From Effusibacillus dendaii (GTDB lineage: Bacteria; Bacillota; Bacilli; Tumebacillales; Effusibacillaceae), in the NCBI RefSeq assembly GCF_015097055.1, contig NZ_AP023366.1, positions 2,498,001 through 2,562,000 of the forward strand: a DNA stretch of 64,000 bases, in the 5' to 3' direction. This document shows positions 1 to 64,000 of this stretch, piece after piece. Made by a program: the position numbers and the translations under genes. The notes under the pieces were generated by a model. It saw nothing but the letters and a program-made list of their open reading frames with translations, was not told the origin of the DNA and made no database searches. Each line of letters opens with the position of its first letter. Position 1 is the stretch's first letter.

Positions 1-1
1 A

Positions 2-478
2 GCAGCCGTTACGAAGCGGCCGGAACAGGTAATTGGCATGCATTTCTTCAATCCGGTGCCGGTGATGAAGCTGGTAGAGGTGATTCGCGGCCTGGCTACA
101 TCGAACGAGACCTACCAGACAGTGGATGCGCTTGCCAAAAAAATGGGCAAGACGCCTGTTGAAGTGAATGATTTTCCGGGATTTGTCTCGAACCGGGTCC
201 TGTTGCCGATGATAAATGAAGCGATCTATTGCCTTTACGAAGGGGTGGCAAGCAAAGAGGCGATTGATGAAGTGATGAAACTGGGCATGAACCACCCGAT
301 GGGACCTTTGACATTGGCTGATTTTATCGGGTTGGATACTTGTTTATCGATTATGGAAGTGCTGTACGAAGGATTGGGCGATCCCAAATATCGCCCCTGT
401 CCGCTGCTTCGCAAATATGTGAAAGCCGGTTGGTTAGGGAAGAAAACGGGACGAGGATTCTATGTATACGAGGGGTAG
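2..478 (+). CDS. 3-hydroxyacyl-CoA (3-hydroxybutyryl-CoA) dehydrogenase, C-terminal part
   Basis: The 5' end lies outside the window; the frame is open from base 2. The visible part has the [17 protein letters not shown] segment, which contains the conserved catalytic His region of 3-hydroxyacyl-CoA dehydrogenases, then [10 protein letters not shown] and the C-terminal helical dimerisation domain ([16 protein letters not shown]), ending [12 protein letters not shown]. The family oxidises 3-hydroxyacyl-CoA to 3-oxoacyl-CoA with NAD in the cytosol. It lies 8 bp upstream of an enoyl-CoA hydratase and an acyl-CoA dehydrogenase, so it is probably part of a short-chain fatty acid degradation or synthesis operon. 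Substrate chain length cannot be told from this part. Confidence 0.93.
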
Positions 479-486
479 GGATAAGA

Positions 487-1269
487 ATGAACTACGAAAA
501 TCTGATTTTTGCAGTCGAAGACAAAATTGCGATTGTCACATTGAACCGGCCCAAAGCGTTAAACGCGCTTAATTCCGCTTTGCTGGGTGAATTGTCACAG
601 CTGGTGGACACTGTCGGGAAAGACGATTCGATAGAAGCGGTGATTATCACCGGAGCGGGGGACAAGGCGTTTGTGGCGGGTGCCGACATTGCCGAAATGA
701 AGGGCAAGACGCCGCTTGAAGCAAGAGCATTTTCGCAGTTGGGCAATGCCATATTTACCAAAATCGAACGCTTGCCACAGCCGGTCATTGCTGCTGTGAA
801 CGGATTTGCGTTGGGCGGCGGCTGTGAATTGGCGATGGCTTGCGATATTCGTCTGGCCAGCCCGAATGCAAAATTTGGCCAACCGGAAGTGAATTTGGGG
901 ATTGTCGCCGGGTTCGGCGGTACACAGCGGCTGCCACGGCTGGTGGGAGTCGGCATTGCAAAGGAGTTGCTGATGACGGCCGATATGATTTCGGCGGAGC
1001 GGGCTGCTCAGATCGGGTTGGTGAATCATGTTGTGGAAGCGGATCAATTGTTGGACAAGGCGAAGGAAATGGCGAAAAAGATGCTCTCAAAAGCGCCTTA
1101 TGCCGTGCAATTCAGCAAAAAACTGGTAAATGAAGGGATGAATGTAGACCTTGACCGGGCGCTTGCGTTAGAATCGGAAGTATTCGGCACGTTATTCGGA
1201 ACGGAAGACCGTTTAGAGGGAATGTCCGCATTCGTTGAGAAGCGGCCGGCATCTTTCCGAAAAAAATAA
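487..1269 (+). CDS. enoyl-CoA hydratase/isomerase family protein (crotonase-like)
   Basis: The 260-residue protein is full length for the crotonase family. I start it at the ATG at 487 (MNYENLIF), just after the upstream stop, although the frame is open further up. Oxyanion-hole and catalytic motifs are visible: AGADIAEMKG, GGGCELAMACDI (first catalytic Glu) and FGQPEVNLGIVAGFGGTQRLPR (second Glu in PEVNLG). The C-terminus EDRLEGMSAFVEKRPASF is typical of short-chain enoyl-CoA hydratase. It hydrates 2-enoyl-CoA to 3-hydroxyacyl-CoA and so feeds the dehydrogenase encoded just upstream; the gene is probably co-transcribed with its neighbours. Confidence 0.95.
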   Translation: MNYENLIFAVEDKIAIVTLNRPKALNALNSALLGELSQLVDTVGKDDSIEAVIITGAGDKAFVAGADIAEMKGKTPLEARAFSQLGNAIFTKIERLPQPVIAAVNGFALGGGCELAMACDIRLASPNAKFGQPEVNLGIVAGFGGTQRLPRLVGVGIAKELLMTADMISAERAAQIGLVNHVVEADQLLDKAKEMAKKMLSKAPYAVQFSKKLVNEGMNVDLDRALALESEVFGTLFGTEDRLEGMSAFVEKRPASFRKK

Positions 1270-1303
1270 TTGACCGATATATCGAGATAAGGAGTCGGAA
1301 AAT

Positions 1304-2452
1304 ATGAACTTTCAATTGACGCCCGAACAAGAAGAAATCCGCAAACTCGTCCGCGATTTTGCGATTAAGGAAGTGCAGCCGACTGCCGCTCTGCGGGATG
1401 AGGAAGAGCGGTTTGACCGTTCCATTTTTGATAAGATGGCAAAAATCGGTTTGACCGGCATCCCTTGGCCGGAAGAATACGGCGGCGCCGGGCTGGATTT
1501 TGTATCGTATGTGATTGCGATTGAAGAGTTGTCCCGTATCGATTCGTCGATTGGAGTTACGCTTTCTGCTCACATTTCGCTTGCAAGCTGGCCGATCTAC
1601 AAATTCGGAACGGAAGAACAGAAGCAGAAATATTTGCGGCCATTGGCAGAAGGCAGAAAAATAGGCGCTTACTGCCTGACGGAACCAGGTTCCGGTTCGG
1701 ACGCGGGCGGCATGCGAACAACCGCTGTACTCTCTGAAGACGGCAAACATTATATCCTGAACGGCTCGAAGATTTTTATCACAAACGGCGGTGAAGCAGA
1801 CATATATGTGGTGTTTGCTGCTACCGACCGTTCGCAAAAGACGCGCGGCATCACGGCGTTTATCGTGGAAAAGGATTTTCCGGGGTTCCAGGTGGGGAAA
1901 AAGGAAAAGAAAATGGGGATTAAATCGTCGCCGACCACCGAGATTATTTTTGACAACTGCAAGGTGCCGGTAGAAAACCGCTTAGGTGACGAAGGGTTCG
2001 GTTTTAAAGTGGCGATGATGACCCTTGACGGCGGACGTAACGGAATTGCCGCACAGGGGCTAGGTATTGCGCAAGGGGCGCTGGATCTGGCGCTCGATTA
2101 TGCGAAACAGCGGGAACAATTCGGCAAATCGATTTCGACCTTCCAGGCGATTCAGTTTAAATTGGCCGATATGGCGACCCAGATCGAAGCGGCAAGGCTG
2201 CTGACCTATCAGGCCGCATGGTTGGAAAGCAACGGGCTTCCTTATGGCAAGGCGTCCGCGATGGCGAAGTTGTTTGCTGGCGATATCGCTATGGACGTAA
2301 CGACGGAAGCGGTGCAAATATTTGGCGGATATGGATACACAAGGGAATATCCGATTGAACGGTTTATGCGGGATGCGAAAATCACGCAAATTTACGAGGG
2401 TACGAACGAAATCCAGCGTGTGGTGGTATCCGGTTACTTGTTAAAAGAATAA
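1304..2452 (+). CDS. acyl-CoA dehydrogenase (short-chain/butyryl type)
   Basis: The 382-residue flavoprotein has the usual family length. ATAAGGAG at 1287-1294 is the ribosome binding site for the ATG at 1304. Signature motifs are [14 protein letters not shown] (FAD/substrate loop), [35 protein letters not shown], and the C-terminal [18 protein letters not shown], where the Glu of YEGTNE is the catalytic base in short-chain acyl-CoA dehydrogenases. It makes the trans-2-enoyl-CoA used by the hydratase upstream and would need ETF as electron acceptor, which is not in the window. The three genes together form a beta-oxidation unit comparable to mmgABC of Bacillus, without proof of the same substrate. 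Confidence 0.95.
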
Positions 2453-2594
2453 GGCGCACGACCTGTCGCGCACTTGAACAATCCTGCTGGTCTATTCGGA
2501 TGCGAGGCTCCTTGCGAGCACCTGCATCCGAATTGCCATTACGGAGGGGGAACGTGCGAAAGGGAGAAGAATTCCATGGGAAACGGGTGAGCGG

Positions 2595-3542
2595 ATGGAA
2601 CTGACAGAGCGGATTTTGAAAGGGGATCGGCGGGCGGTGGCCCGTGCGATCACGCTGATCGAAAACGATGCAACAGAAAAAGACGAATTGTTGCAGGAAC
2701 TCCACAAACACACGGGAAACGCGTATTTGATCGGGATTACAGGTCCGCCTGGGGCAGGCAAAAGCACATTGACCGATCAACTGTTGTTTTTGCTGCGTAA
2801 ACAGGGATTAAAAATCGGGGTGATTGCAGTTGACCCGACATCTCCTTTCACAGGTGGCGCGATTCTGGGCGATCGTGTGCGAATGAACGACCATGCGCTG
2901 GATCCAGGTGTTTTTATTCGTTCCATGGGGACAAGAGGAAGTTTGGGCGGGTTGGCGAAAGCGACCAAGGAGGCAACGCGGGTATTGGACGCGTATGGTA
3001 TTGATGTTATTCTGATTGAAACGGTCGGAGTAGGGCAATCGGAACTTGACATTATGAATGTAGCGGATACAACCACTGTCGTTTTGAATCCGTCGGCGGG
3101 CGATCACATTCAAACGATGAAAGCGGGCATTATGGAAATCGCCGACCTGTTTGTGATCAATAAAGCGGATCTCCCTGGAGCTGACAAAACGGAACGGGAA
3201 ATCAACAATATGCTCGATTTTATTCATGATTTCGATTGGCGTCCGCCCGTTTTAAAAACAACCGTCAGTCAACCTGCCAGTTTTCAGGCAATGTGGGAGG
3301 CATGCTGCCAGCACCGGACCTTTTTGCAAGAAAACGGACTTTGGGAGAAGCGCCGTAAACAGCGGAGGCAGGATGAGATCGTTGGCATCATTGAAGATCG
3401 GGTTCAATCCCGGATCCGTCACTGGATAGAAAAGAATCCATCTTGGCAGCAGATTTTGACAGAAGTGGAAGCAGGAGAGAAGAATCCCTATCAAGTTGCA
3501 GATCTAATCCTCGAATGGTATAATACGTCTAATTGTGATTAA
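2595..3542 (+). CDS. meaB: MeaB/ArgK-type G-protein chaperone of B12-dependent acyl-CoA mutase
   Basis: The 315-residue P-loop GTPase of the SIMIBI class has Walker A GPPGAGKSTLTD, the IAVDPTSPFTGGAILGDRVRM switch region, DVILIETVGVGQSE (Walker B-like) and the NKAD specificity motif (VINKADLPGADK). This matches the methylmalonyl-CoA mutase-associated GTPase MeaB, which loads and protects the adenosylcobalamin mutase. No mutase gene is in the window, so the client (methylmalonyl- or isobutyryl-CoA mutase) is inferred to lie upstream or elsewhere. It follows the acyl-CoA dehydrogenase by 142 bp. The ribosome binding site before 2595 is weak (GGGTGAGCGG). Confidence 0.92.
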   Translation: MELTERILKGDRRAVARAITLIENDATEKDELLQELHKHTGNAYLIGITGPPGAGKSTLTDQLLFLLRKQGLKIGVIAVDPTSPFTGGAILGDRVRMNDHALDPGVFIRSMGTRGSLGGLAKATKEATRVLDAYGIDVILIETVGVGQSELDIMNVADTTTVVLNPSAGDHIQTMKAGIMEIADLFVINKADLPGADKTEREINNMLDFIHDFDWRPPVLKTTVSQPASFQAMWEACCQHRTFLQENGLWEKRRKQRRQDEIVGIIEDRVQSRIRHWIEKNPSWQQILTEVEAGEKNPYQVADLILEWYNTSNCD

Positions 3543-3593
3543 TTTCCAATGTTCGGTGAAATCGTGTGATAGAGACGTGAGGAGTGTACTTGA

Positions 3594-4118
3594 ATGGCGG
3601 AAGAAGTAATTACGCTCTCAAATCTGAGCGTAGAAGAAGCGAGAGAAAATTCGCTCGTTGATCTTGCATACGCGATTCTCAAAGAAACAAATAAACCGCT
3701 TCACTATCGTGAAATCATGCAAGAAGTCGCTAAGTATCGGCAGATGTCAGAAGAAGAGATTAAAGCGTCGATTGCGATTTTGTATACAGAAGTCAATGTG
3801 GATGGACGGTTTCTCTGTTTAGGAGATAACAGTTGGGGGTTGAAACGTTGGTATCCGGTTGATAAGACGCTTGAGAAAACTGTTGGAGACGGCAAGCGGT
3901 TCATTCGTAAAGATGATGATGACCTGTTTGAAGACGAAGATGAAGAATTGTATTTGGAAGAAGAGCTTGATGAAGTGGATGTCGATGAGATCGAGTTGGT
4001 GGATGACGAAGACGTGTTCGACGATGTGGAAGAAATCGATGAAGAAGTTGACGATGAATATGACGACGCAGAACCGGAAGACGAAGAACAGCCGGAAGAT
4101 GAGGAAGAGGAGTTTTGA
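3594..4118 (+). CDS. rpoE: DNA-directed RNA polymerase subunit delta
   Basis: The 174-residue protein has an N-terminal globular HARE-HTH domain (about residues 1-95: LVDLAYAILKETNKPLHYREI, LYTEVNVDGRFLCLGDNSWGLKRWYP). It is followed by a long, almost purely acidic Asp/Glu tail (about 105-174) that is diagnostic for RpoE of Firmicutes. Delta increases RNA polymerase recycling and promoter selectivity. The gene sits directly upstream of pyrG, the same order as in Bacillus subtilis. The long Ser-rich reading frame on the opposite strand is a by-product of the acidic tail. Confidence 0.96.
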   Translation: MAEEVITLSNLSVEEARENSLVDLAYAILKETNKPLHYREIMQEVAKYRQMSEEEIKASIAILYTEVNVDGRFLCLGDNSWGLKRWYPVDKTLEKTVGDGKRFIRKDDDDLFEDEDEELYLEEELDEVDVDEIELVDDEDVFDDVEEIDEEVDDEYDDAEPEDEEQPEDEEEEF

Positions 4119-4134
4119 CCCGTCTTTGCGTCAC

Positions 4135-4164
4135 TTGACAACCTCTTTTTCCCCGAGATAAGAT
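4135..4164 (+). promoter_or_regulatory. SigA-type promoter in the rpoE-pyrG gap
   Basis: A perfect -35 TTGACA (4135-4140) is followed after 18 bases by TAAGAT (4159-4164, four of six matches to TATAAT). The predicted start falls in the GGGG run around 4169-4172. The promoter lies between the rpoE stop and the hairpin at 4195-4238, so the hairpin would be transcribed as part of the pyrG leader. Confidence 0.55.
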
Positions 4165-4194
4165 GGCTGGGGAACAGCAGAGGGGCGAAAACCT

Positions 4195-5889
<1,695 letters not shown>

Positions 5890-5910
5890 TTGCTTTGTAA
5901 TCAACGAATT

Positions 5911-5936
5911 CCCGCTGTATATGCGGGTTTTTTCTT
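5911..5936 (+). terminator. terminator of pyrG
   Basis: The stem CCCGC (5911-5915) / GCGGG (5923-5927) with a 7-base loop is followed directly by TTTTTTCTTT. Confidence 0.85.
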
Positions 5937-5960
5937 TGAATTCGAGGAATTAACAGACAA

Positions 5961-6016
5961 TTCGACATAACTAGACAAAAGGCGAAAAAAGGATTTTACC
6001 AGGGCAAATCGAATAT
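5961..6016 (+). promoter_or_regulatory. spo0F control region: Spo0A box and SigH promoter
   Basis: TTCGACA at 5961-5967 is the reverse complement of the 0A box TGTCGAA. Downstream, AAAGGATTT (5988-5996) and ATCGAATAT (6008-6016), separated by 11 bases, match the SigH consensus RNAGGAWWW / RNNGAATWW at every defined position. B. subtilis spo0F has the same two inputs, so the sporulation feed-forward control appears conserved. A SigA promoter was not identified. Confidence 0.7.
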
Positions 6017-6063
6017 GTTGGTAAAGAATAGCAATTGGGGCAACGATTCGGGGGGATATTACG

Positions 6064-6435
6064 ATGGCAAAGAAAATTCTGATTGTGGATGATCAATATG
6101 GTATCCGGATGTTGTTGAACGAGGTCCTTGAAAAAGAGGGCTATGAAGTCCATCAAGCACCGAACGGTCAAACCGCATTGCAAATTGTAAAAGATTACAA
6201 GCCGGATCTGGTATTGCTGGACATGAAAATCCCCGGAATGGATGGATTGGAAATTTTGCGCCATATCCGGAAAACGGAAGCGGAATTGAAAGTGATTATG
6301 ATGACCGCTTACGGGGAGCTCGACTTAATCAAAGAAGCGATGGCTTTGGGAGCATTAACCCATTTTACGAAACCGTTTGATATTGATGAGTTGAAGAAGA
6401 CAGTCAGCTATCAACTGACACCGCAGGAAGTATAA
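6064..6435 (+). CDS. spo0F: sporulation phosphorelay response regulator Spo0F
   Basis: The protein is a single receiver domain of 123 residues with no output domain. The acidic pocket is D9/D10, the phosphoacceptor is D53 ([11 protein letters not shown]), the switch Thr is T81 (MMTAYGE) and the conserved Lys is K103 (FTKPFD). It passes phosphate from sporulation kinases to Spo0B and on to Spo0A. The identity is supported by its position between pyrG and fba, as in B. subtilis, and by the SigH promoter and 0A box upstream. GGGGGGATATTACG precedes the ATG. Confidence 0.96.
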
Positions 6436-6627
6436 GGGTCGATGCTGATATGAGGGGCTTCATTCCCGATGGGGGATCGAAGCTCTCTTTGCTATGATGG
6501 GCATAGTTTATAAACCGATGGGGAATGTAAAAAAGCAGGTTGCAAAATGTGATCGGTAGAGTTGCCAAATATTAATAAACCTGTTAGCATGATTCAAGGA
6601 ATAACGTGAAGTTGGAGGGAGTACATA

Positions 6628-7482
6628 ATGGCGTTCGCCTCGTTTAAACAAGTGTTGACAGACGGGTTAAAAAACGGTTATGCGGTTGGCCAGTTTAATG
6701 TGAACAATCTCGAGTTTCTGCAAGCCATCATGGAAACGGCGGAGGAAGAACGTTCGCCTGTGATTTTGGGAATTTCCGAAGGCGCAATGAAATACATGAA
6801 CATCGAGTACACGGTGGCAATGGCTAAAGCGGCCGCCGAAAAGGCAAGTGTGCCGGTTATTCTGCATCTGGATCACGGTTCTTCTTATGAAGTGGTTCTG
6901 AAGTGTATCCGAGCCGGATTTTCTTCAATTATGATTGACGCTTCCCATTATCCGCTGGAAGAAAACATTGCAAAAACAAAGCAAGTGGTCGATGCCTGCC
7001 ATGCGATCGGTATTGAAGTGGAAGGGGAGCTTGGCCGAATTGGCGGTGTGGAAGATGATATAGCGGTTGACGATCGGGACGCCACATTGGCGCGGCCGGA
7101 CGAAGCGGTCCGCTTGGTGAAGGAAACCGGAATTGACGCATTGGCGCCTGCCATTGGATCTGCGCATGGCATGTATAAAGGGAACCCGGAGCTGGACTTT
7201 GAACGTTTGCAGACGATTCGCGATCTGACCGGAGTTCCGCTTGTGCTGCATGGCGGATCGGGTATTCCGGATGAAGATATTCGCAAAGCGATTTCACTTG
7301 GTGTTTCCAAGATCAATGTGAACACGGAAAATCAGGTTGCATTTACGGCCAAAGTCCGGGAACTGCTTGAGAAAGACGCGAAATTGTATGATCCTCGCAA
7401 ATATTTGGGTCCCGCAAGAGAAGCGATTAAAGCAACCGTTCGTGAGAAAATCCGTTTATTCGGTTCCAATAACCGAGCGTAG
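6628..7482 (+). CDS. fbaA: class II fructose-1,6-bisphosphate aldolase
   Basis: The 284-residue zinc-dependent aldolase has VILHLDHGSSYE (catalytic Asp and zinc His), EGELGRIGGVEDD (metal-site Glu region), GSAHGMYKG, LHGGSGIPDEDI and SKINVNTENQ (substrate phosphate binding). It cleaves fructose 1,6-bisphosphate reversibly into DHAP and glyceraldehyde 3-phosphate. The gene lies in the spo0F-fba-fsa order of Bacillus; TTGGAGGGAG is its ribosome binding site. A weak hairpin near 6450-6490 may end the spo0F transcript upstream. Confidence 0.97.
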   Translation: MAFASFKQVLTDGLKNGYAVGQFNVNNLEFLQAIMETAEEERSPVILGISEGAMKYMNIEYTVAMAKAAAEKASVPVILHLDHGSSYEVVLKCIRAGFSSIMIDASHYPLEENIAKTKQVVDACHAIGIEVEGELGRIGGVEDDIAVDDRDATLARPDEAVRLVKETGIDALAPAIGSAHGMYKGNPELDFERLQTIRDLTGVPLVLHGGSGIPDEDIRKAISLGVSKINVNTENQVAFTAKVRELLEKDAKLYDPRKYLGPAREAIKATVREKIRLFGSNNRA

Positions 7483-7509
7483 CCATCCTTTCGCAAAGGG
7501 GACAAACAG

Positions 7510-8154
7510 ATGAAATTTTTTATCGACACAGCAAATGTCGAGGAAATTCGATTGGCCAATGAAATGGGAATTGTGTCAGGTGTAACGACGAACCCAAGCC
7601 TCGTGGCCAAAGAAGGACGCGATTTTGTTCAGGTGTTGAAAGAAATATTGGCAATTGTGGATGGACCGGTTTCCGCCGAAGTCATTTCGCTTGATGCGAA
7701 AGGAATGGTGGAAGAAGGGCTGCGATTTGCCCAACTGCACGAAAATATTACTGTTAAAGTTCCAATGACGGCCGAAGGGCTGAAAGCGGTAAAACAGTTT
7801 GCGGCCAAGGGAATCAAAACCAACGTGACGCTGGTTTTTTCGGCAAACCAAGCGCTGCTGGCAGCGCGGGCAGGCGCTACCTTTGTGTCCCCGTTTATAG
7901 GTCGGTTGGATGATATTTCGCAGGATGGGATGGAGTTGATTCGCGACATCTCAGAAATTTTTAATATTCACGATATCGATACGGAAATTATTGCCGCATC
8001 TGTAAGACATCCGGTGCATGTCACGCAAGCGGCGTTGTCAGGTGCTCATATTGCAACCTGTCCGTATGGGGTGATCGAGCGCATGATTAAACATCCATTG
8101 ACCGATCAAGGAATTGAGCGTTTTCTGGCTGACTGGGGCAAAATGAATTCGTAA
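7510..8154 (+). CDS. fsa: transaldolase / fructose-6-phosphate aldolase family (YwjH type)
   Basis: The 214-residue protein belongs to the short transaldolase subfamily. [13 protein letters not shown] and [13 protein letters not shown] form the N-terminal signature; K83 in NITVKVPMT is the Schiff-base lysine. [11 protein letters not shown] and [11 protein letters not shown] are also typical. Short-family members act either as transaldolase or as fructose-6-phosphate aldolase and sequence alone does not decide. It is 27 bp behind fbaA and probably co-transcribed, ending at the terminator at 8159-8190. Confidence 0.93.
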
Positions 8155-8158
8155 TCCG

Positions 8159-8191
8159 AAAAGCACCTGCCGCTGGTGGGTGCTTTTTTTA
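8159..8191 (+). terminator. terminator of the fba-fsa unit
   Basis: AAGCACC (8161-8167) pairs with GGTGCTT (8179-8185), followed by a seven-T run. Confidence 0.85.
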
Positions 8192-8193
8192 GC

Positions 8194-8340
8194 ACTATCG
8201 GAAAGTATAACTTTGAAGCGTGCGATAGTATAGAGGAAGGCCGACTAAAAGCGCGACATCCGTGTCGGCATCAGCGCATCCATGCGCAAGTCAACCTAAG
8301 GTTCGCCGGCGCTTAAGCTTGGCGAAGCCAGGTTTTCTTT
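8194..8340 (+). repeat. dispersed structured repeat, copy A
   Basis: This is one of four related copies (the others are at 16424, 17864 and 19211). It opens with the inverted repeat ACTATCG (8194-8200) / CGATAGT (8223-8229). Next come the conserved ATAGAGGAAGGCCGACTAAA box, a GCGCGACATC..TGTCGG hairpin and the dyad GCGCATCCATGCGC (8275-8288). It ends with a terminal hairpin closed by ACCT/AGGT and the conserved TTTTCTTT. It sits 60 bp upstream of dapH in the same orientation. The function is unknown; see the findings. Confidence 0.65.
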
Positions 8341-8398
8341 ATATGCTTCGGCAGAAGCCTTTGTTATAATAAGTACAAGTTTACAAGGAGGAAAAAGA

Positions 8399-9109
8399 AT
8401 GGAAATGATGGATGCAAATCAGATTATTGAATTTATCCGTACAAGCGAAAAGAAAACTCCGGTTAAAGTATACATAAAAGGCGATTTGGCGGGAATCGAT
8501 TTTGGCGCCGGGACAAAAACGTTTATTTCCGGCAATACCGGTGTACTGTTTGGCGAATGGAAAGACATACAACCCACATTGGAAGCCAACAAAGATAAAA
8601 TCGAGGACTATGTGGTGGAAAATGACCGGCGGAATTCCGCTATTCCACTGCTTGATATCAAAAACATTCATGCACGGATTGAGCCGGGCGCCATTATCCG
8701 CGATCAGGTTTCGATTGGGAACAATGCGGTAATTATGATGGGGGCTTCGATTAACATCGGGGCGGTTATTGGAGAAGGCACCATGATTGATATGAATGTA
8801 GTGGTCGGCGGCCGCGGCACAATCGGGAAAAACTGCCATATTGGGGCTGGCTCTGTGATCGCAGGTGTGGTGGAACCGCCGTCTGCCAAACCGGTTGTAA
8901 TCGAAGATGATGTGGTGGTAGGCGCAAACGCGGTGATCCTGGAAGGGGTGCGCGTGGGTAAAGGTTCGGTCGTCGCAGCCGGTGCTGTAGTGGTTGACGA
9001 TGTGCCTGAAAATGTGGTTGTCGCAGGCATCCCTGCCCGCATTATTAAACAGATTGACGACAAGACAAAGTCCAAAACGGAGATTAAGCAGGAACTTCGT
9101 CAGTTATAA
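8399..9109 (+). CDS. dapH: 2,3,4,5-tetrahydropyridine-2,6-dicarboxylate N-acetyltransferase
   Basis: The 236-residue protein has an N-terminal alpha/beta region (about 1-80, DapH_N) and a left-handed beta-helix of hexapeptide repeats (about 90-200: [37 protein letters not shown]). This is typical of DapH, which acetylates tetrahydrodipicolinate in the acetyl branch of lysine/diaminopimelate synthesis. A strong ribosome binding site AAGGAGGAAAAAG precedes the ATG at 8399, and a TATAAT lies at 8365-8370. The product is deacetylated by the protein encoded next after an aminotransferase step, possibly the enzyme at 11104. Confidence 0.96.
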
Positions 9110-9190
9110 AACCAAACCAGACAAAATCTTGTGAAGTGCGGCCGTTCCCAAAGGGGCGGCCTTGCAATTCAAATAGAGGGGGTTGTTTGA

Positions 9191-10324
9191 ATGGCAACCG
9201 CGCATCCTTTTATCCAAATCCGGCGGCAGTTGCACCAGATTCCAGAGCCCGGCTTTCAGGAATTTAAGACACAAAAGTTTTTGCTCGATTATTTGGCTTC
9301 GCTTCCGCAGGAACGATTGGAAATCAAAACATGGCGGACTGGGATTCTCGTCAAGATTAAGGGACGCAATCCCGTGAAAAAAATCGGCTGGCGCGCTGAT
9401 ATGGATGGGCTGCCGATCGAAGAAGACACCTCATACGAATTCCGCTCGCAACACCCGGGCTTTATGCACGCTTGCGGGCATGATTTGCATATGACGATTG
9501 GGCTCGGCATTGTCACCTATTTTGTTGGAAATCCGATTGACGATGATGTAATTGTCGTGTTCCAACCGGCGGAAGAAGGGCCGGGTGGGGCAAAGCCGAT
9601 GCTGGAAAGTGAAGAATTTGCAAAATGGCGGCCGGATATCATATTTGCATTGCATATTGCACCTGAATATCCGGTGGGTACCATAGCCACACGTCCGGGG
9701 ATTCTGTTTGCCAATACGTCGGAGTTGTTTATCGATTTGACAGGCACCGGCGGGCATGCTGCTTTTCCGCATTTGGCAAATGATATGGTGGTAGCAGCCG
9801 CCCATTTGGTCACACAATTGCAGTCGATCGTGGCGCGCAACGTCGATCCGCTTGACTCCGCAGTTATTACAATCGGACGGATTGAGAGCGGCACCAGGCA
9901 AAACATTATAGCGGATAAAGCCCGTCTGGAAGGAACGATTCGGACTTTGTCGATTGAATCCATGCAAAAAATAAAGTCGCGCATTGAATCGGTCATTCAG
10001 GGAATTGAAGCGGGGTTTGTCTGCAAAGCGGAGATTGACTACGGCTCGAATTATTGCCAAGTATATAATAACGAACAATTGACAAGCGAATTTATGAACT
10101 GGGTAAGATCAGAGGGGAAATACAATCTGATCGAATGCAGGGAAGCGATGACAGGAGAAGATTTCGGTTACTTTCTGGAGGAAATTCCCGGGTTTATGTT
10201 CTGGTTGGGTGTCGATACGCCCTACGGGCTGCATCACGCCAAAATTGAACCAAACGAACAGGCGATCGATCTTGCAATCGATCTGATTTGCCGGTTCATA
10301 GAGTGGAAATCGAACAATCGCTAA
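9191..10324 (+). CDS. dapL: N-acetyldiaminopimelate deacetylase (M20 family)
   Basis: The 377-residue amidohydrolase of peptidase family M20 has [14 protein letters not shown] (metal ligands), [15 protein letters not shown] (catalytic Glu pair), [13 protein letters not shown], and a dimerisation domain starting at [15 protein letters not shown]. Position directly after dapH fits N-acetyl-LL-diaminopimelate deacetylase. The last step releases acetate and LL-diaminopimelate, used for lysine and peptidoglycan. A GC-rich hairpin (GCGGCCG..CGGCC, about 9138-9163) lies in the dapH-dapL gap without a T run, so it may act as a processing or stabilising stem rather than a terminator. Confidence 0.93.
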
Positions 10325-10334
10325 CAGATTGGAA

Positions 10335-10537
10335 AAGAGGCATGCCGTGTTGGGGTTTGGTGATAAACCTGTTCCATTTTTTGTAAGCGATAGGGTTATA
10401 GTGACTGATTGTAGTTCTCCACCACCTGCTCAAGTGCTCCTAGACTCTGAGGGTTCTGAATATAAATACTCTCTGTCTTTAGGTGTGAAAAGAAGGATTC
10501 AATACAGGCGTTATCGAAACAGTTTCTTCTGAATAAA
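10335..10537 (-). pseudogene. IS3-family transposase remnant (OrfB C-terminal piece)
   Basis: Reading the minus strand gives RRNCFDNACIESFFSHLKTE followed by SIYIQNPQSLGALEQVVENYN and a stop. This is the C-terminal rve-domain segment of IS3/IS150 transposases, including the last catalytic Glu (CIESFF). The piece is broken by stops and lacks the first two catalytic Asp, so it is a decayed insertion scar. A plus-strand frame over the same bases is only its shadow. Confidence 0.75.
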
Positions 10538-10607
10538 GTGAAACAAAAGCACTAGACAGGAACGTTTGTTCGTAATATAATTCTTCTTAAAGGCATCTAA
10601 TCGGGAT

Positions 10608-10624
10608 TGTCGAATATTGTCGAA
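10608..10624 (+). promoter_or_regulatory. tandem Spo0A boxes
   Basis: Two perfect TGTCGAA boxes (10608-10614 and 10618-10624) lie in direct repeat with a 10-bp period, the tandem arrangement known from strongly Spo0A-bound promoters such as abrB. They lie about 60 bp before the structured stretch 10677-10786. No protein gene starts behind them. Confidence 0.5.
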
Positions 10625-10676
10625 TAAAAATATGAATACGTGCATATTTTACAGGTTATATTTTAATAGTGGCACG

Positions 10677-10786
10677 GCAGGTCACGTCTGAGCGATGAGC
10701 TCCTTTTCTCGTGGCAGCACTCATTGGAGTGTGGGCTCCTCCCGCCTGTACATATAAAACGAAGCAGCCAAAGGGCTGCTTTTTAA
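10677..10786 (+). other. possible small structured RNA ending in a terminator
   Basis: CAGG (10677) can pair with CCTG near 10744-10748, enclosing GAGC/GCTC and the hairpin CACTC-ATTG-GAGTG. It is followed by a clear terminator, AGCAGCC (10763-10769) / GGCTGCT (10774-10780), with a T run. I do not recognise an RNA family, and no convincing small reading frame with a ribosome binding site is present. With the upstream 0A boxes this could be a sporulation-controlled transcript. The rest of the gap 10787-11019 holds nothing I recognise. Confidence 0.35.
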
Positions 10787-11019
10787 TAATTTTACCGTGG
10801 TAGAAACAAATGTTTGTAGTTATCTATAAACCCGAATGGATGGTAAAGGAGCCCTCTCCAATCCCAATTAGTGAGCTCTGCTTCATTCCAGTCAACTACA
10901 TAAGAGTAACTTTATCGTACCACAAATAAATGTGAGATGAAAAAGGAGACCTTACCGCATTAACCATCGGAAAAAGAATGGAAAACCAAGGGTTGGTCAG
11001 CTTAGTCGAAAAGTTTGAT

Positions 11020-11103
11020 GAGCTTCGATGCACAATATGAACCGCCCTAAACCGAACGGTACCTACGGTGGTGAGAGGTCGGGGGCTAGTCACCCCCTCC
11101 TGC
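11020..11103 (+). other. possible 3' end remnant (domains V-VI) of a group II intron
   Basis: The segment with ACCGCCCTAAACCGAACGGT, CTACGGTGGTGAGAGG and the hairpin GGGGGCTAGTCACCCCC resembles the tail of bacterial group II introns. No reverse transcriptase gene or 5' part is present. The call is from memory of the family and needs a covariance search. Confidence 0.35.
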
Positions 11104-12264
11104 TCAATTAACAGTTCCCCCAACAAACCGCTCCAGCCGGTCAAGCCCTTCCTTCAAAACGTCCATTGCATACGCGTAGGAAATACGGATGTAGCCTTCC
11201 CCGAGAGGGGAGAAGGCGTCGCCGGGAACAACTGCGAGCCGCTGTTCATCCAACAGTTTGACGGCAAATTCGAATGAGGATAATCCAAGCGGCTGAATCG
11301 ATGGAAAAATATAAAAAGCGCCCTGCGGTTTCACCACCGGCAGTCCGATCGTCTGCAGCCGATCATATACATAGTCGCGGCGGATCTGATATTCTTCTCG
11401 CATCAGCGATGCATCGTCGATTCCGTTTGTCAACGCTTCGAGTGCAGCATACTGGCTGATCGTGCTGGCACAGGTAACGTTATATTGGTGCACTTTTACC
11501 ATTTGCTGAGAGATGTAAGCGGGAGCAAACGTGAAACCGATTCGCCAGCCCGTCATCGAGTGGGATTTGGACAATCCGTTAATAACGATCGTTTTATCCC
11601 GCATACCTGGAAAAGACGCGATGGAAATATGCTCACTGTCATAGATCAACTCGCTGTAAATCTCATCGGAAACGATGAATATCTCTTTGTCTTGCAGCAG
11701 TTCCGCAATCTCCGCCAACTCCGCACGGTTCAAAATGCAGCCGGTCGGATTGGACGGGTAGGGCAACACAATGCAGCGGGTCCGCTCTGTAATGTTTTGC
11801 GCAATCATTTGACGATTCACTTTAAACCCGTTTTGGGTCGTGTCCAGATAAACAGGAACGGCGCCGCACAGCCGGATGATGGGCTCATAACCAGGGTATA
11901 CAGGCCCCGGTAAAAGTACTTCACATCCTTCTTCCAGAATCGTACGAAATGTAATATCGATCGCTTCACTGGCACCCGCTGTGACAATCACTTCGGTGTC
12001 CGGTTGGTAGATCAGGTCGTATTTTTTCTTTACAAAATCGGCGGCTGCCTGTCGCAATTCCAACAAGCCTGCGTTCGCTGTGTAAACCGTCCGATTCGCA
12101 TCAATCGCCTGTTTGCCCGCAGTTTTAATATGTTCCGGCGTGTAAAAATCAGGCTGTCCAATGGTCAGGGAAATCGCATCCTGATAATTCGCCACCAGAT
12201 TTGAGAATTTCCGGATTCCGGAAATCTGGATGTCTTTCACTCGTTTGTTGAGGAGATGTTCCAT
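11104..12264 (-). CDS. patA: class I/II aminotransferase, PatA type
   Basis: The 386-residue PLP enzyme of fold type I has LTIGQPDFYTPEHIK, TAGASEAIDIT, PYPSNPTG, FIVSDEIYSELIYD, the PLP lysine in NGLSKSHSMTGWRIGF, and the C-terminal Arg in YIRISYAYAMD. It resembles B. subtilis PatA, an aminotransferase that serves as N-acetyl-LL-diaminopimelate aminotransferase, the step between DapH and DapL. Those genes are nearby but on the opposite strand. I chose the ATG at 12264 (MEHLLNKRV) with AGCAGGT upstream rather than the TTG at 12285. Substrate assignment is inference from context. Confidence 0.88.
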   Translation of the reverse strand: MEHLLNKRVKDIQISGIRKFSNLVANYQDAISLTIGQPDFYTPEHIKTAGKQAIDANRTVYTANAGLLELRQAAADFVKKKYDLIYQPDTEVIVTAGASEAIDITFRTILEEGCEVLLPGPVYPGYEPIIRLCGAVPVYLDTTQNGFKVNRQMIAQNITERTRCIVLPYPSNPTGCILNRAELAEIAELLQDKEIFIVSDEIYSELIYDSEHISIASFPGMRDKTIVINGLSKSHSMTGWRIGFTFAPAYISQQMVKVHQYNVTCASTISQYAALEALTNGIDDASLMREEYQIRRDYVYDRLQTIGLPVVKPQGAFYIFPSIQPLGLSSFEFAVKLLDEQRLAVVPGDAFSPLGEGYIRISYAYAMDVLKEGLDRLERFVGGTVN

Positions 12265-12345
12265 ACTGATTACCTGCTTTCGCAAAACGTTCAGGATTTT
12301 ATTGTACTATAGGTTTGACGCCCGAAAAAGCCGGATTGGCGCCGG

Positions 12346-13854
12346 TTACTTTTCAAACCGTCCCCGAACTTGTGCAATCACCTGCTCGTTTGGTGTATCC
12401 AGCCAAAGGCGAAGCAGTGGGAGAGCATTCGGGTCGACATCGGTCAGCGCTTGCTCCAGGTTTTGACGGTTCACGGTGCGGAGCCGATTTTTCAAATAAA
12501 ACTGCTGCAAAAAATTGAAAAATTTCTGATCGCCCAGCACGCTGCGGAGATCATGATACATCAGAACAGGCCGCAGATACATCAGATAATAGTAGGTCGT
12601 CTCGTTCGTGAAATTCATATAAGGCTGGTCGGCCGGTTGACCGGTTACCTGCACAGGAGTTCCGTAGCGATTGGGCGCGTAACTTTTACCATCGCGAAAA
12701 AGGGCCCAATCGTCGGCGATCATTTGACGATAGGCAGCGGCACCGTCTGTTCGTTCCGTATACAGAAGCGCCGAATAATCAGCTAACCCTTCATCCAGCC
12801 AGGGGTTTAATGCCTTGTAGGTGCCGACAGACGAAAACCACCAGGCATGCGCAATTTCGTGAGCGATCCAATGTTCCCCATTTTTCCAATTCCATATATC
12901 GTCGGAAAACAATGCCAAATTCGGATATTCATGCGCGAATGTCGTACCGGTTGGCATCTCCAGCACGGACAAAGACGGATACGCATCGTTGCCGAAACGG
13001 ATCGTATAGGTTTTGACCGCATTATCCACAATCGTCTTCAGTTTCTGCAGGTTCGATTCATTGCGGACAGCTACCGCGACCTTGACGCCTTCTGACGTTT
13101 GCCAAGAGGTTTCATGCCACCCGGTTCCGCCAATTAAAGCAAAGTTGCGGATGCGGTCCGCTTTCCATTCAGAAAATGATTGATTGCCTTGCGATTCAGC
13201 GGAGACGAGTGTACCGCTTGTATACCACTTAAAATGAGACGGGTATTTTAACCGTACTTGATAATCGGCCAAATCCATCAGGAACGGATCGCCGAATGGA
13301 TAGGGGTGCGGCCGCGGTATCCAGTTTCCGTTTTGCCAAACGGCCAAAATCGGATACCAATAGGTCAAAGACCAGACTCCCTGTGTTTCTCCAAGTCGTG
13401 TCCCGGCTGCCGGAATGGGGGTGGAAAAGTGGATTTTGACCTGAACCGATTTTTTTTGTCCACCAAGCGGAATCGTTAATTGATATGCATTTGCGTTAAA
13501 TGGAACCGTTTTTCCATTTAACTGCACCTGTTCAATCGCAATCGGTTTATATGTGGAGGGAAACAGGTAAAACATCAGGTTGTCAGTTGGAACGGAAGGG
13601 ATGGCGACGACTGCTGTCCCCGTAATCAGCGAGTTTGCAGTGTCAAGATCCGCATCAATTTGATACTTTACGTGTGCATCGGTTACAGCTTGATTGGATA
13701 CGAATAGGGAGGATGACTGCCAGTGGTTCCATTGCGACTGGAGGTAGGCAATCCATCCTTGCGCAGGCCGCAAGAAAATGCCTAGAATAATGGCAGTTGC
13801 GAAAAAAGACAAAATCAGTTGGTAAAAAAAAAGTTGCTTCTTGCTGCTGAACAA
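12346..13854 (-). CDS. membrane-anchored M1-family metallopeptidase
   Basis: The protein is 502 residues when started at the TTG at 13854 behind the strong site AAAGGAGGGACCACC; the frame is open further upstream but that would overlap the glpX promoter region. The N-terminal segment LFFYQLILSFFATAIILGIF is one transmembrane helix or uncleaved signal. The zinc motif is HEIAH (in HWIAHEIAHAWWFSS) and the third ligand is the Glu of WLDEGLADYSA. This is the gluzincin layout of M1 aminopeptidases. The catalytic part is probably outside the membrane. It is divergent from glpX. The natural substrate is unknown. Confidence 0.85.
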   Translation of the reverse strand: MFSSKKQLFFYQLILSFFATAIILGIFLRPAQGWIAYLQSQWNHWQSSSLFVSNQAVTDAHVKYQIDADLDTANSLITGTAVVAIPSVPTDNLMFYLFPSTYKPIAIEQVQLNGKTVPFNANAYQLTIPLGGQKKSVQVKIHFSTPIPAAGTRLGETQGVWSLTYWYPILAVWQNGNWIPRPHPYPFGDPFLMDLADYQVRLKYPSHFKWYTSGTLVSAESQGNQSFSEWKADRIRNFALIGGTGWHETSWQTSEGVKVAVAVRNESNLQKLKTIVDNAVKTYTIRFGNDAYPSLSVLEMPTGTTFAHEYPNLALFSDDIWNWKNGEHWIAHEIAHAWWFSSVGTYKALNPWLDEGLADYSALLYTERTDGAAAYRQMIADDWALFRDGKSYAPNRYGTPVQVTGQPADQPYMNFTNETTYYYLMYLRPVLMYHDLRSVLGDQKFFNFLQQFYLKNRLRTVNRQNLEQALTDVDPNALPLLRLWLDTPNEQVIAQVRGRFEK

Positions 13855-14005
13855 GGTGGTCCCTCCTTTCCGATTCTTTAAGTAACTTAAAAATATTTCC
13901 ACAAAATGTTGTCGATTCCTGCCGAAATTCGCGATTTGGTTCATCCAACAGTTTGCACAAAGATGTGGTATACTGAAGCGAAGAAATGCAGCGGGGGGAT
14001 TTGGA

Positions 14006-14980
14006 TTGGAACGTGAACTTGCGCTAGAAATTGTGCGTGTAACTGAAGCAGCCGCATTGGCGTCTGCAAGATGGATGGGTCTCGGCAAGAAAAACGAGGC
14101 AGATCAGGCAGCTACTACCGCGATGCGGGCCGTTTTTGAATCTGTAAACATGGATGGGACGGTTGTGATCGGCGAAGGCGAAATGGATGAAGCGCCGATG
14201 CTTTACATAGGGGAAAAACTGGGACAAGCAGGCAACGACAGTTTTAAGGTGGATGTCGCGGTGGACCCGTTGGAGGGAACCAACATCGTGGCCAAGGGAC
14301 TTTGGAATGCCATTACAGTAGTCGCGATAGCGCCCGGCGGTACGATGCTGCATGCGCCAGATATGTATATGGAAAAAATAGCAGTCGGGCCAAAGGCGGC
14401 AGGTCACGTACACTTGGACGCCACCGTCAAGGAAAACCTGCAGGCGGTAGCAAAGGCAAATGGGAAAGATATCAAAGACGTTGTCGCTATCTTGTTGGAC
14501 CGGGACCGCCATCAGCCCATAATTGAAGAGATACGTTCTGCCGGAGCGAGAATCAAGCTGATTTCTGACGGAGATGTGGCGGCAGCAATCAATACGGCTT
14601 TCGAAGACACGGGCGTCGATATTCTGTTTGGCTCGGGAGGTGCTCCGGAGGGAGTGCTGGCGGCTGCCGCGCTGAAATGTTTGGGCGGCGAATTGCAGGG
14701 CCGCCTGAAGCCGTCCGGACCGGAAGAGGTGGAACGGTGCAGAAAGATGGGGCTGACGAACCCGGAGCAAATTTTGTTGATGGAAGACTTGATTCGCGGA
14801 GATGACGCGATTTTCGCGGCGACAGGCGTCACAGAAGGAGAGTTATTGCGTGGAGTCCGGTTTTTGGGGCACAATCAAGCGACCACCCATTCGATTGTCA
14901 TGCGGGCTAAAACAGGAACTGTAAGATTTGTCGAAGCGCGCCATCAGCTGGATAAAAAACCGCATTTGGTTTTCGTGTGA
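14006..14980 (+). CDS. glpX: class II fructose-1,6-bisphosphatase
   Basis: The 324-residue GlpX-type phosphatase has [10 protein letters not shown], the metal/substrate motif [28 protein letters not shown] and [16 protein letters not shown]. It hydrolyses fructose 1,6-bisphosphate in gluconeogenesis and complements the aldolase encoded at 6628. The start codon is TTG at 14006, placed after GCGGGGGGATT. The position before rho matches Bacillus synteny (murAB of that region is absent here). Confidence 0.96.
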
Positions 14981-15098
14981 CAAGTTGCGGCCTGTCGTTG
15001 AATAAGATGGGAAAGACAAGGTAAACATGATATAATAGAAAATACGTCCAGCAGCAATTTATTTTTTAATATATATTAAAGAATTGCAGGTGAACTGT

Positions 15099-16367
15099 TT
15101 GTTAATTCAAGAATTGGAAAACAAAAAATTGCCGGAGCTTTATAAAATGGCTAAAGAGTATGAAATTCCCGGCTACGGCAATTTGAAAAAGAAAGAGCTT
15201 ATCTTTGCGATCCTGCGGAAACAGACCGAAAAGGAAGGCCTCATGTTTATGGAAGGGATTTTGGAGATCATGCATGAGGGATACGGATTCCTGAGGCCGA
15301 TTGGATATCTTCCTTCTAATGAGGACATTTATGTGGCTGCTTCCCAGATTCGAAGATTTGATCTGCGGACGGGTGATAAAGTATCCGGAAAGGTTCGACC
15401 GCCGAAAGAGAACGAAAGATATTACGGATTGTTACAAGTGGAAGCGGTCAACGGAACGACACCGCAATCCGCGTCGGAACGAGTGCACTTTCCTGCCCTT
15501 ACCCCGCTTTTCCCTCAGAAAAAATTGGTGTTGGAATCAACTCCCGATAAGATTTCAACTCGAATCATTGATTTACTTTCGCCCGTCGGATTGGGTCAGC
15601 GCGGATTGATTGTGGCTCCTCCCAAAGCAGGTAAAACGTTACTCCTGAAAGAGATTGCCAATTCTATTTCTGCCAACCACCCTGATGTTGAACTGTTTGT
15701 ATTGTTAATCGACGAACGTCCGGAAGAAGTGACCGATATGCAGCGTTCCGTGAAGGGAGAAGTGGTGGCATCCACCTTCGATGAGGTCCCTGAACATCAT
15801 ATCAAAGTAGCGGAATTGGTGTTGGAACGGGCGATGCGCCTCGTTGAGCATGGTCGGGATGTTGTAATCCTGCTTGATTCGATTACCCGTCTGGCGCGTG
15901 CCTATAACCTGGTGATTCCACCGTCTGGCAGAACGCTGTCCGGCGGGATTGACCCGGCTGCTTTCCACCGGCCGAAACGATTTTTTGGCGCGGCGCGAAA
16001 CATTGAAGAAGGCGGCTCGTTGACCATTTTGGCAACGGCGCTCGTCGATACCGGATCCCGCATGGATGACGTCATTTACGAAGAATTTAAAGGAACGGGC
16101 AATATGGAATTGATGCTTGACCGTCGATTGGCGGAAAAACGGGTGTTCCCCGCTATCGATATTCGCCGTTCCGGTACCCGCCGCGAAGAAATGCTGATGA
16201 CGCCGGAAGAACTGGACAAAATCTGGGCGCTCCGCAAAACGATGTCGGAAAATGGGGACTTCACAGAAGTGTTCATTCGGAAATTAAGAGACACCAAAAC
16301 CAATCAGGAATTTCTTGCTACACTGGAAGGGTTGAAAGAGTCGAAAGAACTTTCACGGGCAAAATAA
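15099..16367 (+). CDS. rho: transcription termination factor Rho
   Basis: The protein is about 422 residues. It has an N-terminal Rho_N domain, an S1-like RNA-binding fold ([37 protein letters not shown]) and an ATPase core with P-loop [20 protein letters not shown], and Q/R-loop parts [10 protein letters not shown] and [15 protein letters not shown]. Alignment with Bacillus Rho suggests the TTG at 15099 ([10 protein letters not shown]) as start, with AGGTGA at 15088-15093. TTG 15084 and GTG 15090 in the same frame are alternatives. An extended -10 promoter element TGATATAAT lies at 15028-15036. The 60-bp AT-rich leader may be used for autoregulation. Confidence 0.95.
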
Positions 16368-16393
16368 TGGTGGCGCGGAAAAAATAATATGGC

Positions 16394-16422
16394 AAAACCG
16401 CCAAGTTTGGCGGTTTTCTTTG
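16394..16422 (+). terminator. terminator of rho
   Basis: AAAACCGCC (16394-16402) pairs with GGCGGTTTT (16409-16417), a perfect 9-bp stem followed by CTTT. Confidence 0.88.
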
Positions 16423-16423
16423 C

Positions 16424-16530
16424 GATTGGAGAGTGTAACCGCGAAGCGACGTCGGCAGTCGCGCATCCATGCGCAAGACAACTTTGGTTTCTGCCTGCGC
16501 CAAGGGTTGGCGAAAGCGAAGTTTTCTTTA
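16424..16530 (+). repeat. dispersed structured repeat, copy B
   Basis: The core GTCGGCAGTCGCGCATCCATGCGC followed by AAGACAAC is shared with copies A and C. It continues into a terminal hairpin with inner CGCCAA/TTGGCG and ends AAGTTTTCTTTATATGG. The 5' leader stem seen in copies A and C is not clear here. It sits about 40 bp upstream of the radical SAM gene, in the same orientation, directly behind the rho terminator. Confidence 0.6.
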
Positions 16531-16571
16531 TATGGTATAGTAATAGGTACACAAACCAGAAAGGAAGATGC

Positions 16572-17852
16572 ATGATGCATCTGGTATATGCGGACGAAAG
16601 CGGGCAGATTTTTGATCATCCCGACTTGATTCCATTGGGGCGAACGGGCGATCTGCTGACCGATATTTATGAAGAGGAATTGATCCCGTTGCCAGAAGGG
16701 GCGACGCTTGTTTTGCTGCCGGGTACGAAAGCGGCAGGCATCCATCGGGAAACAGGCAAAATGATCACTCTGCCAGGACAGGCAACTGCGGTGGGGGCGC
16801 TGTTGCCGCAGGGATATACAAGGCTTTTGCTGCCAGGCTACACGAAACGTGAGGGGGCCGACCCCCTTCCGTTATTCGGATATACAGCGGTCGTATGGCA
16901 TGACGGTCGGTTTTATGTGGCAGCCGATGCGACCGATCTGGAAAAAGAGCGTTGGAATCCGCTGAATTTTCACGATGTGGAAGCGAAAGTGCAGGACATG
17001 CTGCAGGCGTATCCGGAAAACCGAATCTATCAGCATTTGAGCCATTGTTCTCTTGAATACGGATGCCTGACATCGCAAAATACGTTCCTCCGCAGATGGG
17101 AAGGTGCGCTTCCCGTATCTTCGACTTGCAACGCCGGCTGTGTCGGCTGCATTTCGGAACAACCGGAAGACTCCCTGTTTCCTTCCCCGCAGGTGCGTAT
17201 GAATTTTAAGCCGACTGTGGAGGAAATGAGTGAGCTGATGATCAATCATTTGACCGCTTCCGACGATGCGATCATTTCTTTCGGACAGGGCTGTGAAGGC
17301 GATCCGTCGACGCGGGGAACCGATATTGCGGAAGCGATTCGGCGAACAAGAGCTGCTACAGACAAAGGATTTATCAATATCAATACAAATGCCGGTTTGA
17401 CGCCAATGATCCGAGAAATTGTCAAGGCGGGTCTTGATTTGATGAGGGTTTCTACCATTTCGGCGATTCCTGAACATTACAACGCCTACTACCGACCGCG
17501 CGGTTACGGAGTTGAGGATGTGGCTGCTTCCGCCCGCTATGCGGCTGGAAAAGGGGTTTACGTATCGATCAACTATCTGGTGTTCCCGGGTGTCACCGAT
17601 CGGGAAGAAGAGATGGAAGCCATGATCCATTTTATAAATGAAAATGGAGTCCGGCTGATTCAGATGAGAAATCTCAACATTGATCCGGATTATTATCTGG
17701 CGCATATTCCGAGGCCGCAGGGAGAGATATTCGGAATGAAACGAATGATGGAAATTTTTCGGGAAGAATGTCCAAACACCCGAATCGGATCGTTTACGCA
17801 CGTGCCGCCGCAGGAGTTTCGCCGGGTGCGATCTGGATCGCGTATCGAGTAA
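16572..17852 (+). CDS. radical SAM protein of unknown function
   Basis: The 426-residue protein starts at the ATG at 16572 (a second ATG follows at 16575) behind AGAAAGGAAG. The N-terminal third (about 1-165) has no motif I know. The radical SAM motif CNAGCVGC (CX3CX2C) binds a 4Fe-4S cluster that cleaves S-adenosylmethionine. It is followed by the barrel with SFGQGCEGDPSTRG (a GGEP-like SAM site) and NINTNAGLTP. No nearby partner reveals the substrate. It lies between two repeat copies, so it may share a regulatory signal with modA. Confidence 0.85.
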   Translation: MMHLVYADESGQIFDHPDLIPLGRTGDLLTDIYEEELIPLPEGATLVLLPGTKAAGIHRETGKMITLPGQATAVGALLPQGYTRLLLPGYTKREGADPLPLFGYTAVVWHDGRFYVAADATDLEKERWNPLNFHDVEAKVQDMLQAYPENRIYQHLSHCSLEYGCLTSQNTFLRRWEGALPVSSTCNAGCVGCISEQPEDSLFPSPQVRMNFKPTVEEMSELMINHLTASDDAIISFGQGCEGDPSTRGTDIAEAIRRTRAATDKGFININTNAGLTPMIREIVKAGLDLMRVSTISAIPEHYNAYYRPRGYGVEDVAASARYAAGKGVYVSINYLVFPGVTDREEEMEAMIHFINENGVRLIQMRNLNIDPDYYLAHIPRPQGEIFGMKRMMEIFREECPNTRIGSFTHVPPQEFRRVRSGSRIE

Positions 17853-17863
17853 GGGGTTTCAAG

Positions 17864-18017
17864 TCGATAGGAATTTATATATTTTAATCCTATCGACATA
17901 GAGGAAGGCCGACTAAAGGCGCGACATCCTTGTCGCAACGTCGGCATCAGCGCATCCATGCGTTAGACAACTTGGCTTTCCTGTGCCAAAGGCTTGGCGA
18001 ATGCCAAGTTTTCTTTA
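17864..18017 (+). repeat. dispersed structured repeat, copy C (most complete)
   Basis: The leader stem TCGATAGGA (17864-17872) / TCCTATCGA (17888-17896) is a perfect 9-bp stem. The box CATAGAGGAAGGCCGACTAAA follows, then nested stems GCCGAC/GTCGGC and GCGACA/TGTCGC, then GCGCATCCATGCG. The terminal hairpin is ACTTGGC (17971-17977) / GCCAAGT (18004-18010) with TTTCTTT behind it. It ends 17 bp before the modA start, so its last hairpin could act as a terminator or mask translation of modA. Confidence 0.68.
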
Positions 18018-18033
18018 GGGGAGGAGAAAGACT

Positions 18034-18813
18034 GTGAAAAAAAGTCTTGCCTGGCTGGTAAGTTTTCTATGTGTTGTGCTGGTGGGGTGCGGTGCAACTG
18101 CAAACAGCAGCCAACCGCAAAAAACCATAACAGTGGCTTGCGATTCCTCATTGGAATCGATTGTCCGGCATCTGGCATGGACATATGAATCGAATCACCC
18201 GGGTGTCAAAGTACAGCTTACATCGGGGGCGAGCGGTGAACTGGTGAAACAGATCGAGCAAACGGGTTCGTTTGACCTGTTTCTTACGGCGGGCGAAAAC
18301 GAAATGCAGCAACTGGTCGGGAAAAACCTGGTAGAGCCGTCCGCTGTAAAGCGGTTTTTGGGAAATCAGCTGGTTGTTATCGTGCCGCAGGGCAATTTGT
18401 TATTAAAAAATCTGGATCAGTTAAAAGATCCGAAATACAAAAAAATAACAATCGGCGACCCGGCGACAGTTCCGGCCGGTTTGTACGCCAAACAGTCACT
18501 TGAAAAAGCGGGTGTCTGGAAAGATATTGAAAGCAAAATCTTGTACGCAAGCACGGACAAAAACGCATTGGCTTATGTTGCGGAAGGAAGAGCGGCCGAT
18601 GTCGGTCTGGTATTCAAATCGGATGTGGTTGACGATGATAATGTGTATTCGGGATTACAGGTGGATCCCCGTCTGCACGACCCCATCCGGTATCCGATGG
18701 CGGTGTTGAAATCAAGCAAAACGCCAGATGTCGCAAACGATTTCTTGAAATCGCTGCAATCGCCTGATGCGTTGTCGCGCTTTCAAATGGCCGCTTTTGA
18801 TGTGAATCCATAA
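18034..18813 (+). CDS. modA: molybdate ABC transporter substrate-binding lipoprotein
   Basis: The 259-residue lipoprotein starts at a GTG with GGGGAGGAG upstream. The signal peptide MKKSLAWLVSFLCVVLVGC has a lipobox (LVGC). The mature part follows the ModA pattern: VACDSSLESIVRHL, GASGELVKQIEQTGSFDLFLTAG, IGDPATVPAGLYAKQSLEKAG and GLVFKSDV, so it should bind molybdate or tungstate at the outer membrane face. No modB or modC gene follows; rpmE is next, so the permease genes must be elsewhere or absent. It is preceded by repeat copy C. Confidence 0.88.
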   Translation: MKKSLAWLVSFLCVVLVGCGATANSSQPQKTITVACDSSLESIVRHLAWTYESNHPGVKVQLTSGASGELVKQIEQTGSFDLFLTAGENEMQQLVGKNLVEPSAVKRFLGNQLVVIVPQGNLLLKNLDQLKDPKYKKITIGDPATVPAGLYAKQSLEKAGVWKDIESKILYASTDKNALAYVAEGRAADVGLVFKSDVVDDDNVYSGLQVDPRLHDPIRYPMAVLKSSKTPDVANDFLKSLQSPDALSRFQMAAFDVNP

Positions 18814-18819
18814 CACCCA

Positions 18820-18932
18820 TTGCAACGAAATACGTCAGGTGATATAATATTCGAGTGTCTGTTACAGACGTGTATCGATACGATTTATTCAGGGCTATGG
18901 CCACATCTATAGCCGGAAAGAGGTGAAATGAA
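18820..18932 (+). promoter_or_regulatory. rpmE promoter and structured leader
   Basis: TTGCAA (18820-18825), a 17-base spacer and TATAAT (18843-18848) form a strong SigA promoter. The leader contains GTCTGTTACAGAC, TATCGATA and the hairpin GGCTAT..ATAGCC just before the ribosome binding site. L31 autoregulatory leaders are known in Firmicutes, so this may be one, but I cannot match it to the family without a model. Confidence 0.6.
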
Positions 18933-19130
18933 GTGAAAACGGGAATTCATCCGGATTATAAAGTGACAAAAGTAACCTGTGCGTGCGGCAATACATTTGA
19001 AACAGGTTCTGTGAAGGAAAATCTGCGTGTGGAAATTTGCTCCAACTGCCATCCTTTCTTTACCGGCAAACAGAAGTTTGTTGATGCTGGTGGTCGCGTG
19101 GACAAATTCAAGAAAAAATACAATCGTTAA
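18933..19130 (+). CDS. rpmE: 50S ribosomal protein L31 (zinc-binding type)
   Basis: The 65-residue protein starts at a GTG at 18933. [23 protein letters not shown] and [19 protein letters not shown] are the L31 signatures. Four cysteines (two in TCAC, two in ICSNC) show the C+ zinc-binding form, as opposed to the YtiA/L31B form used under zinc starvation. The order rho-rpmE follows Bacillus, with two genes inserted between them here. Confidence 0.97.
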
Positions 19131-19159
19131 TCGCGTGCACTGCGATTTTGACGAGTACG

Positions 19160-19186
19160 GGCGCTGCTTCGTGCAGCGTCTTTTTG
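19160..19186 (+). terminator. terminator of rpmE
   Basis: CGCTGC (19162-19167) pairs with GCAGCG (19173-19178) over a TTCGT loop, followed by TCTTTTTG. Confidence 0.85.
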
Positions 19187-19210
19187 TGTTGTTTGGTGGA
19201 CGTTTCCGAG

Positions 19211-19258
19211 TGCAGTTCGCCTGCGCCAGGGGGTTGTCGAAAGCCAAGTTTTCTTTAG
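19211..19258 (+). repeat. dispersed structured repeat, copy D (3' part only)
   Basis: Only the terminal section is present: CCTGCGCCAGGGGGTTGTCG, then AAAGCCAAGTTTTCTTTA, the same 3' end as copies A-C. The upstream boxes are missing. It lies about 60 bp upstream of the small frame at 19320. Confidence 0.5.
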
Positions 19259-19319
19259 AGGTTTTTGGGGTATTCTGTCGAATGTAAAGGGAAACGGTCA
19301 GGGACGGGAGAGTGATAAG

Positions 19320-19403
19320 CTGCAGGCGATTTGCGTAAAATGCGGGAATCCCGCCAGCCGTCATTGTCACGAAGTGCCGCGCGAAATCAGAATGGAAGCC
19401 TAA
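19320..19403 (+). CDS. possible 27-residue CxxC mini-protein with a CTG start
   Basis: The frame reads LQAICVKCGNPASRHCHEVP and then REIRMEA before TAA. The CVKCG and CH motifs look like half a zinc ribbon. GGGAG (19306-19310) stands about 9 bases before the CTG at 19320, but there is no ATG, GTG or TTG in frame, so it could equally be the end of a decayed gene. Confidence 0.3.
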   Translation: MQAICVKCGNPASRHCHEVPREIRMEA

Positions 19404-19472
19404 CCAATTTTTTCTTTAATGATGCATCACTGACTCTGGGAAAGCTATAGCTAACCCGAAGGAGGTGGTGTT

Positions 19473-20081
19473 GTGCGAACCAAATGGATCGCATGGACGG
19501 TTCTCGCAAGCTTGACTGCGGGAATGCTGTCGGGGTGCGGCGGCGGCAGCAACGCAGGTTCAGTGAAAAGGATGAACACGCAGGGCGCGGAACCCCGCAA
19601 CGCAAATCTAGGCATTGATGTTGACGGGGATGGCGACCGAGCATGGTTGTCCGGTCATAACAATCTAAACAACCCGCCTGTGAATCTGCGCGATTATGCT
19701 CCGTCCGGTTCGGGCGGCTACCGGGATATGACGCAAACCTATTCTGGGGGTGTTACGGCCGACCGAGTCGCTGATTTGGCGCAGTCCATACAAGGCGTAC
19801 GAGATGCCAGTGTCGTGATTGCCGATCAAACGGCAATTGTGGGCTTGACTCTGCAGCGCAATGTTCCACAAGATCGGGTGGAAGCGATCAAACAGGAAGT
19901 CCGGAGATTGCTTATGATTCAGGCACCGGTCTTTCGGTCCGTTCGTATAACAACGGACAATGCGTTATCACGCCGCATCTTTGACGCTGCTCAGAACGCG
20001 CGCAACGGGCATCCGATTTCTGCGACGGATCAGGAATTTTCCCAATTGGTGAAAACCGTTCCGGAAGTTTTGCCGCGCTAA
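19473..20081 (+). CDS. YhcN/YlaJ-family sporulation lipoprotein
   Basis: The 202-residue lipoprotein starts at a GTG behind GAAGGAGGTGG. The signal peptide ends with the lipobox LSGC followed by GGG. The mature protein has a poorly conserved linker and a C-terminal domain with VADLAQSIQGVRDASVVIADQTAIVGL, the typical YhcN/YlaJ repeat, and a positively charged VEAIKQEVRRLL helix. Members are found in the spore inner membrane and help outgrowth. Location next to prfA is shared with other spore formers only in part. Confidence 0.82.
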   Translation: MRTKWIAWTVLASLTAGMLSGCGGGSNAGSVKRMNTQGAEPRNANLGIDVDGDGDRAWLSGHNNLNNPPVNLRDYAPSGSGGYRDMTQTYSGGVTADRVADLAQSIQGVRDASVVIADQTAIVGLTLQRNVPQDRVEAIKQEVRRLLMIQAPVFRSVRITTDNALSRRIFDAAQNARNGHPISATDQEFSQLVKTVPEVLPR

Positions 20082-20097
20082 GGCTAACGATCCCTTG

Positions 20098-20131
20098 GCT
20101 GTTGACGGGTTTTTTGTCAACAGCTTTTTTT
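20098..20131 (+). terminator. terminator behind the YhcN-like gene
   Basis: GCTGTTGAC (20098-20106) pairs perfectly with GTCAACAGC (20116-20124), followed by a seven-T run. Confidence 0.92.
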
Positions 20132-20158
20132 GACGTAAAAATGCTTCTATACTATACT
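20130..20158 (+). promoter_or_regulatory. SigA promoter of prfA
   Basis: TTGACG (20130-20135), a 17-base spacer, then TATACT (20153-20158). It starts in the T run of the preceding terminator and lies 36 bp before prfA. Confidence 0.65.
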
Positions 20159-20193
20159 CAATTATATGTCTTACAAACAGGAAGTGAGGAAAG

Positions 20194-21270
20194 ATGTTAG
20201 AGCGATTGCAGGCTTTGGATGATCGCTACAATAAGTTGACAGATTTGCTGTGCGATCCCGATGTGCTGGCCGACCCGGTCAAATTGAGGGAGTATTCGAA
20301 GGAACAATCAGACCTGGAAGAAACGGTGATGGTGTACCGTGAATATAAGAAGACAGTTCAAGGGTTAGCCGATGCGAAAGCGATGCTGGCTGAGAAATTG
20401 GACGATGAAATGCGCGAACTGGTGAAACTTGAAATCGCGGAGTTGAGCGAAAAGCAGGAGGAATTGCAGAGTCAATTGACGATTCTTCTGCTGCCGAAAG
20501 ATCCAAATGACGATAAAAACGTCATTGTGGAAATTCGCGGTGCGGCAGGTGGCGATGAAGCGGCGTTGTTTGCCGGTGATTTGTTCCGGATGTACAGCCG
20601 ATATGCGGAACGGCAGGGTTGGAAAATTGAAATTATCGAATCGTCCCCGACAGAATTGGGCGGCTTCAAGGAAATTATTTTCATGATTACCGGTAAAGGG
20701 GCGTACTCCAAGTTGAAATTCGAATCGGGCGCGCATCGTGTGCAGCGGGTTCCTGCCACCGAGTCGGGCGGCCGTATTCATACCTCGACTTCAACTGTCG
20801 CTGTTTTGCCGGAAGCGGAAGAAGTGGAAGTGGAAGTTCATGAAAAGGACTTGCGGATTGATACGTTCTGCTCCACGGGTCCGGGGGGACAATCTGTGAA
20901 CACGACACAATCGGCGATTCGTATCACGCATGTGCCAACCGGTTTGGTGGTTTCCTGCCAAGATGAAAAATCCCAGTTGAAAAACAAGGAAAAAGCGATG
21001 AAAGTACTGCGTGCCCGCCTGTATGAAATGAAGATGCAGGAACAGCAAAAAGAATTGGCGGATGCACGGAAAAGTCAAGTGGGAACAGGGGATCGTTCGG
21101 AACGAATCCGAACTTACAACTTCCCGCAAAGCCGCGTGACGGATCATCGGATTGGCATGACACTGCACAAATTGGATTTTGTTTTGCAAGGAGAATTGGA
21201 CGAAATTATTAACGGACTGATTACGGCGGAACGTACCGCCCGTTTACAAACAGACAATGAGTCTGCATAA
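20194..21270 (+). CDS. prfA: peptide chain release factor 1
   Basis: The 358-residue class I release factor has the catalytic GGQ motif in [15 protein letters not shown]. The codon-recognition region reads [16 protein letters not shown]; the PxT-type motif (PAT) marks RF1, which reads UAA and UAG. Domain 1 is the N-terminal coiled-coil helix bundle. The 3' end overlaps prmC by 14 bp, so synthesis of the factor and its methylase is coupled. Confidence 0.97.
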
Positions 21271-22165
21271 ATTTGAATGGTCTGCAAAGTCAACCATACG
21301 GGAAGCCCTGCAAACGGCTTCCCTTCTATTTGGGAGTCGTGGCGTAGAATATCCTCGCCTGCAGGCAGAAGTGTTGCTTCAGCACCTGCTGGGCTTTACA
21401 AAAGTGAAATTGCTTACGGAAGATCAATTGGTTTTCCCTATTGACAAGAGGGATTTGTTTGAAGACTGGGTGGACCGGCGTCTGCGCGGGGAGCCGCTGC
21501 AATACATTATCGGCTTGCAGGAGTTTTATGGACGTGATTTTAAGGTGAATCCTTCCGTTTTGATTCCCCGTCCAGAAACGGAAATCCTGGTGGAAGAAGT
21601 CTTGAAACGAAAGAGTTGGTGGGGGAAAGAGTCTGCTGTCCGACCGGTAATTGCCGATGTGGGGACCGGTTCCGGTGCGATTGCTGTTACATTGGCGATT
21701 GAATGGAAAGAAGCAGCCGTTTATTCGGTCGATATATCGCCGGATGCGATTCGGACTGCGCGGGAGAATGCGGATCGGTTGCGAGCAGAAGTCCGATTCT
21801 TGGAAGGGGATTTGCTGCAGCCGCTGATTGACCGGCAGATTCGGCTTGATGTGCTGGTGTCCAACCCCCCCTATATCCCATCTGTGGATATTGCCGGTCT
21901 GGCGGTGGAAGTGCGTGAACATGAACCTCGTCTGGCGCTGGATGGAGGAAAAGACGGACTGGATCCCTATCGAAAAATGGCAGAACGGTTGCCGACTGTC
22001 ATGAACCAAACAGGTCCTCGGCTGGTTGCGTTTGAAGTCGGGTTTGGACAGGCGGAGGAAGTTAAAACTTTGCTGGAACAAAACTGGCCCGATTGCCGGA
22101 CCGAAATTGTAAACGACTTGCAAGGCATTGGCCGCGTCGTGCTGGCGTGGAGACAAACACAGTAG
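21257..22165 (+). CDS. prmC: release factor glutamine methyltransferase
   Basis: The 302-residue SAM-dependent methyltransferase has an N-terminal helical domain (about 1-95) that binds the release factor, the SAM motif [17 protein letters not shown], and the substrate-glutamine motif VSNPPYIPS. It methylates the Gln of the GGQ motif in RF1. The start ATG lies inside the prfA 3' end. A clear terminator follows directly at the stop codon. Confidence 0.96.
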
Positions 22166-22195
22166 ACCCCCGGAAACCCGGGGGTCTTTTCTTTA
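22165..22195 (+). terminator. terminator of prfA-prmC
   Basis: GACCCCCGG (22165-22173) pairs with CCGGGGGTC (22178-22186), followed by TTTTCTTT. The stem overlaps the last base of the stop codon. Confidence 0.9.
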
Positions 22196-22210
22196 GCTGT
22201 GCAGAGCGAA

Positions 22211-22312
22211 TTAATAGGCAGCGCCATCATAAGGAACCAAGAGGATGAACAGAACAAAGATGATCAGGAACACAACCGCCCAACGTGTGTAACCACCAAA
22301 TACTCCGTACAT
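22211..22312 (-). CDS. YjcZ-family small sporulation membrane peptide
   Basis: The 33-residue peptide MYGVFGGYTRWAVVFLIIF continues VLFILLVPYDGAAY and stops with TAA. A Gly/Tyr-rich start followed by one hydrophobic helix is typical of YjcZ-type sporulation peptides. AAAAGGAG ends 9 bases upstream of the ATG at 22312; a second ATG at 22318 is too close to it. It lies convergent to prmC and divergent from the AMP-ligase gene. It is too short for ordinary gene finders. Confidence 0.72.
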   Translation of the reverse strand: MYGVFGGYTRWAVVFLIIFVLFILLVPYDGAAY

Positions 22313-22470
22313 TTTCATTCACTCCTTTTGTTTGGATATGTTGTATGCTATGACCTGATCAAAACCTTGGAAACGGCGTCTGTCCCGGATGTACCGGAAA
22401 AGAGACTGATTTCCAATACTCAAAATTATGTTACAATTTAAGTAATTGTTTTTGGGGGAGGCGATAACTA

Positions 22471-24456
22471 ATGAACAACCGCCCGGTGTGGGTTCCGAAT
22501 CAACAGGAACTTGAATCGACTCGACTGTACCAGTGGATGAAGCAATTGGGGTTTGCTTCGTATGATCAATTTTTTCAAGCGTCTATCAAGGATGTGGCAT
22601 GGTTCTGGCAGGAAGCCGAGAAGGCGCTGGGAATTGAATGGTTTCACCCTTATGCCAAAACGCTTGATCTTTCGAACGGAATCAAATGGCCCAACTGGTT
22701 TGTGGATGGACGCTTAAACGTTGTGCATAACGCGGTAGACAAATGGGCAAACGATGCAGCTTATGGCGATCGCGCCGCGCTTCTGTGGGAAGGGGAAGAA
22801 GGCAACGTCCGGCAGTATTCGTTTGCGGAACTCCGCCTGCAGGTTGATTTGGCCGCCAATGGTTTGCGCCGGCTCGGAATTGAAAAAGGGGATCGCATCT
22901 CCCTCTACATGCCCATGATTCCGGAAACGGTTATTGTTATGTTAGCGGCAGCCAAAATTGGGGCTGTGTTTTCACCCGCATTTTCCGGTTACGGGGCGGA
23001 CGCGGTCGGCAAGCGGGCCGATGCGGCAACAGCCAAAATGATTGTGACAGCAGACGGATTTTTGCGGCGGGGGAAAGTGGTGGCGATGAAAGAAGAAGCC
23101 GACCGAGCAGTTGCCATGGCTCCTTCCGTGCAAAAAGTGGTCGTCGTTCGCCGAATGGGGCGGGAGATCCCATGGAACGACCGGGATATCGATTGGAATG
23201 ACATGGTCGGGACAGCAAGCACCCCGAATGGCGGGAAGGACTTTCCGTCGAAATCAGAACCGCTTGTTCAAACGGAGTCGATGGTAAGCCAGGACCCGCT
23301 GATGCTGTTGTATACATCGGGTACGACCGGCAGACCGAAAGGGGCTGTCCATACACATGCGGGATTCCCGATCAAAGCGGCGTTCGATGCCGGTTTTGGG
23401 ATGGACGTCAAGCCAGGCGACACGTTTTTCTGGTTTACCGATATGGGCTGGATGATGGGGCCGTTTTTGGTATTTGGGGCACTGTTGAATGGAGCGGCCG
23501 TTTTCCTGTACGAAGGTTCGCCCGATTACCCGGAAGCAGACCGGTTATGGCAGATGGTCGAAACACACCGGGTAACGCAGCTCGGCATCTCGCCTACACT
23601 GGTCCGGTCATTGATGAAACACGGGGATTCTTGGGTGAAAAAACACGATTTAAGCAGTCTTCGCTGCATTTGTTCGACTGGCGAACCGTGGAACCCGGAA
23701 CCGTGGATGTGGTTGTTTGAAAAAGTATGCGGCAGCCGGATTCCAATTATCAACTATTCGGGCGGAACTGAAATTTCCGGCGGCATTCTCGGCAATATGC
23801 TGGTAAAACCGATCGCCCCGATCACGTTTAATTCTCCGCTGCCCGGGATGGATGTGGAAGTCTATAATGAAAGCGGCCAACCGGTACGGAATGAAGTGGG
23901 CGAATTGGTGATTCGGCAACCGTGGGTAGGTATGACCAACGGATTTTGGCAGGAACCGGAACGGTATGAAGAGACGTACTGGAACCGCTGGCCGGATACA
24001 TGGGTACATGGAGACTGGGTAATCTGCGATGATCAGGGATTTTGGACGATTACAGGGCGTTCGGACGACACGCTAAACATTGCAGGGAAACGGGTGGGGC
24101 CGGCCGAAGTCGAGTCTGTGCTGGTGGGTCATCCGGCTGTGGTAGAAGCGGGAACCATCGGCGTACCGGACGAGTTGAAAGGGGAAGCGGCTGTCTGTTT
24201 CACCGTGTTAAAGCCCGATTTGAAACCGGATCAGGCGCTGCAGCAGGAACTGTTGGATCTTGTCGCTGAAAAAATGGGCAAGTCGCTTCGGCCAAAAGCT
24301 CTCTACTTTGTAACGGATCTGCCCAAAACTCGCAACGCAAAAATCATGCGGCGTGCGATTCGGGCTGCTTATCTGGACAAAGACGCGGGCGATCTGTCGT
24401 CGTTGGAGAATCCGGAAGCGGTGGAAGCGATCCGCCGACAGGCGAAAGGAGAATAA
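22471..24456 (+). CDS. acetyl-CoA synthetase-like AMP-forming acyl-CoA ligase
   Basis: The 661-residue ANL-superfamily enzyme has an N-terminal ACAS_N domain (HPYAKTLDLSNGIKWPNWFVDGRLN), the P-loop LYTSGTTGRPKGAVHTH, NYSGGTEISGG, the hinge GRSDDTLNIAGKRVGPAEVE, and the C-terminal catalytic Lys in KTRNAKIMRRAIR. It activates a short carboxylic acid with ATP and CoA. The acid-binding pocket cannot be read by eye, so acetate is not certain. The Lys near the C-terminus is the site that AcuA-type acetyltransferases modify in relatives. GGGGGAGGC precedes the start. Confidence 0.9.
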   Translation: MNNRPVWVPNQQELESTRLYQWMKQLGFASYDQFFQASIKDVAWFWQEAEKALGIEWFHPYAKTLDLSNGIKWPNWFVDGRLNVVHNAVDKWANDAAYGDRAALLWEGEEGNVRQYSFAELRLQVDLAANGLRRLGIEKGDRISLYMPMIPETVIVMLAAAKIGAVFSPAFSGYGADAVGKRADAATAKMIVTADGFLRRGKVVAMKEEADRAVAMAPSVQKVVVVRRMGREIPWNDRDIDWNDMVGTASTPNGGKDFPSKSEPLVQTESMVSQDPLMLLYTSGTTGRPKGAVHTHAGFPIKAAFDAGFGMDVKPGDTFFWFTDMGWMMGPFLVFGALLNGAAVFLYEGSPDYPEADRLWQMVETHRVTQLGISPTLVRSLMKHGDSWVKKHDLSSLRCICSTGEPWNPEPWMWLFEKVCGSRIPIINYSGGTEISGGILGNMLVKPIAPITFNSPLPGMDVEVYNESGQPVRNEVGELVIRQPWVGMTNGFWQEPERYEETYWNRWPDTWVHGDWVICDDQGFWTITGRSDDTLNIAGKRVGPAEVESVLVGHPAVVEAGTIGVPDELKGEAAVCFTVLKPDLKPDQALQQELLDLVAEKMGKSLRPKALYFVTDLPKTRNAKIMRRAIRAAYLDKDAGDLSSLENPEAVEAIRRQAKGE

Positions 24457-24556
24457 CGTCGGGAAAATATCCGCAATCAGGTATAACCCCGTTTCTATCA
24501 GACAATACTGGATTCTATCAAAAGGTTTCGAATGGTAGAAAACGGGGGAGAGCGAA

Positions 24557-25342
24557 ATGGAACGGAAATGGGTGGCGGCAGCCGCCGCTTTGATCATAGC
24601 TGCGGGGGTGGCAGGTTGGTGGCAAACGGCTGCGCAGATCCGATTTTTAAGCGGAAGCGGCAACCCATCATTGGCGGCAGCCGCTTTCAATGAAACGGAG
24701 ACTGTCACGCGTACAGATTCGATCGGGCAAGCGGATAGCCAATCGGAGGATAAATCGGATTTGCTTTCCGGAAATGCGGGGATCATTCCGAAAGAGGCAG
24801 TCCGCTTGCGAATTATCGCCAATTCCGATTCTCCAGAGGACCAAACGTTAAAAAGGCAGATTCGGGATCAAATCATTCAGGAAGTGGGAACCCGGCTGCG
24901 AGGCGTTGAGAATATTGAAGAGGCGCGTACCGTCATCCGGCAGGCGGTGCCTGACATGAATCGGGTGGCGGAGAAAATGGAAAAGGAGAAAGGATACTCC
25001 TATCCGATCCGGACCGATTACGGGATGGTTCCGTTTCCCACCAAGATGTATGGCAACAACGTATATCCGGCCGGTAATTATGAAGCGCTTCGAATCGTAA
25101 TCGGGGAAGGAAAGGGCCAAAACTGGTGGTGCGTACTGTTTCCGCCGCTCTGTTTCGTAGATTTGGCGAACGGGGATGCGGTGCAGGCGAAAAATATGGA
25201 CAGCAAGCCGTTAACGACAATCAGCGTGCCGAGCGGCAATGGGAACGCAGTGGAAAAAGTTCAGGTTCGGCTGGGACTTGTCGACGCGATACGTTCTCTA
25301 TTTGCCAAAATCCGAGGCTGGTTTGAATCCCTGAAGGCGTGA
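24557..25342 (+). CDS. spoIIR: stage II sporulation protein R
   Basis: The 261-residue protein has an N-terminal export segment (VAAAAALIIAAGVAGWW). The SpoIIR domain has AVRLRIIANSDSPEDQTLKRQIRD, VIRQAVPDM, and NWWCVLFPPLCFVD, all diagnostic. SpoIIR is secreted from the forespore and triggers SpoIIGA to process pro-SigE in the mother cell. It lies between prmC and ywlC, as in B. subtilis. I could not find a convincing SigF promoter. Confidence 0.94.
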   Translation: MERKWVAAAAALIIAAGVAGWWQTAAQIRFLSGSGNPSLAAAAFNETETVTRTDSIGQADSQSEDKSDLLSGNAGIIPKEAVRLRIIANSDSPEDQTLKRQIRDQIIQEVGTRLRGVENIEEARTVIRQAVPDMNRVAEKMEKEKGYSYPIRTDYGMVPFPTKMYGNNVYPAGNYEALRIVIGEGKGQNWWCVLFPPLCFVDLANGDAVQAKNMDSKPLTTISVPSGNGNAVEKVQVRLGLVDAIRSLFAKIRGWFESLKA

Positions 25343-25356
25343 ATGTCTGAAAGCGT

Positions 25357-25388
25357 AAAAAAAGCCACCGCTTTAGTCGGAGGTGGCG
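25357..25388 (-). terminator. terminator of the GNAT gene (minus strand)
   Basis: GCCACC (25364-25369) pairs with GGTGGC (25382-25387). The adjacent seven-A run at 25357-25363 is a T run on the minus strand, so it ends the leftward transcript; it may also slow the spoIIR transcript. Confidence 0.7.
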
Positions 25389-25437
25389 GTTCGCCCCTGT
25401 GTCCGACCAGCCAGTGGCCCCTACATGCGTGAAAATT

Positions 25438-26109
25438 CTAAATGGGCAGCAATCGCAGAGTGTTTCGCGATTCAAGCTGTTCGATCATTTGCAGCCAAGC
25501 AGCCGGTTTGTTAGGCAGGACCGCATAATAACGGGTCAAGAAGTGAACTACCAGTCTGGCAGGCAATTCGCTCACGGTTCGATCGTAAGGAAGAAAGCAC
25601 AGATCCAGCTCGGTTACCGCTTCCCCATCGTTGTTCCAGGAAGGGTGTACATAGTTGAAGTCGATCCGCTGATATCCCAAGTGCGACAACACTTCCCGCC
25701 TGACAAACGGATCCATTGGCTTGATCCCGCCAAACGAATGATCGATTGCACGATACGGATCGTAAATTTCAGCGAACATGCCAAACAGTTCGTTGCCGCT
25801 TAAAGCAGCCAGAGCAAACAGATCGTTCTGCCGGTTCTCTACCAGAAAACGGCCGATGCCAAGTCCCTCCCGACCGATAATCGTAAAATCGGTCATGGCC
25901 ACGTTCAAATCGGGATAATACCTGTATTCGGTAGCGCCTACCACTTCTCCCTCGTGTACAGCGACAAATACCCGTATGTCCGGGTCTTCCAGCGGTTCTT
26001 TCCAAAGTGAAAATTCAAGTACCTCTTCCGGCGGAAACACAGATTGCATCAAACGATGCATACGGCCAAACAGCGGATCGTCGAGGCTTTGAATCCGTAT
26101 ATATTCCAT
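25438..26109 (-). CDS. GNAT-family N-acetyltransferase (YhcX N-half-like)
   Basis: The 223-residue acetyltransferase has VFVAVHEGEVVGATEYRYY and the acyl-CoA-binding beta4/alpha3 region IIGREGLGIGRFLVENRQ. It lies 29 bp behind a nitrilase-family gene on the same strand. In B. subtilis YhcX a GNAT domain is fused to a carbon-nitrogen hydrolase with similar sequence, so these two genes look like the unfused version and their products probably act together. The substrate is unknown. Confidence 0.82.
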   Translation of the reverse strand: MEYIRIQSLDDPLFGRMHRLMQSVFPPEEVLEFSLWKEPLEDPDIRVFVAVHEGEVVGATEYRYYPDLNVAMTDFTIIGREGLGIGRFLVENRQNDLFALAALSGNELFGMFAEIYDPYRAIDHSFGGIKPMDPFVRREVLSHLGYQRIDFNYVHPSWNNDGEAVTELDLCFLPYDRTVSELPARLVVHFLTRYYAVLPNKPAAWLQMIEQLESRNTLRLLPI

Positions 26110-26138
26110 TTGGCAGACCTCCTTTGCAAGATTTCATA

Positions 26139-26996
26139 CTATTTCCAATCTGTATAGAGATCGATTCGGCGGTCGCGCCAGGTAGCGACAGAACCTTTTT
26201 CGCGTACCTGATACAGCAATTCCAGGTCGAGATCGGCGGTAATCAGCATATCATCGTTGATTTCCCCTTCTGCCAGAATGCCATGCGGCGGAAACGGAAT
26301 GTCGTTTGGTGTAATGATCGCCGCCTGACCAAAATTGGCCCGCATAAAATCGACAGTCGGCAGCGATCCGACAGTGCCGGTGGTGACCACATAGACCTGA
26401 TTTTCGATCGCTCTCGCGTGGCTGGTATAGCGCACCCGATGGAAACCGTGCCGGTCATCGGTGCAGGACGGACAGAATATGACATCCGCCCCTCTTGCTT
26501 TGGCAATCCGGACGATTTCCGGAAATTCGATATCATAACAGGTCAGCAGGGCAATGGTTCCTTTCGCTGTTTCAAATACTTGAAAACTGTCCCCTGTGGC
26601 CATGTTCCATTCGTTCACTTCGGTTGGCGTAATGTGCAGTTTTGATTGTTCTCCAATCCGTCCGTCCGGGTAAAACAAATGGGCGGTATTGTACAGCTGC
26701 CCGTTCTTTTCTGTCACGTGCGTGCCCCCGATCAGATGCATACCCGTTTTTTGCGCGAGGGAAGTGAACAGGGAACGGTACTGTTCGGTAAACTGAGGCA
26801 GTTTGTGAATCGGCAGCGATTTGCCCGTTCCGTCACCGATGGAAAGCAACTGGGTGGTCATAAATTCCGGGAACAGTACAAATTCGGCCGAAAACTCCGC
26901 TGCCAGTTTTACATAATGTTCGACCTGGTCGGCAAATTCCTGGAAACTGCCGATTGTATGCAGATGGTATTGCACGGCTGACACTCGAATTCTCAT
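26139..26996 (-). CDS. carbon-nitrogen hydrolase (nitrilase family, YhcX C-half-like)
   Basis: The 285-residue protein starts at the ATG at 26996 (MRIRVSAVQYHLHTI) behind AAAGGAGG; the frame continues upstream but without another good site. The triad is Glu in LFPEFMTTQ, Lys in EQSKLHITPTE and Cys in LLTCYDIEFPE. Family members hydrolyse amides or nitriles in the cytosol. The upstream position before a GNAT gene suggests a two-component version of YhcX, possibly involved in amine or auxin-like compound handling, which is not proven. Confidence 0.88.
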   Translation of the reverse strand: MRIRVSAVQYHLHTIGSFQEFADQVEHYVKLAAEFSAEFVLFPEFMTTQLLSIGDGTGKSLPIHKLPQFTEQYRSLFTSLAQKTGMHLIGGTHVTEKNGQLYNTAHLFYPDGRIGEQSKLHITPTEVNEWNMATGDSFQVFETAKGTIALLTCYDIEFPEIVRIAKARGADVIFCPSCTDDRHGFHRVRYTSHARAIENQVYVVTTGTVGSLPTVDFMRANFGQAAIITPNDIPFPPHGILAEGEINDDMLITADLDLELLYQVREKGSVATWRDRRIDLYTDWK

Positions 26997-27175
26997 GCAA
27001 ATCCTCCTTTGAGGCAACAGGTTGCCAAGTTGTACATCACGCACGTAGTGTGCTTTCGTTATCCACGGTTTATTGTATCATTTCCCGCAGACAGGAAGTT
27101 CCAGTCCCGGTTGGTCTAATCTAGCAAAGAAAAGAATAAAGTATAGAAAGCTTGATAGACTCGGGAGGAGACTTT

Positions 27176-27467
27176 ATGACGAACAATATAGCGATTCGGC
27201 GGGCGACTGTCAATGACCGGGCAACGATTGCGCAAATGTTGGAAGAATCCGGCGCGGATCCGGAAGGGTTGGAACAGTGGATTGAAAATTATCTGGTTGC
27301 CGAAATGCCGGACGAAACTGTATTTACTCACAGAATCCCCAACTATATTTGTCCACATGGGATTTGTTCCTGTGGAAGCACATGAAACCCCGCTGGAGAT
27401 GCTGGTTTCCGAGCATTTTATAAGAAATCGGAAAAAGGCTGTTGTGATGCGGGGAACGATTCATTAA
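27176..27467 (+). pseudogene. GNAT acetyltransferase gene with internal deletion and frameshift
   Basis: A good ribosome binding site GGGAGGAG leads into ATG 27176 and MTNNIAIRRATVNDRATIAQ, a normal GNAT start, up to about 27310. The reading then continues in another frame with FVHMGFVPVEAHETPLEMLV and SEHFIRNRKKAVVMRG, a typical GNAT end. The central acetyl-CoA-binding part is missing, so an internal deletion broke the gene. Confidence 0.65.
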
Positions 27468-27606
27468 GAAGTTATCCACAAGCGGCTGTGAATAATGTGC
27501 ATAACATAGAACAGTCGTTCCGTGAAAAGAGTCCCGGATTGGACTTGTCGATTAGGAATGGTAAAATAAGTCGCAAGAACTAGACCCTTGATAAGGCAGG
27601 ATTTTT

Positions 27607-28683
27607 ATGGATACGGTAAAACTGACGACAAGTGAACATGATCTGGAACGGGCTGCCAAACTTTTGCGGCAGGGAGAATTGGTGGCATTCCCAACCGAAA
27701 CGGTATACGGGTTGGGAGCGAACGCGTTGGACGCAGAGGCGGTCAAACGGATTTTTGCGGCGAAAGGGCGTCCGTCTGACAACCCTCTCATTGTCCATAT
27801 TGCGAGCAGACAGCAGTTGGCGGAACTGGTGACCCATGTACCGGAGGCAGCGGAACGGTTGATCGACCTGTTCTGGCCGGGGCCTCTAACGTTATTGCTG
27901 CCGAAACGAAGCGAAGTACCCGATCGGGTGACGGCAGGACTTCCCACAGTCGCGATCCGCATGCCGAGCCATCCGGCTGCCTTGCATCTGTTGGAAAAAT
28001 CGGGTGTACCAGTCGCCGCGCCAAGCGCCAACCGATCCGGCCGTCCCAGCCCGACGGAAGCGGCACATGTCTTGGAAGACTTGCAGGGGGAAGTGGCGGC
28101 GGTTGTCGATGGGGGAACTACAGGAATCGGGGTGGAATCTACCGTGCTGGATGTAACGGTGAATCCGCCGATGATTTTGCGGCCCGGCGGTGTAACCCGG
28201 GAAATGCTGCAGCAAGCGATCGGACAGGTGCAAGAGGATCCTTCTTTGCGCAGCCGTTCGGCTGACCTGGATCCATCACAGGCTGGCGAAGCTTCTGATA
28301 CGGCAAACGAACCAGTTCCCCGTGCGCCGGGGATGAAATATCGCCATTACGCGCCGAAAGCGGAAATGTGGATTGTCGAAGGTGAAGAGGATGAACAGCG
28401 GAAGCGGATTCAGGCGCTGGTCGACCAATCCCGGGCGAACGGGATTCAAACAGGGGTACTGACTACCGAGGAGCAAAAACATCTGTACCATGCCGATTTG
28501 GTCATTGCCTGCGGCAGACGATCCGAACCGGAGACAGTGGCGGGCGAATTGTATCGGGCCCTGCGGCAGTTTGATCAAACGCCCGTTCAACGGATTTATG
28601 CGGAAAGCTTTCCGGAAACCGGGCTGGGTGCTGCCATTATGAACCGGATGCGAAAAGCGGCTGGCTACCGGGTGGTTTCATAA
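27607..28683 (+). CDS. ywlC: threonylcarbamoyl-AMP synthase (Sua5/YwlC)
   Basis: The 358-residue protein has an N-terminal YrdC domain (about 1-205: VAFPTETVYGLGANA, FAAKGRPSDNPLIVH, PLTLLL, APSANRSGRPSPT) and a C-terminal Sua5 domain (APGMKYRHYAPKAEMW..). It makes threonylcarbamoyl-AMP from Thr, bicarbonate and ATP, the first step of tRNA t6A37 synthesis. The place between spoIIR and mntP/ywlE is conserved with Bacillus. Confidence 0.96.
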   Translation: MDTVKLTTSEHDLERAAKLLRQGELVAFPTETVYGLGANALDAEAVKRIFAAKGRPSDNPLIVHIASRQQLAELVTHVPEAAERLIDLFWPGPLTLLLPKRSEVPDRVTAGLPTVAIRMPSHPAALHLLEKSGVPVAAPSANRSGRPSPTEAAHVLEDLQGEVAAVVDGGTTGIGVESTVLDVTVNPPMILRPGGVTREMLQQAIGQVQEDPSLRSRSADLDPSQAGEASDTANEPVPRAPGMKYRHYAPKAEMWIVEGEEDEQRKRIQALVDQSRANGIQTGVLTTEEQKHLYHADLVIACGRRSEPETVAGELYRALRQFDQTPVQRIYAESFPETGLGAAIMNRMRKAAGYRVVS

Positions 28684-28738
28684 TAAAATCTTACGGTTCT
28701 GTGCACTGTATAGCGGGTGCTGTCCGGCCGGTCCTTTA

Positions 28739-28771
28739 GCAGGTTGTCTCCTATTGGAGCAGCCTTTTTTA
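28739..28771 (+). terminator. probable terminator of ywlC
   Basis: GGTTGTCTCC and GGAGCAGCC form an imperfect stem with a TATT loop, followed by a T run (28766-28771). Confidence 0.65.
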
Positions 28772-28892
28772 GTGGGCGGGACTTTATATCGAATATCCTC
28801 CGAATCGGTGGCAATTTGTTCGTATCTTTCTGGGACGAGTCGCATACATATGGCAAGGAAATGGCCCTTTCTACCAAATGGGAGGCGACTCA

Positions 28893-29456
28893 ATGGCTGA
28901 AATCAAACTGAGCGAATTTATTACGATCTTTACAACGGCTGTCGCCTTAGGCAGTGACGCGATGTCGATCGGCATTGGGCTTGGCATGCAGAGGCTGACA
29001 AAGCGGGACATTTTCCGGGTCAGCTCAACGGTGGGGCTGTTCCATGTGATCATGCCTTTAATCGGCATGGGAATCGGGTTGTACCTGTACAGATTGATGG
29101 GGGATGTGGCAAAAGTCATCGGGTCCATTTTATTGATTGGCTTCGGCGCCCATATGATTTGGGATGCTTGGAAAGGGAACGATGAACCCCCTAAATTTGC
29201 TATGAACAGGTCGGTCGGGATCGGCTTGTTTTTGTTCGCGTTGAGTGTCAGCATCGATGCGATGTCGGTCGGCTTTAGTTTCGGTTTATCGGACGCCAAG
29301 CTTGGATTGACAGTTTTAATATTTGGAGTGGTTGGCGCAATTATGACCGCAATTGGCTTATCGATTGGAAATGTGATGGGACGTGTATTAGGGGATTCTA
29401 TGACGATTATTGGCGGCGGCATTTTGATTTTCTTCGGAATTCAGTTCCTGTTATAA
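28893..29456 (+). CDS. mntP: MntP-type manganese efflux pump
   Basis: The 187-residue membrane protein has six predicted helices arranged as two homologous halves, each with the conserved Asp motif (AVALGSDAMSIGIGLG and ALSVSIDAMSVGFSFG). I chose ATG 28893 because GGGAGGCGACTCA just before it is its ribosome binding site; ATG 28878 would place the site inside the gene. MntP exports manganese and prevents its toxicity. The B. subtilis ortholog is ywlD at the same place. Confidence 0.92.
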   Translation: MAEIKLSEFITIFTTAVALGSDAMSIGIGLGMQRLTKRDIFRVSSTVGLFHVIMPLIGMGIGLYLYRLMGDVAKVIGSILLIGFGAHMIWDAWKGNDEPPKFAMNRSVGIGLFLFALSVSIDAMSVGFSFGLSDAKLGLTVLIFGVVGAIMTAIGLSIGNVMGRVLGDSMTIIGGGILIFFGIQFLL

Positions 29457-29526
29457 TTTTTGCATGATCCGCGATGGACGAGTATACTTTAAACCAGGGA
29501 TAAGCGAGTGAACGGGGGAGGTTTAC

Positions 29527-29991
29527 GTGTACCGCATTCTTTTTGTTTGCACGGGGAATACATGCCGCAGCCCGATGGCAGAGGCCATTTTGAAGCAACA
29601 ACTATTGGAGGCGGGAATCCCAAACATTGAAGTAAAATCGGCTGGTGTCGCGGCTGGCACAGGTTTTCCGATGTCGGAAGGGGCTTTGCACGCGTTGTCC
29701 CAACGCCAGATTCCCGGACAAGAACATATGTCACAGATGTTTACGGAAGAGTTGGGAAATTGGGCGGATCTGATTTTAACGATGACGACTTCTCACAAAC
29801 AGCTGGTGGGAAATCGTTTTCCGCAGTTTCTGGACAAAGTTTTCACGTTGAAAGAGTATGCCGGAGGCTACTCAGACTGGGATATTGCGGATCCGTTTGG
29901 CGGTGGACAAGAAGACTATAATCAATCGGCTGATGAAATTGAACAGGCGATTCTAAAGATAGTACCCACTCTTCAAAAATTCGACACATAA
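29527..29991 (+). CDS. ywlE: protein-arginine phosphatase (YwlE)
   Basis: The 154-residue low-molecular-weight phosphatase has the P-loop VCTGNTCRSPMAEA and the general acid region DIADPFGG. Thr as the fourth residue of the C(X)5R loop (CTGNTCR) is the feature that marks arginine-phosphatase YwlE instead of tyrosine phosphatases. It counteracts the McsB arginine kinase in the stress response. The start is GTG at 29527. Confidence 0.93.
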   Translation: MYRILFVCTGNTCRSPMAEAILKQQLLEAGIPNIEVKSAGVAAGTGFPMSEGALHALSQRQIPGQEHMSQMFTEELGNWADLILTMTTSHKQLVGNRFPQFLDKVFTLKEYAGGYSDWDIADPFGGGQEDYNQSADEIEQAILKIVPTLQKFDT

Positions 29992-30057
29992 CCGGTTAGC
30001 AGTCCGATTGCGGCATGACTAACGAGAAAGGTACAATGTGCAAAAGGGGGGAGTACG

Positions 30058-30528
30058 GTGCGAATTGCAATTGCGGCTGATCATGGCGGATACGCTTTAA
30101 AAGAACAGATCAAGAACGTTTTAAAGGAAATGAATCTGGAATTTCATGATTATGGAACACATAATGAGGAGTCGGTCGATTACCCCGATTACGGTGTACA
30201 GGTGGCGGAATCGGTGGCAAAAGGTGAGTTTGACCGCGGAATTTTGGTATGTGGAACAGGAATTGGCATGTCGATTGTAGCGAACAAAGTGCCAGGTGTT
30301 CGCTGCGCGTTGGTGCACGACTGTTTTACTGCAAAAGCGACTCGTGAGCATAACGATGCCAACGTGCTGGCGATGGGTGCGCGGGTAATCGGACCGGGTC
30401 TGGCGGAAGAGATTGTTCGCATTTGGCTGACGACCGATTTTTCAGGCGGACGGCATGAAAGACGGCTGGACAAGATTCGTCAACTGGAAGGGAAATTCAG
30501 GCAAGAAGAAGGCGTGCGGGGATGCTAG
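30058..30528 (+). CDS. rpiB: ribose-5-phosphate isomerase B
   Basis: The 156-residue protein has RIAIAADHGGYALKE, YPDYGVQVAESVA, the catalytic Cys in GILVCGTGIGMSI, and HNDANVLAMGARVIG. It interconverts ribose 5-phosphate and ribulose 5-phosphate. The start codon is GTG behind GGGGGGAG. Its last codons overlap ywlG by 7 bp. Confidence 0.95.
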   Translation: MRIAIAADHGGYALKEQIKNVLKEMNLEFHDYGTHNEESVDYPDYGVQVAESVAKGEFDRGILVCGTGIGMSIVANKVPGVRCALVHDCFTAKATREHNDANVLAMGARVIGPGLAEEIVRIWLTTDFSGGRHERRLDKIRQLEGKFRQEEGVRGC

Positions 30529-31082
30529 AGCAAGCGGAAATCGCGAAGCTGACATTGCAATTGGTGGAAGAACTGCAACAATCGGCCAATCTGCGGCCGG
30601 ATCAGATTTTGGTGGTCGGAGCCTCCAGTTCGGAGGTGATCGGCCGTCAAATCGGTACGGCCGGTTCGGTTGACGTGGCGAAAGCAATCGTGGACGGTGT
30701 ATTGGCGGCCCGCGACCGATTCGGATTTCAGGTGGCGTTTCAATGCTGTGAACATCTCAATCGGGCTTTGGTGGTGGAACGCCGTACGTTACAAGAATAC
30801 CGGCTTGAGGAAGTGATGGCAGTTCCGGTGCCGCGTGCGGGCGGCGCGGTGGCGTCGGAAGCTTTTCGCAGACTGAAGCAACCGGTTTTGGCGGAGCATA
30901 TTCAGGCACATGCCGGTATAGACATCGGGGACACGTTCATTGGCATGCATCTGCGTCCGGTGGCCGTCCCGCTGCGCTCCAAGATCCAATCGATTGGACA
31001 AGCGCACATCACGCTGGCTACAACCCGTCCGAAATTGATCGGTGGAGGAAGAACCGTTTACATACTGGAAGAATCGGAATGA
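30522..31082 (+). CDS. ywlG: YwlG / TIGR01440-family protein (function unknown)
   Basis: The 186-residue conserved protein has LVVGASSSEVIGRQIGTAGS, FQVAFQCCEHLNRALVVER, VVPVPRAGGAVAS-like VPVPRAGGAVASEAF and HAGIDIGDTFIGMHL. The family is widespread in Firmicutes and always near rpiB/glyA, but its biochemical role is not established. It overlaps rpiB, so the two are translated together. Confidence 0.92.
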   Translation: MLEQAEIAKLTLQLVEELQQSANLRPDQILVVGASSSEVIGRQIGTAGSVDVAKAIVDGVLAARDRFGFQVAFQCCEHLNRALVVERRTLQEYRLEEVMAVPVPRAGGAVASEAFRRLKQPVLAEHIQAHAGIDIGDTFIGMHLRPVAVPLRSKIQSIGQAHITLATTRPKLIGGGRTVYILEESE

Positions 31083-31103
31083 ACATTTGAGGGGGCTTAA
31101 GAA

Positions 31104-32354
31104 ATGAAACATCTTCATTTGGTGGATCGTGAAGTGGCGGAAGCAATTGAGAAAGAGTTGGGGCGGCAGCGTTCGAAAATCGAACTGATCGCCTCTGAGA
31201 ACTTCGTCAGCCGTGCTGTCATGGAAGCAATGGGTACGGTGTTGACCAACAAATATGCGGAAGGCTATCCAGGCAAACGGTATTATGGCGGCTGTGAGTA
31301 TGTAGACATTGTGGAAAATTTGGCGCGTGAGCGGGTTAAGAAAATTTTTGGCGCCGAGCATGCAAACGTACAGCCTCATTCCGGCGTACAAGCCAATACG
31401 GCTGTTTATTTCGCGTTTCTAAAGCCGGGCGATACAGTACTCGGTATGAATCTGGCGCACGGCGGTCATTTGACGCATGGAAGTCCGGTCAACATTTCAG
31501 GTCAGTATTATAATTTCGTGCCTTACGGAGTGGATGACAACACACACCGTATCGATTATGATGTGGTGCGCCGTTTGGCGGAAGAACACAAACCGAAAAT
31601 GATTGTGGCGGGTGCTTCCGCCTATCCGCGCGTGTTTGATTTTGCCAAATTGCGGGAAATTGCAGATTCGGTGGGCGCTTACCTGATGGTTGACATGGCG
31701 CATATCGCGGGACTTGTAGCAACCGGACATCATCCGAACCCTGTTCCGTATGCGGATTTTGTTACATCTACCACACACAAAACGCTGCGCGGACCGCGCG
31801 GCGGGTTGATTCTCTGCAAGGAGCAGTACGCCAAGGAGATTGACAAGGCGATTTTTCCAGGTACGCAAGGCGGCCCTTTGATGCACGTGATCGCTGCCAA
31901 AGCGGTTGCATTTGGGGAAGTGCTGCGACCGGAATTTGCCGATTATTCGCAAGCGGTCATTGACAACGCGCGGGCGTTTGCAGATGCTTTGACGGAACGC
32001 GGCTTCAACCTGGTGTCGGGCGGAACCGACAATCACTTACTGCTGGTGGATCTGCGCAACATTGGCCTGACCGGTAAAGAAGCGGAGAAATTGCTGGACG
32101 AAGTGGGCATCACCGTCAATAAAAATGCGATTCCAAACGACCCGCAAAGTCCTTTTGTAACAAGCGGCATTCGGATGGGAACGCCAGCTGTCACAACGCG
32201 CGGATTTACAAAAGAGGATATGGTGGAAGTGGCTGATATCATAAGTCTGACGCTTCGGAGTGCCGCCGATCAGCCGAGGTTGAATGAAGCGATGCAGCGG
32301 ATTCGTGCTCTATGCGACAAATACCCGATGTATGAAGGAATCGAAGAAGCGTAA
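31104..32354 (+). CDS. glyA: serine hydroxymethyltransferase
   Basis: The 416-residue PLP enzyme has [32 protein letters not shown], the PLP lysine in [14 protein letters not shown], and a C-terminal domain of normal length. It converts serine and tetrahydrofolate to glycine and 5,10-methylene-THF. GAGGGGGCTTAAG precedes the ATG. It is the last gene of the conserved Bacillus-like block; upp and the atp operon, which normally follow, are not here. Confidence 0.98.
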
Positions 32355-32371
32355 TCTGAACAAAGAATAAC

Positions 32372-32422
32372 AAACCGCCTCGGGCAATCTGACTCTGGTT
32401 CAGTTGCTTGAGGCGGTTTTTT
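32372..32422 (+). terminator. terminator of glyA
   Basis: AAACCGCCTC (32372-32381) pairs with GAGGCGGTTT (32410-32419), followed by a T run. Confidence 0.9.
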
Positions 32423-32424
32423 CT

Positions 32425-32838
32425 GTGAGACACCTGGTCCGTTAGTCCGAGTCGATATGATCCGCCATTGCCTGGGAATATCTACCCCCGAGCAACATGC
32501 GGCAGCAATTCTTCTTTACCCATCTGGAGGGAAGCGCTCCCCAGCGAGCGTGATTCACATGTAATCCATCTTCAGTCTTTATCAGTTATATATACTCACA
32601 ATATCATGCAGGCACTATAGCATCCCGGTAATGAAAGACAAGCTCTCGCCTTTTAGGTGAAGAGCTTGTTTCGTTTATACGGAGTATCATGTCTGAATTC
32701 TTGGGCATTAAAATGGAAAAATTTAAACTCTATTAAAAAACCTTTTGCATCGCATTCATGAAATTTTAATTTTTAGATGGTACAACGTCCATGGAAATGT
32801 ATAGTTAAATTTTGTATGAGGAGAGGAAAAAGGGAGCC
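32425..32838. other. gap at the core/accessory boundary
   Basis: No gene was found in these 414 bases. A terminator-like stem ACAAGCTCT..AGAGCTTGT lies at about 32639-32671, followed by TTTCGTTT, and may be the trace of a lost gene. Base composition becomes AT-rich from about 32.6 kb on. Confidence 0.4.
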
Positions 32839-33342
32839 ATGAGTTATCTGATTCGAAATGCGCATTTTCTTGTGATCCACATCCCGATTGCCATGTTGTT
32901 GTTCAGCTTTGTGTTCGATCTTCTTGCCACGATTTTAAAGAAGAAGGATTGGCATATCGCAGGTCTCTTTTGTCTGGTTATTGGGACGTTGGGCGCCATC
33001 GCAGCGGTGATTACTGGACCTGAAGGCGAGCGAAATCCCTTATTTCCCCAACATGAGCTGTTCGGAAAATTGACGATGATGCTTTCCATCTTGTTAACGT
33101 TAGTTCGATTGGGGATTCTTTGGAGAAAGAAAGTAGATATCGGTAAAAATCTCGTGTATCTGCTTGTTATGTTGGTGGGAGTCGGGTTGCTTTCTTACAC
33201 GGGACATCTTGGCGGAAAGATGGTTCATCCCGACCGCAGTCAAATGCACAAGGGACAGGTACAGCAACAAGGTGGCGTTGGTCAGGAAAATACGAATCGG
33301 CCAACGGGCATTCCTAAAACCAGCGGTGAAGGAAGCCGTTGA
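32839..33342 (+). CDS. four-helix membrane protein (DUF2231-like)
   Basis: The 167-residue protein starts at ATG 32839 (MSYLIRNAHF) behind AAAAAGGGAG; the in-frame TTG upstream is unlikely. It has four hydrophobic helices (VIHIPIAMLLFSFVFDLL, LFCLVIGTLGAIAAVIT, LTMMLSILLTLVRLGI, LLVMLVGVGLLSYTG) and a polar Gln-rich C-terminal tail. H-x-x-x-x-P in the first helix and the GHLGGKMVH end are typical of DUF2231-like proteins, which may bind haem. Function unknown. Confidence 0.72.
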   Translation: MSYLIRNAHFLVIHIPIAMLLFSFVFDLLATILKKKDWHIAGLFCLVIGTLGAIAAVITGPEGERNPLFPQHELFGKLTMMLSILLTLVRLGILWRKKVDIGKNLVYLLVMLVGVGLLSYTGHLGGKMVHPDRSQMHKGQVQQQGGVGQENTNRPTGIPKTSGEGSR

Positions 33343-33588
33343 CTTGTAAACGGAAGTCCTCAGATCCATGCTGCCGGTGGTTTTGAGGCTTCTTTGTTTA
33401 TACGTACAGTAGAGTTCGTACTATGATTCACTCCATAAAAAATCAATCTTGGGTTTGAGCTGTTTTAGGTATAAGAGTCGCCATCCATATATTTTTGATT
33501 ATGCATGAACTTACTGTCATTGTGTCTTGATAACGAGCTTCTTCATATTCTCTAATTGATAGAATAGATTAAGATCAACCGTCCTGAG

Positions 33589-33677
33589 CCGTATCACAAG
33601 TGATGGTAAAACAAAGGTTTGAATTTACAGTTGACGAATTAATGATAAATAAATTAGTCAATGATAAGGACAAATAA
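33589..33677 (+). other. attL core plus displaced 3' end of the recombinase gene
   Basis: The 22-bp core has the dyad ATCAC-AA-GTGAT (33593-33604). Read in the recombinase frame, bases after the core give K-QRFEFTVDELMINKLVNDKDK and TAA at 33675-33677. That is a sensible hydrophilic tail for the recombinase at 44686 in its unintegrated form. The rest of the gap 33343-33588 is AT-rich and holds no gene I can see. Confidence 0.7.
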
Positions 33678-33815
33678 AGAAGGAAATTATATTATAAGTG
33701 TCAAAATTCTTCTAATTGAGCAAAAGTGTTAGTTGCCGCATGGTTAGAATCAAACGTCTATGTTTGTTAGGTTTTTTAAATATAGTGAAACATGCTAAAG
33801 GGCTTGGAGGCCAAT

Positions 33816-35768
33816 ATGAAAGAACTTATAATTGGAAATCCAGAAAAACAATATCATAATCTTTCCCATGATGAACTTATAAAACTGTTGATAGAGAAAG
33901 AGGAAGAATTGCGTTTAAGCAAAGTGTTTACACCGTTTATATCAACAGAGGAAAATTTGGATGCTACTCTTCAATGGAGGGGAAGGCAGCGTTTTTTGGC
34001 TGAAAAAGTACGGCCCGTCAAATTGATTCCCGTTCCTGAGAAGTCACTCAATCCATCAAAAGGTGATAACTTAATAATAGATGGTGAGAATCTATCAGTT
34101 ATGACTTCTCTCTTAAAAGATTACCGTGGACAAATAGACGTGATTTATATGGATCCTCCTTATAATACGGGTAGCGATTCTCTCACTTATAATGATGATT
34201 TTATGTTGTCGAAATCAGAAGTGAAGAGAAATAGGAAAACCCACGGGCGCAGTAGTGAGATTGTTTCACTTGATGACCCTAACCGTCATACTAAATGGAT
34301 TAATCATATGGCTCCTAGATTATGGGCAGCCAAAAAACTTATGAAACCAACTGGAGTAATTATTATTTCAATTGATGAACATGAGCTTCCAAGATTGTGG
34401 ATGTTAATGGAGGAGATTTTTTTACCAAAAAACAGACTTGCTACATTAATTTGGCAGAGATCAAGAAAAAATGATGCAACTTACTTTTCTGAAGGACATG
34501 AATATATGCTTGTATGGGCACGCAATGTAGATGAATTGGATGCAAAAGTAAAGGAAAAGGGAAAGTGGCGAGAAGTAAAACCAGGGCTTGAAGACCATTT
34601 AGCAGAGTACAGACGGCTGAGAGAGATTCATAGTGATGATTATGAAGCAATTATAAAAGGTCTTAAACATTCGGTAAAAGGTATAAAGAAAGATAGCCCC
34701 TTATGGACAGTAAGGCAATACGTAGGTGTTGATTCAAAGAGCGATTTACTTGGCCCTTATAAGGAGGATGATCCTTCTTGGCCAGGTGGAGGAGGTCCGG
34801 ACTATGATGTATTTCATCCCGAAACTGGGCGTCCAGTTAGAAAGCCACCGAAAGGATGGATTGTGTCTACCCCTGAAGAATTTCAAAAACTCATAGATGA
34901 TGATAGAATAATATGGAAAAAGGTTGATAAGGGTACACCGAAAATTAAAAAATATCTGCTTGAGGGAAGAGAAAAAGATGTTTTTACATCGGTGATCAAT
35001 AAGGATGCTCGCGGCTCGGTAATGTTGGTAAAGTCTATTTTTGGTGACGAAAATGCTTTTAAAAATCCTAAAGATCACGAGATCCTTAAAAAGCTCATCA
35101 ATCTAGTTACTTGGGGAGATCCTGAATGTATTGTTCTTGATCCTTATGCAGGATCAGGAACAACAGCTCATGCAATAATAGAATTAAACCATGAATATGG
35201 TGGAAATCGCAGATTTATCCTTATTGAGGGAGGCTTCGTCGGTAAAAACACTAAAATTAATCAAGAAGATTATACTGATAAAATTACTGCAGAACGAATC
35301 CGTAGAGTAATAACTGGTAAGTGGGCAGATAAAAAGAAGCATTCTACTTATGATACAGGGTTTACTTATTTTCGTGCCGATAAAGCCATTACTAAAAAAG
35401 ATATTTTGGCATCTGATCGTGAGAGCCTTGCCGATGTGATATTACAAGTTGCTGAGGAAGAATCTAATCGAATCGACTGTCGCATTGAAGGACATCGTTA
35501 TCTAATTGGACAAACACGATCAGGGTTCGGCATTGCCCTTGTATGGGAATCCGGTAAAGATGGACGAACATTAACAATAGAGGTGTTAAAGGAAATTATT
35601 CAAGAGGCAGAGTCTCAAGGGTGTTCCAAGCCGATTCACATTTATGCCGCAGCTAACGAGGGGCCCGTTGCAGACAATATATATAGATTTCACCAGATCC
35701 CAGATGCAATATTAGCTAAACTTGGAATAACGGGTTTCGATGGGGAAGCGGAGGAAGAATGTGAATGA
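33816..35768 (+). CDS. type III restriction-modification methyltransferase (Mod)
   Basis: The 650-residue protein starts at ATG 33816 behind TTGGAGG. The catalytic motif DPPY is at residues 113-116 and the SAM motif DPYAGSGTT at about 442, the beta-class order of type III Mod subunits. The long middle part contains the target recognition region. It adds N6-methyladenine at an asymmetric site. The next gene overlaps by 4 bp (ATGA), as expected for Mod-Res pairs. The recognition site cannot be read from the sequence. Confidence 0.92.
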   Translation: MKELIIGNPEKQYHNLSHDELIKLLIEKEEELRLSKVFTPFISTEENLDATLQWRGRQRFLAEKVRPVKLIPVPEKSLNPSKGDNLIIDGENLSVMTSLLKDYRGQIDVIYMDPPYNTGSDSLTYNDDFMLSKSEVKRNRKTHGRSSEIVSLDDPNRHTKWINHMAPRLWAAKKLMKPTGVIIISIDEHELPRLWMLMEEIFLPKNRLATLIWQRSRKNDATYFSEGHEYMLVWARNVDELDAKVKEKGKWREVKPGLEDHLAEYRRLREIHSDDYEAIIKGLKHSVKGIKKDSPLWTVRQYVGVDSKSDLLGPYKEDDPSWPGGGGPDYDVFHPETGRPVRKPPKGWIVSTPEEFQKLIDDDRIIWKKVDKGTPKIKKYLLEGREKDVFTSVINKDARGSVMLVKSIFGDENAFKNPKDHEILKKLINLVTWGDPECIVLDPYAGSGTTAHAIIELNHEYGGNRRFILIEGGFVGKNTKINQEDYTDKITAERIRRVITGKWADKKKHSTYDTGFTYFRADKAITKKDILASDRESLADVILQVAEEESNRIDCRIEGHRYLIGQTRSGFGIALVWESGKDGRTLTIEVLKEIIQEAESQGCSKPIHIYAAANEGPVADNIYRFHQIPDAILAKLGITGFDGEAEEECE

Positions 35769-38086
35769 AAATTACTTTAGATGATCTAAAACCTTATCAA
35801 GTAAAAGCAGCAAGTGAACTAGCTACAATGGTTCAGGAGTATCCATCTGAAAAGTTTAAACCTGTATATAGCCGAACAACGGGAATGTTAGAGCCTTTTG
35901 TTAGTCGTCTTAAGGCAATTACAGGAGCAGGTAAGACACCAATTCTTGCTGTTACGGCAGGTCATCTCAAAACTGGTATTATCTTGTGGACAACTTCTCG
36001 TGGTGCAGTTATTTCTCAAACATACGAAAATTTACGCCCCGGTGGAAAGTATGCCGAGCTACTTCCAAAAGGAACACAAGTCTATCTCTTAAGTGAAATG
36101 AGCGTAACTGATTGGATGAATACAATGGCAGCTAAAGAAGGACTAACTATCCTTTTGGCGACAGTTGCATCTTTTAATCAGGACGGAGATAGTCTTCGTA
36201 TTCATCATCGTGGTGTTTATGGAGCCCTTTCTCGTTGGGAAATGCTTTCAAAGATAAATCAGGGAGTTGAATCACGGCATAGAAATCTATATGTGTTTTA
36301 TGATGAGGGTCATGGTGCTACTGCTGAACAATTTAGACGTTTAGCTGATATTAATCCTAAGGCTTTTATTCTTGCTTCTGCCAGCCCGTTTCCTTCTGAT
36401 TTGGCTTATCTCCTCCCTGGCGAAAGCCAGGAAGAGAGAGAGTTTTCTCTGCAAGAACGGACTGTTGCTGTTCCAACAAAATGGGTTGTAGAAGCAGGAC
36501 TCCTTAAGAATAGGCTTTATTTCACAGAATGTAATACATCGACTGAAAGTGCTGTTCAAGAAGCACAAACTAAATACAACGAGTTAACAGAAAAACTGAA
36601 AGAACACAATCTTTCTCCTATCGCATGTTTCATTGTTAATACTACCCAACGTGGAATAGATGTATGGGAGGCTTTAATAAAGCTTGGAGTGCAGAAAGAT
36701 AAAGTTGCAGTTCACCTAAATGGTGCAAAAGATGTTTTATATGAGCGTTATGGTTCCTATCTGGGAATTATAGATACTTACACTGGAAAAAAGGCAGTAG
36801 AAAGATCTCCTGAGGTTTTAAGGAAAGGCGGATTTACACATATCATTTGGAATCTCACTTTACGGGAGGGGTGGGACGAGCCGTTAGCCTATGTGGCTTA
36901 CATTGATGATCGAGGAAGATCCCAAACAGATATTGTTCAAAAGATAGGTAGATTCATTCGTCAACCTAATGCTAATCCTTTTAGTGATCCAGATTTGAAT
37001 TCAGCATATTTTTACTTTAATATCCCTGATGAGGAGTTCGCAAAACTTATTGAACAAACCCAGAGTGAACTGGAAATTGAGGGGCATGAAATATTAAGGA
37101 TTAAGGAGGATCTACCTCTACCTCCTAGCCGTGAAGTTGTTCCTCGAGTTACGGCGGAAGTTCCCGTTGTTTATATGTCCAGAGGCAAACCATCAGAAAA
37201 TGATAAAATAGTTCTTGATGCGGTGAAATTGCTTGATGAGGCAGAACGGCAAGCGAAAGGCCATCTCTTAACAAGGGTTTATGAGGTTGCTAAGGGCGAA
37301 AACCCTGACCTAATAAGAGAAGAGTCGAAAGATTATGGTGACAGTATTACTGTATGGGAATTTCTTGTAAACCGTCTTCAGCGAATAGATTCTAGGATTG
37401 TTAATAGTACTGGAACAATATTTACTAATGATTTGCGGTTGTCACCACAAATGAATCAACAAATACAATGGGGATCACCTGCGATCGGCTACCTAGAGAG
37501 ATGTGTAAAAGAGATAAAGGATGCTTTAGAAAATCAAATACAACTGATCAGTTTAGGGATCGAATCTTATAAAGTACCACCCTTTAGACTTATTAGTCCA
37601 GACGTAAAGGGGGTGGGGAGCGCCAAAGAAGATCGATATAAAGTCAGAAAATATAAAAACGCTGTTCATCCGGAATATAATGGGATGAATCCTTTTGAAA
37701 TTCGTGTTGCAGAAGCCCTTGATGAAACTGGCAGGTTATGGACTAGGAACCCAGGAACTAATTTTGGCTACGGTATTCCAATTCCTGTTTATGGAGTAGA
37801 TAGTGGTACGTTTAGACCGGATTTTCTTTTATGGGGTCAAAAAACTATTTGGGCAATAGACCCAAAGGGGAAACATCTTCTTGAAGGCACTCTGGCTTCA
37901 AAAATGTTGGATATAAGTGAAGTTGGAGTAAAAATTGCACTTGTTCTTGACGGAACCTATGAAAAAAATGGAGAGTCGTGGGTAAGGACAGGTCAAAGTG
38001 GATATACTCTTATCAGGAAATACCTAGGTGGAATTAAACCTAAAATTTTCAATGATCTAAGTACTCTTTTAGCTGATTTAGAGTAG
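35765..38086 (+). CDS. type III restriction endonuclease (Res)
   Basis: The 773-residue protein has a superfamily 2 helicase core with Walker A TGAGKT (residues 53-58; the usual Thr/Gly-rich loop is slightly changed), Walker B-like DEGH at about 180, and QKIGRFIRQP (motif VI). The C-terminal PD-(D/E)XK nuclease shows RPDFLLW and AIDPKGK (about 684-702). It cleaves DNA together with Mod after ATP-driven movement between two head-to-head sites. It forms an operon with mod and ends at a bidirectional terminator. Confidence 0.92.
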   Translation: MKITLDDLKPYQVKAASELATMVQEYPSEKFKPVYSRTTGMLEPFVSRLKAITGAGKTPILAVTAGHLKTGIILWTTSRGAVISQTYENLRPGGKYAELLPKGTQVYLLSEMSVTDWMNTMAAKEGLTILLATVASFNQDGDSLRIHHRGVYGALSRWEMLSKINQGVESRHRNLYVFYDEGHGATAEQFRRLADINPKAFILASASPFPSDLAYLLPGESQEEREFSLQERTVAVPTKWVVEAGLLKNRLYFTECNTSTESAVQEAQTKYNELTEKLKEHNLSPIACFIVNTTQRGIDVWEALIKLGVQKDKVAVHLNGAKDVLYERYGSYLGIIDTYTGKKAVERSPEVLRKGGFTHIIWNLTLREGWDEPLAYVAYIDDRGRSQTDIVQKIGRFIRQPNANPFSDPDLNSAYFYFNIPDEEFAKLIEQTQSELEIEGHEILRIKEDLPLPPSREVVPRVTAEVPVVYMSRGKPSENDKIVLDAVKLLDEAERQAKGHLLTRVYEVAKGENPDLIREESKDYGDSITVWEFLVNRLQRIDSRIVNSTGTIFTNDLRLSPQMNQQIQWGSPAIGYLERCVKEIKDALENQIQLISLGIESYKVPPFRLISPDVKGVGSAKEDRYKVRKYKNAVHPEYNGMNPFEIRVAEALDETGRLWTRNPGTNFGYGIPIPVYGVDSGTFRPDFLLWGQKTIWAIDPKGKHLLEGTLASKMLDISEVGVKIALVLDGTYEKNGESWVRTGQSGYTLIRKYLGGIKPKIFNDLSTLLADLE

Positions 38087-38093
38087 TTGATAG

Positions 38094-38126
38094 GCTGTTG
38101 GGAATTATCCCAACAGCTTAGTTTTT
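38094..38126. terminator. bidirectional terminator between res and xre
   Basis: GCTGTTGGG (38094-38102) pairs with CCCAACAGC (38109-38117), followed by TTAGTTTTTTG. The two genes converge here. Confidence 0.82.
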
Positions 38127-38162
38127 TGTTTGGGGAATTGTAAAACGAAGTCAATCCAGACC

Positions 38163-38510
38163 TCAAGTTTTATGTTGGGGGAAAGTGCGGAAAATTTCAG
38201 ACAAAATGTTTTTTGCCATTGTAACCTGTCTTTCCTCACGACTACTTAGCAACAGTACGATCTCATTTATGATTGCTTGTTTTTCCTCGCTTAACTCTTG
38301 CTCAAAGTTAAAAAAGTCGTGAATGTTAACTTCAAGTGCTTTCGCAATCTTCGCTAAGTTAACCAGTGATATATTCCGTTCGCCACGCTCTAGCCCACTT
38401 ATATAAGTAAAGTGAAACCCTGACTTTTCACCAAGTTGCTCTTGGGACAAATTTTTAGTCTTGCGTATATCTCTTATTCGTTTACCTACGAATTCTAGGA
38501 TATCTGCCAT
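38163..38510 (-). CDS. Xre-family helix-turn-helix regulator
   Basis: The 115-residue protein has an N-terminal HTH_3 domain (IRDIRKTKNLSQEQLGEKSG, FHFTYISGLERGERNISLVN, LAKIAKALEV) and a C-terminal helix of unknown role. I use ATG 38510 (MADILEF) with GAGGTG upstream. It is convergent with the RM genes and divergent from the gene at 38657, and it probably controls the shared region 38520-38656. It could also act like a controller protein for the RM system, but it does not lie upstream of mod. Confidence 0.85.
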   Translation of the reverse strand: MADILEFVGKRIRDIRKTKNLSQEQLGEKSGFHFTYISGLERGERNISLVNLAKIAKALEVNIHDFFNFEQELSEEKQAIINEIVLLLSSREERQVTMAKNILSEIFRTFPQHKT

Positions 38511-38567
38511 TTTGAACACCTCAAAAGAAGTGTAGACAATGGGATAAGCATAGGTAATAGGTTTATA

Positions 38568-38611
38568 AGTATTAAAAAATAATACTAAAAAGTATCGAAA
38601 GCTCGTATAAT
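38568..38611 (+). promoter_or_regulatory. promoter with probable Xre operator
   Basis: The dyad AGTATT (38568-38573) / AATACT (38581-38586), plus a further AGTAT at 38591, overlaps the -35 position of a TATAAT at 38606-38611 that drives the gene at 38657. The operator lies between xre and its divergent neighbour. Confidence 0.45.
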
Positions 38612-38656
38612 AGTGCTTGTGTTTGGAAACTTTTTCTGGAGAGAGGATGCAGATTA

Positions 38657-39361
38657 ATGAGTCAGGGGAAAAATGCTGCTAGAACTGTGAGCAACAGCGC
38701 AAACAAAACTAATGACAAAGCGGCAAACAAAGCCGCTTCAATGAACCCAAGTACACAAAAGGAAGGAAAAAAAAGCAATAGTTTTCTGCAAGGATGTCTC
38801 GGGTGTTTAGGAATCATAGTACTATTGTCAATTGCGGCTACGGCAGTGGCGTTAGTTTTTTCAGCACTTGATGATTCACCAAAACGGCAAGAAAAGATAG
38901 TGACAGGGAACAGTCAGCAGGTAGAAGACAATGTACAAGCTGAAGTGAGGCAAGTTATCGTTGACACTTTAGGGGAAACAGCCAATACCGGGGAGCCGAA
39001 AATAATCAATTTGCAAGTGAATGATCATTTAGGAACTGCGGATGGAAATGATAAGATTGTGGTTGCTACACTTCATGCCAACGAAAACCTGACAAACAAC
39101 ATGACGAAAGGCGGAATACTATTAGAATCAACTAATGTATTGAAAAAACTGTTCACTATTGATAAAGTTCAGGAAGTTACGTTAATTTGGCAGTTGCCGC
39201 TGGTTGATGCATACGGGAATAAACAAACGGAGCCAGTCTTAAAGATAACGATAGATAAAGAAAAGGCAGCAAAAATTAATTGGTCAAACTTTGACCGGAA
39301 TAATCTAAAAAATGTAGTAAATACATACTGGGAGCATCCGGTATTAAAAAACAATAAGTGA
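38657..39361 (+). CDS. hypothetical membrane-anchored protein
   Basis: The 234-residue protein has a Ser/Thr/Asn/Lys-rich cytosolic start (1-45), one transmembrane helix (GCLGIIVLLSIAATAVALVF) and an extracellular alpha/beta part of about 160 residues with VVATLHANENLTNNMT. A Cys pair (QGCLGCLG) precedes the helix. I recognise no family. It is within the integrated element and divergent from xre, so it may be regulated by it. Confidence 0.6.
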   Translation: MSQGKNAARTVSNSANKTNDKAANKAASMNPSTQKEGKKSNSFLQGCLGCLGIIVLLSIAATAVALVFSALDDSPKRQEKIVTGNSQQVEDNVQAEVRQVIVDTLGETANTGEPKIINLQVNDHLGTADGNDKIVVATLHANENLTNNMTKGGILLESTNVLKKLFTIDKVQEVTLIWQLPLVDAYGNKQTEPVLKITIDKEKAAKINWSNFDRNNLKNVVNTYWEHPVLKNNK

Positions 39362-39455
39362 GAAGATATTTACATCAAAGGTAAAAGGTCTTAAAATACA
39401 ATCAACAAACAATACACACTTAGAAACCTTGAGATAAATGCTTGCAAAAACTTAG

Positions 39456-39493
39456 AAGGCTTATTCCACCTTGCATTGGAGTGAGCCTTTTTT
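39456..39493 (+). terminator. terminator or attenuator before the coiled-coil gene
   Basis: AAGGCT (39456-39461) and AGCCTT (39484-39489) close a longer imperfect stem (TTATTCC/GGAGTG), followed by a T run. It may end the upstream transcript. Confidence 0.6.
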
Positions 39494-39525
39494 GCATGTC
39501 AAAAAACACTAAGGAGGAAAAGACA

Positions 39526-39999
39526 ATGGCAAGGAAAGTACAAGCGGTAAAGGAAAAGAAAGTGGGTTTGATTGCCCAGGCGCAAGCAGAGTATGACGCA
39601 ATTATGGATGAGATCAGAGAGTATTGGCAGAAGGCAAAGGAGTTAAGGGAACAAGCGCAACAATTGAGACAAAGCAGGGATTCGCAAGCAGCGGTGGAAG
39701 CAAAGCGGCTGTTAGAGCAGGCTGAATACTATGACCAGTTAGGCGACGAAAAAGACGGACACCCAAGACTGGAAGCACTTCGCCGGATTGATGATTTACA
39801 ACGTCAAGCATCTGCGTTAAAAGCAAATATTAGTTACAACGAAAGCGTGTTAGCTAAACAACAAAGGGAACTCGAGGGAGCGAAGGAAGAAGCGATCCTG
39901 ATAGTAAAACGAGCAGAGGAACGAGTACAAGTAACGGAACAGCTTTTAGTTTGTGCGGTAGAGCAACTAGCAGAATTGGAGGGAAACCGAGTTGAGTAA
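39526..39999 (+). CDS. coiled-coil hypothetical protein
   Basis: The 157-residue protein starts at ATG 39526 behind TAAGGAGG. It is almost wholly helical and highly charged, rich in Gln, Glu, Ala and Lys (AEYDAIMDEIREYWQKAKEL; ALRRIDDLQRQASALKANI), consistent with a long coiled coil. No enzyme motif is present. It starts a tight row of four phage/plasmid-like genes, and its end overlaps the next mini-ORF. Confidence 0.6.
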   Translation: MARKVQAVKEKKVGLIAQAQAEYDAIMDEIREYWQKAKELREQAQQLRQSRDSQAAVEAKRLLEQAEYYDQLGDEKDGHPRLEALRRIDDLQRQASALKANISYNESVLAKQQRELEGAKEEAILIVKRAEERVQVTEQLLVCAVEQLAELEGNRVE

Positions 40000-40057
40000 G
40001 GTAGAAATTGAAATAGTGGACGACAAGGATTTAATTGAAATTGAAGTGGAGGACTAG
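39992..40057 (+). CDS. 21-residue acidic mini-protein
   Basis: TTG 39992 opens MSKVEIEIVDDKDLIEIEVED and TAG, with GGAGGGAAACCGAG just upstream inside the previous gene. It overlaps that gene by 8 bases and is 2 bp before the next ATG. Its alternating Glu/Ile pattern and position in a tight operon favour real coding, but no relative is known to me. Confidence 0.4.
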   Translation: MSKVEIEIVDDKDLIEIEVED

Positions 40058-40059
40058 GT

Positions 40060-40230
40060 ATGTCCAAGTTAAGCCCACAAGCGCTAGAAGCAAGGCGACA
40101 ATACAGAAGGAAATATGAAAGGGAATATAAGCGGAAGTGGCGGCAGAAGCCAGAAAATAAAGCGAAGCAAAAAGAGTACGAGCGGCGATATTGGGAACGC
40201 AAGGCACAACAAAATGCACAGGGGGAATAG
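40060..40230 (+). CDS. 56-residue basic hypothetical protein
   Basis: ATG 40060 follows GGAGGACTAGGT. The product MSKLSPQALEARRQYRRKYE is continued by many Arg, Lys and Tyr in a helix-like pattern, resembling small basic phage or plasmid proteins that bind nucleic acid. Function unknown. Confidence 0.55.
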   Translation: MSKLSPQALEARRQYRRKYEREYKRKWRQKPENKAKQKEYERRYWERKAQQNAQGE

Positions 40231-40234
40231 ACAA

Positions 40235-40420
40235 ATGGAACAAACAATGGAGCAATTCTTACTTGAAGAACTAAACTTGGCAAACGAAAGTCACACAAGA
40301 TTATTCAATCTTTTAGAAAGCTATATGGAGTTTGTTGCAGGAGTAGGATTGCAAGATGAGTTTAATGCCTACCTAGCGAGAAAAGTCCAAAAGAAACAAG
40401 CTGAAAATGAGTTGAAATAG
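40235..40420 (+). CDS. 61-residue hypothetical protein
   Basis: ATG 40235 follows AGGGGGAATAG, 4 bp behind the previous stop. The product (MEQTMEQFLLEELNLANE, then LLESYMEFVAGVGLQDEFNA) looks like two amphipathic helices with no known motif. It belongs to the same tight operon. Confidence 0.55.
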   Translation: MEQTMEQFLLEELNLANESHTRLFNLLESYMEFVAGVGLQDEFNAYLARKVQKKQAENELK

Positions 40421-40505
40421 ACATGAGGTTAAAGGGCTGGGGACTTGTTCCCCTCCCCTCGGTTAGGGAAACGAACCCCATGAATTGAGGTTAGGCGGTG
40501 AAAAA

Positions 40506-41003
40506 ATGGAGATAAGGCTATGTGGAGCCAAAACGAGAAGCGGAGAACCTTGTAAGAAAGCCGCTCTAAAGAATGGAAGGTGTCGATTACATGGCGGAAA
40601 GTCCACGGGACCGAAAGACCCTTCAAAGCTAAAAGCCAATACAAACGCATTGAAGCACGGACTGTATGAAACCATTTGGCTAGATACTTTGACGGACGAA
40701 GAACGGGAGCTATTTGCCCAGGTGGCAACAGACCCGAAAGCACAGGTTGAAAATGAGTTCCGGTTATGTGAAATACGCATTAGGCGTATGATGCAACGGA
40801 TTAGAAATGAGGAACAGAAAGATAAGCCGGATATGCGCCGCATCAATGCACTGGAAGAAGCAATTACAAAGGTACAGTTGAATAAAGCAAACCTGATACG
40901 CGAAAACAGCAGGCTGTTAGAACTAAACGTAACTGAAAGCGATGGTGCATTAGATAAACTGGCAGAGATAATCCGACAAGCAAGACACAAACATGGCAAT
41001 TAG
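40506..41003 (+). CDS. HGGxSTG-motif protein (phage/element type)
   Basis: The 165-residue protein has an N-terminal Cys/His segment LCGAKTRSGEPCKKAALKNG and RCRLHGGKSTGPKDPSKL, the HGGxSTG motif, followed by ALKHGLYE and a charged helical C-terminus. Such proteins occur in prophages and integrative elements and are sometimes called small terminase subunits. ATG 40506 follows GGCGGTGA. A role in packaging is not shown here because no large terminase is present. Confidence 0.65.
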   Translation: MEIRLCGAKTRSGEPCKKAALKNGRCRLHGGKSTGPKDPSKLKANTNALKHGLYETIWLDTLTDEERELFAQVATDPKAQVENEFRLCEIRIRRMMQRIRNEEQKDKPDMRRINALEEAITKVQLNKANLIRENSRLLELNVTESDGALDKLAEIIRQARHKHGN

Positions 41004-41198
41004 CATAGGGGCACAAGGCGTTTAGCTTTGTCGGCTCCTTTTTTGTTTAGCTTTTGACGGTGAGAACGTATAACCTTGTGTGCCGAAATATTTATTAAAA
41101 TCCCTTTGTTATGGTGTATCAAGGCGAATATTCGTAAAAGTAATTGTAATTTCCTTAATCTGGGTCGTATAGTGTTTACAAAAAAGGAGGCACTGGAC

Positions 41199-42008
41199 AT
41201 GGGTAACGTGACAATGAAGAAAGTGGTTGGATACGCTCGTATTTCTTCAGATAGCCAGATCGAGAATACTTCCATAGCGGAACAGGTAAAAAAGATTGAG
41301 GCGTACTGTATTAGCCAAGGTTGGGAACTGGCAGGAATATTTAAGGATGAAGGAGAAAGTGGTAGTACGACCGAACGAGACGGATACAGGGATATGATGC
41401 AATATGTTCAGCAGGTTGAAAATGAAGTGACGGGAATTGTCGTGGTGAAGGCAGACCGTATACACAGAAGGTTGAGAAACTTGATTTTATTGATAGAGGA
41501 TGAACTGGAACCGAAAGGAATTGCCTTCATTAGTGTATCGGAAAATTTTGATACATCTACACCGTCGGGAATGATGTTCCTGCAAATGATAGGGTCTTTT
41601 TCAGAGTTTGAACGGAAGACCATTAATGAGCGGACAAAAGTCGGACGGATTGCCACTGCCAAGGGAAATAAATATGCTGGCGGCGCACCTGCCTATGGGT
41701 ATCGGGTACAAAATGGTGTGATTATCGTAGACGAGCAACAAGCACAAACGGTAAAGAACATATTTCAACTCTATGTTGAGGGGAATAATCCATACAAAAT
41801 CGCTTGCAAGTTGAACCAATCAGGCATACCAACCAAGACAGGGAAGGCTTGGACAGTGGTGCAGGTACAAAACATTTTGAACAACGAGACGTATACAGGT
41901 TTCAATATGTACAACGGGCTAAAGGAGCGGAACGGAATTCGGCAGAAAGACGTATTTCCTCGTATCATTAGCCGCCAGTTGTGGAACAAGGCTAGACAGA
42001 TAAGCTGA
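41199..42008 (+). CDS. serine recombinase, short form
   Basis: The 269-residue protein starts at ATG 41199 behind AAAAAGGAGG. The N-terminal resolvase domain has the catalytic Ser in GYARISSDSQ, VVVKADRIHRRLRNLI and FLQMIGSFSEFERKTINERT. A 'recombinase' DNA-binding domain follows (GGAPAYGYRVQNGVI to ILNNETYTGFNMYNG). The zinc ribbon and coiled coil of large serine integrases are missing, so it is about half the size of the one at 44686. It may be a resolvase/invertase or a truncated integrase. Confidence 0.85.
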   Translation: MGNVTMKKVVGYARISSDSQIENTSIAEQVKKIEAYCISQGWELAGIFKDEGESGSTTERDGYRDMMQYVQQVENEVTGIVVVKADRIHRRLRNLILLIEDELEPKGIAFISVSENFDTSTPSGMMFLQMIGSFSEFERKTINERTKVGRIATAKGNKYAGGAPAYGYRVQNGVIIVDEQQAQTVKNIFQLYVEGNNPYKIACKLNQSGIPTKTGKAWTVVQVQNILNNETYTGFNMYNGLKERNGIRQKDVFPRIISRQLWNKARQIS

Positions 42009-42035
42009 TCGAAAGAAAGATGGGAGGATGAGCAG

Positions 42036-42206
42036 ATGAGTGAACCCAAACAGCCGACGATGATGCGTTCAGAAGACTACAATGAACTGATTGACATGGC
42101 ATTAGTAACCAAGGACATGGAATGGTTTGACGAACTGCAAAAAAAGCAAAAGTGTCTACGAGAAATGGAGATAGAGATGCGTCGGATGCTTGGAGTTATC
42201 GACTAG
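42036..42206 (+). CDS. 56-residue hypothetical protein
   Basis: ATG 42036 follows GGGAGGATGAGCAG. The product MSEPKQPTMMRSEDYNELID continues with a highly charged helix ending MRRMLGVID. No family is recognised; it follows the recombinase by 27 bp and may be its operon partner. Confidence 0.5.
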   Translation: MSEPKQPTMMRSEDYNELIDMALVTKDMEWFDELQKKQKCLREMEIEMRRMLGVID

Positions 42207-42607
42207 GAAACTGGAAGGCTATACGCAGACCAACGAGAACCGGGCGAGATGACATTTTTTTGGGAGCATACCACAAATGACACCGAGCCAGAGAGAAATA
42301 AACGAGAGCGAACCATCTCGTAAGGTCAGAAAATTCTTATTGACTCTAGACAACCCATGTGTCATACTGTTCGTACAGTATTCGATTTTGGTTAAGGGAT
42401 ACTGCTAACTTGCCCAAACTCTGAAAACCTAGAAAACACACTTAAAGCACTTGGAAAACACTTTTATTGGTGATTTCAAGTGCTTTTTTGCGTTTTTCAC
42501 ACGTTGAAAGGCAAGGTGTCCGATAATTACTTAATTAGTCGAGTAAGTCTTAAAAAATACAAATCGTAGTCAGTAAAAAGTGTAGGAGAATGGGAGGGCA
42601 GCAAGCT
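42207..42607. other. intergenic region with a terminator
   Basis: No gene is seen. A terminator AAAGCACTTG (42444-42453) / CAAGTGCTTT (42477-42486) with TTTTTTG behind it lies in the second half. The bases after it are AT-rich and could hold an origin for the Rep-like gene, but no iterons were seen. Confidence 0.5.
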
Positions 42608-43900
42608 ATGAAAGCAAAGGTATCAATAGACAAATTCGTAATGGAATATACAGATGTGCCGTTAAGCGCCTACTATGCTTTAGTGGGCAAGGCTGTTAAG
42701 AGTGGGGAGTTGTATAAACAGTATTTTTATTGTGAAGGGTACAGTTATCAATTGCATTTGAAGAAGGCAGACGGTGCTTATTTGCATGTTTTTTATAGAA
42801 ACTGGATTGAGCCGGAAGGCATGTCATACACGTTGCGGTTAGAAACAAGACCTGAGTATTACTTTCATTTTAAGGAATTGCTGGATGCTCTGCGCCGTGT
42901 TGCCAGCGGCATTTACTTTGTTAGCTGTGATATTGCCTACGATGTAAAGACTTCAATGGATAATGTGGTGGTTATTCCTCATGATGGTCGTCGAAAATTG
43001 GGGGAATTCAAAGAGACACTCTATATCGGGGAGAAGCATCAACGGAAGACGAATGGTCATTGCAAGATATATAACAAGCAGTTGGAATTGTTAGAAAATC
43101 AAAACATAGTAATTGACCACGAATTGACCCGAATCGAAATAGTTTACAAGCCAGAACAGAGAATACCATTAGCAGAATTGCTGCATCATCCACCTGAGCA
43201 AAACAAGCAATACTTTGCAGCGGTGATTACTGACTGGGACAGTCTTCCGAAGAAACGGGCAGAACAGGCGCGTATGCTGATGAAAAAGGAAGAAAGTAAG
43301 AAAGTATCGCCATATATACGGAAAATGGTAAAAGAAACCCTTGCTCCCTCGTCTCAAGTGGATCTCAACGAGTTAGCAAGGGAAGCATGGAAGCCGCTGT
43401 TAGAAGAACTATGTGGGTTATTGCTTGGGCAGCAGGAACCACAAGTTCAAGAGCGACCGTTACAAATGGCAGTAACAAATACAGTATACGATGAACCCAA
43501 GAAAGAAAACGACAGAAAAAATGAGAATTGTGCAGATTATGGAAAACACCGTCACCATCGATTCGAGAAGCAAAGCATTGCGATTGACCATGAGTTCAGC
43601 TGTATTGAGATTGTATACAACCCTGACAAGAACATCTTGCTTTCGGATGTGGACAGGTATCTTCCGGAGCGGAACGAGAAATATTTTGCGGCGGCGGTAC
43701 TAGATTGGAGTAAACTTCCTAAGAAACGGTCAGGACAGGCTCGAAACATGAGAGACGGAATCGATATGTACATCCATCATATACGAGAAAGGGTAAGAGA
43801 AACCCTTGCTCACCCGTATCACGTTGATTTCAACCGGTTGGCAATGGAACAATGGGGACAGTTAATTGAGGAACCGAGTTTGATATTGCTGGCTGCTTAA
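42608..43900 (+). CDS. plasmid-type replication initiator-like protein with internal duplication
   Basis: The 430-residue protein starts at ATG 42608 behind GGGAGGG. The first 170 residues hold YSYQLHLKKADGAYLHVFY and HCKIYNKQLELLE, then IDHELTRIEIVYKPE; this resembles the Rep_trans replication factors, in which a Tyr in an (I/L)YxK motif nicks DNA. Residues about 169-274 and 326-430 are homologous (IDHELTRIEIVY versus IDHEFSCIEIVY; SLPKKRAEQAR versus KLPKKRSGQAR), so the C-terminal module has been duplicated. Replication activity is inferred, not proven. Confidence 0.6.
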   Translation: MKAKVSIDKFVMEYTDVPLSAYYALVGKAVKSGELYKQYFYCEGYSYQLHLKKADGAYLHVFYRNWIEPEGMSYTLRLETRPEYYFHFKELLDALRRVASGIYFVSCDIAYDVKTSMDNVVVIPHDGRRKLGEFKETLYIGEKHQRKTNGHCKIYNKQLELLENQNIVIDHELTRIEIVYKPEQRIPLAELLHHPPEQNKQYFAAVITDWDSLPKKRAEQARMLMKKEESKKVSPYIRKMVKETLAPSSQVDLNELAREAWKPLLEELCGLLLGQQEPQVQERPLQMAVTNTVYDEPKKENDRKNENCADYGKHRHHRFEKQSIAIDHEFSCIEIVYNPDKNILLSDVDRYLPERNEKYFAAAVLDWSKLPKKRSGQARNMRDGIDMYIHHIRERVRETLAHPYHVDFNRLAMEQWGQLIEEPSLILLAA

Positions 43901-44085
43901 TCGACTGGTGCAAATCATTTTTAAGTAAAAGACCGTACGGGAAGAGATACAACAGTGTTTTTCACAATATAAGATGGGTTGTGTTGATTTTGCGAAAAAT
44001 CCTATAATTCGTGTTAACACTTTCCTTTGCTAGATAAGTGGTCTACGAAAAAAGTTTCAAATTTTTTTCTGGAGTCCTAAAAAAA

Positions 44086-44132
44086 TGGCCTCAAAAAATA
44101 TATATCCTATGAATTCAATTTCAAGGAGGCCA
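44086..44132 (+). promoter_or_regulatory. hairpin that would hide a ribosome binding site
   Basis: TGGCCTC (44086-44092) is complementary to GAGGCCA (44126-44132), which includes part of the AAGGAGG site of the gene at 44138. A 33-base AT-rich loop lies between. In RNA this would block translation. Confidence 0.45.
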
Positions 44133-44137
44133 AAAAT

Positions 44138-44476
44138 ATGATGAATCCAAAATTGCAAGAATCTAAGAAAACTAAAGAAGTGCGTGAATATCTAGAAGGG
44201 TTGTATCAAGAGGAGGAGGAGACAAAGGCACGAATTGATGCGCTCGATGCAGCTATTAGGCATTTAGCAAGATTTGAGAGAACCCCCCACGATCATAATG
44301 TTAATTTTTATATAATCAAGAGTCTTCTTTCCTCACTCAATGAATCTAAACGCTTCGAAGAAGAAATGCTTCAGATTACTAGGGAGGATATATTATATAC
44401 GTTGATGAACGGTCTTAAGTCTCGCGGCAAGAAAAATTCTAACAGTAACAGTATCGGTAATGAACAAGACAACTAA
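44138..44476 (+). CDS. 112-residue hypothetical protein
   Basis: It starts at ATG 44138 (a second ATG follows at once) behind AAGGAGGCC, which lies in a possible hairpin. The product is hydrophilic and helical (VREYLEGLYQEEEETKARID; ALDAAIRHLARFE) with a Ser/Asn-rich end. I recognise no domain. It lies upstream of the integrase and may be an accessory or directionality factor by position only. Confidence 0.5.
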   Translation: MMNPKLQESKKTKEVREYLEGLYQEEEETKARIDALDAAIRHLARFERTPHDHNVNFYIIKSLLSSLNESKRFEEEMLQITREDILYTLMNGLKSRGKKNSNSNSIGNEQDN

Positions 44477-44488
44477 GGAGAGCGCCAG

Positions 44489-44611
44489 ATGCAGACCGAG
44501 AAAAACTCGTTAGTAAAATTGACTGAGGCAGAAATCAAAAGATTAGAGGCAATAAGAACACTTGCAGAACTTGTTAGAAAGTATGCTCAACAAATAGTAA
44601 CGGAAAAATAA
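44489..44611 (+). CDS. 40-residue hypothetical protein
   Basis: ATG 44489 follows TAAGGAGAGCG. The product MQTEKNSLVKLTEAEIKRLE continues AIRTLAELVRKYAQQIVTEK, one or two amphipathic helices. It is 12 bp behind the previous gene and is followed by a perfect terminator, so it is likely coding though too short for gene callers. Confidence 0.5.
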   Translation: MQTEKNSLVKLTEAEIKRLEAIRTLAELVRKYAQQIVTEK

Positions 44612-44617
44612 ATTTAA

Positions 44618-44658
44618 AAGGATAGACGTTTGAATTATTAAAGCGTCTATCCTTTTCA
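44618..44658 (+). terminator. terminator before the integrase gene
   Basis: AAGGATAGACG (44618-44628) pairs perfectly with CGTCTATCCTT (44644-44654), followed by TTC and T-rich sequence. Confidence 0.82.
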
Positions 44659-44685
44659 TTCATATAAAGATGGGAGATGGAAACG

Positions 44686-46296
44686 ATGAAACAAGAGAAA
44701 TTTGCAGCCATTTATACACGAGTAAGTACGGAAGAACAAAGAAATGAAGGATACTCACTTGAAGCTCAACAAGAGGAGCTTATCAGCTATGCCCAGAAAA
44801 AGGGGTACACGATATATGATGTGTACTCCGATGGTGGATACTCAGGAAAAGATTACAATAGACCTGAGATTCAACGATTATTTAGAGACATGGCCGACAA
44901 GAAGTTTGATGCAATCATTGTTTGGCGGCTCGACCGACTTTCCAGAAGTAATAAAGATATACTAATTCTCATTGAAGATGAATTGATTCCCAGAGATATG
45001 AAATTATTGGTGAGTACTTGTGATATTGATTCATCCACCATTGAAGGACAAATGTTCATTAGTCTTCAAGGCACATTTGCTCAATATGAACGGAAAGTGA
45101 TAATAAACAGGGTCAAGAGTGGAATGAAAAAGAGGGCAAGCAACGGTGAGTTCAACGGGGGATTAATGCTTGGATATGATGTTGTGGATAAAAAACTCGT
45201 GCCTAATGAGTTAGAGGCGAAAATAGTTAGGGAAATCTTTGAACTTAGAGCAGAAGGACATGGATACAAGACAATTGCAAACATAATGAATAGCTGTGGT
45301 CACAAGACAAAAAAGGGAAACAATTTCAGTACAATAGCAATTAAAACGATTTTGAATAACAAGGAATATGCGGGATTAAATACATGGGGGAAGAAAGAGG
45401 ACTGGAACATAAAGCGCAGGAAAGGTAAGGTAGAGGTAATGCCTGAGCGTAAAGGTAGTCATCAGCCTATAATTTCAATGGAACTATGGGAGAAAGTTCA
45501 GGCTGTGAATAAGGCTAATGCTGAAGTTTTTACCCCTATCAAATCGTATAGCGGTAACTTTTTCCTATCCGGTGTCTTGAAATGTCCTGCATGCGGTGCT
45601 GGAATGGTTATGAGTAAGAACAAGAAACGGGGGGATAAAGGTTTCTATCGTTACTATATGTGCCAGGCATACCATCAAAAAGGAAAAGTAGCGTGTTCTT
45701 CAAATCTTGTTGTTGCGGATTGGATAGAGCAGGAAGTATTAAATGTGCTGAAAGAACTTATAGCCGATATGGATTTAGTTGAAGATATTTTAGACAAAAT
45801 TGATGAAGGATACAAAAGGGATAAAACCCCCTTGGAAGCAAACCTTAATGAACTGAACCTTAGGAAGGCTGAACATGAGAAAAAAATAAACAGTCTTGAT
45901 GAAAAGTATCTTGCCGGGGAACTGGAAGCAGTCAATTTCAATCGACTTTCGAGTAAACTTCAATCAGAGATTGACGAAATGACCGAAATGATAGAGAAAG
46001 TTGAAAGAGAACTAACAAAACTTCAATCAAGGGTGGATATTAACGCCAATTTAGTGGTGGAAATATTGGCGAACTTCAACGAACTGTTTGACCTAGCTGA
46101 TGAGCAGGAGAAGAAAGAGTTGATTAGGGCAATTATTAAGGAAATTCATGTGTCCAAAGATCGGAAAGAACTTAAGCAAATCTCCCTATGGCTCGGTGAC
46201 GATATATGTTTACCAGCAAAAAAGGAGCGCAGAACCGTATCACAAGTGATGGTAAAGGAAATTGACTGTACCTTATGCGTATTTAGTTACGAATAG
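44686..46296 (+). CDS. large serine recombinase/integrase of the element
   Basis: The 536-residue protein starts at ATG 44686 (GGGAG 10 bases upstream fits it better than ATG 44677). It has a resolvase catalytic domain with S14 in YTRVSTEEQ, a recombinase domain, a zinc ribbon (LKCPACGAGM, then YYMCQAY and VACSSN) and a coiled coil (LNLRKAEHEKKINSLDEKYL). It should integrate and excise the element. The attachment core 46235-46256 lies within the gene: the last residues (after SQVMVK) are encoded by flanking chromosome, so the integrated form carries a foreign tail EIDCTLCVFSYE. Confidence 0.93.
   Translation: MKQEKFAAIYTRVSTEEQRNEGYSLEAQQEELISYAQKKGYTIYDVYSDGGYSGKDYNRPEIQRLFRDMADKKFDAIIVWRLDRLSRSNKDILILIEDELIPRDMKLLVSTCDIDSSTIEGQMFISLQGTFAQYERKVIINRVKSGMKKRASNGEFNGGLMLGYDVVDKKLVPNELEAKIVREIFELRAEGHGYKTIANIMNSCGHKTKKGNNFSTIAIKTILNNKEYAGLNTWGKKEDWNIKRRKGKVEVMPERKGSHQPIISMELWEKVQAVNKANAEVFTPIKSYSGNFFLSGVLKCPACGAGMVMSKNKKRGDKGFYRYYMCQAYHQKGKVACSSNLVVADWIEQEVLNVLKELIADMDLVEDILDKIDEGYKRDKTPLEANLNELNLRKAEHEKKINSLDEKYLAGELEAVNFNRLSSKLQSEIDEMTEMIEKVERELTKLQSRVDINANLVVEILANFNELFDLADEQEKKELIRAIIKEIHVSKDRKELKQISLWLGDDICLPAKKERRTVSQVMVKEIDCTLCVFSYE
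46235..46256 (+). other. attR core of the integrated element
   Basis: Identical over 22 bases to 33589-33610, with the same dyad ATCACAAGTGAT. It lies in the 3' end of the integrase gene. Confidence 0.78.
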
Positions 46297-46419
46297 AATT
46301 CAGTGTTTTTATATATAAAGTTCTCAAGCAGAAAATCATGTTTGAATAATCAGGTGTTATAAACAAGTCTCTATTGTGGTACGATTGTTATAGGGATTAT
46401 TTGAATGGGGTGCTATATT

Positions 46420-47454
46420 ATGAAAAATCTAATGAATCAACTTAACGAGCAAAAGCTAAAAGTTGATTTCGATTCTTATGATTTTAGTGTAAAAGAAATA
46501 ATAAACATGGTTTCTGAAGACATAATAAACATAGCGCCAGAATACCAACGTCAATTTCGTTGGGATGAAAAACGCCAATCGGTTCTCGTAGAATCTATCT
46601 TTCTAGGTATTCCCATTCCTAATTTGTTTATGGCCACAAATGCGGATGGTACTTGGGAAGTAATTGATGGAGTTCAGAGAATTAGTACTATTGTTCACTT
46701 TGCTGGCGATGAAAAAGCATTAGCAAAAGTAGGGTTAAATGCTCCACTTACCATTACGGGGTTAGAGAAATTATCAACTTTAAATGGGTTGACATTCCAT
46801 GAATTACCTAATTCAATAAAATTAAATTTTATTCTTAAACCTCTAAAAATAACAACACTCAGTGATAAAAGTGACCTTAATGTCAGATTTGACCTTTTTG
46901 AAAGGCTGAATACTGGTGGGATCAGATTAAGTGATCAAGAAATTAGGAGTTGTATATTTCGTGGTCCCTTTAATGATTTCCTGAAAGAAATGGCACAAAA
47001 AGAGGAATTTAATAAAGTTGTTAAATTGCCTAAAGAAAAAGAAAATGATGGGACACCTGAAGAATTGGTGTTGCGGTTTTTTGCATACCTTCATAATTAC
47101 CAAAATTTTGAACATAGTGTTGTGGGTTTTTTAAATGATTTTATGAAGAATGCAAGTATAAAATTTGATTATGAATATAATAGAAATTTATTTATGGCTG
47201 TTTTTTCAGAATTAGCTGTTGCGCTTCCCAATGGAATTACCAGAAGATTAAAGACAACTCCTTTTAACTTGTTTGAAGCGGTCTCAGTAGGGGCTGCTTT
47301 AGCATACAAAAAAAATGGTAAGATTGTTACAGATGGTATTGAAGAGTGGATTCAATCTTCTGAATTAAAAACGCTAACTTCAGGAGCAACGAATTCTAAT
47401 CCTAAAGTAAGAAGAAGAATTGAGTATTGTTTATCTAAATTTGAGGGTAAGTAA
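46420..47454 (+). CDS. DUF262-domain protein
   Basis: The 344-residue protein has an N-terminal DUF262 domain (ParB-like fold related to GmrS/DndB-type NTPases): PEYQRQFRWDEKRQSVLVES and IFLGIPIPNLF, with the signature DGVQR (residues 83-87) in place of the usual DGQQR, and ERLNTGGIRLSDQEIRS. The C-terminal DUF1524 His-Me nuclease of GmrSD is absent. The stop overlaps the start of the next gene by one base. DUF262 proteins are found in DNA-modification-dependent and other phage defence systems. Confidence 0.85.
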   Translation: MKNLMNQLNEQKLKVDFDSYDFSVKEIINMVSEDIINIAPEYQRQFRWDEKRQSVLVESIFLGIPIPNLFMATNADGTWEVIDGVQRISTIVHFAGDEKALAKVGLNAPLTITGLEKLSTLNGLTFHELPNSIKLNFILKPLKITTLSDKSDLNVRFDLFERLNTGGIRLSDQEIRSCIFRGPFNDFLKEMAQKEEFNKVVKLPKEKENDGTPEELVLRFFAYLHNYQNFEHSVVGFLNDFMKNASIKFDYEYNRNLFMAVFSELAVALPNGITRRLKTTPFNLFEAVSVGAALAYKKNGKIVTDGIEEWIQSSELKTLTSGATNSNPKVRRRIEYCLSKFEGK

Positions 47455-48125
47455 TGTTTGAGAATATTAAATCAGAGTCCACCAGAAGATTAATTGAAGT
47501 TAGGGAAACAATAAAATATATCAGAATTTCGGAAAATCGTAAAAGGGTTCACCCCCCCAATATTGCAATAACATCAATGAAGGGTTTGTTTTTTGTTCAG
47601 TTATATGGAATATATGAATACACTCTTAGTTCATGTATTTCAACTACCTTACAAATTATCAGTAATGAAAATATAAAAATAAGTCAGTTCAGACCAAGGT
47701 TTTTAAGTATTGCACTAAATAATGATATTGTTTCCTTAACAATGATTGGTAACGAGAAAAAATGGGAACGAAGATGGAAGTTTTTTGATTTGTTTGATCA
47801 AGATAATATTATTAATTTTCCTAATGACTTAATTCCTACGGATGGAAAGAACATAAGATATAAACAACTTGAAAGTATTTGGAATTCTTTCTCTATTCAA
47901 GAGCCCATTTTACCAAGGCCAGAGATAGGCGGTAGAATTCAGGAATTAGTAGATTTACGAAATGCTATTGCCCACGGAAATGAATCACCTTCAGAAATTG
48001 GCAAAAGATTTACTCCAGACGATCTTCAGAAAAGGTTTGAGGATATTAATGAATTTTGCACTTATTGTATTATGGTATTTCAAAACTATATCGAAAATAA
48101 ACACTATTTGAAACCAGCAACTTGA
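47454..48125 (+). CDS. HEPN-domain protein (MAE_28990/MAE_18760-like)
   Basis: The 223-residue protein ends with a helical domain carrying R169-x4-H174 (LVDLRNAIAHGNE), the RX4-6H motif of HEPN ribonucleases. The N-terminal part (SMKGLFFVQLYGIYEYTLSS) matches the core of the MAE_28990-type HEPN family known beside DUF262 genes. Start and stop overlap with the DUF262 gene, so the pair is translated together. It probably acts as the RNA-cleaving toxic effector, with the DUF262 protein as sensor or regulator. This is inference from families. Confidence 0.78.
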   Translation: MFENIKSESTRRLIEVRETIKYIRISENRKRVHPPNIAITSMKGLFFVQLYGIYEYTLSSCISTTLQIISNENIKISQFRPRFLSIALNNDIVSLTMIGNEKKWERRWKFFDLFDQDNIINFPNDLIPTDGKNIRYKQLESIWNSFSIQEPILPRPEIGGRIQELVDLRNAIAHGNESPSEIGKRFTPDDLQKRFEDINEFCTYCIMVFQNYIENKHYLKPAT

Positions 48126-48141
48126 GAAAATATTTGATTAA

Positions 48142-48179
48142 AAGAGCAGGGTTTAGTAACCTGTTCTTAATTTTTTTTG
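48142..48179 (+). terminator. terminator of the DUF262-HEPN operon
   Basis: AAGAGCAGG (48142-48150) pairs with CCTGTTCTT (48160-48168, one G-T pair), followed by eight T. Confidence 0.85.
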
Positions 48180-48289
48180 CGAAAAGTATTATAATATTGT
48201 ATAAAATTCAATTTAAAACTTGGAGGACTATATACAATGAACCCATAAGGTGAGACACAAGGAGGAGATAAATAAGTTATACGGAGGAC

Positions 48290-48479
48290 ATGGAGAAACG
48301 AAATCGATATACGGCAGAATTTAAGACGAAGGTCGTACTGGAAGTGCTGAGGGAAGAGCAGACGGTGAATGAAATTGCCGGGAAGTATGAAATCAGTCCG
48401 GTGATGTTGAGCCGGTGGAAAGGAGAATTTTTGGAGCGAGCCTCCATGGTGTTCGGACGGGAAAGCAAGGCAGCTGAAA
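48290..48479 (+). pseudogene. orfA of IS3 copy 1, 5' piece
   Basis: MEKRNRYTAEFKTKVVLEVL leads the helix-turn-helix of IS3-type OrfA; identical to the start of the copy at 52980. The gene is cut after CTGAAA (48474-48479) by the transposon and resumes at 51481. Confidence 0.82.
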
Positions 48480-48655
48480 TGTTGCCGCTGTAGCATAATG
48501 CCCGAAAGCTGACGGAATTGCCTGTCCGAGAGATGACGAATATAATGACCGTATCTCAGAAAAAGGAAAAGGATGCTTCCATTGTTCGTGTGTCTGTTAG
48601 GAGCAGACTCACCGGAAGCATCCCGCATCACAAGCTATGGTCATTGTAACAGAGT

Positions 48656-49198
48656 ATGAGTTGGTTGAGAAGAGCCCTGGTGTTTTTTGTTCGGTGTGCA
48701 GAAGCGGTTCCTTGTCCTTGTTGCGGAGATGAGCTTATTGTTATTGGAAGCCGACGGCGTAAGCTGGTAAGCAGTTGTGGAGTAAGCCGTCAGTTCATCA
48801 TACGGAGGCTTCGTTGTTCACGGTGTCGTCGGATTCATCATGAATTCCCGGATTGCATCGTGCCCTATAAACGTTATGAGTCCGAATGTATAGAGCAAGC
48901 GGTTTCCATGTCAGAAACTCTATCCGTTGCAGCAGACGACTCCACGCTGCAGCGCTGGCGACGTTGGTTTCAAGAACAGTCGACTTACTTGTTCGGATGT
49001 CTTTCATCCATCGCCATCCGCTTTGACCAAGACTCTGTGAAGCGTTCGTCCACCTCTTCACAGTCTGCACACCATAAGATTGGACACCTTGTCGGGGACG
49101 CCCCCGGTTGGCTGGCGAGAATTGTCCGCCCAATCGCCAATGCAAATTTATGGGTACATACCCGTTCTGCATTCTTGTCCATACCTTCCTTGCGATAG
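48656..49198 (+). CDS. DUF6431-like zinc-binding protein of the transposon
   Basis: The 180-residue frame has CPCCGDELIVIGSRRRK and LRCSRCRRIHHEFPDCIVPYKRYE, a double zinc-finger pattern typical of DUF6431 proteins that accompany transposases. The first 18 residues (MSWLRRALVFFV) look out of frame; ATG 48637 in another frame gives MVIVTEYELVEKSPGVF, so an early frameshift is possible. Its role is unknown. Confidence 0.6.
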   Translation: MSWLRRALVFFVRCAEAVPCPCCGDELIVIGSRRRKLVSSCGVSRQFIIRRLRCSRCRRIHHEFPDCIVPYKRYESECIEQAVSMSETLSVAADDSTLQRWRRWFQEQSTYLFGCLSSIAIRFDQDSVKRSSTSSQSAHHKIGHLVGDAPGWLARIVRPIANANLWVHTRSAFLSIPSLR

Positions 49199-49233
49199 AC
49201 TCGTCTCGAAGTCTATCAAGGAAGGTGAAATGG

Positions 49234-50585
49234 ATGAAAGATCAGAAGAAAGCCGAGGCCATCGCTGCAGAGCGGATGCAGCTTTTGTCACCGCTTTTGG
49301 CCGAAGGACTCGACCCGGCCAAGGCCAGGGAAATCAAAGCAAGGATCTGTGAGCAGACAGGACTTTCCGAGCGGACGTTGCGCCGGTATTTGGCCAAGTA
49401 CCGGCAGGACGGGTTTGCCGGTTTAAAGCCCAAAGGCAAAGGTCGACAGCCGTCGAGCCCAACCATCCCGCCGGATGTATTGGAACAAGCCATCCTGCTA
49501 CGCCGGGAAGTGCCAAGTCGAAGCGTGGCGCAGATCATTCAAATTCTGGAGTGGGAAGGCCGCGTTCAACCTGGCGAGGTTAAACGCAGTACGTTGCAGG
49601 AAAAACTCGCAGAGCGCGGCTATAGCACGCGTCATATGCGGATGTACGCCCAGTCCGGTGTCTCCGCACGGCGCTTTCAGCAGCGCCACCGCAATCGGTT
49701 GTGGCACTCGGATCTTAAGTACGGTCCGTACCTGCCTATCGGACCGGGTGGCGCCATGAAACAGGTGTTTCTGGTGACATTTATTGACGACGCGACACGC
49801 TTTGTGTTGCACGGCGAATTCTATCCGGTCATGGACAAGACCATCGTAGAAGATTGTTTTCGCAAGGCCATCCAGAAGTTTGGCGTGCCGGAAGCGGTCT
49901 ACTTCGACAACGGCAAGCAGTACCGCACGAAGTCCATGACACGCATCTGTTCCAAGCTTGGAATTCGGCTGTTGTTTGCAAAGCCCTATTCGCCGGAAGC
50001 AACAGGCAAGGTGGAGCGGTTCAATCGTGTCGTCGATGCGTTCCTAAGCGAGGTGGCATTGGAGAAGCCGAAGACGCTGGAGCGGTTAAACGAACTGTTC
50101 CAAGGTGGCTGTCGGAATGTTATCAGAACAAGCCGCATTCCGCCCTGGAGAACAAGTGCAGCCCGGAAACGGCGTATCGCAGCGACAAGAAAGCGCTCCA
50201 GTTTGTAGATCCCGTCGAACTGGCGAACGCCTTCCTGCATTGCGAAACGCGTAAAGTGGACAAATCCGGCTGTATCAGCTTCATGGACCGCAAGTATGAA
50301 GTAGGCCTTCCGTTCATCGGCTGCACGGTCGATGTCGTGTTCGACCCGGCAGATATATCGGAGCTCACCATTGAGTACGAAGGACATGCGCCGTGGACGG
50401 TGCGGGAACTTGTGATCGGCGAGCGTGCCGGGAAACGTCCGCCACTGCCGGAACATCTTGGGCCGCAACCGGCAGATACGTCAAGGCTGCTCGCTGCAGC
50501 GGAAGAGCGTAGCCGTGTGCGTAAAACACAGCAAGCTCCAGCGGTCGCCTACCGCCGGGTCAGTAAGGAGGACGGCCATGTTTAA
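49234..50585 (+). pseudogene. DDE (Mu/Tni-like) transposase, frameshifted
   Basis: ATG 49234 behind AAGGTGAAATGG starts MKDQKKAEAIAAERMQLL, two HTH regions (GLSERTLRRYLAKYRQDGF) and a DDE core with Asp in LWHSDLKYGP, Asp in YFDNGKQYR and Glu in TGKVERFN. At about 50103 one base is missing: the frame changes and the C-terminal part continues as WLSECYQNKPHSALENK in the next frame to 50585. The full protein would be about 450 residues. It overlaps the ATPase gene by 8 bp. Confidence 0.82.
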
Positions 50586-51378
50586 GTCGTTCTACGGTCT
50601 CAGCCGTTCCCCTTTCTCGCGAGACATCCCGACGAGCGAACTGTATGCATCGGTCACGTTGGAAGAAACGCTCGGGCGACTCGAATATGCCGCCGAGCGT
50701 CAATGGTTCGCTGTCGTTACCGGCGACTGCGGCACCGGAAAGACGACGACAATCCGGAAGTTCACCGAGGTACTCGACCCCGCGAAGTTCAAGGTGTTGT
50801 ATCTGTCCGACTCTAAGCTTACACCACGTCATTTCTACAAGGGGCTACTCGAACAACTTGGATGCGAATAGAAATTCTACCGAGGTGACGCCAAGCGCCA
50901 GTTGCATCGAGAGATTGAGCTCATGTGCGGCATCCACAGGCTCCAGCCGGTTGTTGTGGTGGATGAAGCTCATCTGCTCGACCGAGAGATGCTGGAAGAA
51001 GTACGCTTTCTGCTTAACTTCAGGATGGATGCGCAAAGCCCTATGGCGCTCATTCTTGTAGGACAAAGCGAGCTGTAGGATCGTCTCTCCCTTCAAGCTT
51101 ACGCCGCGATCCGCCAGCGTATCGACCTGCAGTGCAAACTGTCGCACTTCGATCGTGCGCAAGCCGAAGCCTATATCCAGCGACATATGGCCTACGCCGG
51201 AGCGGAGCATGACATATTCTCGGACGGGGCGATCGACGATATCTACCGTTACTCTAGCGGTACGGCCCGACTCATTAACAAGGTGTGTACGCACTGCCTG
51301 ATCTATGGCGCACAGAACAAACATCGCATCATTGACGATCATATGGTCAAGCGTGTTATCCAGGGAGAATTGTCTTGA
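50578..51378 (+). pseudogene. AAA ATPase (ExeA/TniB-like) with two in-frame TAG codons
   Basis: The 267-codon frame has Walker A GDCGTGKTTT, Walker B VVVVDEAHLLD and sensor LVGQSEL. ATG 50578 follows AAGGAGG. TAG stands at 50869-50871 (where relatives would have a normal residue after QLGCE) and at 51076-51078 (where Trp is expected in SELWDRL). No frameshift is needed, so two point mutations inactivated it. It would act as transposition regulator/target selector with the DDE transposase. Confidence 0.8.
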
Positions 51379-51480
51379 TTCTCCCTTATGATTATTTAGA
51401 GCCGGACAGATTGTCCGTCATCAGCAGGACAACTTACGCCGTCAACTTCTGGACATTATGCTTTAGCAGTAACACTGAAA

Positions 51481-51768
51481 AGATGAAAAGGAGCTATGAG
51501 GAGAAGCAGGAACAATTGGAGAAGCTGGTCGGCCAACTGACGCTGGAAGTCAATTGGCTCAAAAAAATCTGGCCTCTAAGACGTCCGCAAGAGAGCGGCA
51601 AGCTATGGTGGAGAGGGATCACCGGGAGATCAGCATCAAGCGCCAGGCGGAGCTTTTGGGGATCCACCGTACGAACGTGTACCGGCAGCGAGAGCCGCGG
51701 CAGGAAGCGCCGGAGAATGTGCAGTTGATGCATGAGATAGACAAATTGTACACGAAGCATCCGTATTT
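51481..51768 (+). pseudogene. orfA end and orfB start of IS3 copy 1
   Basis: The orfA coiled-coil end (MKRSYEEKQEQLEKLVGQL) resumes behind the transposon; after CAAAAAAAT the OrfB frame starts (TTG 51554: MAQKNLASKTSARERQAMV) and runs to YTKHPYF, where copy 2 begins. The catalytic core is absent. Confidence 0.8.
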
Positions 51769-51851
51769 TGTAATGCCCCCCATTGTCAAGACACAATTTC
51801 GAAAAAAATAAGTTATGTCCTCCTTCGATTGTAATGGGACGCAGGCGCGAT

Positions 51852-52717
51852 TTAAGCGACCCGCGCATGGATTTCTTCTGGCGTAGCATACCCCAACGCC
51901 TGATGTGGGCGTTCGGTGTGATAAAATCTTAGATAGGCCGTGATTGCTCTACGAAGCGCTCGTGGATTCTCGTATTCATTCAGATAGATCAACTCGTATT
52001 TGAGCGAGCGGAAGAAGCGTTCTGTACGGCTGTTGTCCCGCGCGCGGCCTTTGCCATCCATCGACACGTTCACGTGATGCTTCGAAAGCAAATCCAAGTA
52101 GTCAGGATCGTAAAATGGCTGCCCTGATCGCTGTTGATGATCTCAGGCTGACAGCGCGCCAGCGCCCGTTTCAGGCACGTCAGGACGAAGGCCTTCTCCA
52201 ACGTGCTGGAAAGCGCGTAATCGATGATTTTGCGGCTGTACCAGTCGATAATCACAAAGAGATACATAAACCCCTTGCCCATCCGCAGATACGTGATATC
52301 GACTCCCCACACCTGATTCGGGCGATCCATGTTGAGGCCGCGCAGCAGGTAGGGCCGGATGTACTGGGCATGGTACCGCTTGCTTAGATTCGGCCCCGGG
52401 TAGATCGCTTCGATCCCCATCACGCGCATCAGCCGCCGGACCCGTTTGCGGTTCACGTCCCCTCCCTGTTCCTGCAGTTTGCTTGTCATCCGCCGATAAC
52501 CGAAATACGGATGCTTCGTGTACAATTTGTCTATCTCATGCATCAACTGCACATTCTCCGGCGCTTCCTGCCGCGGCTCTCGCTGCCGGTACACGTTCGT
52601 ACGGTGGATCCCCAAAAGCTCCGCCTGGCGCTTGATGCTGATCTCCCGGTGATCCCTCTCCACCATAGCTTGCCGCTCTCTTGCGGACGTCTTAGAGGCC
52701 AGATTTTTTTGAGCCAA
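51852..52717 (-). pseudogene. orfB transposase of IS3 copy 2, frameshifted
   Basis: The first part (52717-52070) has MAQKNLASKTSARERQAM, the HTH_21 region, and the rve core Asp residues in VWGVDITYLRMGKG and INSDQGSHF. One base is missing near 52107 (FT-ILTTW where FTDPDYLDLL is expected), and the rest (52097-51852: KYELIYLNEYENPRALRRAI; FYHTERPHQALGY) is in the next frame. The copy is therefore probably inactive. It is read by -1 frameshifting from orfA. Confidence 0.85.
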
Positions 52718-52980
52718 TTGACTTCCAGCGTCAGTTGGCCGACCAGCTTCTCCAATTGTTCCTGCTTCTCCTCATAGCTCCTTTTCATCTTTTCAGCTGC
52801 CTTGCTTTCCCGTCCGAACACCATGGAGGCTCGCTCCAAAAATTCTCCTTTCCACCGGCTCAACATCACCGGACTGATTTCATACTTCCCGGCAATTTCA
52901 TTCACCGTCTGCTCTTCCCTCAGCACTTCCAGTACGACCTTCGTCTTAAATTCTGCCGTATATCGATTTCGTTTCTCCAT
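52543..52980 (-). CDS. orfA of IS3 copy 2
   Basis: MEKRNRYTAEFKTKVVLEVL and the DNA-binding helix IAGKYEISPVMLSRWKGEF are followed by a leucine-zipper-like part (EEKQEQLEKLVGQLTLEV). The open frame of 145 codons includes about 50 out-of-phase codons behind the slip site AAAAAAA; the functional OrfA is about 95-100 residues. GGAGGAC precedes the ATG at 52980. Confidence 0.85.
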   Translation of the reverse strand: MEKRNRYTAEFKTKVVLEVLREEQTVNEIAGKYEISPVMLSRWKGEFLERASMVFGRESKAAEKMKRSYEEKQEQLEKLVGQLTLEVNWLKKIWPLRRPQESGKLWWRGITGRSASSARRSFWGSTVRTCTGSESRGRKRRRMCS

Positions 52981-53137
52981 GTCCTCCGTATAACTTATTT
53001 ATCTCCTCCTTGTGTCTCACCTTATGGGTTCATTGTATTTTTCTATATCGATACGTTATCTTGAAGTTGTTAAAAACTAATCATTGAAAAGTATAAAAAT
53101 TTTCACTATTCAGTTGATTTTTTAGAGAGCATTAATT

Positions 53138-53163
53138 TATACTGATATCAGGTTATCCGTATA
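53138..53163 (+). promoter_or_regulatory. GntR-type operator upstream of the catabolic operon
   Basis: TATACTGATA-N6-TATCCGTATA is a near perfect dyad, identical except for one loop base to 61940-61965 upstream of gntR. A further palindrome GGTTAT-CCGT-ATAACC (53151-53166) overlaps its right half. Confidence 0.65.
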
Positions 53164-53194
53164 ACCTGTGATTGGCTTATAAAAAACTTCGAAA

Positions 53195-53305
53195 ATGGTG
53201 GTGGTCATTATTGATTCCAAAGCGTTATTCCCGGATCGTGTCCCCATGTACAGATGGGTAGCTGAACAACACAAAATGAAATTACGAATCATTACACAAA
53301 AATAA
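53195..53305 (+). pseudogene. truncated gntR start (36 codons)
   Basis: ATG 53195 reads MVVVIIDSKALFPDRVPMYR and then WVAEQHKMKLRIITQK. It aligns with the start of the GntR protein at 62008 (SKRSVPEGVSMYRWVAEQL) but stops where the winged helix should begin. The sequence in front is also homologous, so it is the remnant of a duplicated gntR. Confidence 0.65.
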
Positions 53306-53324
53306 TGTAGACGGAGGAATCAAC

Positions 53325-54398
53325 ATGGATATGAATACCAGAGTTTTAGAATTAGAGAAAGATACGAAAACCAAAAGCTTGGTCATTGATACCGATGTTC
53401 ACGAATCATTTGGGTCTTTAAAAGATCTGGTTCCTTATTTAAAAGAGCCTTGGAAGCGATTGTTAGAGGGGGGGAACTGGAAGGGGTTTTCTACTGATTT
53501 TTTGTATTGGTATAATCCAACTGACTGGACGTCGCAAAGTGTTTCAAGTTATAAGAGAACCCAGACCGAGTTACTCGATGAATATGATATCAGATACGCA
53601 ATTCTTACCGGTTATTTCTATCCTTCCATGTTAAAAACCCAGCGTGAATTTGCCGCCGCCTTAGCATCCGCATATAACGATTTTATGATTGAAAATTGGT
53701 TGGAAAAAGATGATCGTTTTTTCGGAAGTATTCAAATTGCACCACAAGATCCTCAATCGGCAGCTTTAGAGATTGATCGGCTTGCATCCCACCCGAGAAT
53801 GATTCAAGTCATGCTGCCGATTGATTTTAAAGCATATGGCGATCCTTATTATCATCCGATATTTGAAGCTGCGCAAAGAAACAACTTAAAAGTGGCATTT
53901 CACCATACTACGATTGCTTACAGTGGACTAGGCATTGGAAATTACTCCATTGAAAGGCATATGAATTTACCGCAGCTTACCATGGCCATGCTTACTAGTC
54001 TCATTTGCAATGGGATCTTTGATAAATTCCCGAAATTAGGATTTATCTTTCTGGAAGGCGGTTTCACTTGGGCTCCTCACTTGATTTGGAGGGCAGACCG
54101 TGAATATAAGTCACTTCGGGCGGAAGTGCCATGGGTAAAGAATCTGCCCAGTCAATATATACGTGAGCGAGTACGCCTTGCGATTCAACCAACCGAAGAC
54201 ATTAGTGCACAAGAATGGATGAAGGTGATAGAACTGATGGGGAGCGATGAAATGCTCTGCTTTGCCACAGACTATCCACACTACGATTTTGATGCACCGA
54301 CCAGAGCCTTACCTGCGGGTTTACCGGAAGATATCAAAAAGAAAATTCTCTATCAAAATGCTGGAAAATTCTACAATTTTATGAATAAAAAAGAATAA
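53325..54398 (+). CDS. amidohydrolase-2 family (ACMSD-like) protein
   Basis: The 357-residue TIM-barrel hydrolase has the first metal motif DTDVHE near the N-terminus, VAFHHTTIA (metal His) and the last catalytic Asp in CFATDYPHYDFD. The family contains decarboxylases such as aminocarboxymuconate semialdehyde, gamma-resorcylate and carboxyvanillate decarboxylase, and also hydrolases. A zinc or manganese ion is expected. ACGGAGGAATCAAC precedes the start. It heads the catabolic operon under the dyad operator. Substrate unknown. Confidence 0.85.
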   Translation: MDMNTRVLELEKDTKTKSLVIDTDVHESFGSLKDLVPYLKEPWKRLLEGGNWKGFSTDFLYWYNPTDWTSQSVSSYKRTQTELLDEYDIRYAILTGYFYPSMLKTQREFAAALASAYNDFMIENWLEKDDRFFGSIQIAPQDPQSAALEIDRLASHPRMIQVMLPIDFKAYGDPYYHPIFEAAQRNNLKVAFHHTTIAYSGLGIGNYSIERHMNLPQLTMAMLTSLICNGIFDKFPKLGFIFLEGGFTWAPHLIWRADREYKSLRAEVPWVKNLPSQYIRERVRLAIQPTEDISAQEWMKVIELMGSDEMLCFATDYPHYDFDAPTRALPAGLPEDIKKKILYQNAGKFYNFMNKKE

Positions 54399-54413
54399 AT
54401 GGGAGGGATCACT

Positions 54414-54764
54414 TTGAAACACGTTGTTTGCAAACAGACTGATGTCCAGCCAGGTGGTAAATTATTAATCAACGTTAATCGGGTTCCTGTGATTGTCGCT
54501 CGAAATTCAAGCGAGGAATGGACTGCGTTCTACGGGCGCTGCCCGCATCGTGGTGCAGATTTGAATCGAAGCTTCCTTACCTATGAAACAGCCTCTGATG
54601 AACCTGGAAAATATGAAATATGCAATGAAAATGAAATGATCCGGTGTCCTTGGCATGGTTTTGAATTCGATACCAAATCCGGCTGCACTGTCTTTAATTC
54701 AAAGCTAAAAATGAAAACATATAAGGTCTTTGTAGAAGAAGAAAATGTAGTAGTGGAATTATAG
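54414..54764 (+). CDS. Rieske-type 2Fe-2S ferredoxin
   Basis: The protein has 116 residues from TTG 54414, which GGGAGGGATCAC fits as start; ATG 54399 in the same frame is the alternative. The cluster ligands are C-x-H in GRCPHRGADL and C-x2-H in RCPWHGFEFD. It is a small soluble Rieske ferredoxin that would pass electrons to an oxygenase, or act as a cofactor protein. No oxygenase large subunit is in the window. It lies 15 bp behind the amidohydrolase gene. Confidence 0.88.
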   Translation: MKHVVCKQTDVQPGGKLLINVNRVPVIVARNSSEEWTAFYGRCPHRGADLNRSFLTYETASDEPGKYEICNENEMIRCPWHGFEFDTKSGCTVFNSKLKMKTYKVFVEEENVVVEL

Positions 54765-54772
54765 AGATTTCT

Positions 54773-55849
54773 ATGAAAAAAATAAAACAGATAGAAATGT
54801 TGAGAGTAAAGTTACCTCTAAAAAAACCTTATCTTACCTCGCTGGGCGAATTTACTTACTATGATTCGGTTTTCGTGATCGTAACAGCTGAAGATGGGAT
54901 GAGTGCCATTGGAGAAAGTACAGCTGTCTTAGGCTATTCATGGGAAAGTCCATATGATGTATGGAACTTTGGTGAATCTTACGCAAATCAGCTAATCCAT
55001 AAAAACATATCGGATGCAAGCCGCTGGCTCACTACACAGTTCAGTCGGCTTCCTTTTTCCACCACTCCTTTCTTAACCGCCTTTGAGCAGCTTAATGGCG
55101 ATCCATTATATAAAATCGATCGCCCTATACAAGTGGAATTACTTGGGATTGTCAATAGCCGCGATTATGAAGAAATTGATTGTGAACTGGCTCGCCTTAA
55201 GGAAAGTGGATATAAAACAATCAAAGTGAAGGTCGGTTGGGACGTGGATAAGGATCTTGAAAAGGTCAAATTCATTCATGCTCGAATCAGCAAGGGCATG
55301 AAAATTCGAATTGATGCCAATCAAGCCTATCGTTATGATGATGCCTATAAGTTTGTGACCTCTATTCCTCCTGATCATATTGAATTATTTGAACAGCCAT
55401 TTCAGGAGGGTAATTGGGAAGATATGAAAAGGCTTTCAAATAACTCTCCCATTCCTCTGATGCTGGATGAATCCATCTATGACACCCATGATATTGATAA
55501 AGCGATTCAACTTCAATGTTCAGACTATATCAAGTTGAAATTAATGAAAGCATCGAGCGCAGCGCTACTCCGGGAAATGGTTCAAAAGATCGAAGATCAT
55601 TGCATGAAAGCTGTGTTAGGGAATGGGATAGCGACCGATATTGGCTGTTATCAGGAAGCCGTTTTATCGGCGAACTTGTGTCTGAAGACCGCAGGGGAAA
55701 TGAACGGTTTTCTTAAGACGATCACACCCGTTTCTGATAGATCCATCCATTATGATAAAAATTACTTGGTCGTTTCACCCGACTTCCTTCCTAAAGTGGA
55801 TATTAGTAAGATAAGTCCGTTTATCATCCATCAAGCCATTTATGAATAG
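54773..55849 (+). CDS. enolase-superfamily enzyme (MLE/mandelate racemase group)
   Basis: The 358-residue protein has an N-terminal capping domain and a barrel with KVKVG (the KxK base), RIDANQAY (metal Asp), ELFEQP (metal Glu), LMLDESI (metal Asp/Glu) and KLKLMKA (second base Lys). The Lys-Lys pair marks the muconate lactonising enzyme / dipeptide epimerase / OSBS group, not mandelate racemase proper. The reaction could be cycloisomerisation or epimerisation of a carboxylate. It overlaps the next gene's upstream ATG but not its likely start. Confidence 0.85.
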   Translation: MKKIKQIEMLRVKLPLKKPYLTSLGEFTYYDSVFVIVTAEDGMSAIGESTAVLGYSWESPYDVWNFGESYANQLIHKNISDASRWLTTQFSRLPFSTTPFLTAFEQLNGDPLYKIDRPIQVELLGIVNSRDYEEIDCELARLKESGYKTIKVKVGWDVDKDLEKVKFIHARISKGMKIRIDANQAYRYDDAYKFVTSIPPDHIELFEQPFQEGNWEDMKRLSNNSPIPLMLDESIYDTHDIDKAIQLQCSDYIKLKLMKASSAALLREMVQKIEDHCMKAVLGNGIATDIGCYQEAVLSANLCLKTAGEMNGFLKTITPVSDRSIHYDKNYLVVSPDFLPKVDISKISPFIIHQAIYE

Positions 55850-55859
55850 GGGGATTGCG

Positions 55860-56852
55860 TTGAAAAAGTGGATTAGCTTGATTCTTGTTGCTTTTTTAGC
55901 CGTTTTTTCCGTTGCCTGCTCGTCAGGAAAGTCAGCTGCTTCTTCTGAATCAAAAGAAAAGAGTTCTACGGATTTTCCAAATAAGCCTATCTCCATCGTT
56001 CTTCCATCCAGTGCGGGGGCACCTATAGACGTGATGGCGAGGAAATTGGCCGAGGTGGCATCGAAATATTTAAACAATGTTCCTATCAATATCGTCAACA
56101 AAACCGGTGGCTCTGGAATGGTCGCCATGGCGTATACACAGTCCCAGCCAGCTAATGGATATACCCTTCACGGTGAAGCGACTGGAATTACCTCTGTGTT
56201 GCAAATGAAAGGCGCTCAATTTAGGTATTCAGATTTTGTGCCTGTTTCAAGAATTGAATTGGATCCCTTCGCCTTATTTGTGAAGGAGGGTGGAAAATAT
56301 AAGACCCTGCAGGATTTAATTGATGATGCGAAAAAAAATCCAGGGAAAATTACCATCGGAGGATATGGTACTGGGACACCTCATCACATTGTTGCCATGG
56401 ATTTCGCAGAAAAAGCGGGCGTAGATGTAAAATGGGTAGCCTTCAATAGTGGAACAGATGCCATTACAGCGGTTATGGGAGACAGCTTGGATGCAGCATT
56501 AACCAACACCAGTTCCATTGAACGTTTTGTAGGAAAAGCCAAAGTGCTAGCCCATTCTTCTGAGAAACCAATCAGCAAATATCCTGATCTTAAAAGCTTT
56601 AAAGATCAAGGATTCGATATTGTGAAATATCATTGGAGAGGCCTGTTTGTGAAAGCTGGAACCCCCAAGGAAATTGTAGATCGGTTAGCGGATGGCTTTA
56701 ATAAAGCCGTAAAAGACCCCGAATTCCAGAAATATCTCAATACCGTTGGTAATTTATCCGGTGAAATAGCCAGGGATGACTTTGAGAAGATCGTTAATAA
56801 CCAAGCTTCTGGAGATCTGACGGTGTTGAAGAAATTAAATTTGGCACAGTAG
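55860..56852 (+). CDS. TTT-family substrate-binding lipoprotein (TctC/Bug)
   Basis: The 330-residue protein starts at TTG 55860 behind AGGGGGATTGCG; ATG 55842 overlaps the gene before it. The signal peptide ends at the lipobox SVAC. The Bug fold has FPNKPISIVLPSSAGAPIDV, GYTLHGEATG, IGGYGTGTPHHIVA and AGTPKEIVDRLADGFNKAV. It captures the carboxylate substrate outside the membrane and delivers it to the TctAB permease encoded next. Gly/Ala loops in place of the usual Gly-Asp pair may mark its ligand range. Confidence 0.9.
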   Translation: MKKWISLILVAFLAVFSVACSSGKSAASSESKEKSSTDFPNKPISIVLPSSAGAPIDVMARKLAEVASKYLNNVPINIVNKTGGSGMVAMAYTQSQPANGYTLHGEATGITSVLQMKGAQFRYSDFVPVSRIELDPFALFVKEGGKYKTLQDLIDDAKKNPGKITIGGYGTGTPHHIVAMDFAEKAGVDVKWVAFNSGTDAITAVMGDSLDAALTNTSSIERFVGKAKVLAHSSEKPISKYPDLKSFKDQGFDIVKYHWRGLFVKAGTPKEIVDRLADGFNKAVKDPEFQKYLNTVGNLSGEIARDDFEKIVNNQASGDLTVLKKLNLAQ

Positions 56853-56934
56853 TTATTTGGGGAATCCATGTAACTCCCCTAAATCTTAATTAGGTGGTTA
56901 CTCACTCGTTTGACAGTTAGGGAGGTGATGGGAC

Positions 56935-57372
56935 ATGAAAAAAGGGGAAATGATGATTTCGATCATCATAATTTCGTTATGCATAGTATTTTTGTGGATG
57001 CTTAGAGATTTCCCCCCAGCATTATCCAAAGAAGATGTCGGACCGGCATTGTTCCCAGGTATCTTGCTCGGAGTTCTGTTGATTCTCAGTATTGTTCAAC
57101 TGTTTATGTCCATACGTGGAAAATCTATTTTGGTTAAGCTAGTCGATAATAAACTTCAGATCGTTGCCGGTGGTCTGTTGTTGCTCTATATCTTACTCAT
57201 CCCTATTCTGGGATACTTGCTTGTTACTCCATTGTTTTTGGTTATTCTTTCTAGACTCCTTAAGGTAAAGAGTTGGATGGTAAGTGTCTTTTATTCTCTT
57301 GCGATGAGCGGTTTGATTTGGTACTTTTTCGAAAAAGTATCAGGCGTTCCACTACCGAGTGGTATTTTGTAA
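56935..57372 (+). CDS. TTT-family small membrane subunit (TctB)
   Basis: The 145-residue protein has four hydrophobic helices (IIIISLCIVFLWML, FPGILLGVLLILSIVQL, VAGGLLLLYILLIPILGYLL, VFYSLAMSGLIWYFF) and the loop SKEDVGPALFPG typical of TctB. It forms the permease with TctA. It is 15 bp before tctA; an 82-bp gap with GGGAGGTGATGGG precedes it. Confidence 0.88.
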   Translation: MKKGEMMISIIIISLCIVFLWMLRDFPPALSKEDVGPALFPGILLGVLLILSIVQLFMSIRGKSILVKLVDNKLQIVAGGLLLLYILLIPILGYLLVTPLFLVILSRLLKVKSWMVSVFYSLAMSGLIWYFFEKVSGVPLPSGIL

Positions 57373-57386
57373 GATTAAGGAGTTGA

Positions 57387-58907
57387 ATGAATGTGGATCA
57401 CCTGTTGAGCTCTTTTGATATGGTTTTCACTTGGTATAATTTACTGGCCATTGTGGCAGGTGTAGTCTTAGGCATGCTGTTCGGAGTAACTCCCGGATTG
57501 GATGCTACCTCAGGAACGTCACTGTTGCTGGCATTCACTTATTCACTGAGTCAAGAGACAGCCCTGATTTTTCTATGTGCACTCTATATGGCCGCAACCT
57601 ATTCGGGTTCAATCACGGCCATCACAGTAGGGATTCCTGGAACACCTGCATCCGCCTCCACTGTATTAGACGGGTATGAGTTGAATAAGCAAGGAAAAGC
57701 CGGAAAGGCATTGGCGATTTCGATTTCAAGTGCGGTTATCGGTGGATTGATTGGAACTGTTGCATTGGTGTCGCTTACCGCTCCGTTAGCCAATATTGCT
57801 GTAAAGTTTAGTGCACCCGAATACTTTATGCTCGCGCTTATAGGTCTTTTGATCATTGGAGGATTACTTGGAAATAGTAGGGTAAAAGGGATTGCAATGG
57901 CTATTGTAGGACTTTTTATCACAGTTATTGGTTTAGATCCATTCACTGGATATCCCAGGTTTACCTTCGGGTTTATGGAGCTAATGGAAGGGATTTCTTA
58001 CATCCCCGTTATGATTGGCATGTTTGCCATCAGTGAGGCTTTATTCATGATAACCACTCTGGATCAGAAGAATCCGTATAAAAGCGGCACCATTAACAAT
58101 AACTGGCCAAATCGCAAAGAGTGGAAGCAGATGGTAAAACCGATGGCGAGCGCTGGAGTGATTGGAACATTCCTCGGGGCACTGCCAGGAATTGGGGCTG
58201 CAACGGCAAATTGGGTCACTTATAACGAAGCCAAACGAATATCAAAGGAACCGGAAATGTATGGAAAGGGATCTATTGAAGGGCTTGCGAGTTCCGAAGT
58301 AGGTGCTATGGCCACCGTAAGCAGCTCGATGATCCCGATGTTTACGTTAGGAATTCCAGGTTCGACGACCGACGCAGTTTTGATTGGAGCATTAATTATG
58401 CATGGAATTGTTCCGGGACCGCAATTGATGACCCGAAATGCGGATTTGGTTTACAGTGTCTTTATTGCTTTGTTCGTGATCATAGCTATTATGTTTATCG
58501 TTGGTGCTTTTGGAGTTAAATTTTGGGTAAAAATGTTGCAAGCCCCTAAGGGATTGATTGTATCGATTATTTTGACCATGTCTGTCGTTGGTGCTTTTTC
58601 TCTGAAAAATAGTTTAATGGATGTTTGGATTATGTTTGCTTCGGGCATTCTTGCCTTTGTTCTGCGAAAATACGGATACCCGATTGTTCCATTAATCTTG
58701 GGGATGGTCCTAGGGCAACTTATGCAGGATAACTTTAGAAGAGCACTAATCATGTCCGGTAATGGCTTTGAAATATTCCTTACTAGACCGATTTCATTAG
58801 TCATTTTGTTATTTATCGTCATTGGACTTGTGTATCCATTACTGAAAAATGGGACTAAAGGTAAACAAAAAAAGAAACACTCAAGTGAAGTCATTATTAG
58901 TGATTAA
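57387..58907 (+). CDS. TTT-family large membrane subunit (TctA)
   Basis: The 506-residue protein has about 12 helices and the duplicated TctA motifs: GVTPGLDATSGTSLLLAFTY, ITVGIPGTPASASTVLDGYEL, LPGIGAATANWVTYNEAKR and TLGIPGSTTDAVLIGALIMHG. These glycine/proline loops form the transport path. Uptake is driven by proton or sodium gradient. TTAAGGAG stands before the ATG. With TctC and TctB it is a complete tripartite transporter. Confidence 0.94.
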   Translation: MNVDHLLSSFDMVFTWYNLLAIVAGVVLGMLFGVTPGLDATSGTSLLLAFTYSLSQETALIFLCALYMAATYSGSITAITVGIPGTPASASTVLDGYELNKQGKAGKALAISISSAVIGGLIGTVALVSLTAPLANIAVKFSAPEYFMLALIGLLIIGGLLGNSRVKGIAMAIVGLFITVIGLDPFTGYPRFTFGFMELMEGISYIPVMIGMFAISEALFMITTLDQKNPYKSGTINNNWPNRKEWKQMVKPMASAGVIGTFLGALPGIGAATANWVTYNEAKRISKEPEMYGKGSIEGLASSEVGAMATVSSSMIPMFTLGIPGSTTDAVLIGALIMHGIVPGPQLMTRNADLVYSVFIALFVIIAIMFIVGAFGVKFWVKMLQAPKGLIVSIILTMSVVGAFSLKNSLMDVWIMFASGILAFVLRKYGYPIVPLILGMVLGQLMQDNFRRALIMSGNGFEIFLTRPISLVILLFIVIGLVYPLLKNGTKGKQKKKHSSEVIISD

Positions 58908-58932
58908 CACTTAAAAATGAAGGAGTAATACT

Positions 58933-59820
58933 ATGAAACTATTTACATTTAATGATGGGAAACGATTAAAATTAGGCATAAATACGGAAAAAGGTCTTTT
59001 AGACTTGACTAAAGTCCTGCAAAGTTTTCCAAATCCTTCGGTTCCACAAACTATGGAACAATTGATTGCCGGTGGAGAAACACACTTGCAGGAACTAGAG
59101 TCATTCGTGAATAGAATATTAAAAGAAGTAGCTGACGAATGTTTTCTGCGCGAAGAGGAGACCGTTTTTGGCCCTTGCGTACCGAACCCAGGAAAAATCA
59201 TTTGCGTCGGTTTGAATTATAGGAAGCACGCTGTGGAATCCAATATGCGGATTCCAGAGTATCCGGTCCTTTTCAATAAGTTTGATAATTCCATATCGGC
59301 ACATAAAGAGGTCATCCCTATTCCGTATAATGCGGAGCAAATCGATTATGAAGCAGAGTTGGTTATGGTTATTGGCAAAAAGGCAAAACAAGTAGCAAAA
59401 AAGAATGCACTTGATTATGTATTAGGTTATTGCAATGGGAATGACCTGTCTGTACGCGAACTTCAATTCCGTACCAATCAGTGGCTTCTGGGCAAAACGT
59501 CAGACGGTTTCTGTCCTATAGGCCCTTATCTCGTAACGGCGGATGAAATTGAAAATCCGAACAACCTGGATATGAAAACATATGTAAACAGGGAGATTCG
59601 TCAAAACTCAAATACTGCAGATATGATTTTCCATTGTGACGAACTGATTAGCTATATTTCTCATTACATGGCCTTGAATCCAGGAGATATCATCATGACA
59701 GGGACTCCAGAAGGAGTTATTCTCGGATACCCCAAAGAAGATCAGCATTGGTTGAAATCCGGGGATGAAATGGTAATAGAAATAAGTGGGCTAGGGCGAC
59801 TGATAAATCAATTAGGGTAA
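58933..59820 (+). CDS. fumarylacetoacetate hydrolase (FAH) family protein
   Basis: The 295-residue protein has an N-terminal regulatory-like domain and the FAH core: PGKIICVGLNYRKHAVE, DYEAELVMVIGKKA (metal Glu pair), VLGYCNGNDLSVRELQ, KTSDGFCPIGPYLVT and PGDIIMTGTPEGV. Members split C-C bonds of acylpyruvates or isomerise ring-cleavage products. It follows tctA by 25 bp and probably does the last step of the pathway. GAAGGAGTAATACT precedes the ATG. Confidence 0.9.
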   Translation: MKLFTFNDGKRLKLGINTEKGLLDLTKVLQSFPNPSVPQTMEQLIAGGETHLQELESFVNRILKEVADECFLREEETVFGPCVPNPGKIICVGLNYRKHAVESNMRIPEYPVLFNKFDNSISAHKEVIPIPYNAEQIDYEAELVMVIGKKAKQVAKKNALDYVLGYCNGNDLSVRELQFRTNQWLLGKTSDGFCPIGPYLVTADEIENPNNLDMKTYVNREIRQNSNTADMIFHCDELISYISHYMALNPGDIIMTGTPEGVILGYPKEDQHWLKSGDEMVIEISGLGRLINQLG

Positions 59821-59908
59821 ATAAGAGTACTTCTTTTGTTCCGTTTTAGTAAATTTACGTGTAATTTAATTTAAAAATTAAGTTAAATTTTAAAAATTTG
59901 AACTATTT

Positions 59909-61911
59909 ACCCAGGTTTGGCGACATAATTTTCCAATACTAGTCGTAGCAAGGGTTGTAGCACCTTGGGTTTATCGTTTAGGTACTACAACCAGCTTTCG
60001 GCATTTTTCAACACTTGTTTTTTGAATTTTTCCTGCACCACTTTTTCACAATGTAATGCCTGCAACCATTGTTTTTGTTGTTCTGAAACCTCTTGTACTT
60101 TCAGCATTTTTCTCTTAGACGTTGTGATTTCAAGTCGATGAAGTTGACAAGATTGCAAATCGTCTAGAACATCGGTTGGAGAGCAGTTGTGATTAGCGGC
60201 TTTTAGCTGAACTTCCATGTCGTTCATGAGGAAATTCGCCAGCATACAGACCGTAACATGTGCCTTGACTCGTTCCGTACGTGTGACATGCATCGGGCGC
60301 AATTGCAGATGTGATTTGATTTCGTGAAACGCTTCTTCTACTTTGTTTTTTCGCCGGTACAATTCAATTACTTCACGATCATCTGCTTCATCCATACTCA
60401 TGTTCGTGATGAAGCAAGTCAATCCATCGAGCCGGGCGGCATTTTGGATTTGATCCTCCAGCCATTCCAATTGAATTTGGAAACTTTTCACTGTACGAGT
60501 GTTCCCCTTGGATGTCGTAACAGCTAGAGAAAGGGGTTCAATGGTAACTTTCGCTTGTTTTTTCAATCCTTTACGGGAAAGGAGTTGGTTCACTTCTTGT
60601 TCTACCACTTCAGATTTGCGTGATTTCCTGGCGTTTCGCAAACTTTCATTGATCTGGTTTATGGATTGTTCAACGTTTTGCATCTGACGTTTTCGATGCT
60701 TCGTTTGATCCAGAAAACGTTGTACATCAAAAGTTACAATGTAGCGCCTGTCGCTCAGTACGACAGGGCGATAAAACAGGAACTCGTTCTCGTCCCACGG
60801 GCGAAATTCCCTCATTGCAACGACCTGTTCCCAGTCCTCGGAGGTTGCGGCATCTGGCATGATTTTGTCGAGTAAAGTGGTACGAATTTCATCTTTATCC
60901 ATGGCGGACACGTACTTCAACTGCTGTTGTCCAATTGCTTTCAGATTGTCCGCAGAAACCATCCCTCGGTCAAAGACTAATGTACAACGTTCGATGCCGA
61001 ACCGCTTTCTGACATCTTGCACCAACGCTTCAACCGTTGTGATATCTTGGGTGTTGCCTTCCAAAACACGCCAATAAAAGGGATATCCTTCAGGAGTAAT
61101 CATCAACGCAATGACAATTTGTTCCCGGTCCGGGCGATGGTCACGGGAGTAACCTAACTTGGCCATCACACATCGGCTTCCCTCGACATAGGAAGAAGTA
61201 ATATCGTAAAAGAAAGCCTCCGAATGGATACGCTGACGTTTCTTTAGTTGTTCGTACAAGAAGACTTGCAAATCATCTTCTTGCTTGGTAAGTCGGTCGA
61301 GTTCCCGATAAACATCATACTCATCATAGGTTCGTAAAGCAGGGATCACCGCAGGCAGAATGGTATTGGCAGTCCAGGACTGCAACTGAATCTGACTGGT
61401 AGGGTCAATGCAGCGATTAATAACCAAAGCTTCCACCCATCGATCTTCAGGAAAGAACTGCCCTAAATTCCATTGCTGCCATAATTGATACAACATCATG
61501 ACATTCAAGTAGGACAGACTTTTCGTCACTACAATGTCATTTTCCTTAGCTACCACAAGGGAAGGGTTGCTTTGGACCTGTAATGCCAGCCTCAATTGTT
61601 CTGCCTGCTCATCAGTGAGTGTTCCGATGTTAAATACGATGCGGTGTTTCACCTTGTTACCATCACGATAGGACTCAACAATTTTATAATGATGATATCT
61701 TTTTCCGTTAATGGTTGTGCTGGATTTTTTCAGAAACAACGTAGTCAAACTCCGATATTACGGGACTACGAAAATCATGCCAAAACAAGTGGTAAATTAC
61801 CACAAAAACCGCTATTTTATCAGAGCTAAATTAGGTACTACATTTTAATTCCACGAAGCCACAAAGCCTAGCTGCATCAATGTTTGGAAAAAATTGTCGC
61901 CAAACTTGGGT
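59909..61911 (-). mobile_element. IS1634-family insertion sequence
   Basis: Inverted ends ACCCAGGTTTGGCGACA (59909-59925) and the reverse complement ACCCAAGTTTGGCGACA (61895-61911) differ in one base and remain similar into ATTTTCCAA/TTTTTCCAA. The element is about 2.0 kb with one transposase gene. A target duplication was not obvious. It separates the catabolic operon from its regulator. Confidence 0.82.
59985..61748 (-). CDS. IS1634-family transposase
   Basis: The 587-residue transposase has an uninterrupted frame. YDITSSYVEGSRC and TLVFDRGMVSADNL carry the two Asp of the DDE site, and NKVEEAFHEIKSHLQLRP has the Glu (Y-x-x-x-x-x-VEEAF type). The N-terminus SSTTINGKRYHHYKIVESYR is typical of this family. 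The gene is complete and may be active. Confidence 0.93.
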   Translation of the reverse strand: MTTLFLKKSSTTINGKRYHHYKIVESYRDGNKVKHRIVFNIGTLTDEQAEQLRLALQVQSNPSLVVAKENDIVVTKSLSYLNVMMLYQLWQQWNLGQFFPEDRWVEALVINRCIDPTSQIQLQSWTANTILPAVIPALRTYDEYDVYRELDRLTKQEDDLQVFLYEQLKKRQRIHSEAFFYDITSSYVEGSRCVMAKLGYSRDHRPDREQIVIALMITPEGYPFYWRVLEGNTQDITTVEALVQDVRKRFGIERCTLVFDRGMVSADNLKAIGQQQLKYVSAMDKDEIRTTLLDKIMPDAATSEDWEQVVAMREFRPWDENEFLFYRPVVLSDRRYIVTFDVQRFLDQTKHRKRQMQNVEQSINQINESLRNARKSRKSEVVEQEVNQLLSRKGLKKQAKVTIEPLSLAVTTSKGNTRTVKSFQIQLEWLEDQIQNAARLDGLTCFITNMSMDEADDREVIELYRRKNKVEEAFHEIKSHLQLRPMHVTRTERVKAHVTVCMLANFLMNDMEVQLKAANHNCSPTDVLDDLQSCQLHRLEITTSKRKMLKVQEVSEQQKQWLQALHCEKVVQEKFKKQVLKNAESWL

Positions 61912-61939
61912 GTTTATTGAATTTATAAGGTGCATTAGT

Positions 61940-61965
61940 TATACTGATATCAAGTTATCCGTATA
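61940..61965 (+). promoter_or_regulatory. GntR-type operator upstream of gntR
   Basis: TATACTGATA-N6-TATCCGTATA, 25 of 26 bases shared with 53138-53163. Its place in front of gntR suggests autoregulation. Confidence 0.65.
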
Positions 61966-62007
61966 AGTGAACATTAATCAAAGAATTTACAAATGGTGGT
62001 GAACATA

Positions 62008-62766
62008 TTGCTTTCCAAGCGGTCCGTTCCTGAAGGTGTATCCATGTATAGATGGGTAGCAGAACAACTACGGAATGAAATTATGGAAGAAAAGTGGGAA
62101 AAGGGAAGTAGCTTTCTCTCAGAAACCCAAATTATTGAAAAATACCAGGTAAGTAGAGCAACGGCAAGACGAGCCATGGATGTTTTGGAAGAGGACGGAT
62201 TAATCGAGCGTATTCAAGGAGCTGGGACGTTCGTTTCATCTCCAATGATTGAACAAAGCCTGGATGATTTTCATAGTTTCGCCTATGATGCTGAAAAGGA
62301 AGGAAGGAGGGTTTCCTTCAAAATTTTAAGCCTTGAGCAAATTTCATGCAATAAAGCATTGAGTAAGGTGTTTGGGCTGCCAGAAGGTACCGATTTATGG
62401 CGAATCGAACGAATTAAATACATTGATCAGATACCTTGCATTTTTGATCGCATTTTTATCCCTGTAAAGTACGTGCCAAATCTTGAAATAAGTGAGTTGG
62501 GGAGATCTTGGTTAATCGAATTATTGCGAGAGCAGGGGTTTTGCTTCACAAAGGTAAAGAAGTTTATTGAACCAGTGATTATAGGCGATTATGAAGCAAA
62601 GTATCTTGAGGTTCATTATCGGGCTCAAGGACTTTTAGTGGACCGAATAACCAGTTCAAATAAGGATGTAATTATCATTACAAGGTCTATCATTCGTAGT
62701 GATATCATGCGGTATAGCGTAGACATCGAGGACAAGAACATTGATTATGATATAGACAATTTATAA
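62008..62766 (+). CDS. GntR-family regulator with UTRA domain (HutC subfamily)
   Basis: The 252-residue protein has an N-terminal winged helix (MYRWVAEQLRNEIMEEKW; IIEKYQVSRATARRAMDVLE; GLIERIQGAGTFVS) and a C-terminal UTRA ligand domain (VFGLPEGTDLWRIERIKY, DRIFIPVKYVP). I prefer TTG 62008 because GGTGGTG lies 7 bases upstream; ATG 61993 in the same frame has no clear site. It probably represses the catabolic operon and itself through the shared dyad and is released by a pathway intermediate. Confidence 0.88.
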   Translation: MLSKRSVPEGVSMYRWVAEQLRNEIMEEKWEKGSSFLSETQIIEKYQVSRATARRAMDVLEEDGLIERIQGAGTFVSSPMIEQSLDDFHSFAYDAEKEGRRVSFKILSLEQISCNKALSKVFGLPEGTDLWRIERIKYIDQIPCIFDRIFIPVKYVPNLEISELGRSWLIELLREQGFCFTKVKKFIEPVIIGDYEAKYLEVHYRAQGLLVDRITSSNKDVIIITRSIIRSDIMRYSVDIEDKNIDYDIDNL

Positions 62767-62786
62767 TGTCCAACCATCTAAAGCCG

Positions 62787-62818
62787 ACGATTCCTATGTA
62801 GGAAAAATCGTTTTTTTC
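62787..62818 (+). terminator. terminator of gntR
   Basis: CGATTCCTA and TAGGAAAAATCG form a stem (about 62788-62810), followed by seven T. Confidence 0.7.
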
Positions 62819-62882
62819 TGTTCCTGTAGTCTGCACGTAAAACACGACCAGTTGAATCGGGCGCGCCAGTTGGAGGGAGTTC

Positions 62883-64000
62883 ATGCAAAAATATATCCTA
62901 TACATATCGAAATTAACAGGTGATATGAAGGGAATAGGGCGAGGTGTCTTTAAAAGCACTATACTCCTCCTATTAGGAAGTACCTTTGGCTTTTTATTTT
63001 CTCTAACAGGGGTTTCGATTGGATGGATGATAGGAACGATGATCCTGTTGGGTGCATTATCTATAGCAAGACCCTCATGGTTTGCATCAATCTTGCCGGA
63101 AAGTGGATTTAGCCCCCGTTGGAAAAATCTGGCGCAGTTGATATTGGCAGTTCAAATTGGTGAGCAAATGACCGCCCAGAAATGGGACATTTTTGCCCAC
63201 TCATGGTTCATCATAACTGGAATGTTAGTCCTATCCATGGTCTTTTCTGTTTTGTCGGGCATTTTTCTGAATCGTTATAGTAATGTGGGAGTTATTACCA
63301 GTTTATATGCGACTGCGCCTGGAGGTTTGAATAACATGCCTGCCATTGCAGAGGAGGTTGGAGCAAATACGGTGGTGGTAACAATCGTCCAGGTTACTCG
63401 AATTTTGGTGGTTGTTGGATTAATTCCTATCTTCGTTAGGGTGGAAGATCATAACAACCATATGATTACAACGAGTGTTGGAGTGGATACTTTGACGAAT
63501 GTTTCGATGTGGTGGGCGGGTTGCTTGCTCCTCGCTGCCCAGATTGGTTACCTTATCATGAAAAGGTTGAGGTTTCCGGCCGCACGAATGATAGGTGGAA
63601 TTATAGGTGTAGCACTGTGTCAACTCATTTCAACATCCATCACTGATACAGATCTAGTTCCGTGGTACCCGGCTGAGCTAAAAGTAATCATACAAATTAT
63701 ATTAGGGGCGAGCCTTGGATTGTCTATAAAAAAAGAAATGTTCAAAGGACTAGGTAAAATCACATTGTTAGGGATATTCAGTTCATCCGCACTGCTAGTT
63801 TTGATGGTTTTCTTTTCTTATTTATTATCCAGTAACTCTGGTATTTCTTATCTAACGGCCATTTTAGCTTTTGCACCGGGTGGCGTGGCGGAAATGACGG
63901 TAACAGCCCTGTCATTGCAAGAGAATGTTCCCTTTGTAGCATCTGCCCAAACGTTACGAATTATCATGACCTTCTTGTTGATTCCACCTTTATGTCGGTT
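62883..64000 (+). CDS. AbrB-family (PF05145-like) membrane transporter, 3' end outside window
   Basis: The frame is open from ATG 62883 (behind GGAGGGAGTTC) to the window end, 372 codons. It has about ten hydrophobic helices and the paired signatures TAPGGLNNMPAIAEE and FAPGGVAEMTVTALSL, which mark the two halves of the AbrB/AbrB-dup family (formerly called ammonia monooxygenase-like). Members are often beside TTT transporters or catabolic genes; the substrate is not known. It may import or export a compound of the same pathway. Confidence 0.88.
   Translation, partial: MQKYILYISKLTGDMKGIGRGVFKSTILLLLGSTFGFLFSLTGVSIGWMIGTMILLGALSIARPSWFASILPESGFSPRWKNLAQLILAVQIGEQMTAQKWDIFAHSWFIITGMLVLSMVFSVLSGIFLNRYSNVGVITSLYATAPGGLNNMPAIAEEVGANTVVVTIVQVTRILVVVGLIPIFVRVEDHNNHMITTSVGVDTLTNVSMWWAGCLLLAAQIGYLIMKRLRFPAARMIGGIIGVALCQLISTSITDTDLVPWYPAELKVIIQIILGASLGLSIKKEMFKGLGKITLLGIFSSSALLVLMVFFSYLLSSNSGISYLTAILAFAPGGVAEMTVTALSLQENVPFVASAQTLRIIMTFLLIPPLCR

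Follow-up and report, generated by a model that had tools for sequence, protein, structure and literature searches.

Sequence evidence for an SCC-like island in Effusibacillus dendaii whose CcrB-like integrase gene probably spans its own attachment site

The SCC/ECC cassettes of Staphylococcus and Enterococcus share with the element described here the 3' end of rlmH as target, an att core of the TATCATAA type, an integrase homologous to CcrB/CcrC, several att copies per island and arms that include the last rlmH codons (PMC6222049). Unlike those cassettes as the available part of that paper presents them, the present elements have one full-length CcrB-like enzyme together with a short Ccr-like protein, their attP appears to be embedded in the integrase gene, several of them carry terminase-small-subunit-like and Rep-like genes, and the copy studied here is not at rlmH. 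No mention of a recombination-dependent integrase tail was found in that part of the paper. Islands with large serine recombinases are also located at rlmH in Bacillus and other genera, and the inverted repeats flanking them take in the final codons of rlmH; some are composite and many carry restriction-modification cargo (PMC10061031). The location downstream of rlmH, the repeats and the cargo are shared with the elements here, whereas the topic of that paper is polymerase-SSB pairs and, in its accessible portion, an integrase gene crossing the att site is not described. Two further systems link a reading frame to an attachment site. In the archaeal 'suicidal' tyrosine integrases (SSV1, pTN3, pT26-2) the att site lies inside the integrase gene, which is split on integration and complete in the free form, and self-disrupting integrases of this kind are described as exclusive to archaea (PMC8371274). 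In the integration-dependent immunity of mycobacteriophages, attP lies in the frame of the repressor, whose C-terminus is shortened on integration, by 33 residues in BPs (gp33) and by 20-35 in Mycobacterium abscessus prophages (PMC4557955, PMC8092301).

In the window, the whole stretch of 64,000 nucleotides of E. dendaii DNA that was analysed (contig NZ_AP023366.1), a perfect 22-bp repeat, CCGTATCACAAGTGATGGTAAA, is found at 33589-33610 and 46235-46256 (family D6, spacing 12646). This agrees with an earlier note on this DNA, which had claimed that the repeat bounds a 12.6-kb element and that its right copy lies in frame within the 3' end of the integrase gene; the integrase reading frame indeed spans the right copy. 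The sequence CCGTATCACAAGTGA occurs exactly three times in the 3.45-Mb genome, in both repeats and at the 3' end of rlmH, so the repeat pair is not a product of chance; it is a copy of the rlmH 3' end, the target of SCC-type cassettes. The rlmH gene of this genome is situated 136 kb upstream of the element, bears another arm, and no integrase was found in the 20 kb read there. The left flank of the window element is not rlmH, and its left half-site resembles the rlmH C-terminus only over the last codons (IKINRPEPYHK). With its element-type arm CACAAGTGATGGTAAA, the right flank looks unlike plain host DNA, and the right junction looks like the element's own integrase joined to the arm of a neighbouring element. 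The window copy is therefore atypical in its family, being inserted at a site other than rlmH and having a right half-site like another element's arm. The features are collected in Table 1.

Table 1. Features of the element and its predicted attachment sites (positions in the window)
Feature	Position	Strand	Remark
Left half-site (B-type) of attL	33561..33585	+	ends ATTAAGATCAACCGTCCT
Predicted crossover dinucleotide GA in attL	33586..33587	+	symmetry scan and rlmH codon profile
Element	33588..46233	+	12,646 bp between two predicted crossover points
P' arm, left end of the element	33588..33612	+	TGGTAAA at 33604-33610, mirror image of TTTACCA in the P arm
Separated integrase 3' end	33588..33677	+	29 codons and TAA (AVSQVMVKQRFEFTVDELMINKLVNDKDK); would be joined to the integrase in the free circle
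Type III restriction-modification cargo	33792..38086	+	MTase 33792-35768, Res 35765-38086; Pfam, PADLOC
HTH (HTH_3) protein	38163..38519	-	
Small-terminase-like HGGxSTG protein, backbone	40485..41003	+	68-71% in three related loci, 51% in Bacillus sp. RO1
Second, short Ccr-like serine recombinase	41196..42008	+	Resolvase and Recombinase domains, no zinc-ribbon match
Backbone gene	42590..43900	+	weak Rep_trans match below cut-off; 83-86% in three related loci, 34% in Bacillus sp. RO1
CcrB-like large serine integrase	44677..46296	+	integrated form 539 aa: 519 fixed and 20 junction-dependent residues
P arm inside the integrase coding sequence	46209..46231	+	TTTACCA at 46209-46215
Predicted crossover dinucleotide GA in attR	46232..46233	+	symmetry scan and rlmH codon profile
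Right half-site of attR, P' type	46234..46260	+	CACAAGTGATGGTAAA; probably a relic arm of a neighbouring element

Profile matches identify the integrase as a large serine recombinase of CcrB-like type, with Resolvase, Recombinase and Zn-ribbon domains (Pfam). Its NCBIfam scores are 309 bits for CcrB, 261 for CcrC and 94 for CcrA; it reaches none of the three curated cut-offs (900 for CcrB) and is a homologue and not CcrB proper. The open reading frame ends in ...RRTVSQVMVKEIDCTLCVFSYE, the present integrated tail TVSQVMVKEIDCTLCVFSYE extending to 46296, and the same frame read past the left repeat copy gives VSQVMVKQRFEFTVDELMINKLVNDKDK and a stop codon. The earlier note had proposed that 12 residues from flanking DNA are exchanged for 21 codons on excision. 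The exchange itself is supported, including a different and longer tail on excision, and looks like a trait of the family: in all five elements in which both ends are known, the frame of the integrase extends into the opposite end. The lengths have to be revised to 20 residues in the integrated and 29 in the free form, because the likely crossover is a GA to the left of the repeat. Likewise, the integrated residues do depend on the junction, yet the flank that supplies them does not look like plain host DNA, the arm CACAAGTGATGGTAAA being present there. An AlphaFold2 model of the integrated form (mean pLDDT 68.5, pTM 0.35, low confidence for residues 513-539) is too weak for any claim on the function of the tail. 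The integrase region (44000-46500) has no terminator-like site and no surplus of promoter-like sites, and an Rfam search of 33000-48500 gave no match. Among the other genes, the restriction-modification cargo had no match in 10 related loci, in which not every element is whole; the HTH gene lies more than 4 kb from either att site; and the backbone gene with the weak Rep_trans match is partial in one of the three related loci. Cch helicase, CcPol-MP and primase were absent among the nine element proteins scanned, a subset of its ORFs.

The attP of large serine integrases is a site of ~50 bp with inverted arms round a central dinucleotide (PMC3783163), an anatomy that the reconstructed attP sites fit in five of five elements. 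In a scan for the centre of symmetry GA gave 69 matches, against 43 for the next best centre, and arms of the form TTTACCA/TGGTAAA or TGTACCA/TGGTACA covary symmetrically about GA in all five. Because of these arms and the rlmH codon profile, the crossover is likely to be the GA just left of the 22-bp repeat, and the repeat itself is probably not the crossover core. The profile was built within a single genus from 24 rlmH genes, two of the 26 loci fetched (L190 and L195) not matching the pattern. Codons -17 to -7 hardly vary (synonymous diversity ≤0.16) and the internal Glu, Tyr and His codons each have a single form (24/24), while the last codons are split (GAG 15/GAA 9; TAT 17/TAC 7; CAT 13/CAC 11), as if the DNA right of GA had been brought by elements. 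On the other side, some codons further upstream in rlmH (-24 to -18; Leu, Arg) vary as well, up to 0.66. The base reported to be essential for CcrAB in SCCmec, the C of TATCATAA (cited in PMC6222049), lies ~8 bp right of the predicted GA and also counts against this placement.

Both ends were identified in the window element and in those of Bacillus sp. RO1, Peribacillus deserti, Paenibacillus sp. J31TS4 and P. pasadenensis, which span 8.6-14.4 kb; left ends were identified in only five of nine integrase-bearing loci. Three of the five left ends (RO1, P. deserti and P. pasadenensis) are at the rlmH 3' end. The integrase frame is open into P' for 24-29 codons in every case, and in the rlmH frame the P' arm reads PYHK-stop in the five paired left ends, restoring the end of the gene. 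Of 11 relative loci, three are uninformative for the integrase end: L023, which is broken, and L025 and L026, which are partial or distant. In seven of the other eight, the integrase in its integrated form terminates within the site, with the ending TVS, TVP or TLP. Homologues with the same last residues at unrelated sites had been named in the earlier note as speaking against a swap; the endings are indeed alike in these seven, yet the stop belongs to rlmH-type DNA. As this stop lies right of the predicted crossover, the common ending comes from the target that these elements share, the integrase gene itself not specifying it. The stop arises because rlmH ...CAT AAG... reads TAA in the integrase frame, in which TAT/TAC variation, silent in rlmH, also appears as S/P. 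A second target gene was considered for one locus (L009), whose integrase (43% identical) runs into a cupin-like gene, and was rejected as unsupported; there is no matching left end in ~38 kb upstream.

The penultimate His codon of rlmH is CAT in 25 and CAC in 5 of 30 loci, none with this arm, obtained by protein family from 40 hand-picked genomes of 37 genera. Integrase-anchored P' arms have CAC in five of five (Fisher p 7.8e-4 against this sample, the rows not being independent). An earlier set of 18 rlmH loci, all CAT (p 3.8e-5; two of 20 loci were off pattern), was set aside as best matches to a CAT-containing query. In 6 of the 30 loci rlmH continues directly into ATGAGGTT, the sequence right of GA in the attR of RO1, and on this agreement these loci are an empty-site match for RO1 in other species. 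CAT is not universal in rlmH, however, and L253 combines this downstream sequence with CAC. Judged by eye, recombinase frames run antisense into rlmH at two further loci (L011 and L014).

The best overall explanation, with a probability of about 0.7, is that the window contains one of a family of SCC-like islands of Bacilli in which the integrase gene spans the attachment site. It is quite probable that the gene is complete only in the free circle. On the sequence, attP has its P half within the integrase gene, and its P' half, located at the opposite end of the element, carries the last ~25 codons of that gene; the two are contiguous only in the predicted circle and are separated by integration at rlmH. 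A host rlmH ending in CAT AAG then supplies an in-frame TAA and an integrated integrase ending ...TVS, and a joined half-site reading CAC puts a foreign tail on the enzyme, as in the window. In one frame the P' arm returns the rlmH C-terminus, in another the integrase tail. A functional switch for direction or expression, as the earlier note had suggested, in which the tail-less or mis-tailed form differs from the full-length one, is more tentative and falls somewhat short of even odds: the full-length form made from the circle may be the one selected to integrate, and the other may be less active or altered in direction, giving a stable integrated state.

The separated tail itself carries a coding signal. 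In 15 P' arms from one clade, the stretch evolves as protein-coding in exactly the integrase frame, third positions being the most variable (1/20,000 permutations; dN/dS 0.185 over 28 pairs) and codons 7-25 of the first group giving a dN/dS of 0.237 (4/20,000), where the rows are related and the two groups were chosen by eye, so that the permutation count is not a strict probability. Read in the integrase frame, all 25 CAC-type arms stay free of stop codons over 17 codons or more, compared with 0 and 2 in the other frames. Among 33 P' arms, 7 have CAT and 1 has AAC, which close the integrase frame at once, several of them keeping an otherwise good tail. These arms remained after 7 of 40 rows were dropped as chance or other-family matches (L091, L099, L109, L163, L166, L181, L189); L150, off the row pattern, was also left out. 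Since the search pattern contains CAC, the CAC/CAT ratio of the searched arms is biased, and the contrast with rlmH uses only the five integrase-anchored arms. Only one of 26 genomes with such arms has an integrase at E ≤ 1e-100, and that copy is truncated, so many arms are relics or parts of elements of more distant integrases.

A rival account is an ordinary overlap, in which the integrase simply abuts attP, its tail has no function, and the tails and the loss of stop codons are by-products of the rlmH-derived core at the end of the gene. A gene end lying over an att site is a simple route to tail changes, the TVS/TVP/TLP ends are dictated by rlmH codons and the frame is closed in 8 of 33 arms; the tail, however, is under purifying selection in the integrase frame even past the arm, and the frame is consistently opened through CAC, which makes this account unlikely. 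It is doubtful, too, that the window's left arm and its integrase derive from different elements joined by array deletions, in which case no circle of the window element would form. In favour of such a history, arrays are frequent here, the right half-site has a P'-like form of its own, and the genome's rlmH bears another arm with no integrase in the 20 kb read; against it, the two arms of the window are symmetric to each other and the backbone genes near the integrase have matches in relatives.

GTG or ATG is found at codon 4 or 5 in 25/25 CAC-type arms, so the tail could also be translated separately. The P' peptide would then be a micro-ORF, stop-start coupled behind rlmH (AAGTGATG, where TGA overlaps GTG/ATG), possibly acting in trans on the tail-less integrase, and its agreement with the integrase frame would be incidental or secondary. 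These start codons (GTG as the fourth codon or ATG as the fifth) and a position and frame that suit a termination-reinitiation junction favour this account, which we consider improbable: it needs no CAC upstream of the start, yet CAC is present in 5/5 anchored arms compared with 5/30 rlmH genes, ATG itself is absent in 6 of 25 CAC-type rows, and 25 of 30 listed arms have no full rlmH ahead of them and hence no upstream translation to couple to. A crossover right of the His codon, inside AAGT, with an integrase that has its own TAA in the P half and with the window and P. pasadenensis as stop-loss mutants, is very improbable, for although the 22-bp identity of the window taken alone, the host-like CCT TAT CAT retained in three rlmH-located arms (L203, L207, L208) and the base reported essential for CcrAB within TATCATAA (PMC6222049) are compatible with it, the attP symmetry is centred on GA (69 vs 43), rlmH variability rises at the Glu codon, a single left half (GTTAAGCTGA) has to its right CCA, CCG or CCT, with CAC or CAT as the His codon, and the CAT right of the RO1 junction accompanies the downstream sequence of arm-less rlmH loci.

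Searches for the predicted circle covered plasmids and phages. The joined 71-aa end (tblastn) had no match and no free circle or circular record was seen; the full-length integrase had only relatives below 60% identity, and a DNA search of plasmids gave none. A P'-core pattern found 21 stretches in viral contigs, judged to be chance because the 40 bases upstream and the frames show neither integrase nor rlmH. As to empty sites, the left flank of the window matched its own genome alone (one of four genomes of the genus), and for P. deserti 157 of 398 genomes matched, none of the matches listed reaching further than 29 bases beyond the stop codon of rlmH.

Extending the reading of an integrase gene that spans its attachment site, a more speculative picture than the switch alone would be a bacterial, serine-family 'suicidal' integrase whose att site is two overlapping coding sequences: the host His codon would set the integrated form, the full-tailed circle form would drive integration, the trimmed or chimeric form would lock the element in, and where elements stand in tandem arrays the integrase could be re-tailed and re-armed by the arm of a neighbour. 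The likeness to the archaeal integrases, drawn from the reading frames and the tail coding signal with no circle observed, is that of an att site inside a gene complete in the free form; unlike them, the enzyme here is bacterial and of the serine family, not a tyrosine recombinase, and only its last 20-29 residues are exchanged, the catalytic, recombinase and zinc domains staying together (PMC8371274). As in mycobacteriophage immunity, attP is in a reading frame and a protein C-terminus is tied to the integration state, whereas there the repressor is altered, its longer form being degraded by an ssrA-like tag, and here it would be the integrase (PMC4557955, PMC8092301). A literature search recognised no paper on a serine-family integrase tail changed by integration. 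By eye, the ends of the tails here show no typical ssrA-like motif.

Control of serine integrases is usually ascribed to the geometry of their sites and to directionality factors. If the proposal is true, an enzyme that signals through its own sequence the free or inserted state of its element would add a different and very simple kind of control, and the family would be a bacterial, serine-family case of the self-disrupting integrase. A single site would be under three constraints: attP recognition, rlmH coding and integrase coding. The finding also suggests that an integrase sequence read from an SCC-like element in its integrated state may miss its natural tail, which matters when such enzymes are cloned as tools.

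Checked against the sequence, the 22-bp repeat lies exactly where the earlier note had put it, and so do the two reading frames of the serine recombinase. The window spans bases 2498001-2562000 of a single-contig genome, which its named relatives suggest belongs to the Bacilli. The repeat sequence, GAG CCG TAT CAC AAG TGA, corresponds to the last codons of rlmH (E-P-Y-H-K-stop), and there are three exact CCGTATCACAAGTGA copies in the 3.45-Mb genome, namely the two repeats and the rlmH 3' end, which is situated 136 kb upstream of the window repeats. rlmH is described as the target of the SCC/ECC cassettes of staphylococci and enterococci in an excerpt of a published account (PMC6222049). The domains of the integrase are Resolvase, Recombinase and zinc ribbon; among NCBIfam models it scores best with CcrB (309 bits against a cut-off of 900) and CcrC (261 bits). 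The enzyme is homologous to the Ccr proteins but belongs to none of their named groups. In two further recombinases (L014 and L011, 36-38% identity), the frame appears by eye to extend into rlmH in antisense direction, so that the protein acquires a long tail from host DNA.

Of the eleven relatives detected by scanning, ten in genome contigs and one among viral contigs, eight had an informative gene end. Seven of these (L017, L018, L020, L021, L022, L024 and L027) end in TVS, TVP or TLP with the stop within the att site, and the eighth, from P. pasadenensis (L019), reads through into flanking DNA like the window copy. Five of the nine loci with an integrase, window counted, have an identified left end: three have it at the rlmH 3' end (Bacillus sp. 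RO1, Peribacillus deserti, P. pasadenensis) and two at other places (Paenibacillus sp. J31TS4, the window). In all five paired elements the left arm (P') starts with CAC AAG TGA TGG TA[A/C] A; the integrase frame stays open across this arm and meets a stop after 24 to 29 codons. Comparative evidence supports, as a property of the family, the proposal that the integrase tail depends on the state of the element. In two relatives a 154-aa ORF that represents a truncated integrase N-terminus lies just upstream of the integrase. A further integrase (43% identical, L009), whose frame enters a cupin-like gene, possibly has the same design with another target; its left end was not found within about 38 kb.

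Features and arm-encoded tails of the element and compared loci
Feature	Position	Detail
HGGxSTG protein, terminase-small-subunit-like	window 40485-41003	phrog_1889, E 4.6e-27
GmrSD_N (PADLOC NsnA-like) and HEPN genes	window 46405-48125	directly right of element
Own rlmH	L051 1169-1240	genome 2395172
Truncated integrase N-terminus	L018 9944-10405	154-aa ORF
Truncated integrase N-terminus	L205 12266-12727	154-aa ORF
Integrase frame entering cupin-like gene	L009 2900-3200	43% identity
Arm-encoded tail, window		SQVMVKQRFEFTVDELMINKLVNDKDK
Arm-encoded tail, RO1		SQVMVNKKIEFTVHIEKIKQFKLKKGDK
Arm-encoded tail, P. deserti		SQVMVKQKRSLELSKKIIDEITS
Arm-encoded tail, J31TS4		PQVMVHKIKQEIILERGYIDRLN
Arm-encoded tail, P. 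pasadenensis		SQVMVHTIRKEIVFDSSYISRLRR

Sequence comparison predicts the crossover at GA within the Glu codon, immediately to the left of the 22-bp repeat, and three lines of evidence agree on this position. The reconstructed free-circle sites (attP) have inverted arms, TTTACCA...TGGTAAA in the window, RO1 and P. deserti and TGTACCA...TGGTACA in J31TS4 and P. pasadenensis, which sit at positions 17-23 on both sides of GA and covary in 5/5; among 24 centres scanned, GA gave 69 matched pairs versus 43 at the runner-up. Among rlmH genes from a single genus (24 used of 26 fetched), codons -17 to -7 hardly vary, with a synonymous diversity no higher than 0.16. Glu -17, Tyr -14 and His -26, all internal, each use a single codon in 24/24, whereas the terminal codons are split (Glu -5 15/9, Tyr -3 17/7, His -2 13/11). 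Variation also reaches 0.66 at codons -24 to -18, which mostly encode Leu and Arg, and the contrast therefore depends on comparing like residues and on the fixed block. Finally, one and the same left half-site is continued on its right by differing sequences, starting at the third base of the Glu codon. Counting against GA, the sole base reported essential for CcrAB in SCCmec, the C of TATCATAA (cited in the excerpt of PMC6222049), lies ~8 bp to its right. A crossover at GA would give the window's integrase 519 fixed and 20 junction residues when integrated, and 519 and 29 in the predicted free form.

In the relatives, the integrated integrase stops at a TAA that most likely belongs to the host His-Lys codons (caT AAg) and not to the element, because rlmH mostly uses CAT and because an empty site matches the right junction (attR) of RO1. 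Sampling rlmH by protein family in 40 genomes (37 genera) gave 30 genes, all without the element's arm behind them; 25 of these have CAT as the His codon and 5 have CAC. The element's own arm has CAC in 5/5 (Fisher p 7.8e-4 against 5 of 30, the rows being related), and this codon leaves the integrase frame open. A separate set of 18 rlmH loci (18/18 CAT) was biased by the query and was left out of this contrast. Six of the 30 sampled loci run from the stop codon directly into ATGAGGTT, the sequence right of GA in RO1 attR, providing the empty-site match in other species.

Positional diversity and dN/dS provide the strongest evidence that the tail, once separated, would be read as part of a protein in the integrase frame. 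The arm pattern is present in 27 of 398 genomes of the class, own genome counted, and a control pattern gave 1 match; 33 of 40 distinct arms (pattern matches plus earlier loci) were kept. In each of the 25 CAC arms the integrase frame has no stop for at least 17 codons; the other two frames reach this length in 0 and 2 arms. For the HxIRKEI clade (15 rows, of which 12 are distinct, assembled by eye), codons 7-20 have a column diversity of 0.19, 0.17 and 0.45 at positions 1, 2 and 3, matched by 1 of 20,000 column permutations, and mean dN / mean dS is 0.185 (28 pairs). A second group (12 rows, 8 codons) shows the same trend more weakly (369 of 20,000). The arm may instead encode a short separate protein translated behind rlmH, since GTG at codon 4 or ATG at codon 5 is kept in 25/25 CAC-type arms. 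Also weighing against an integrase tail, the frame is closed at once in 8 of 33 arms (7 CAT, 1 AAC), and only 1 of 26 arm-bearing genomes has an integrase at E<=1e-100, truncated there, so many arms are relics or partners of other integrases. No free circle was seen in the viral contigs, plasmids and phages searched. At two other rlmH 3' ends (L174 and L180), where the rlmH stop is TAG, a related arm beginning CACAAATAGTGGTAAA has the integrase frame open by eye (beginning QIVVKQRIELEV), possibly a sister integrase family of the same design.

The window copy is an unusual member of its family. Its right half-site is a P'-type arm, CACAAGTGATGGTAAAGGAAATTG, not a native rlmH half, and is most simply read as the relic end of a neighbouring element. 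The adjoining GmrSD-like and HEPN genes are probable defence genes of a neighbouring island. Because the right half-site is P'-type and the left half is not rlmH, the integrase tail EIDCTLCVFSYE is probably neighbour-element DNA, and the integrase was probably re-tailed, not trimmed. The own rlmH ends in GGPYHK, followed by a P' arm of the same type (VSQVMVKQRIEIIISSP-stop), an apparent element relic; no integrase match was found near it in the 20 kb read. Several relatives share backbone parts (small-terminase-like, Rep-like, integrase), and the type III restriction-modification cargo has no match in the ten loci compared. The HGGxSTG protein is 68-71% identical in three related loci and 51% in RO1. 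With this protein and the Rep-like gene, the element resembles a phage satellite.

The complete integrase gene would thus most likely exist only in the circle, which would yield the full-tail enzyme, and integration would trim or replace the tail. By analogy with phage repressors, which lose their C-terminus on integration (excerpts of PMC4557955 and PMC8092301), and with archaeal suicidal integrases (excerpt of PMC8371274), we infer that the tail change may favour integration over excision. In a host whose rlmH has CAC, the integrated integrase would be without the host TAA stop.
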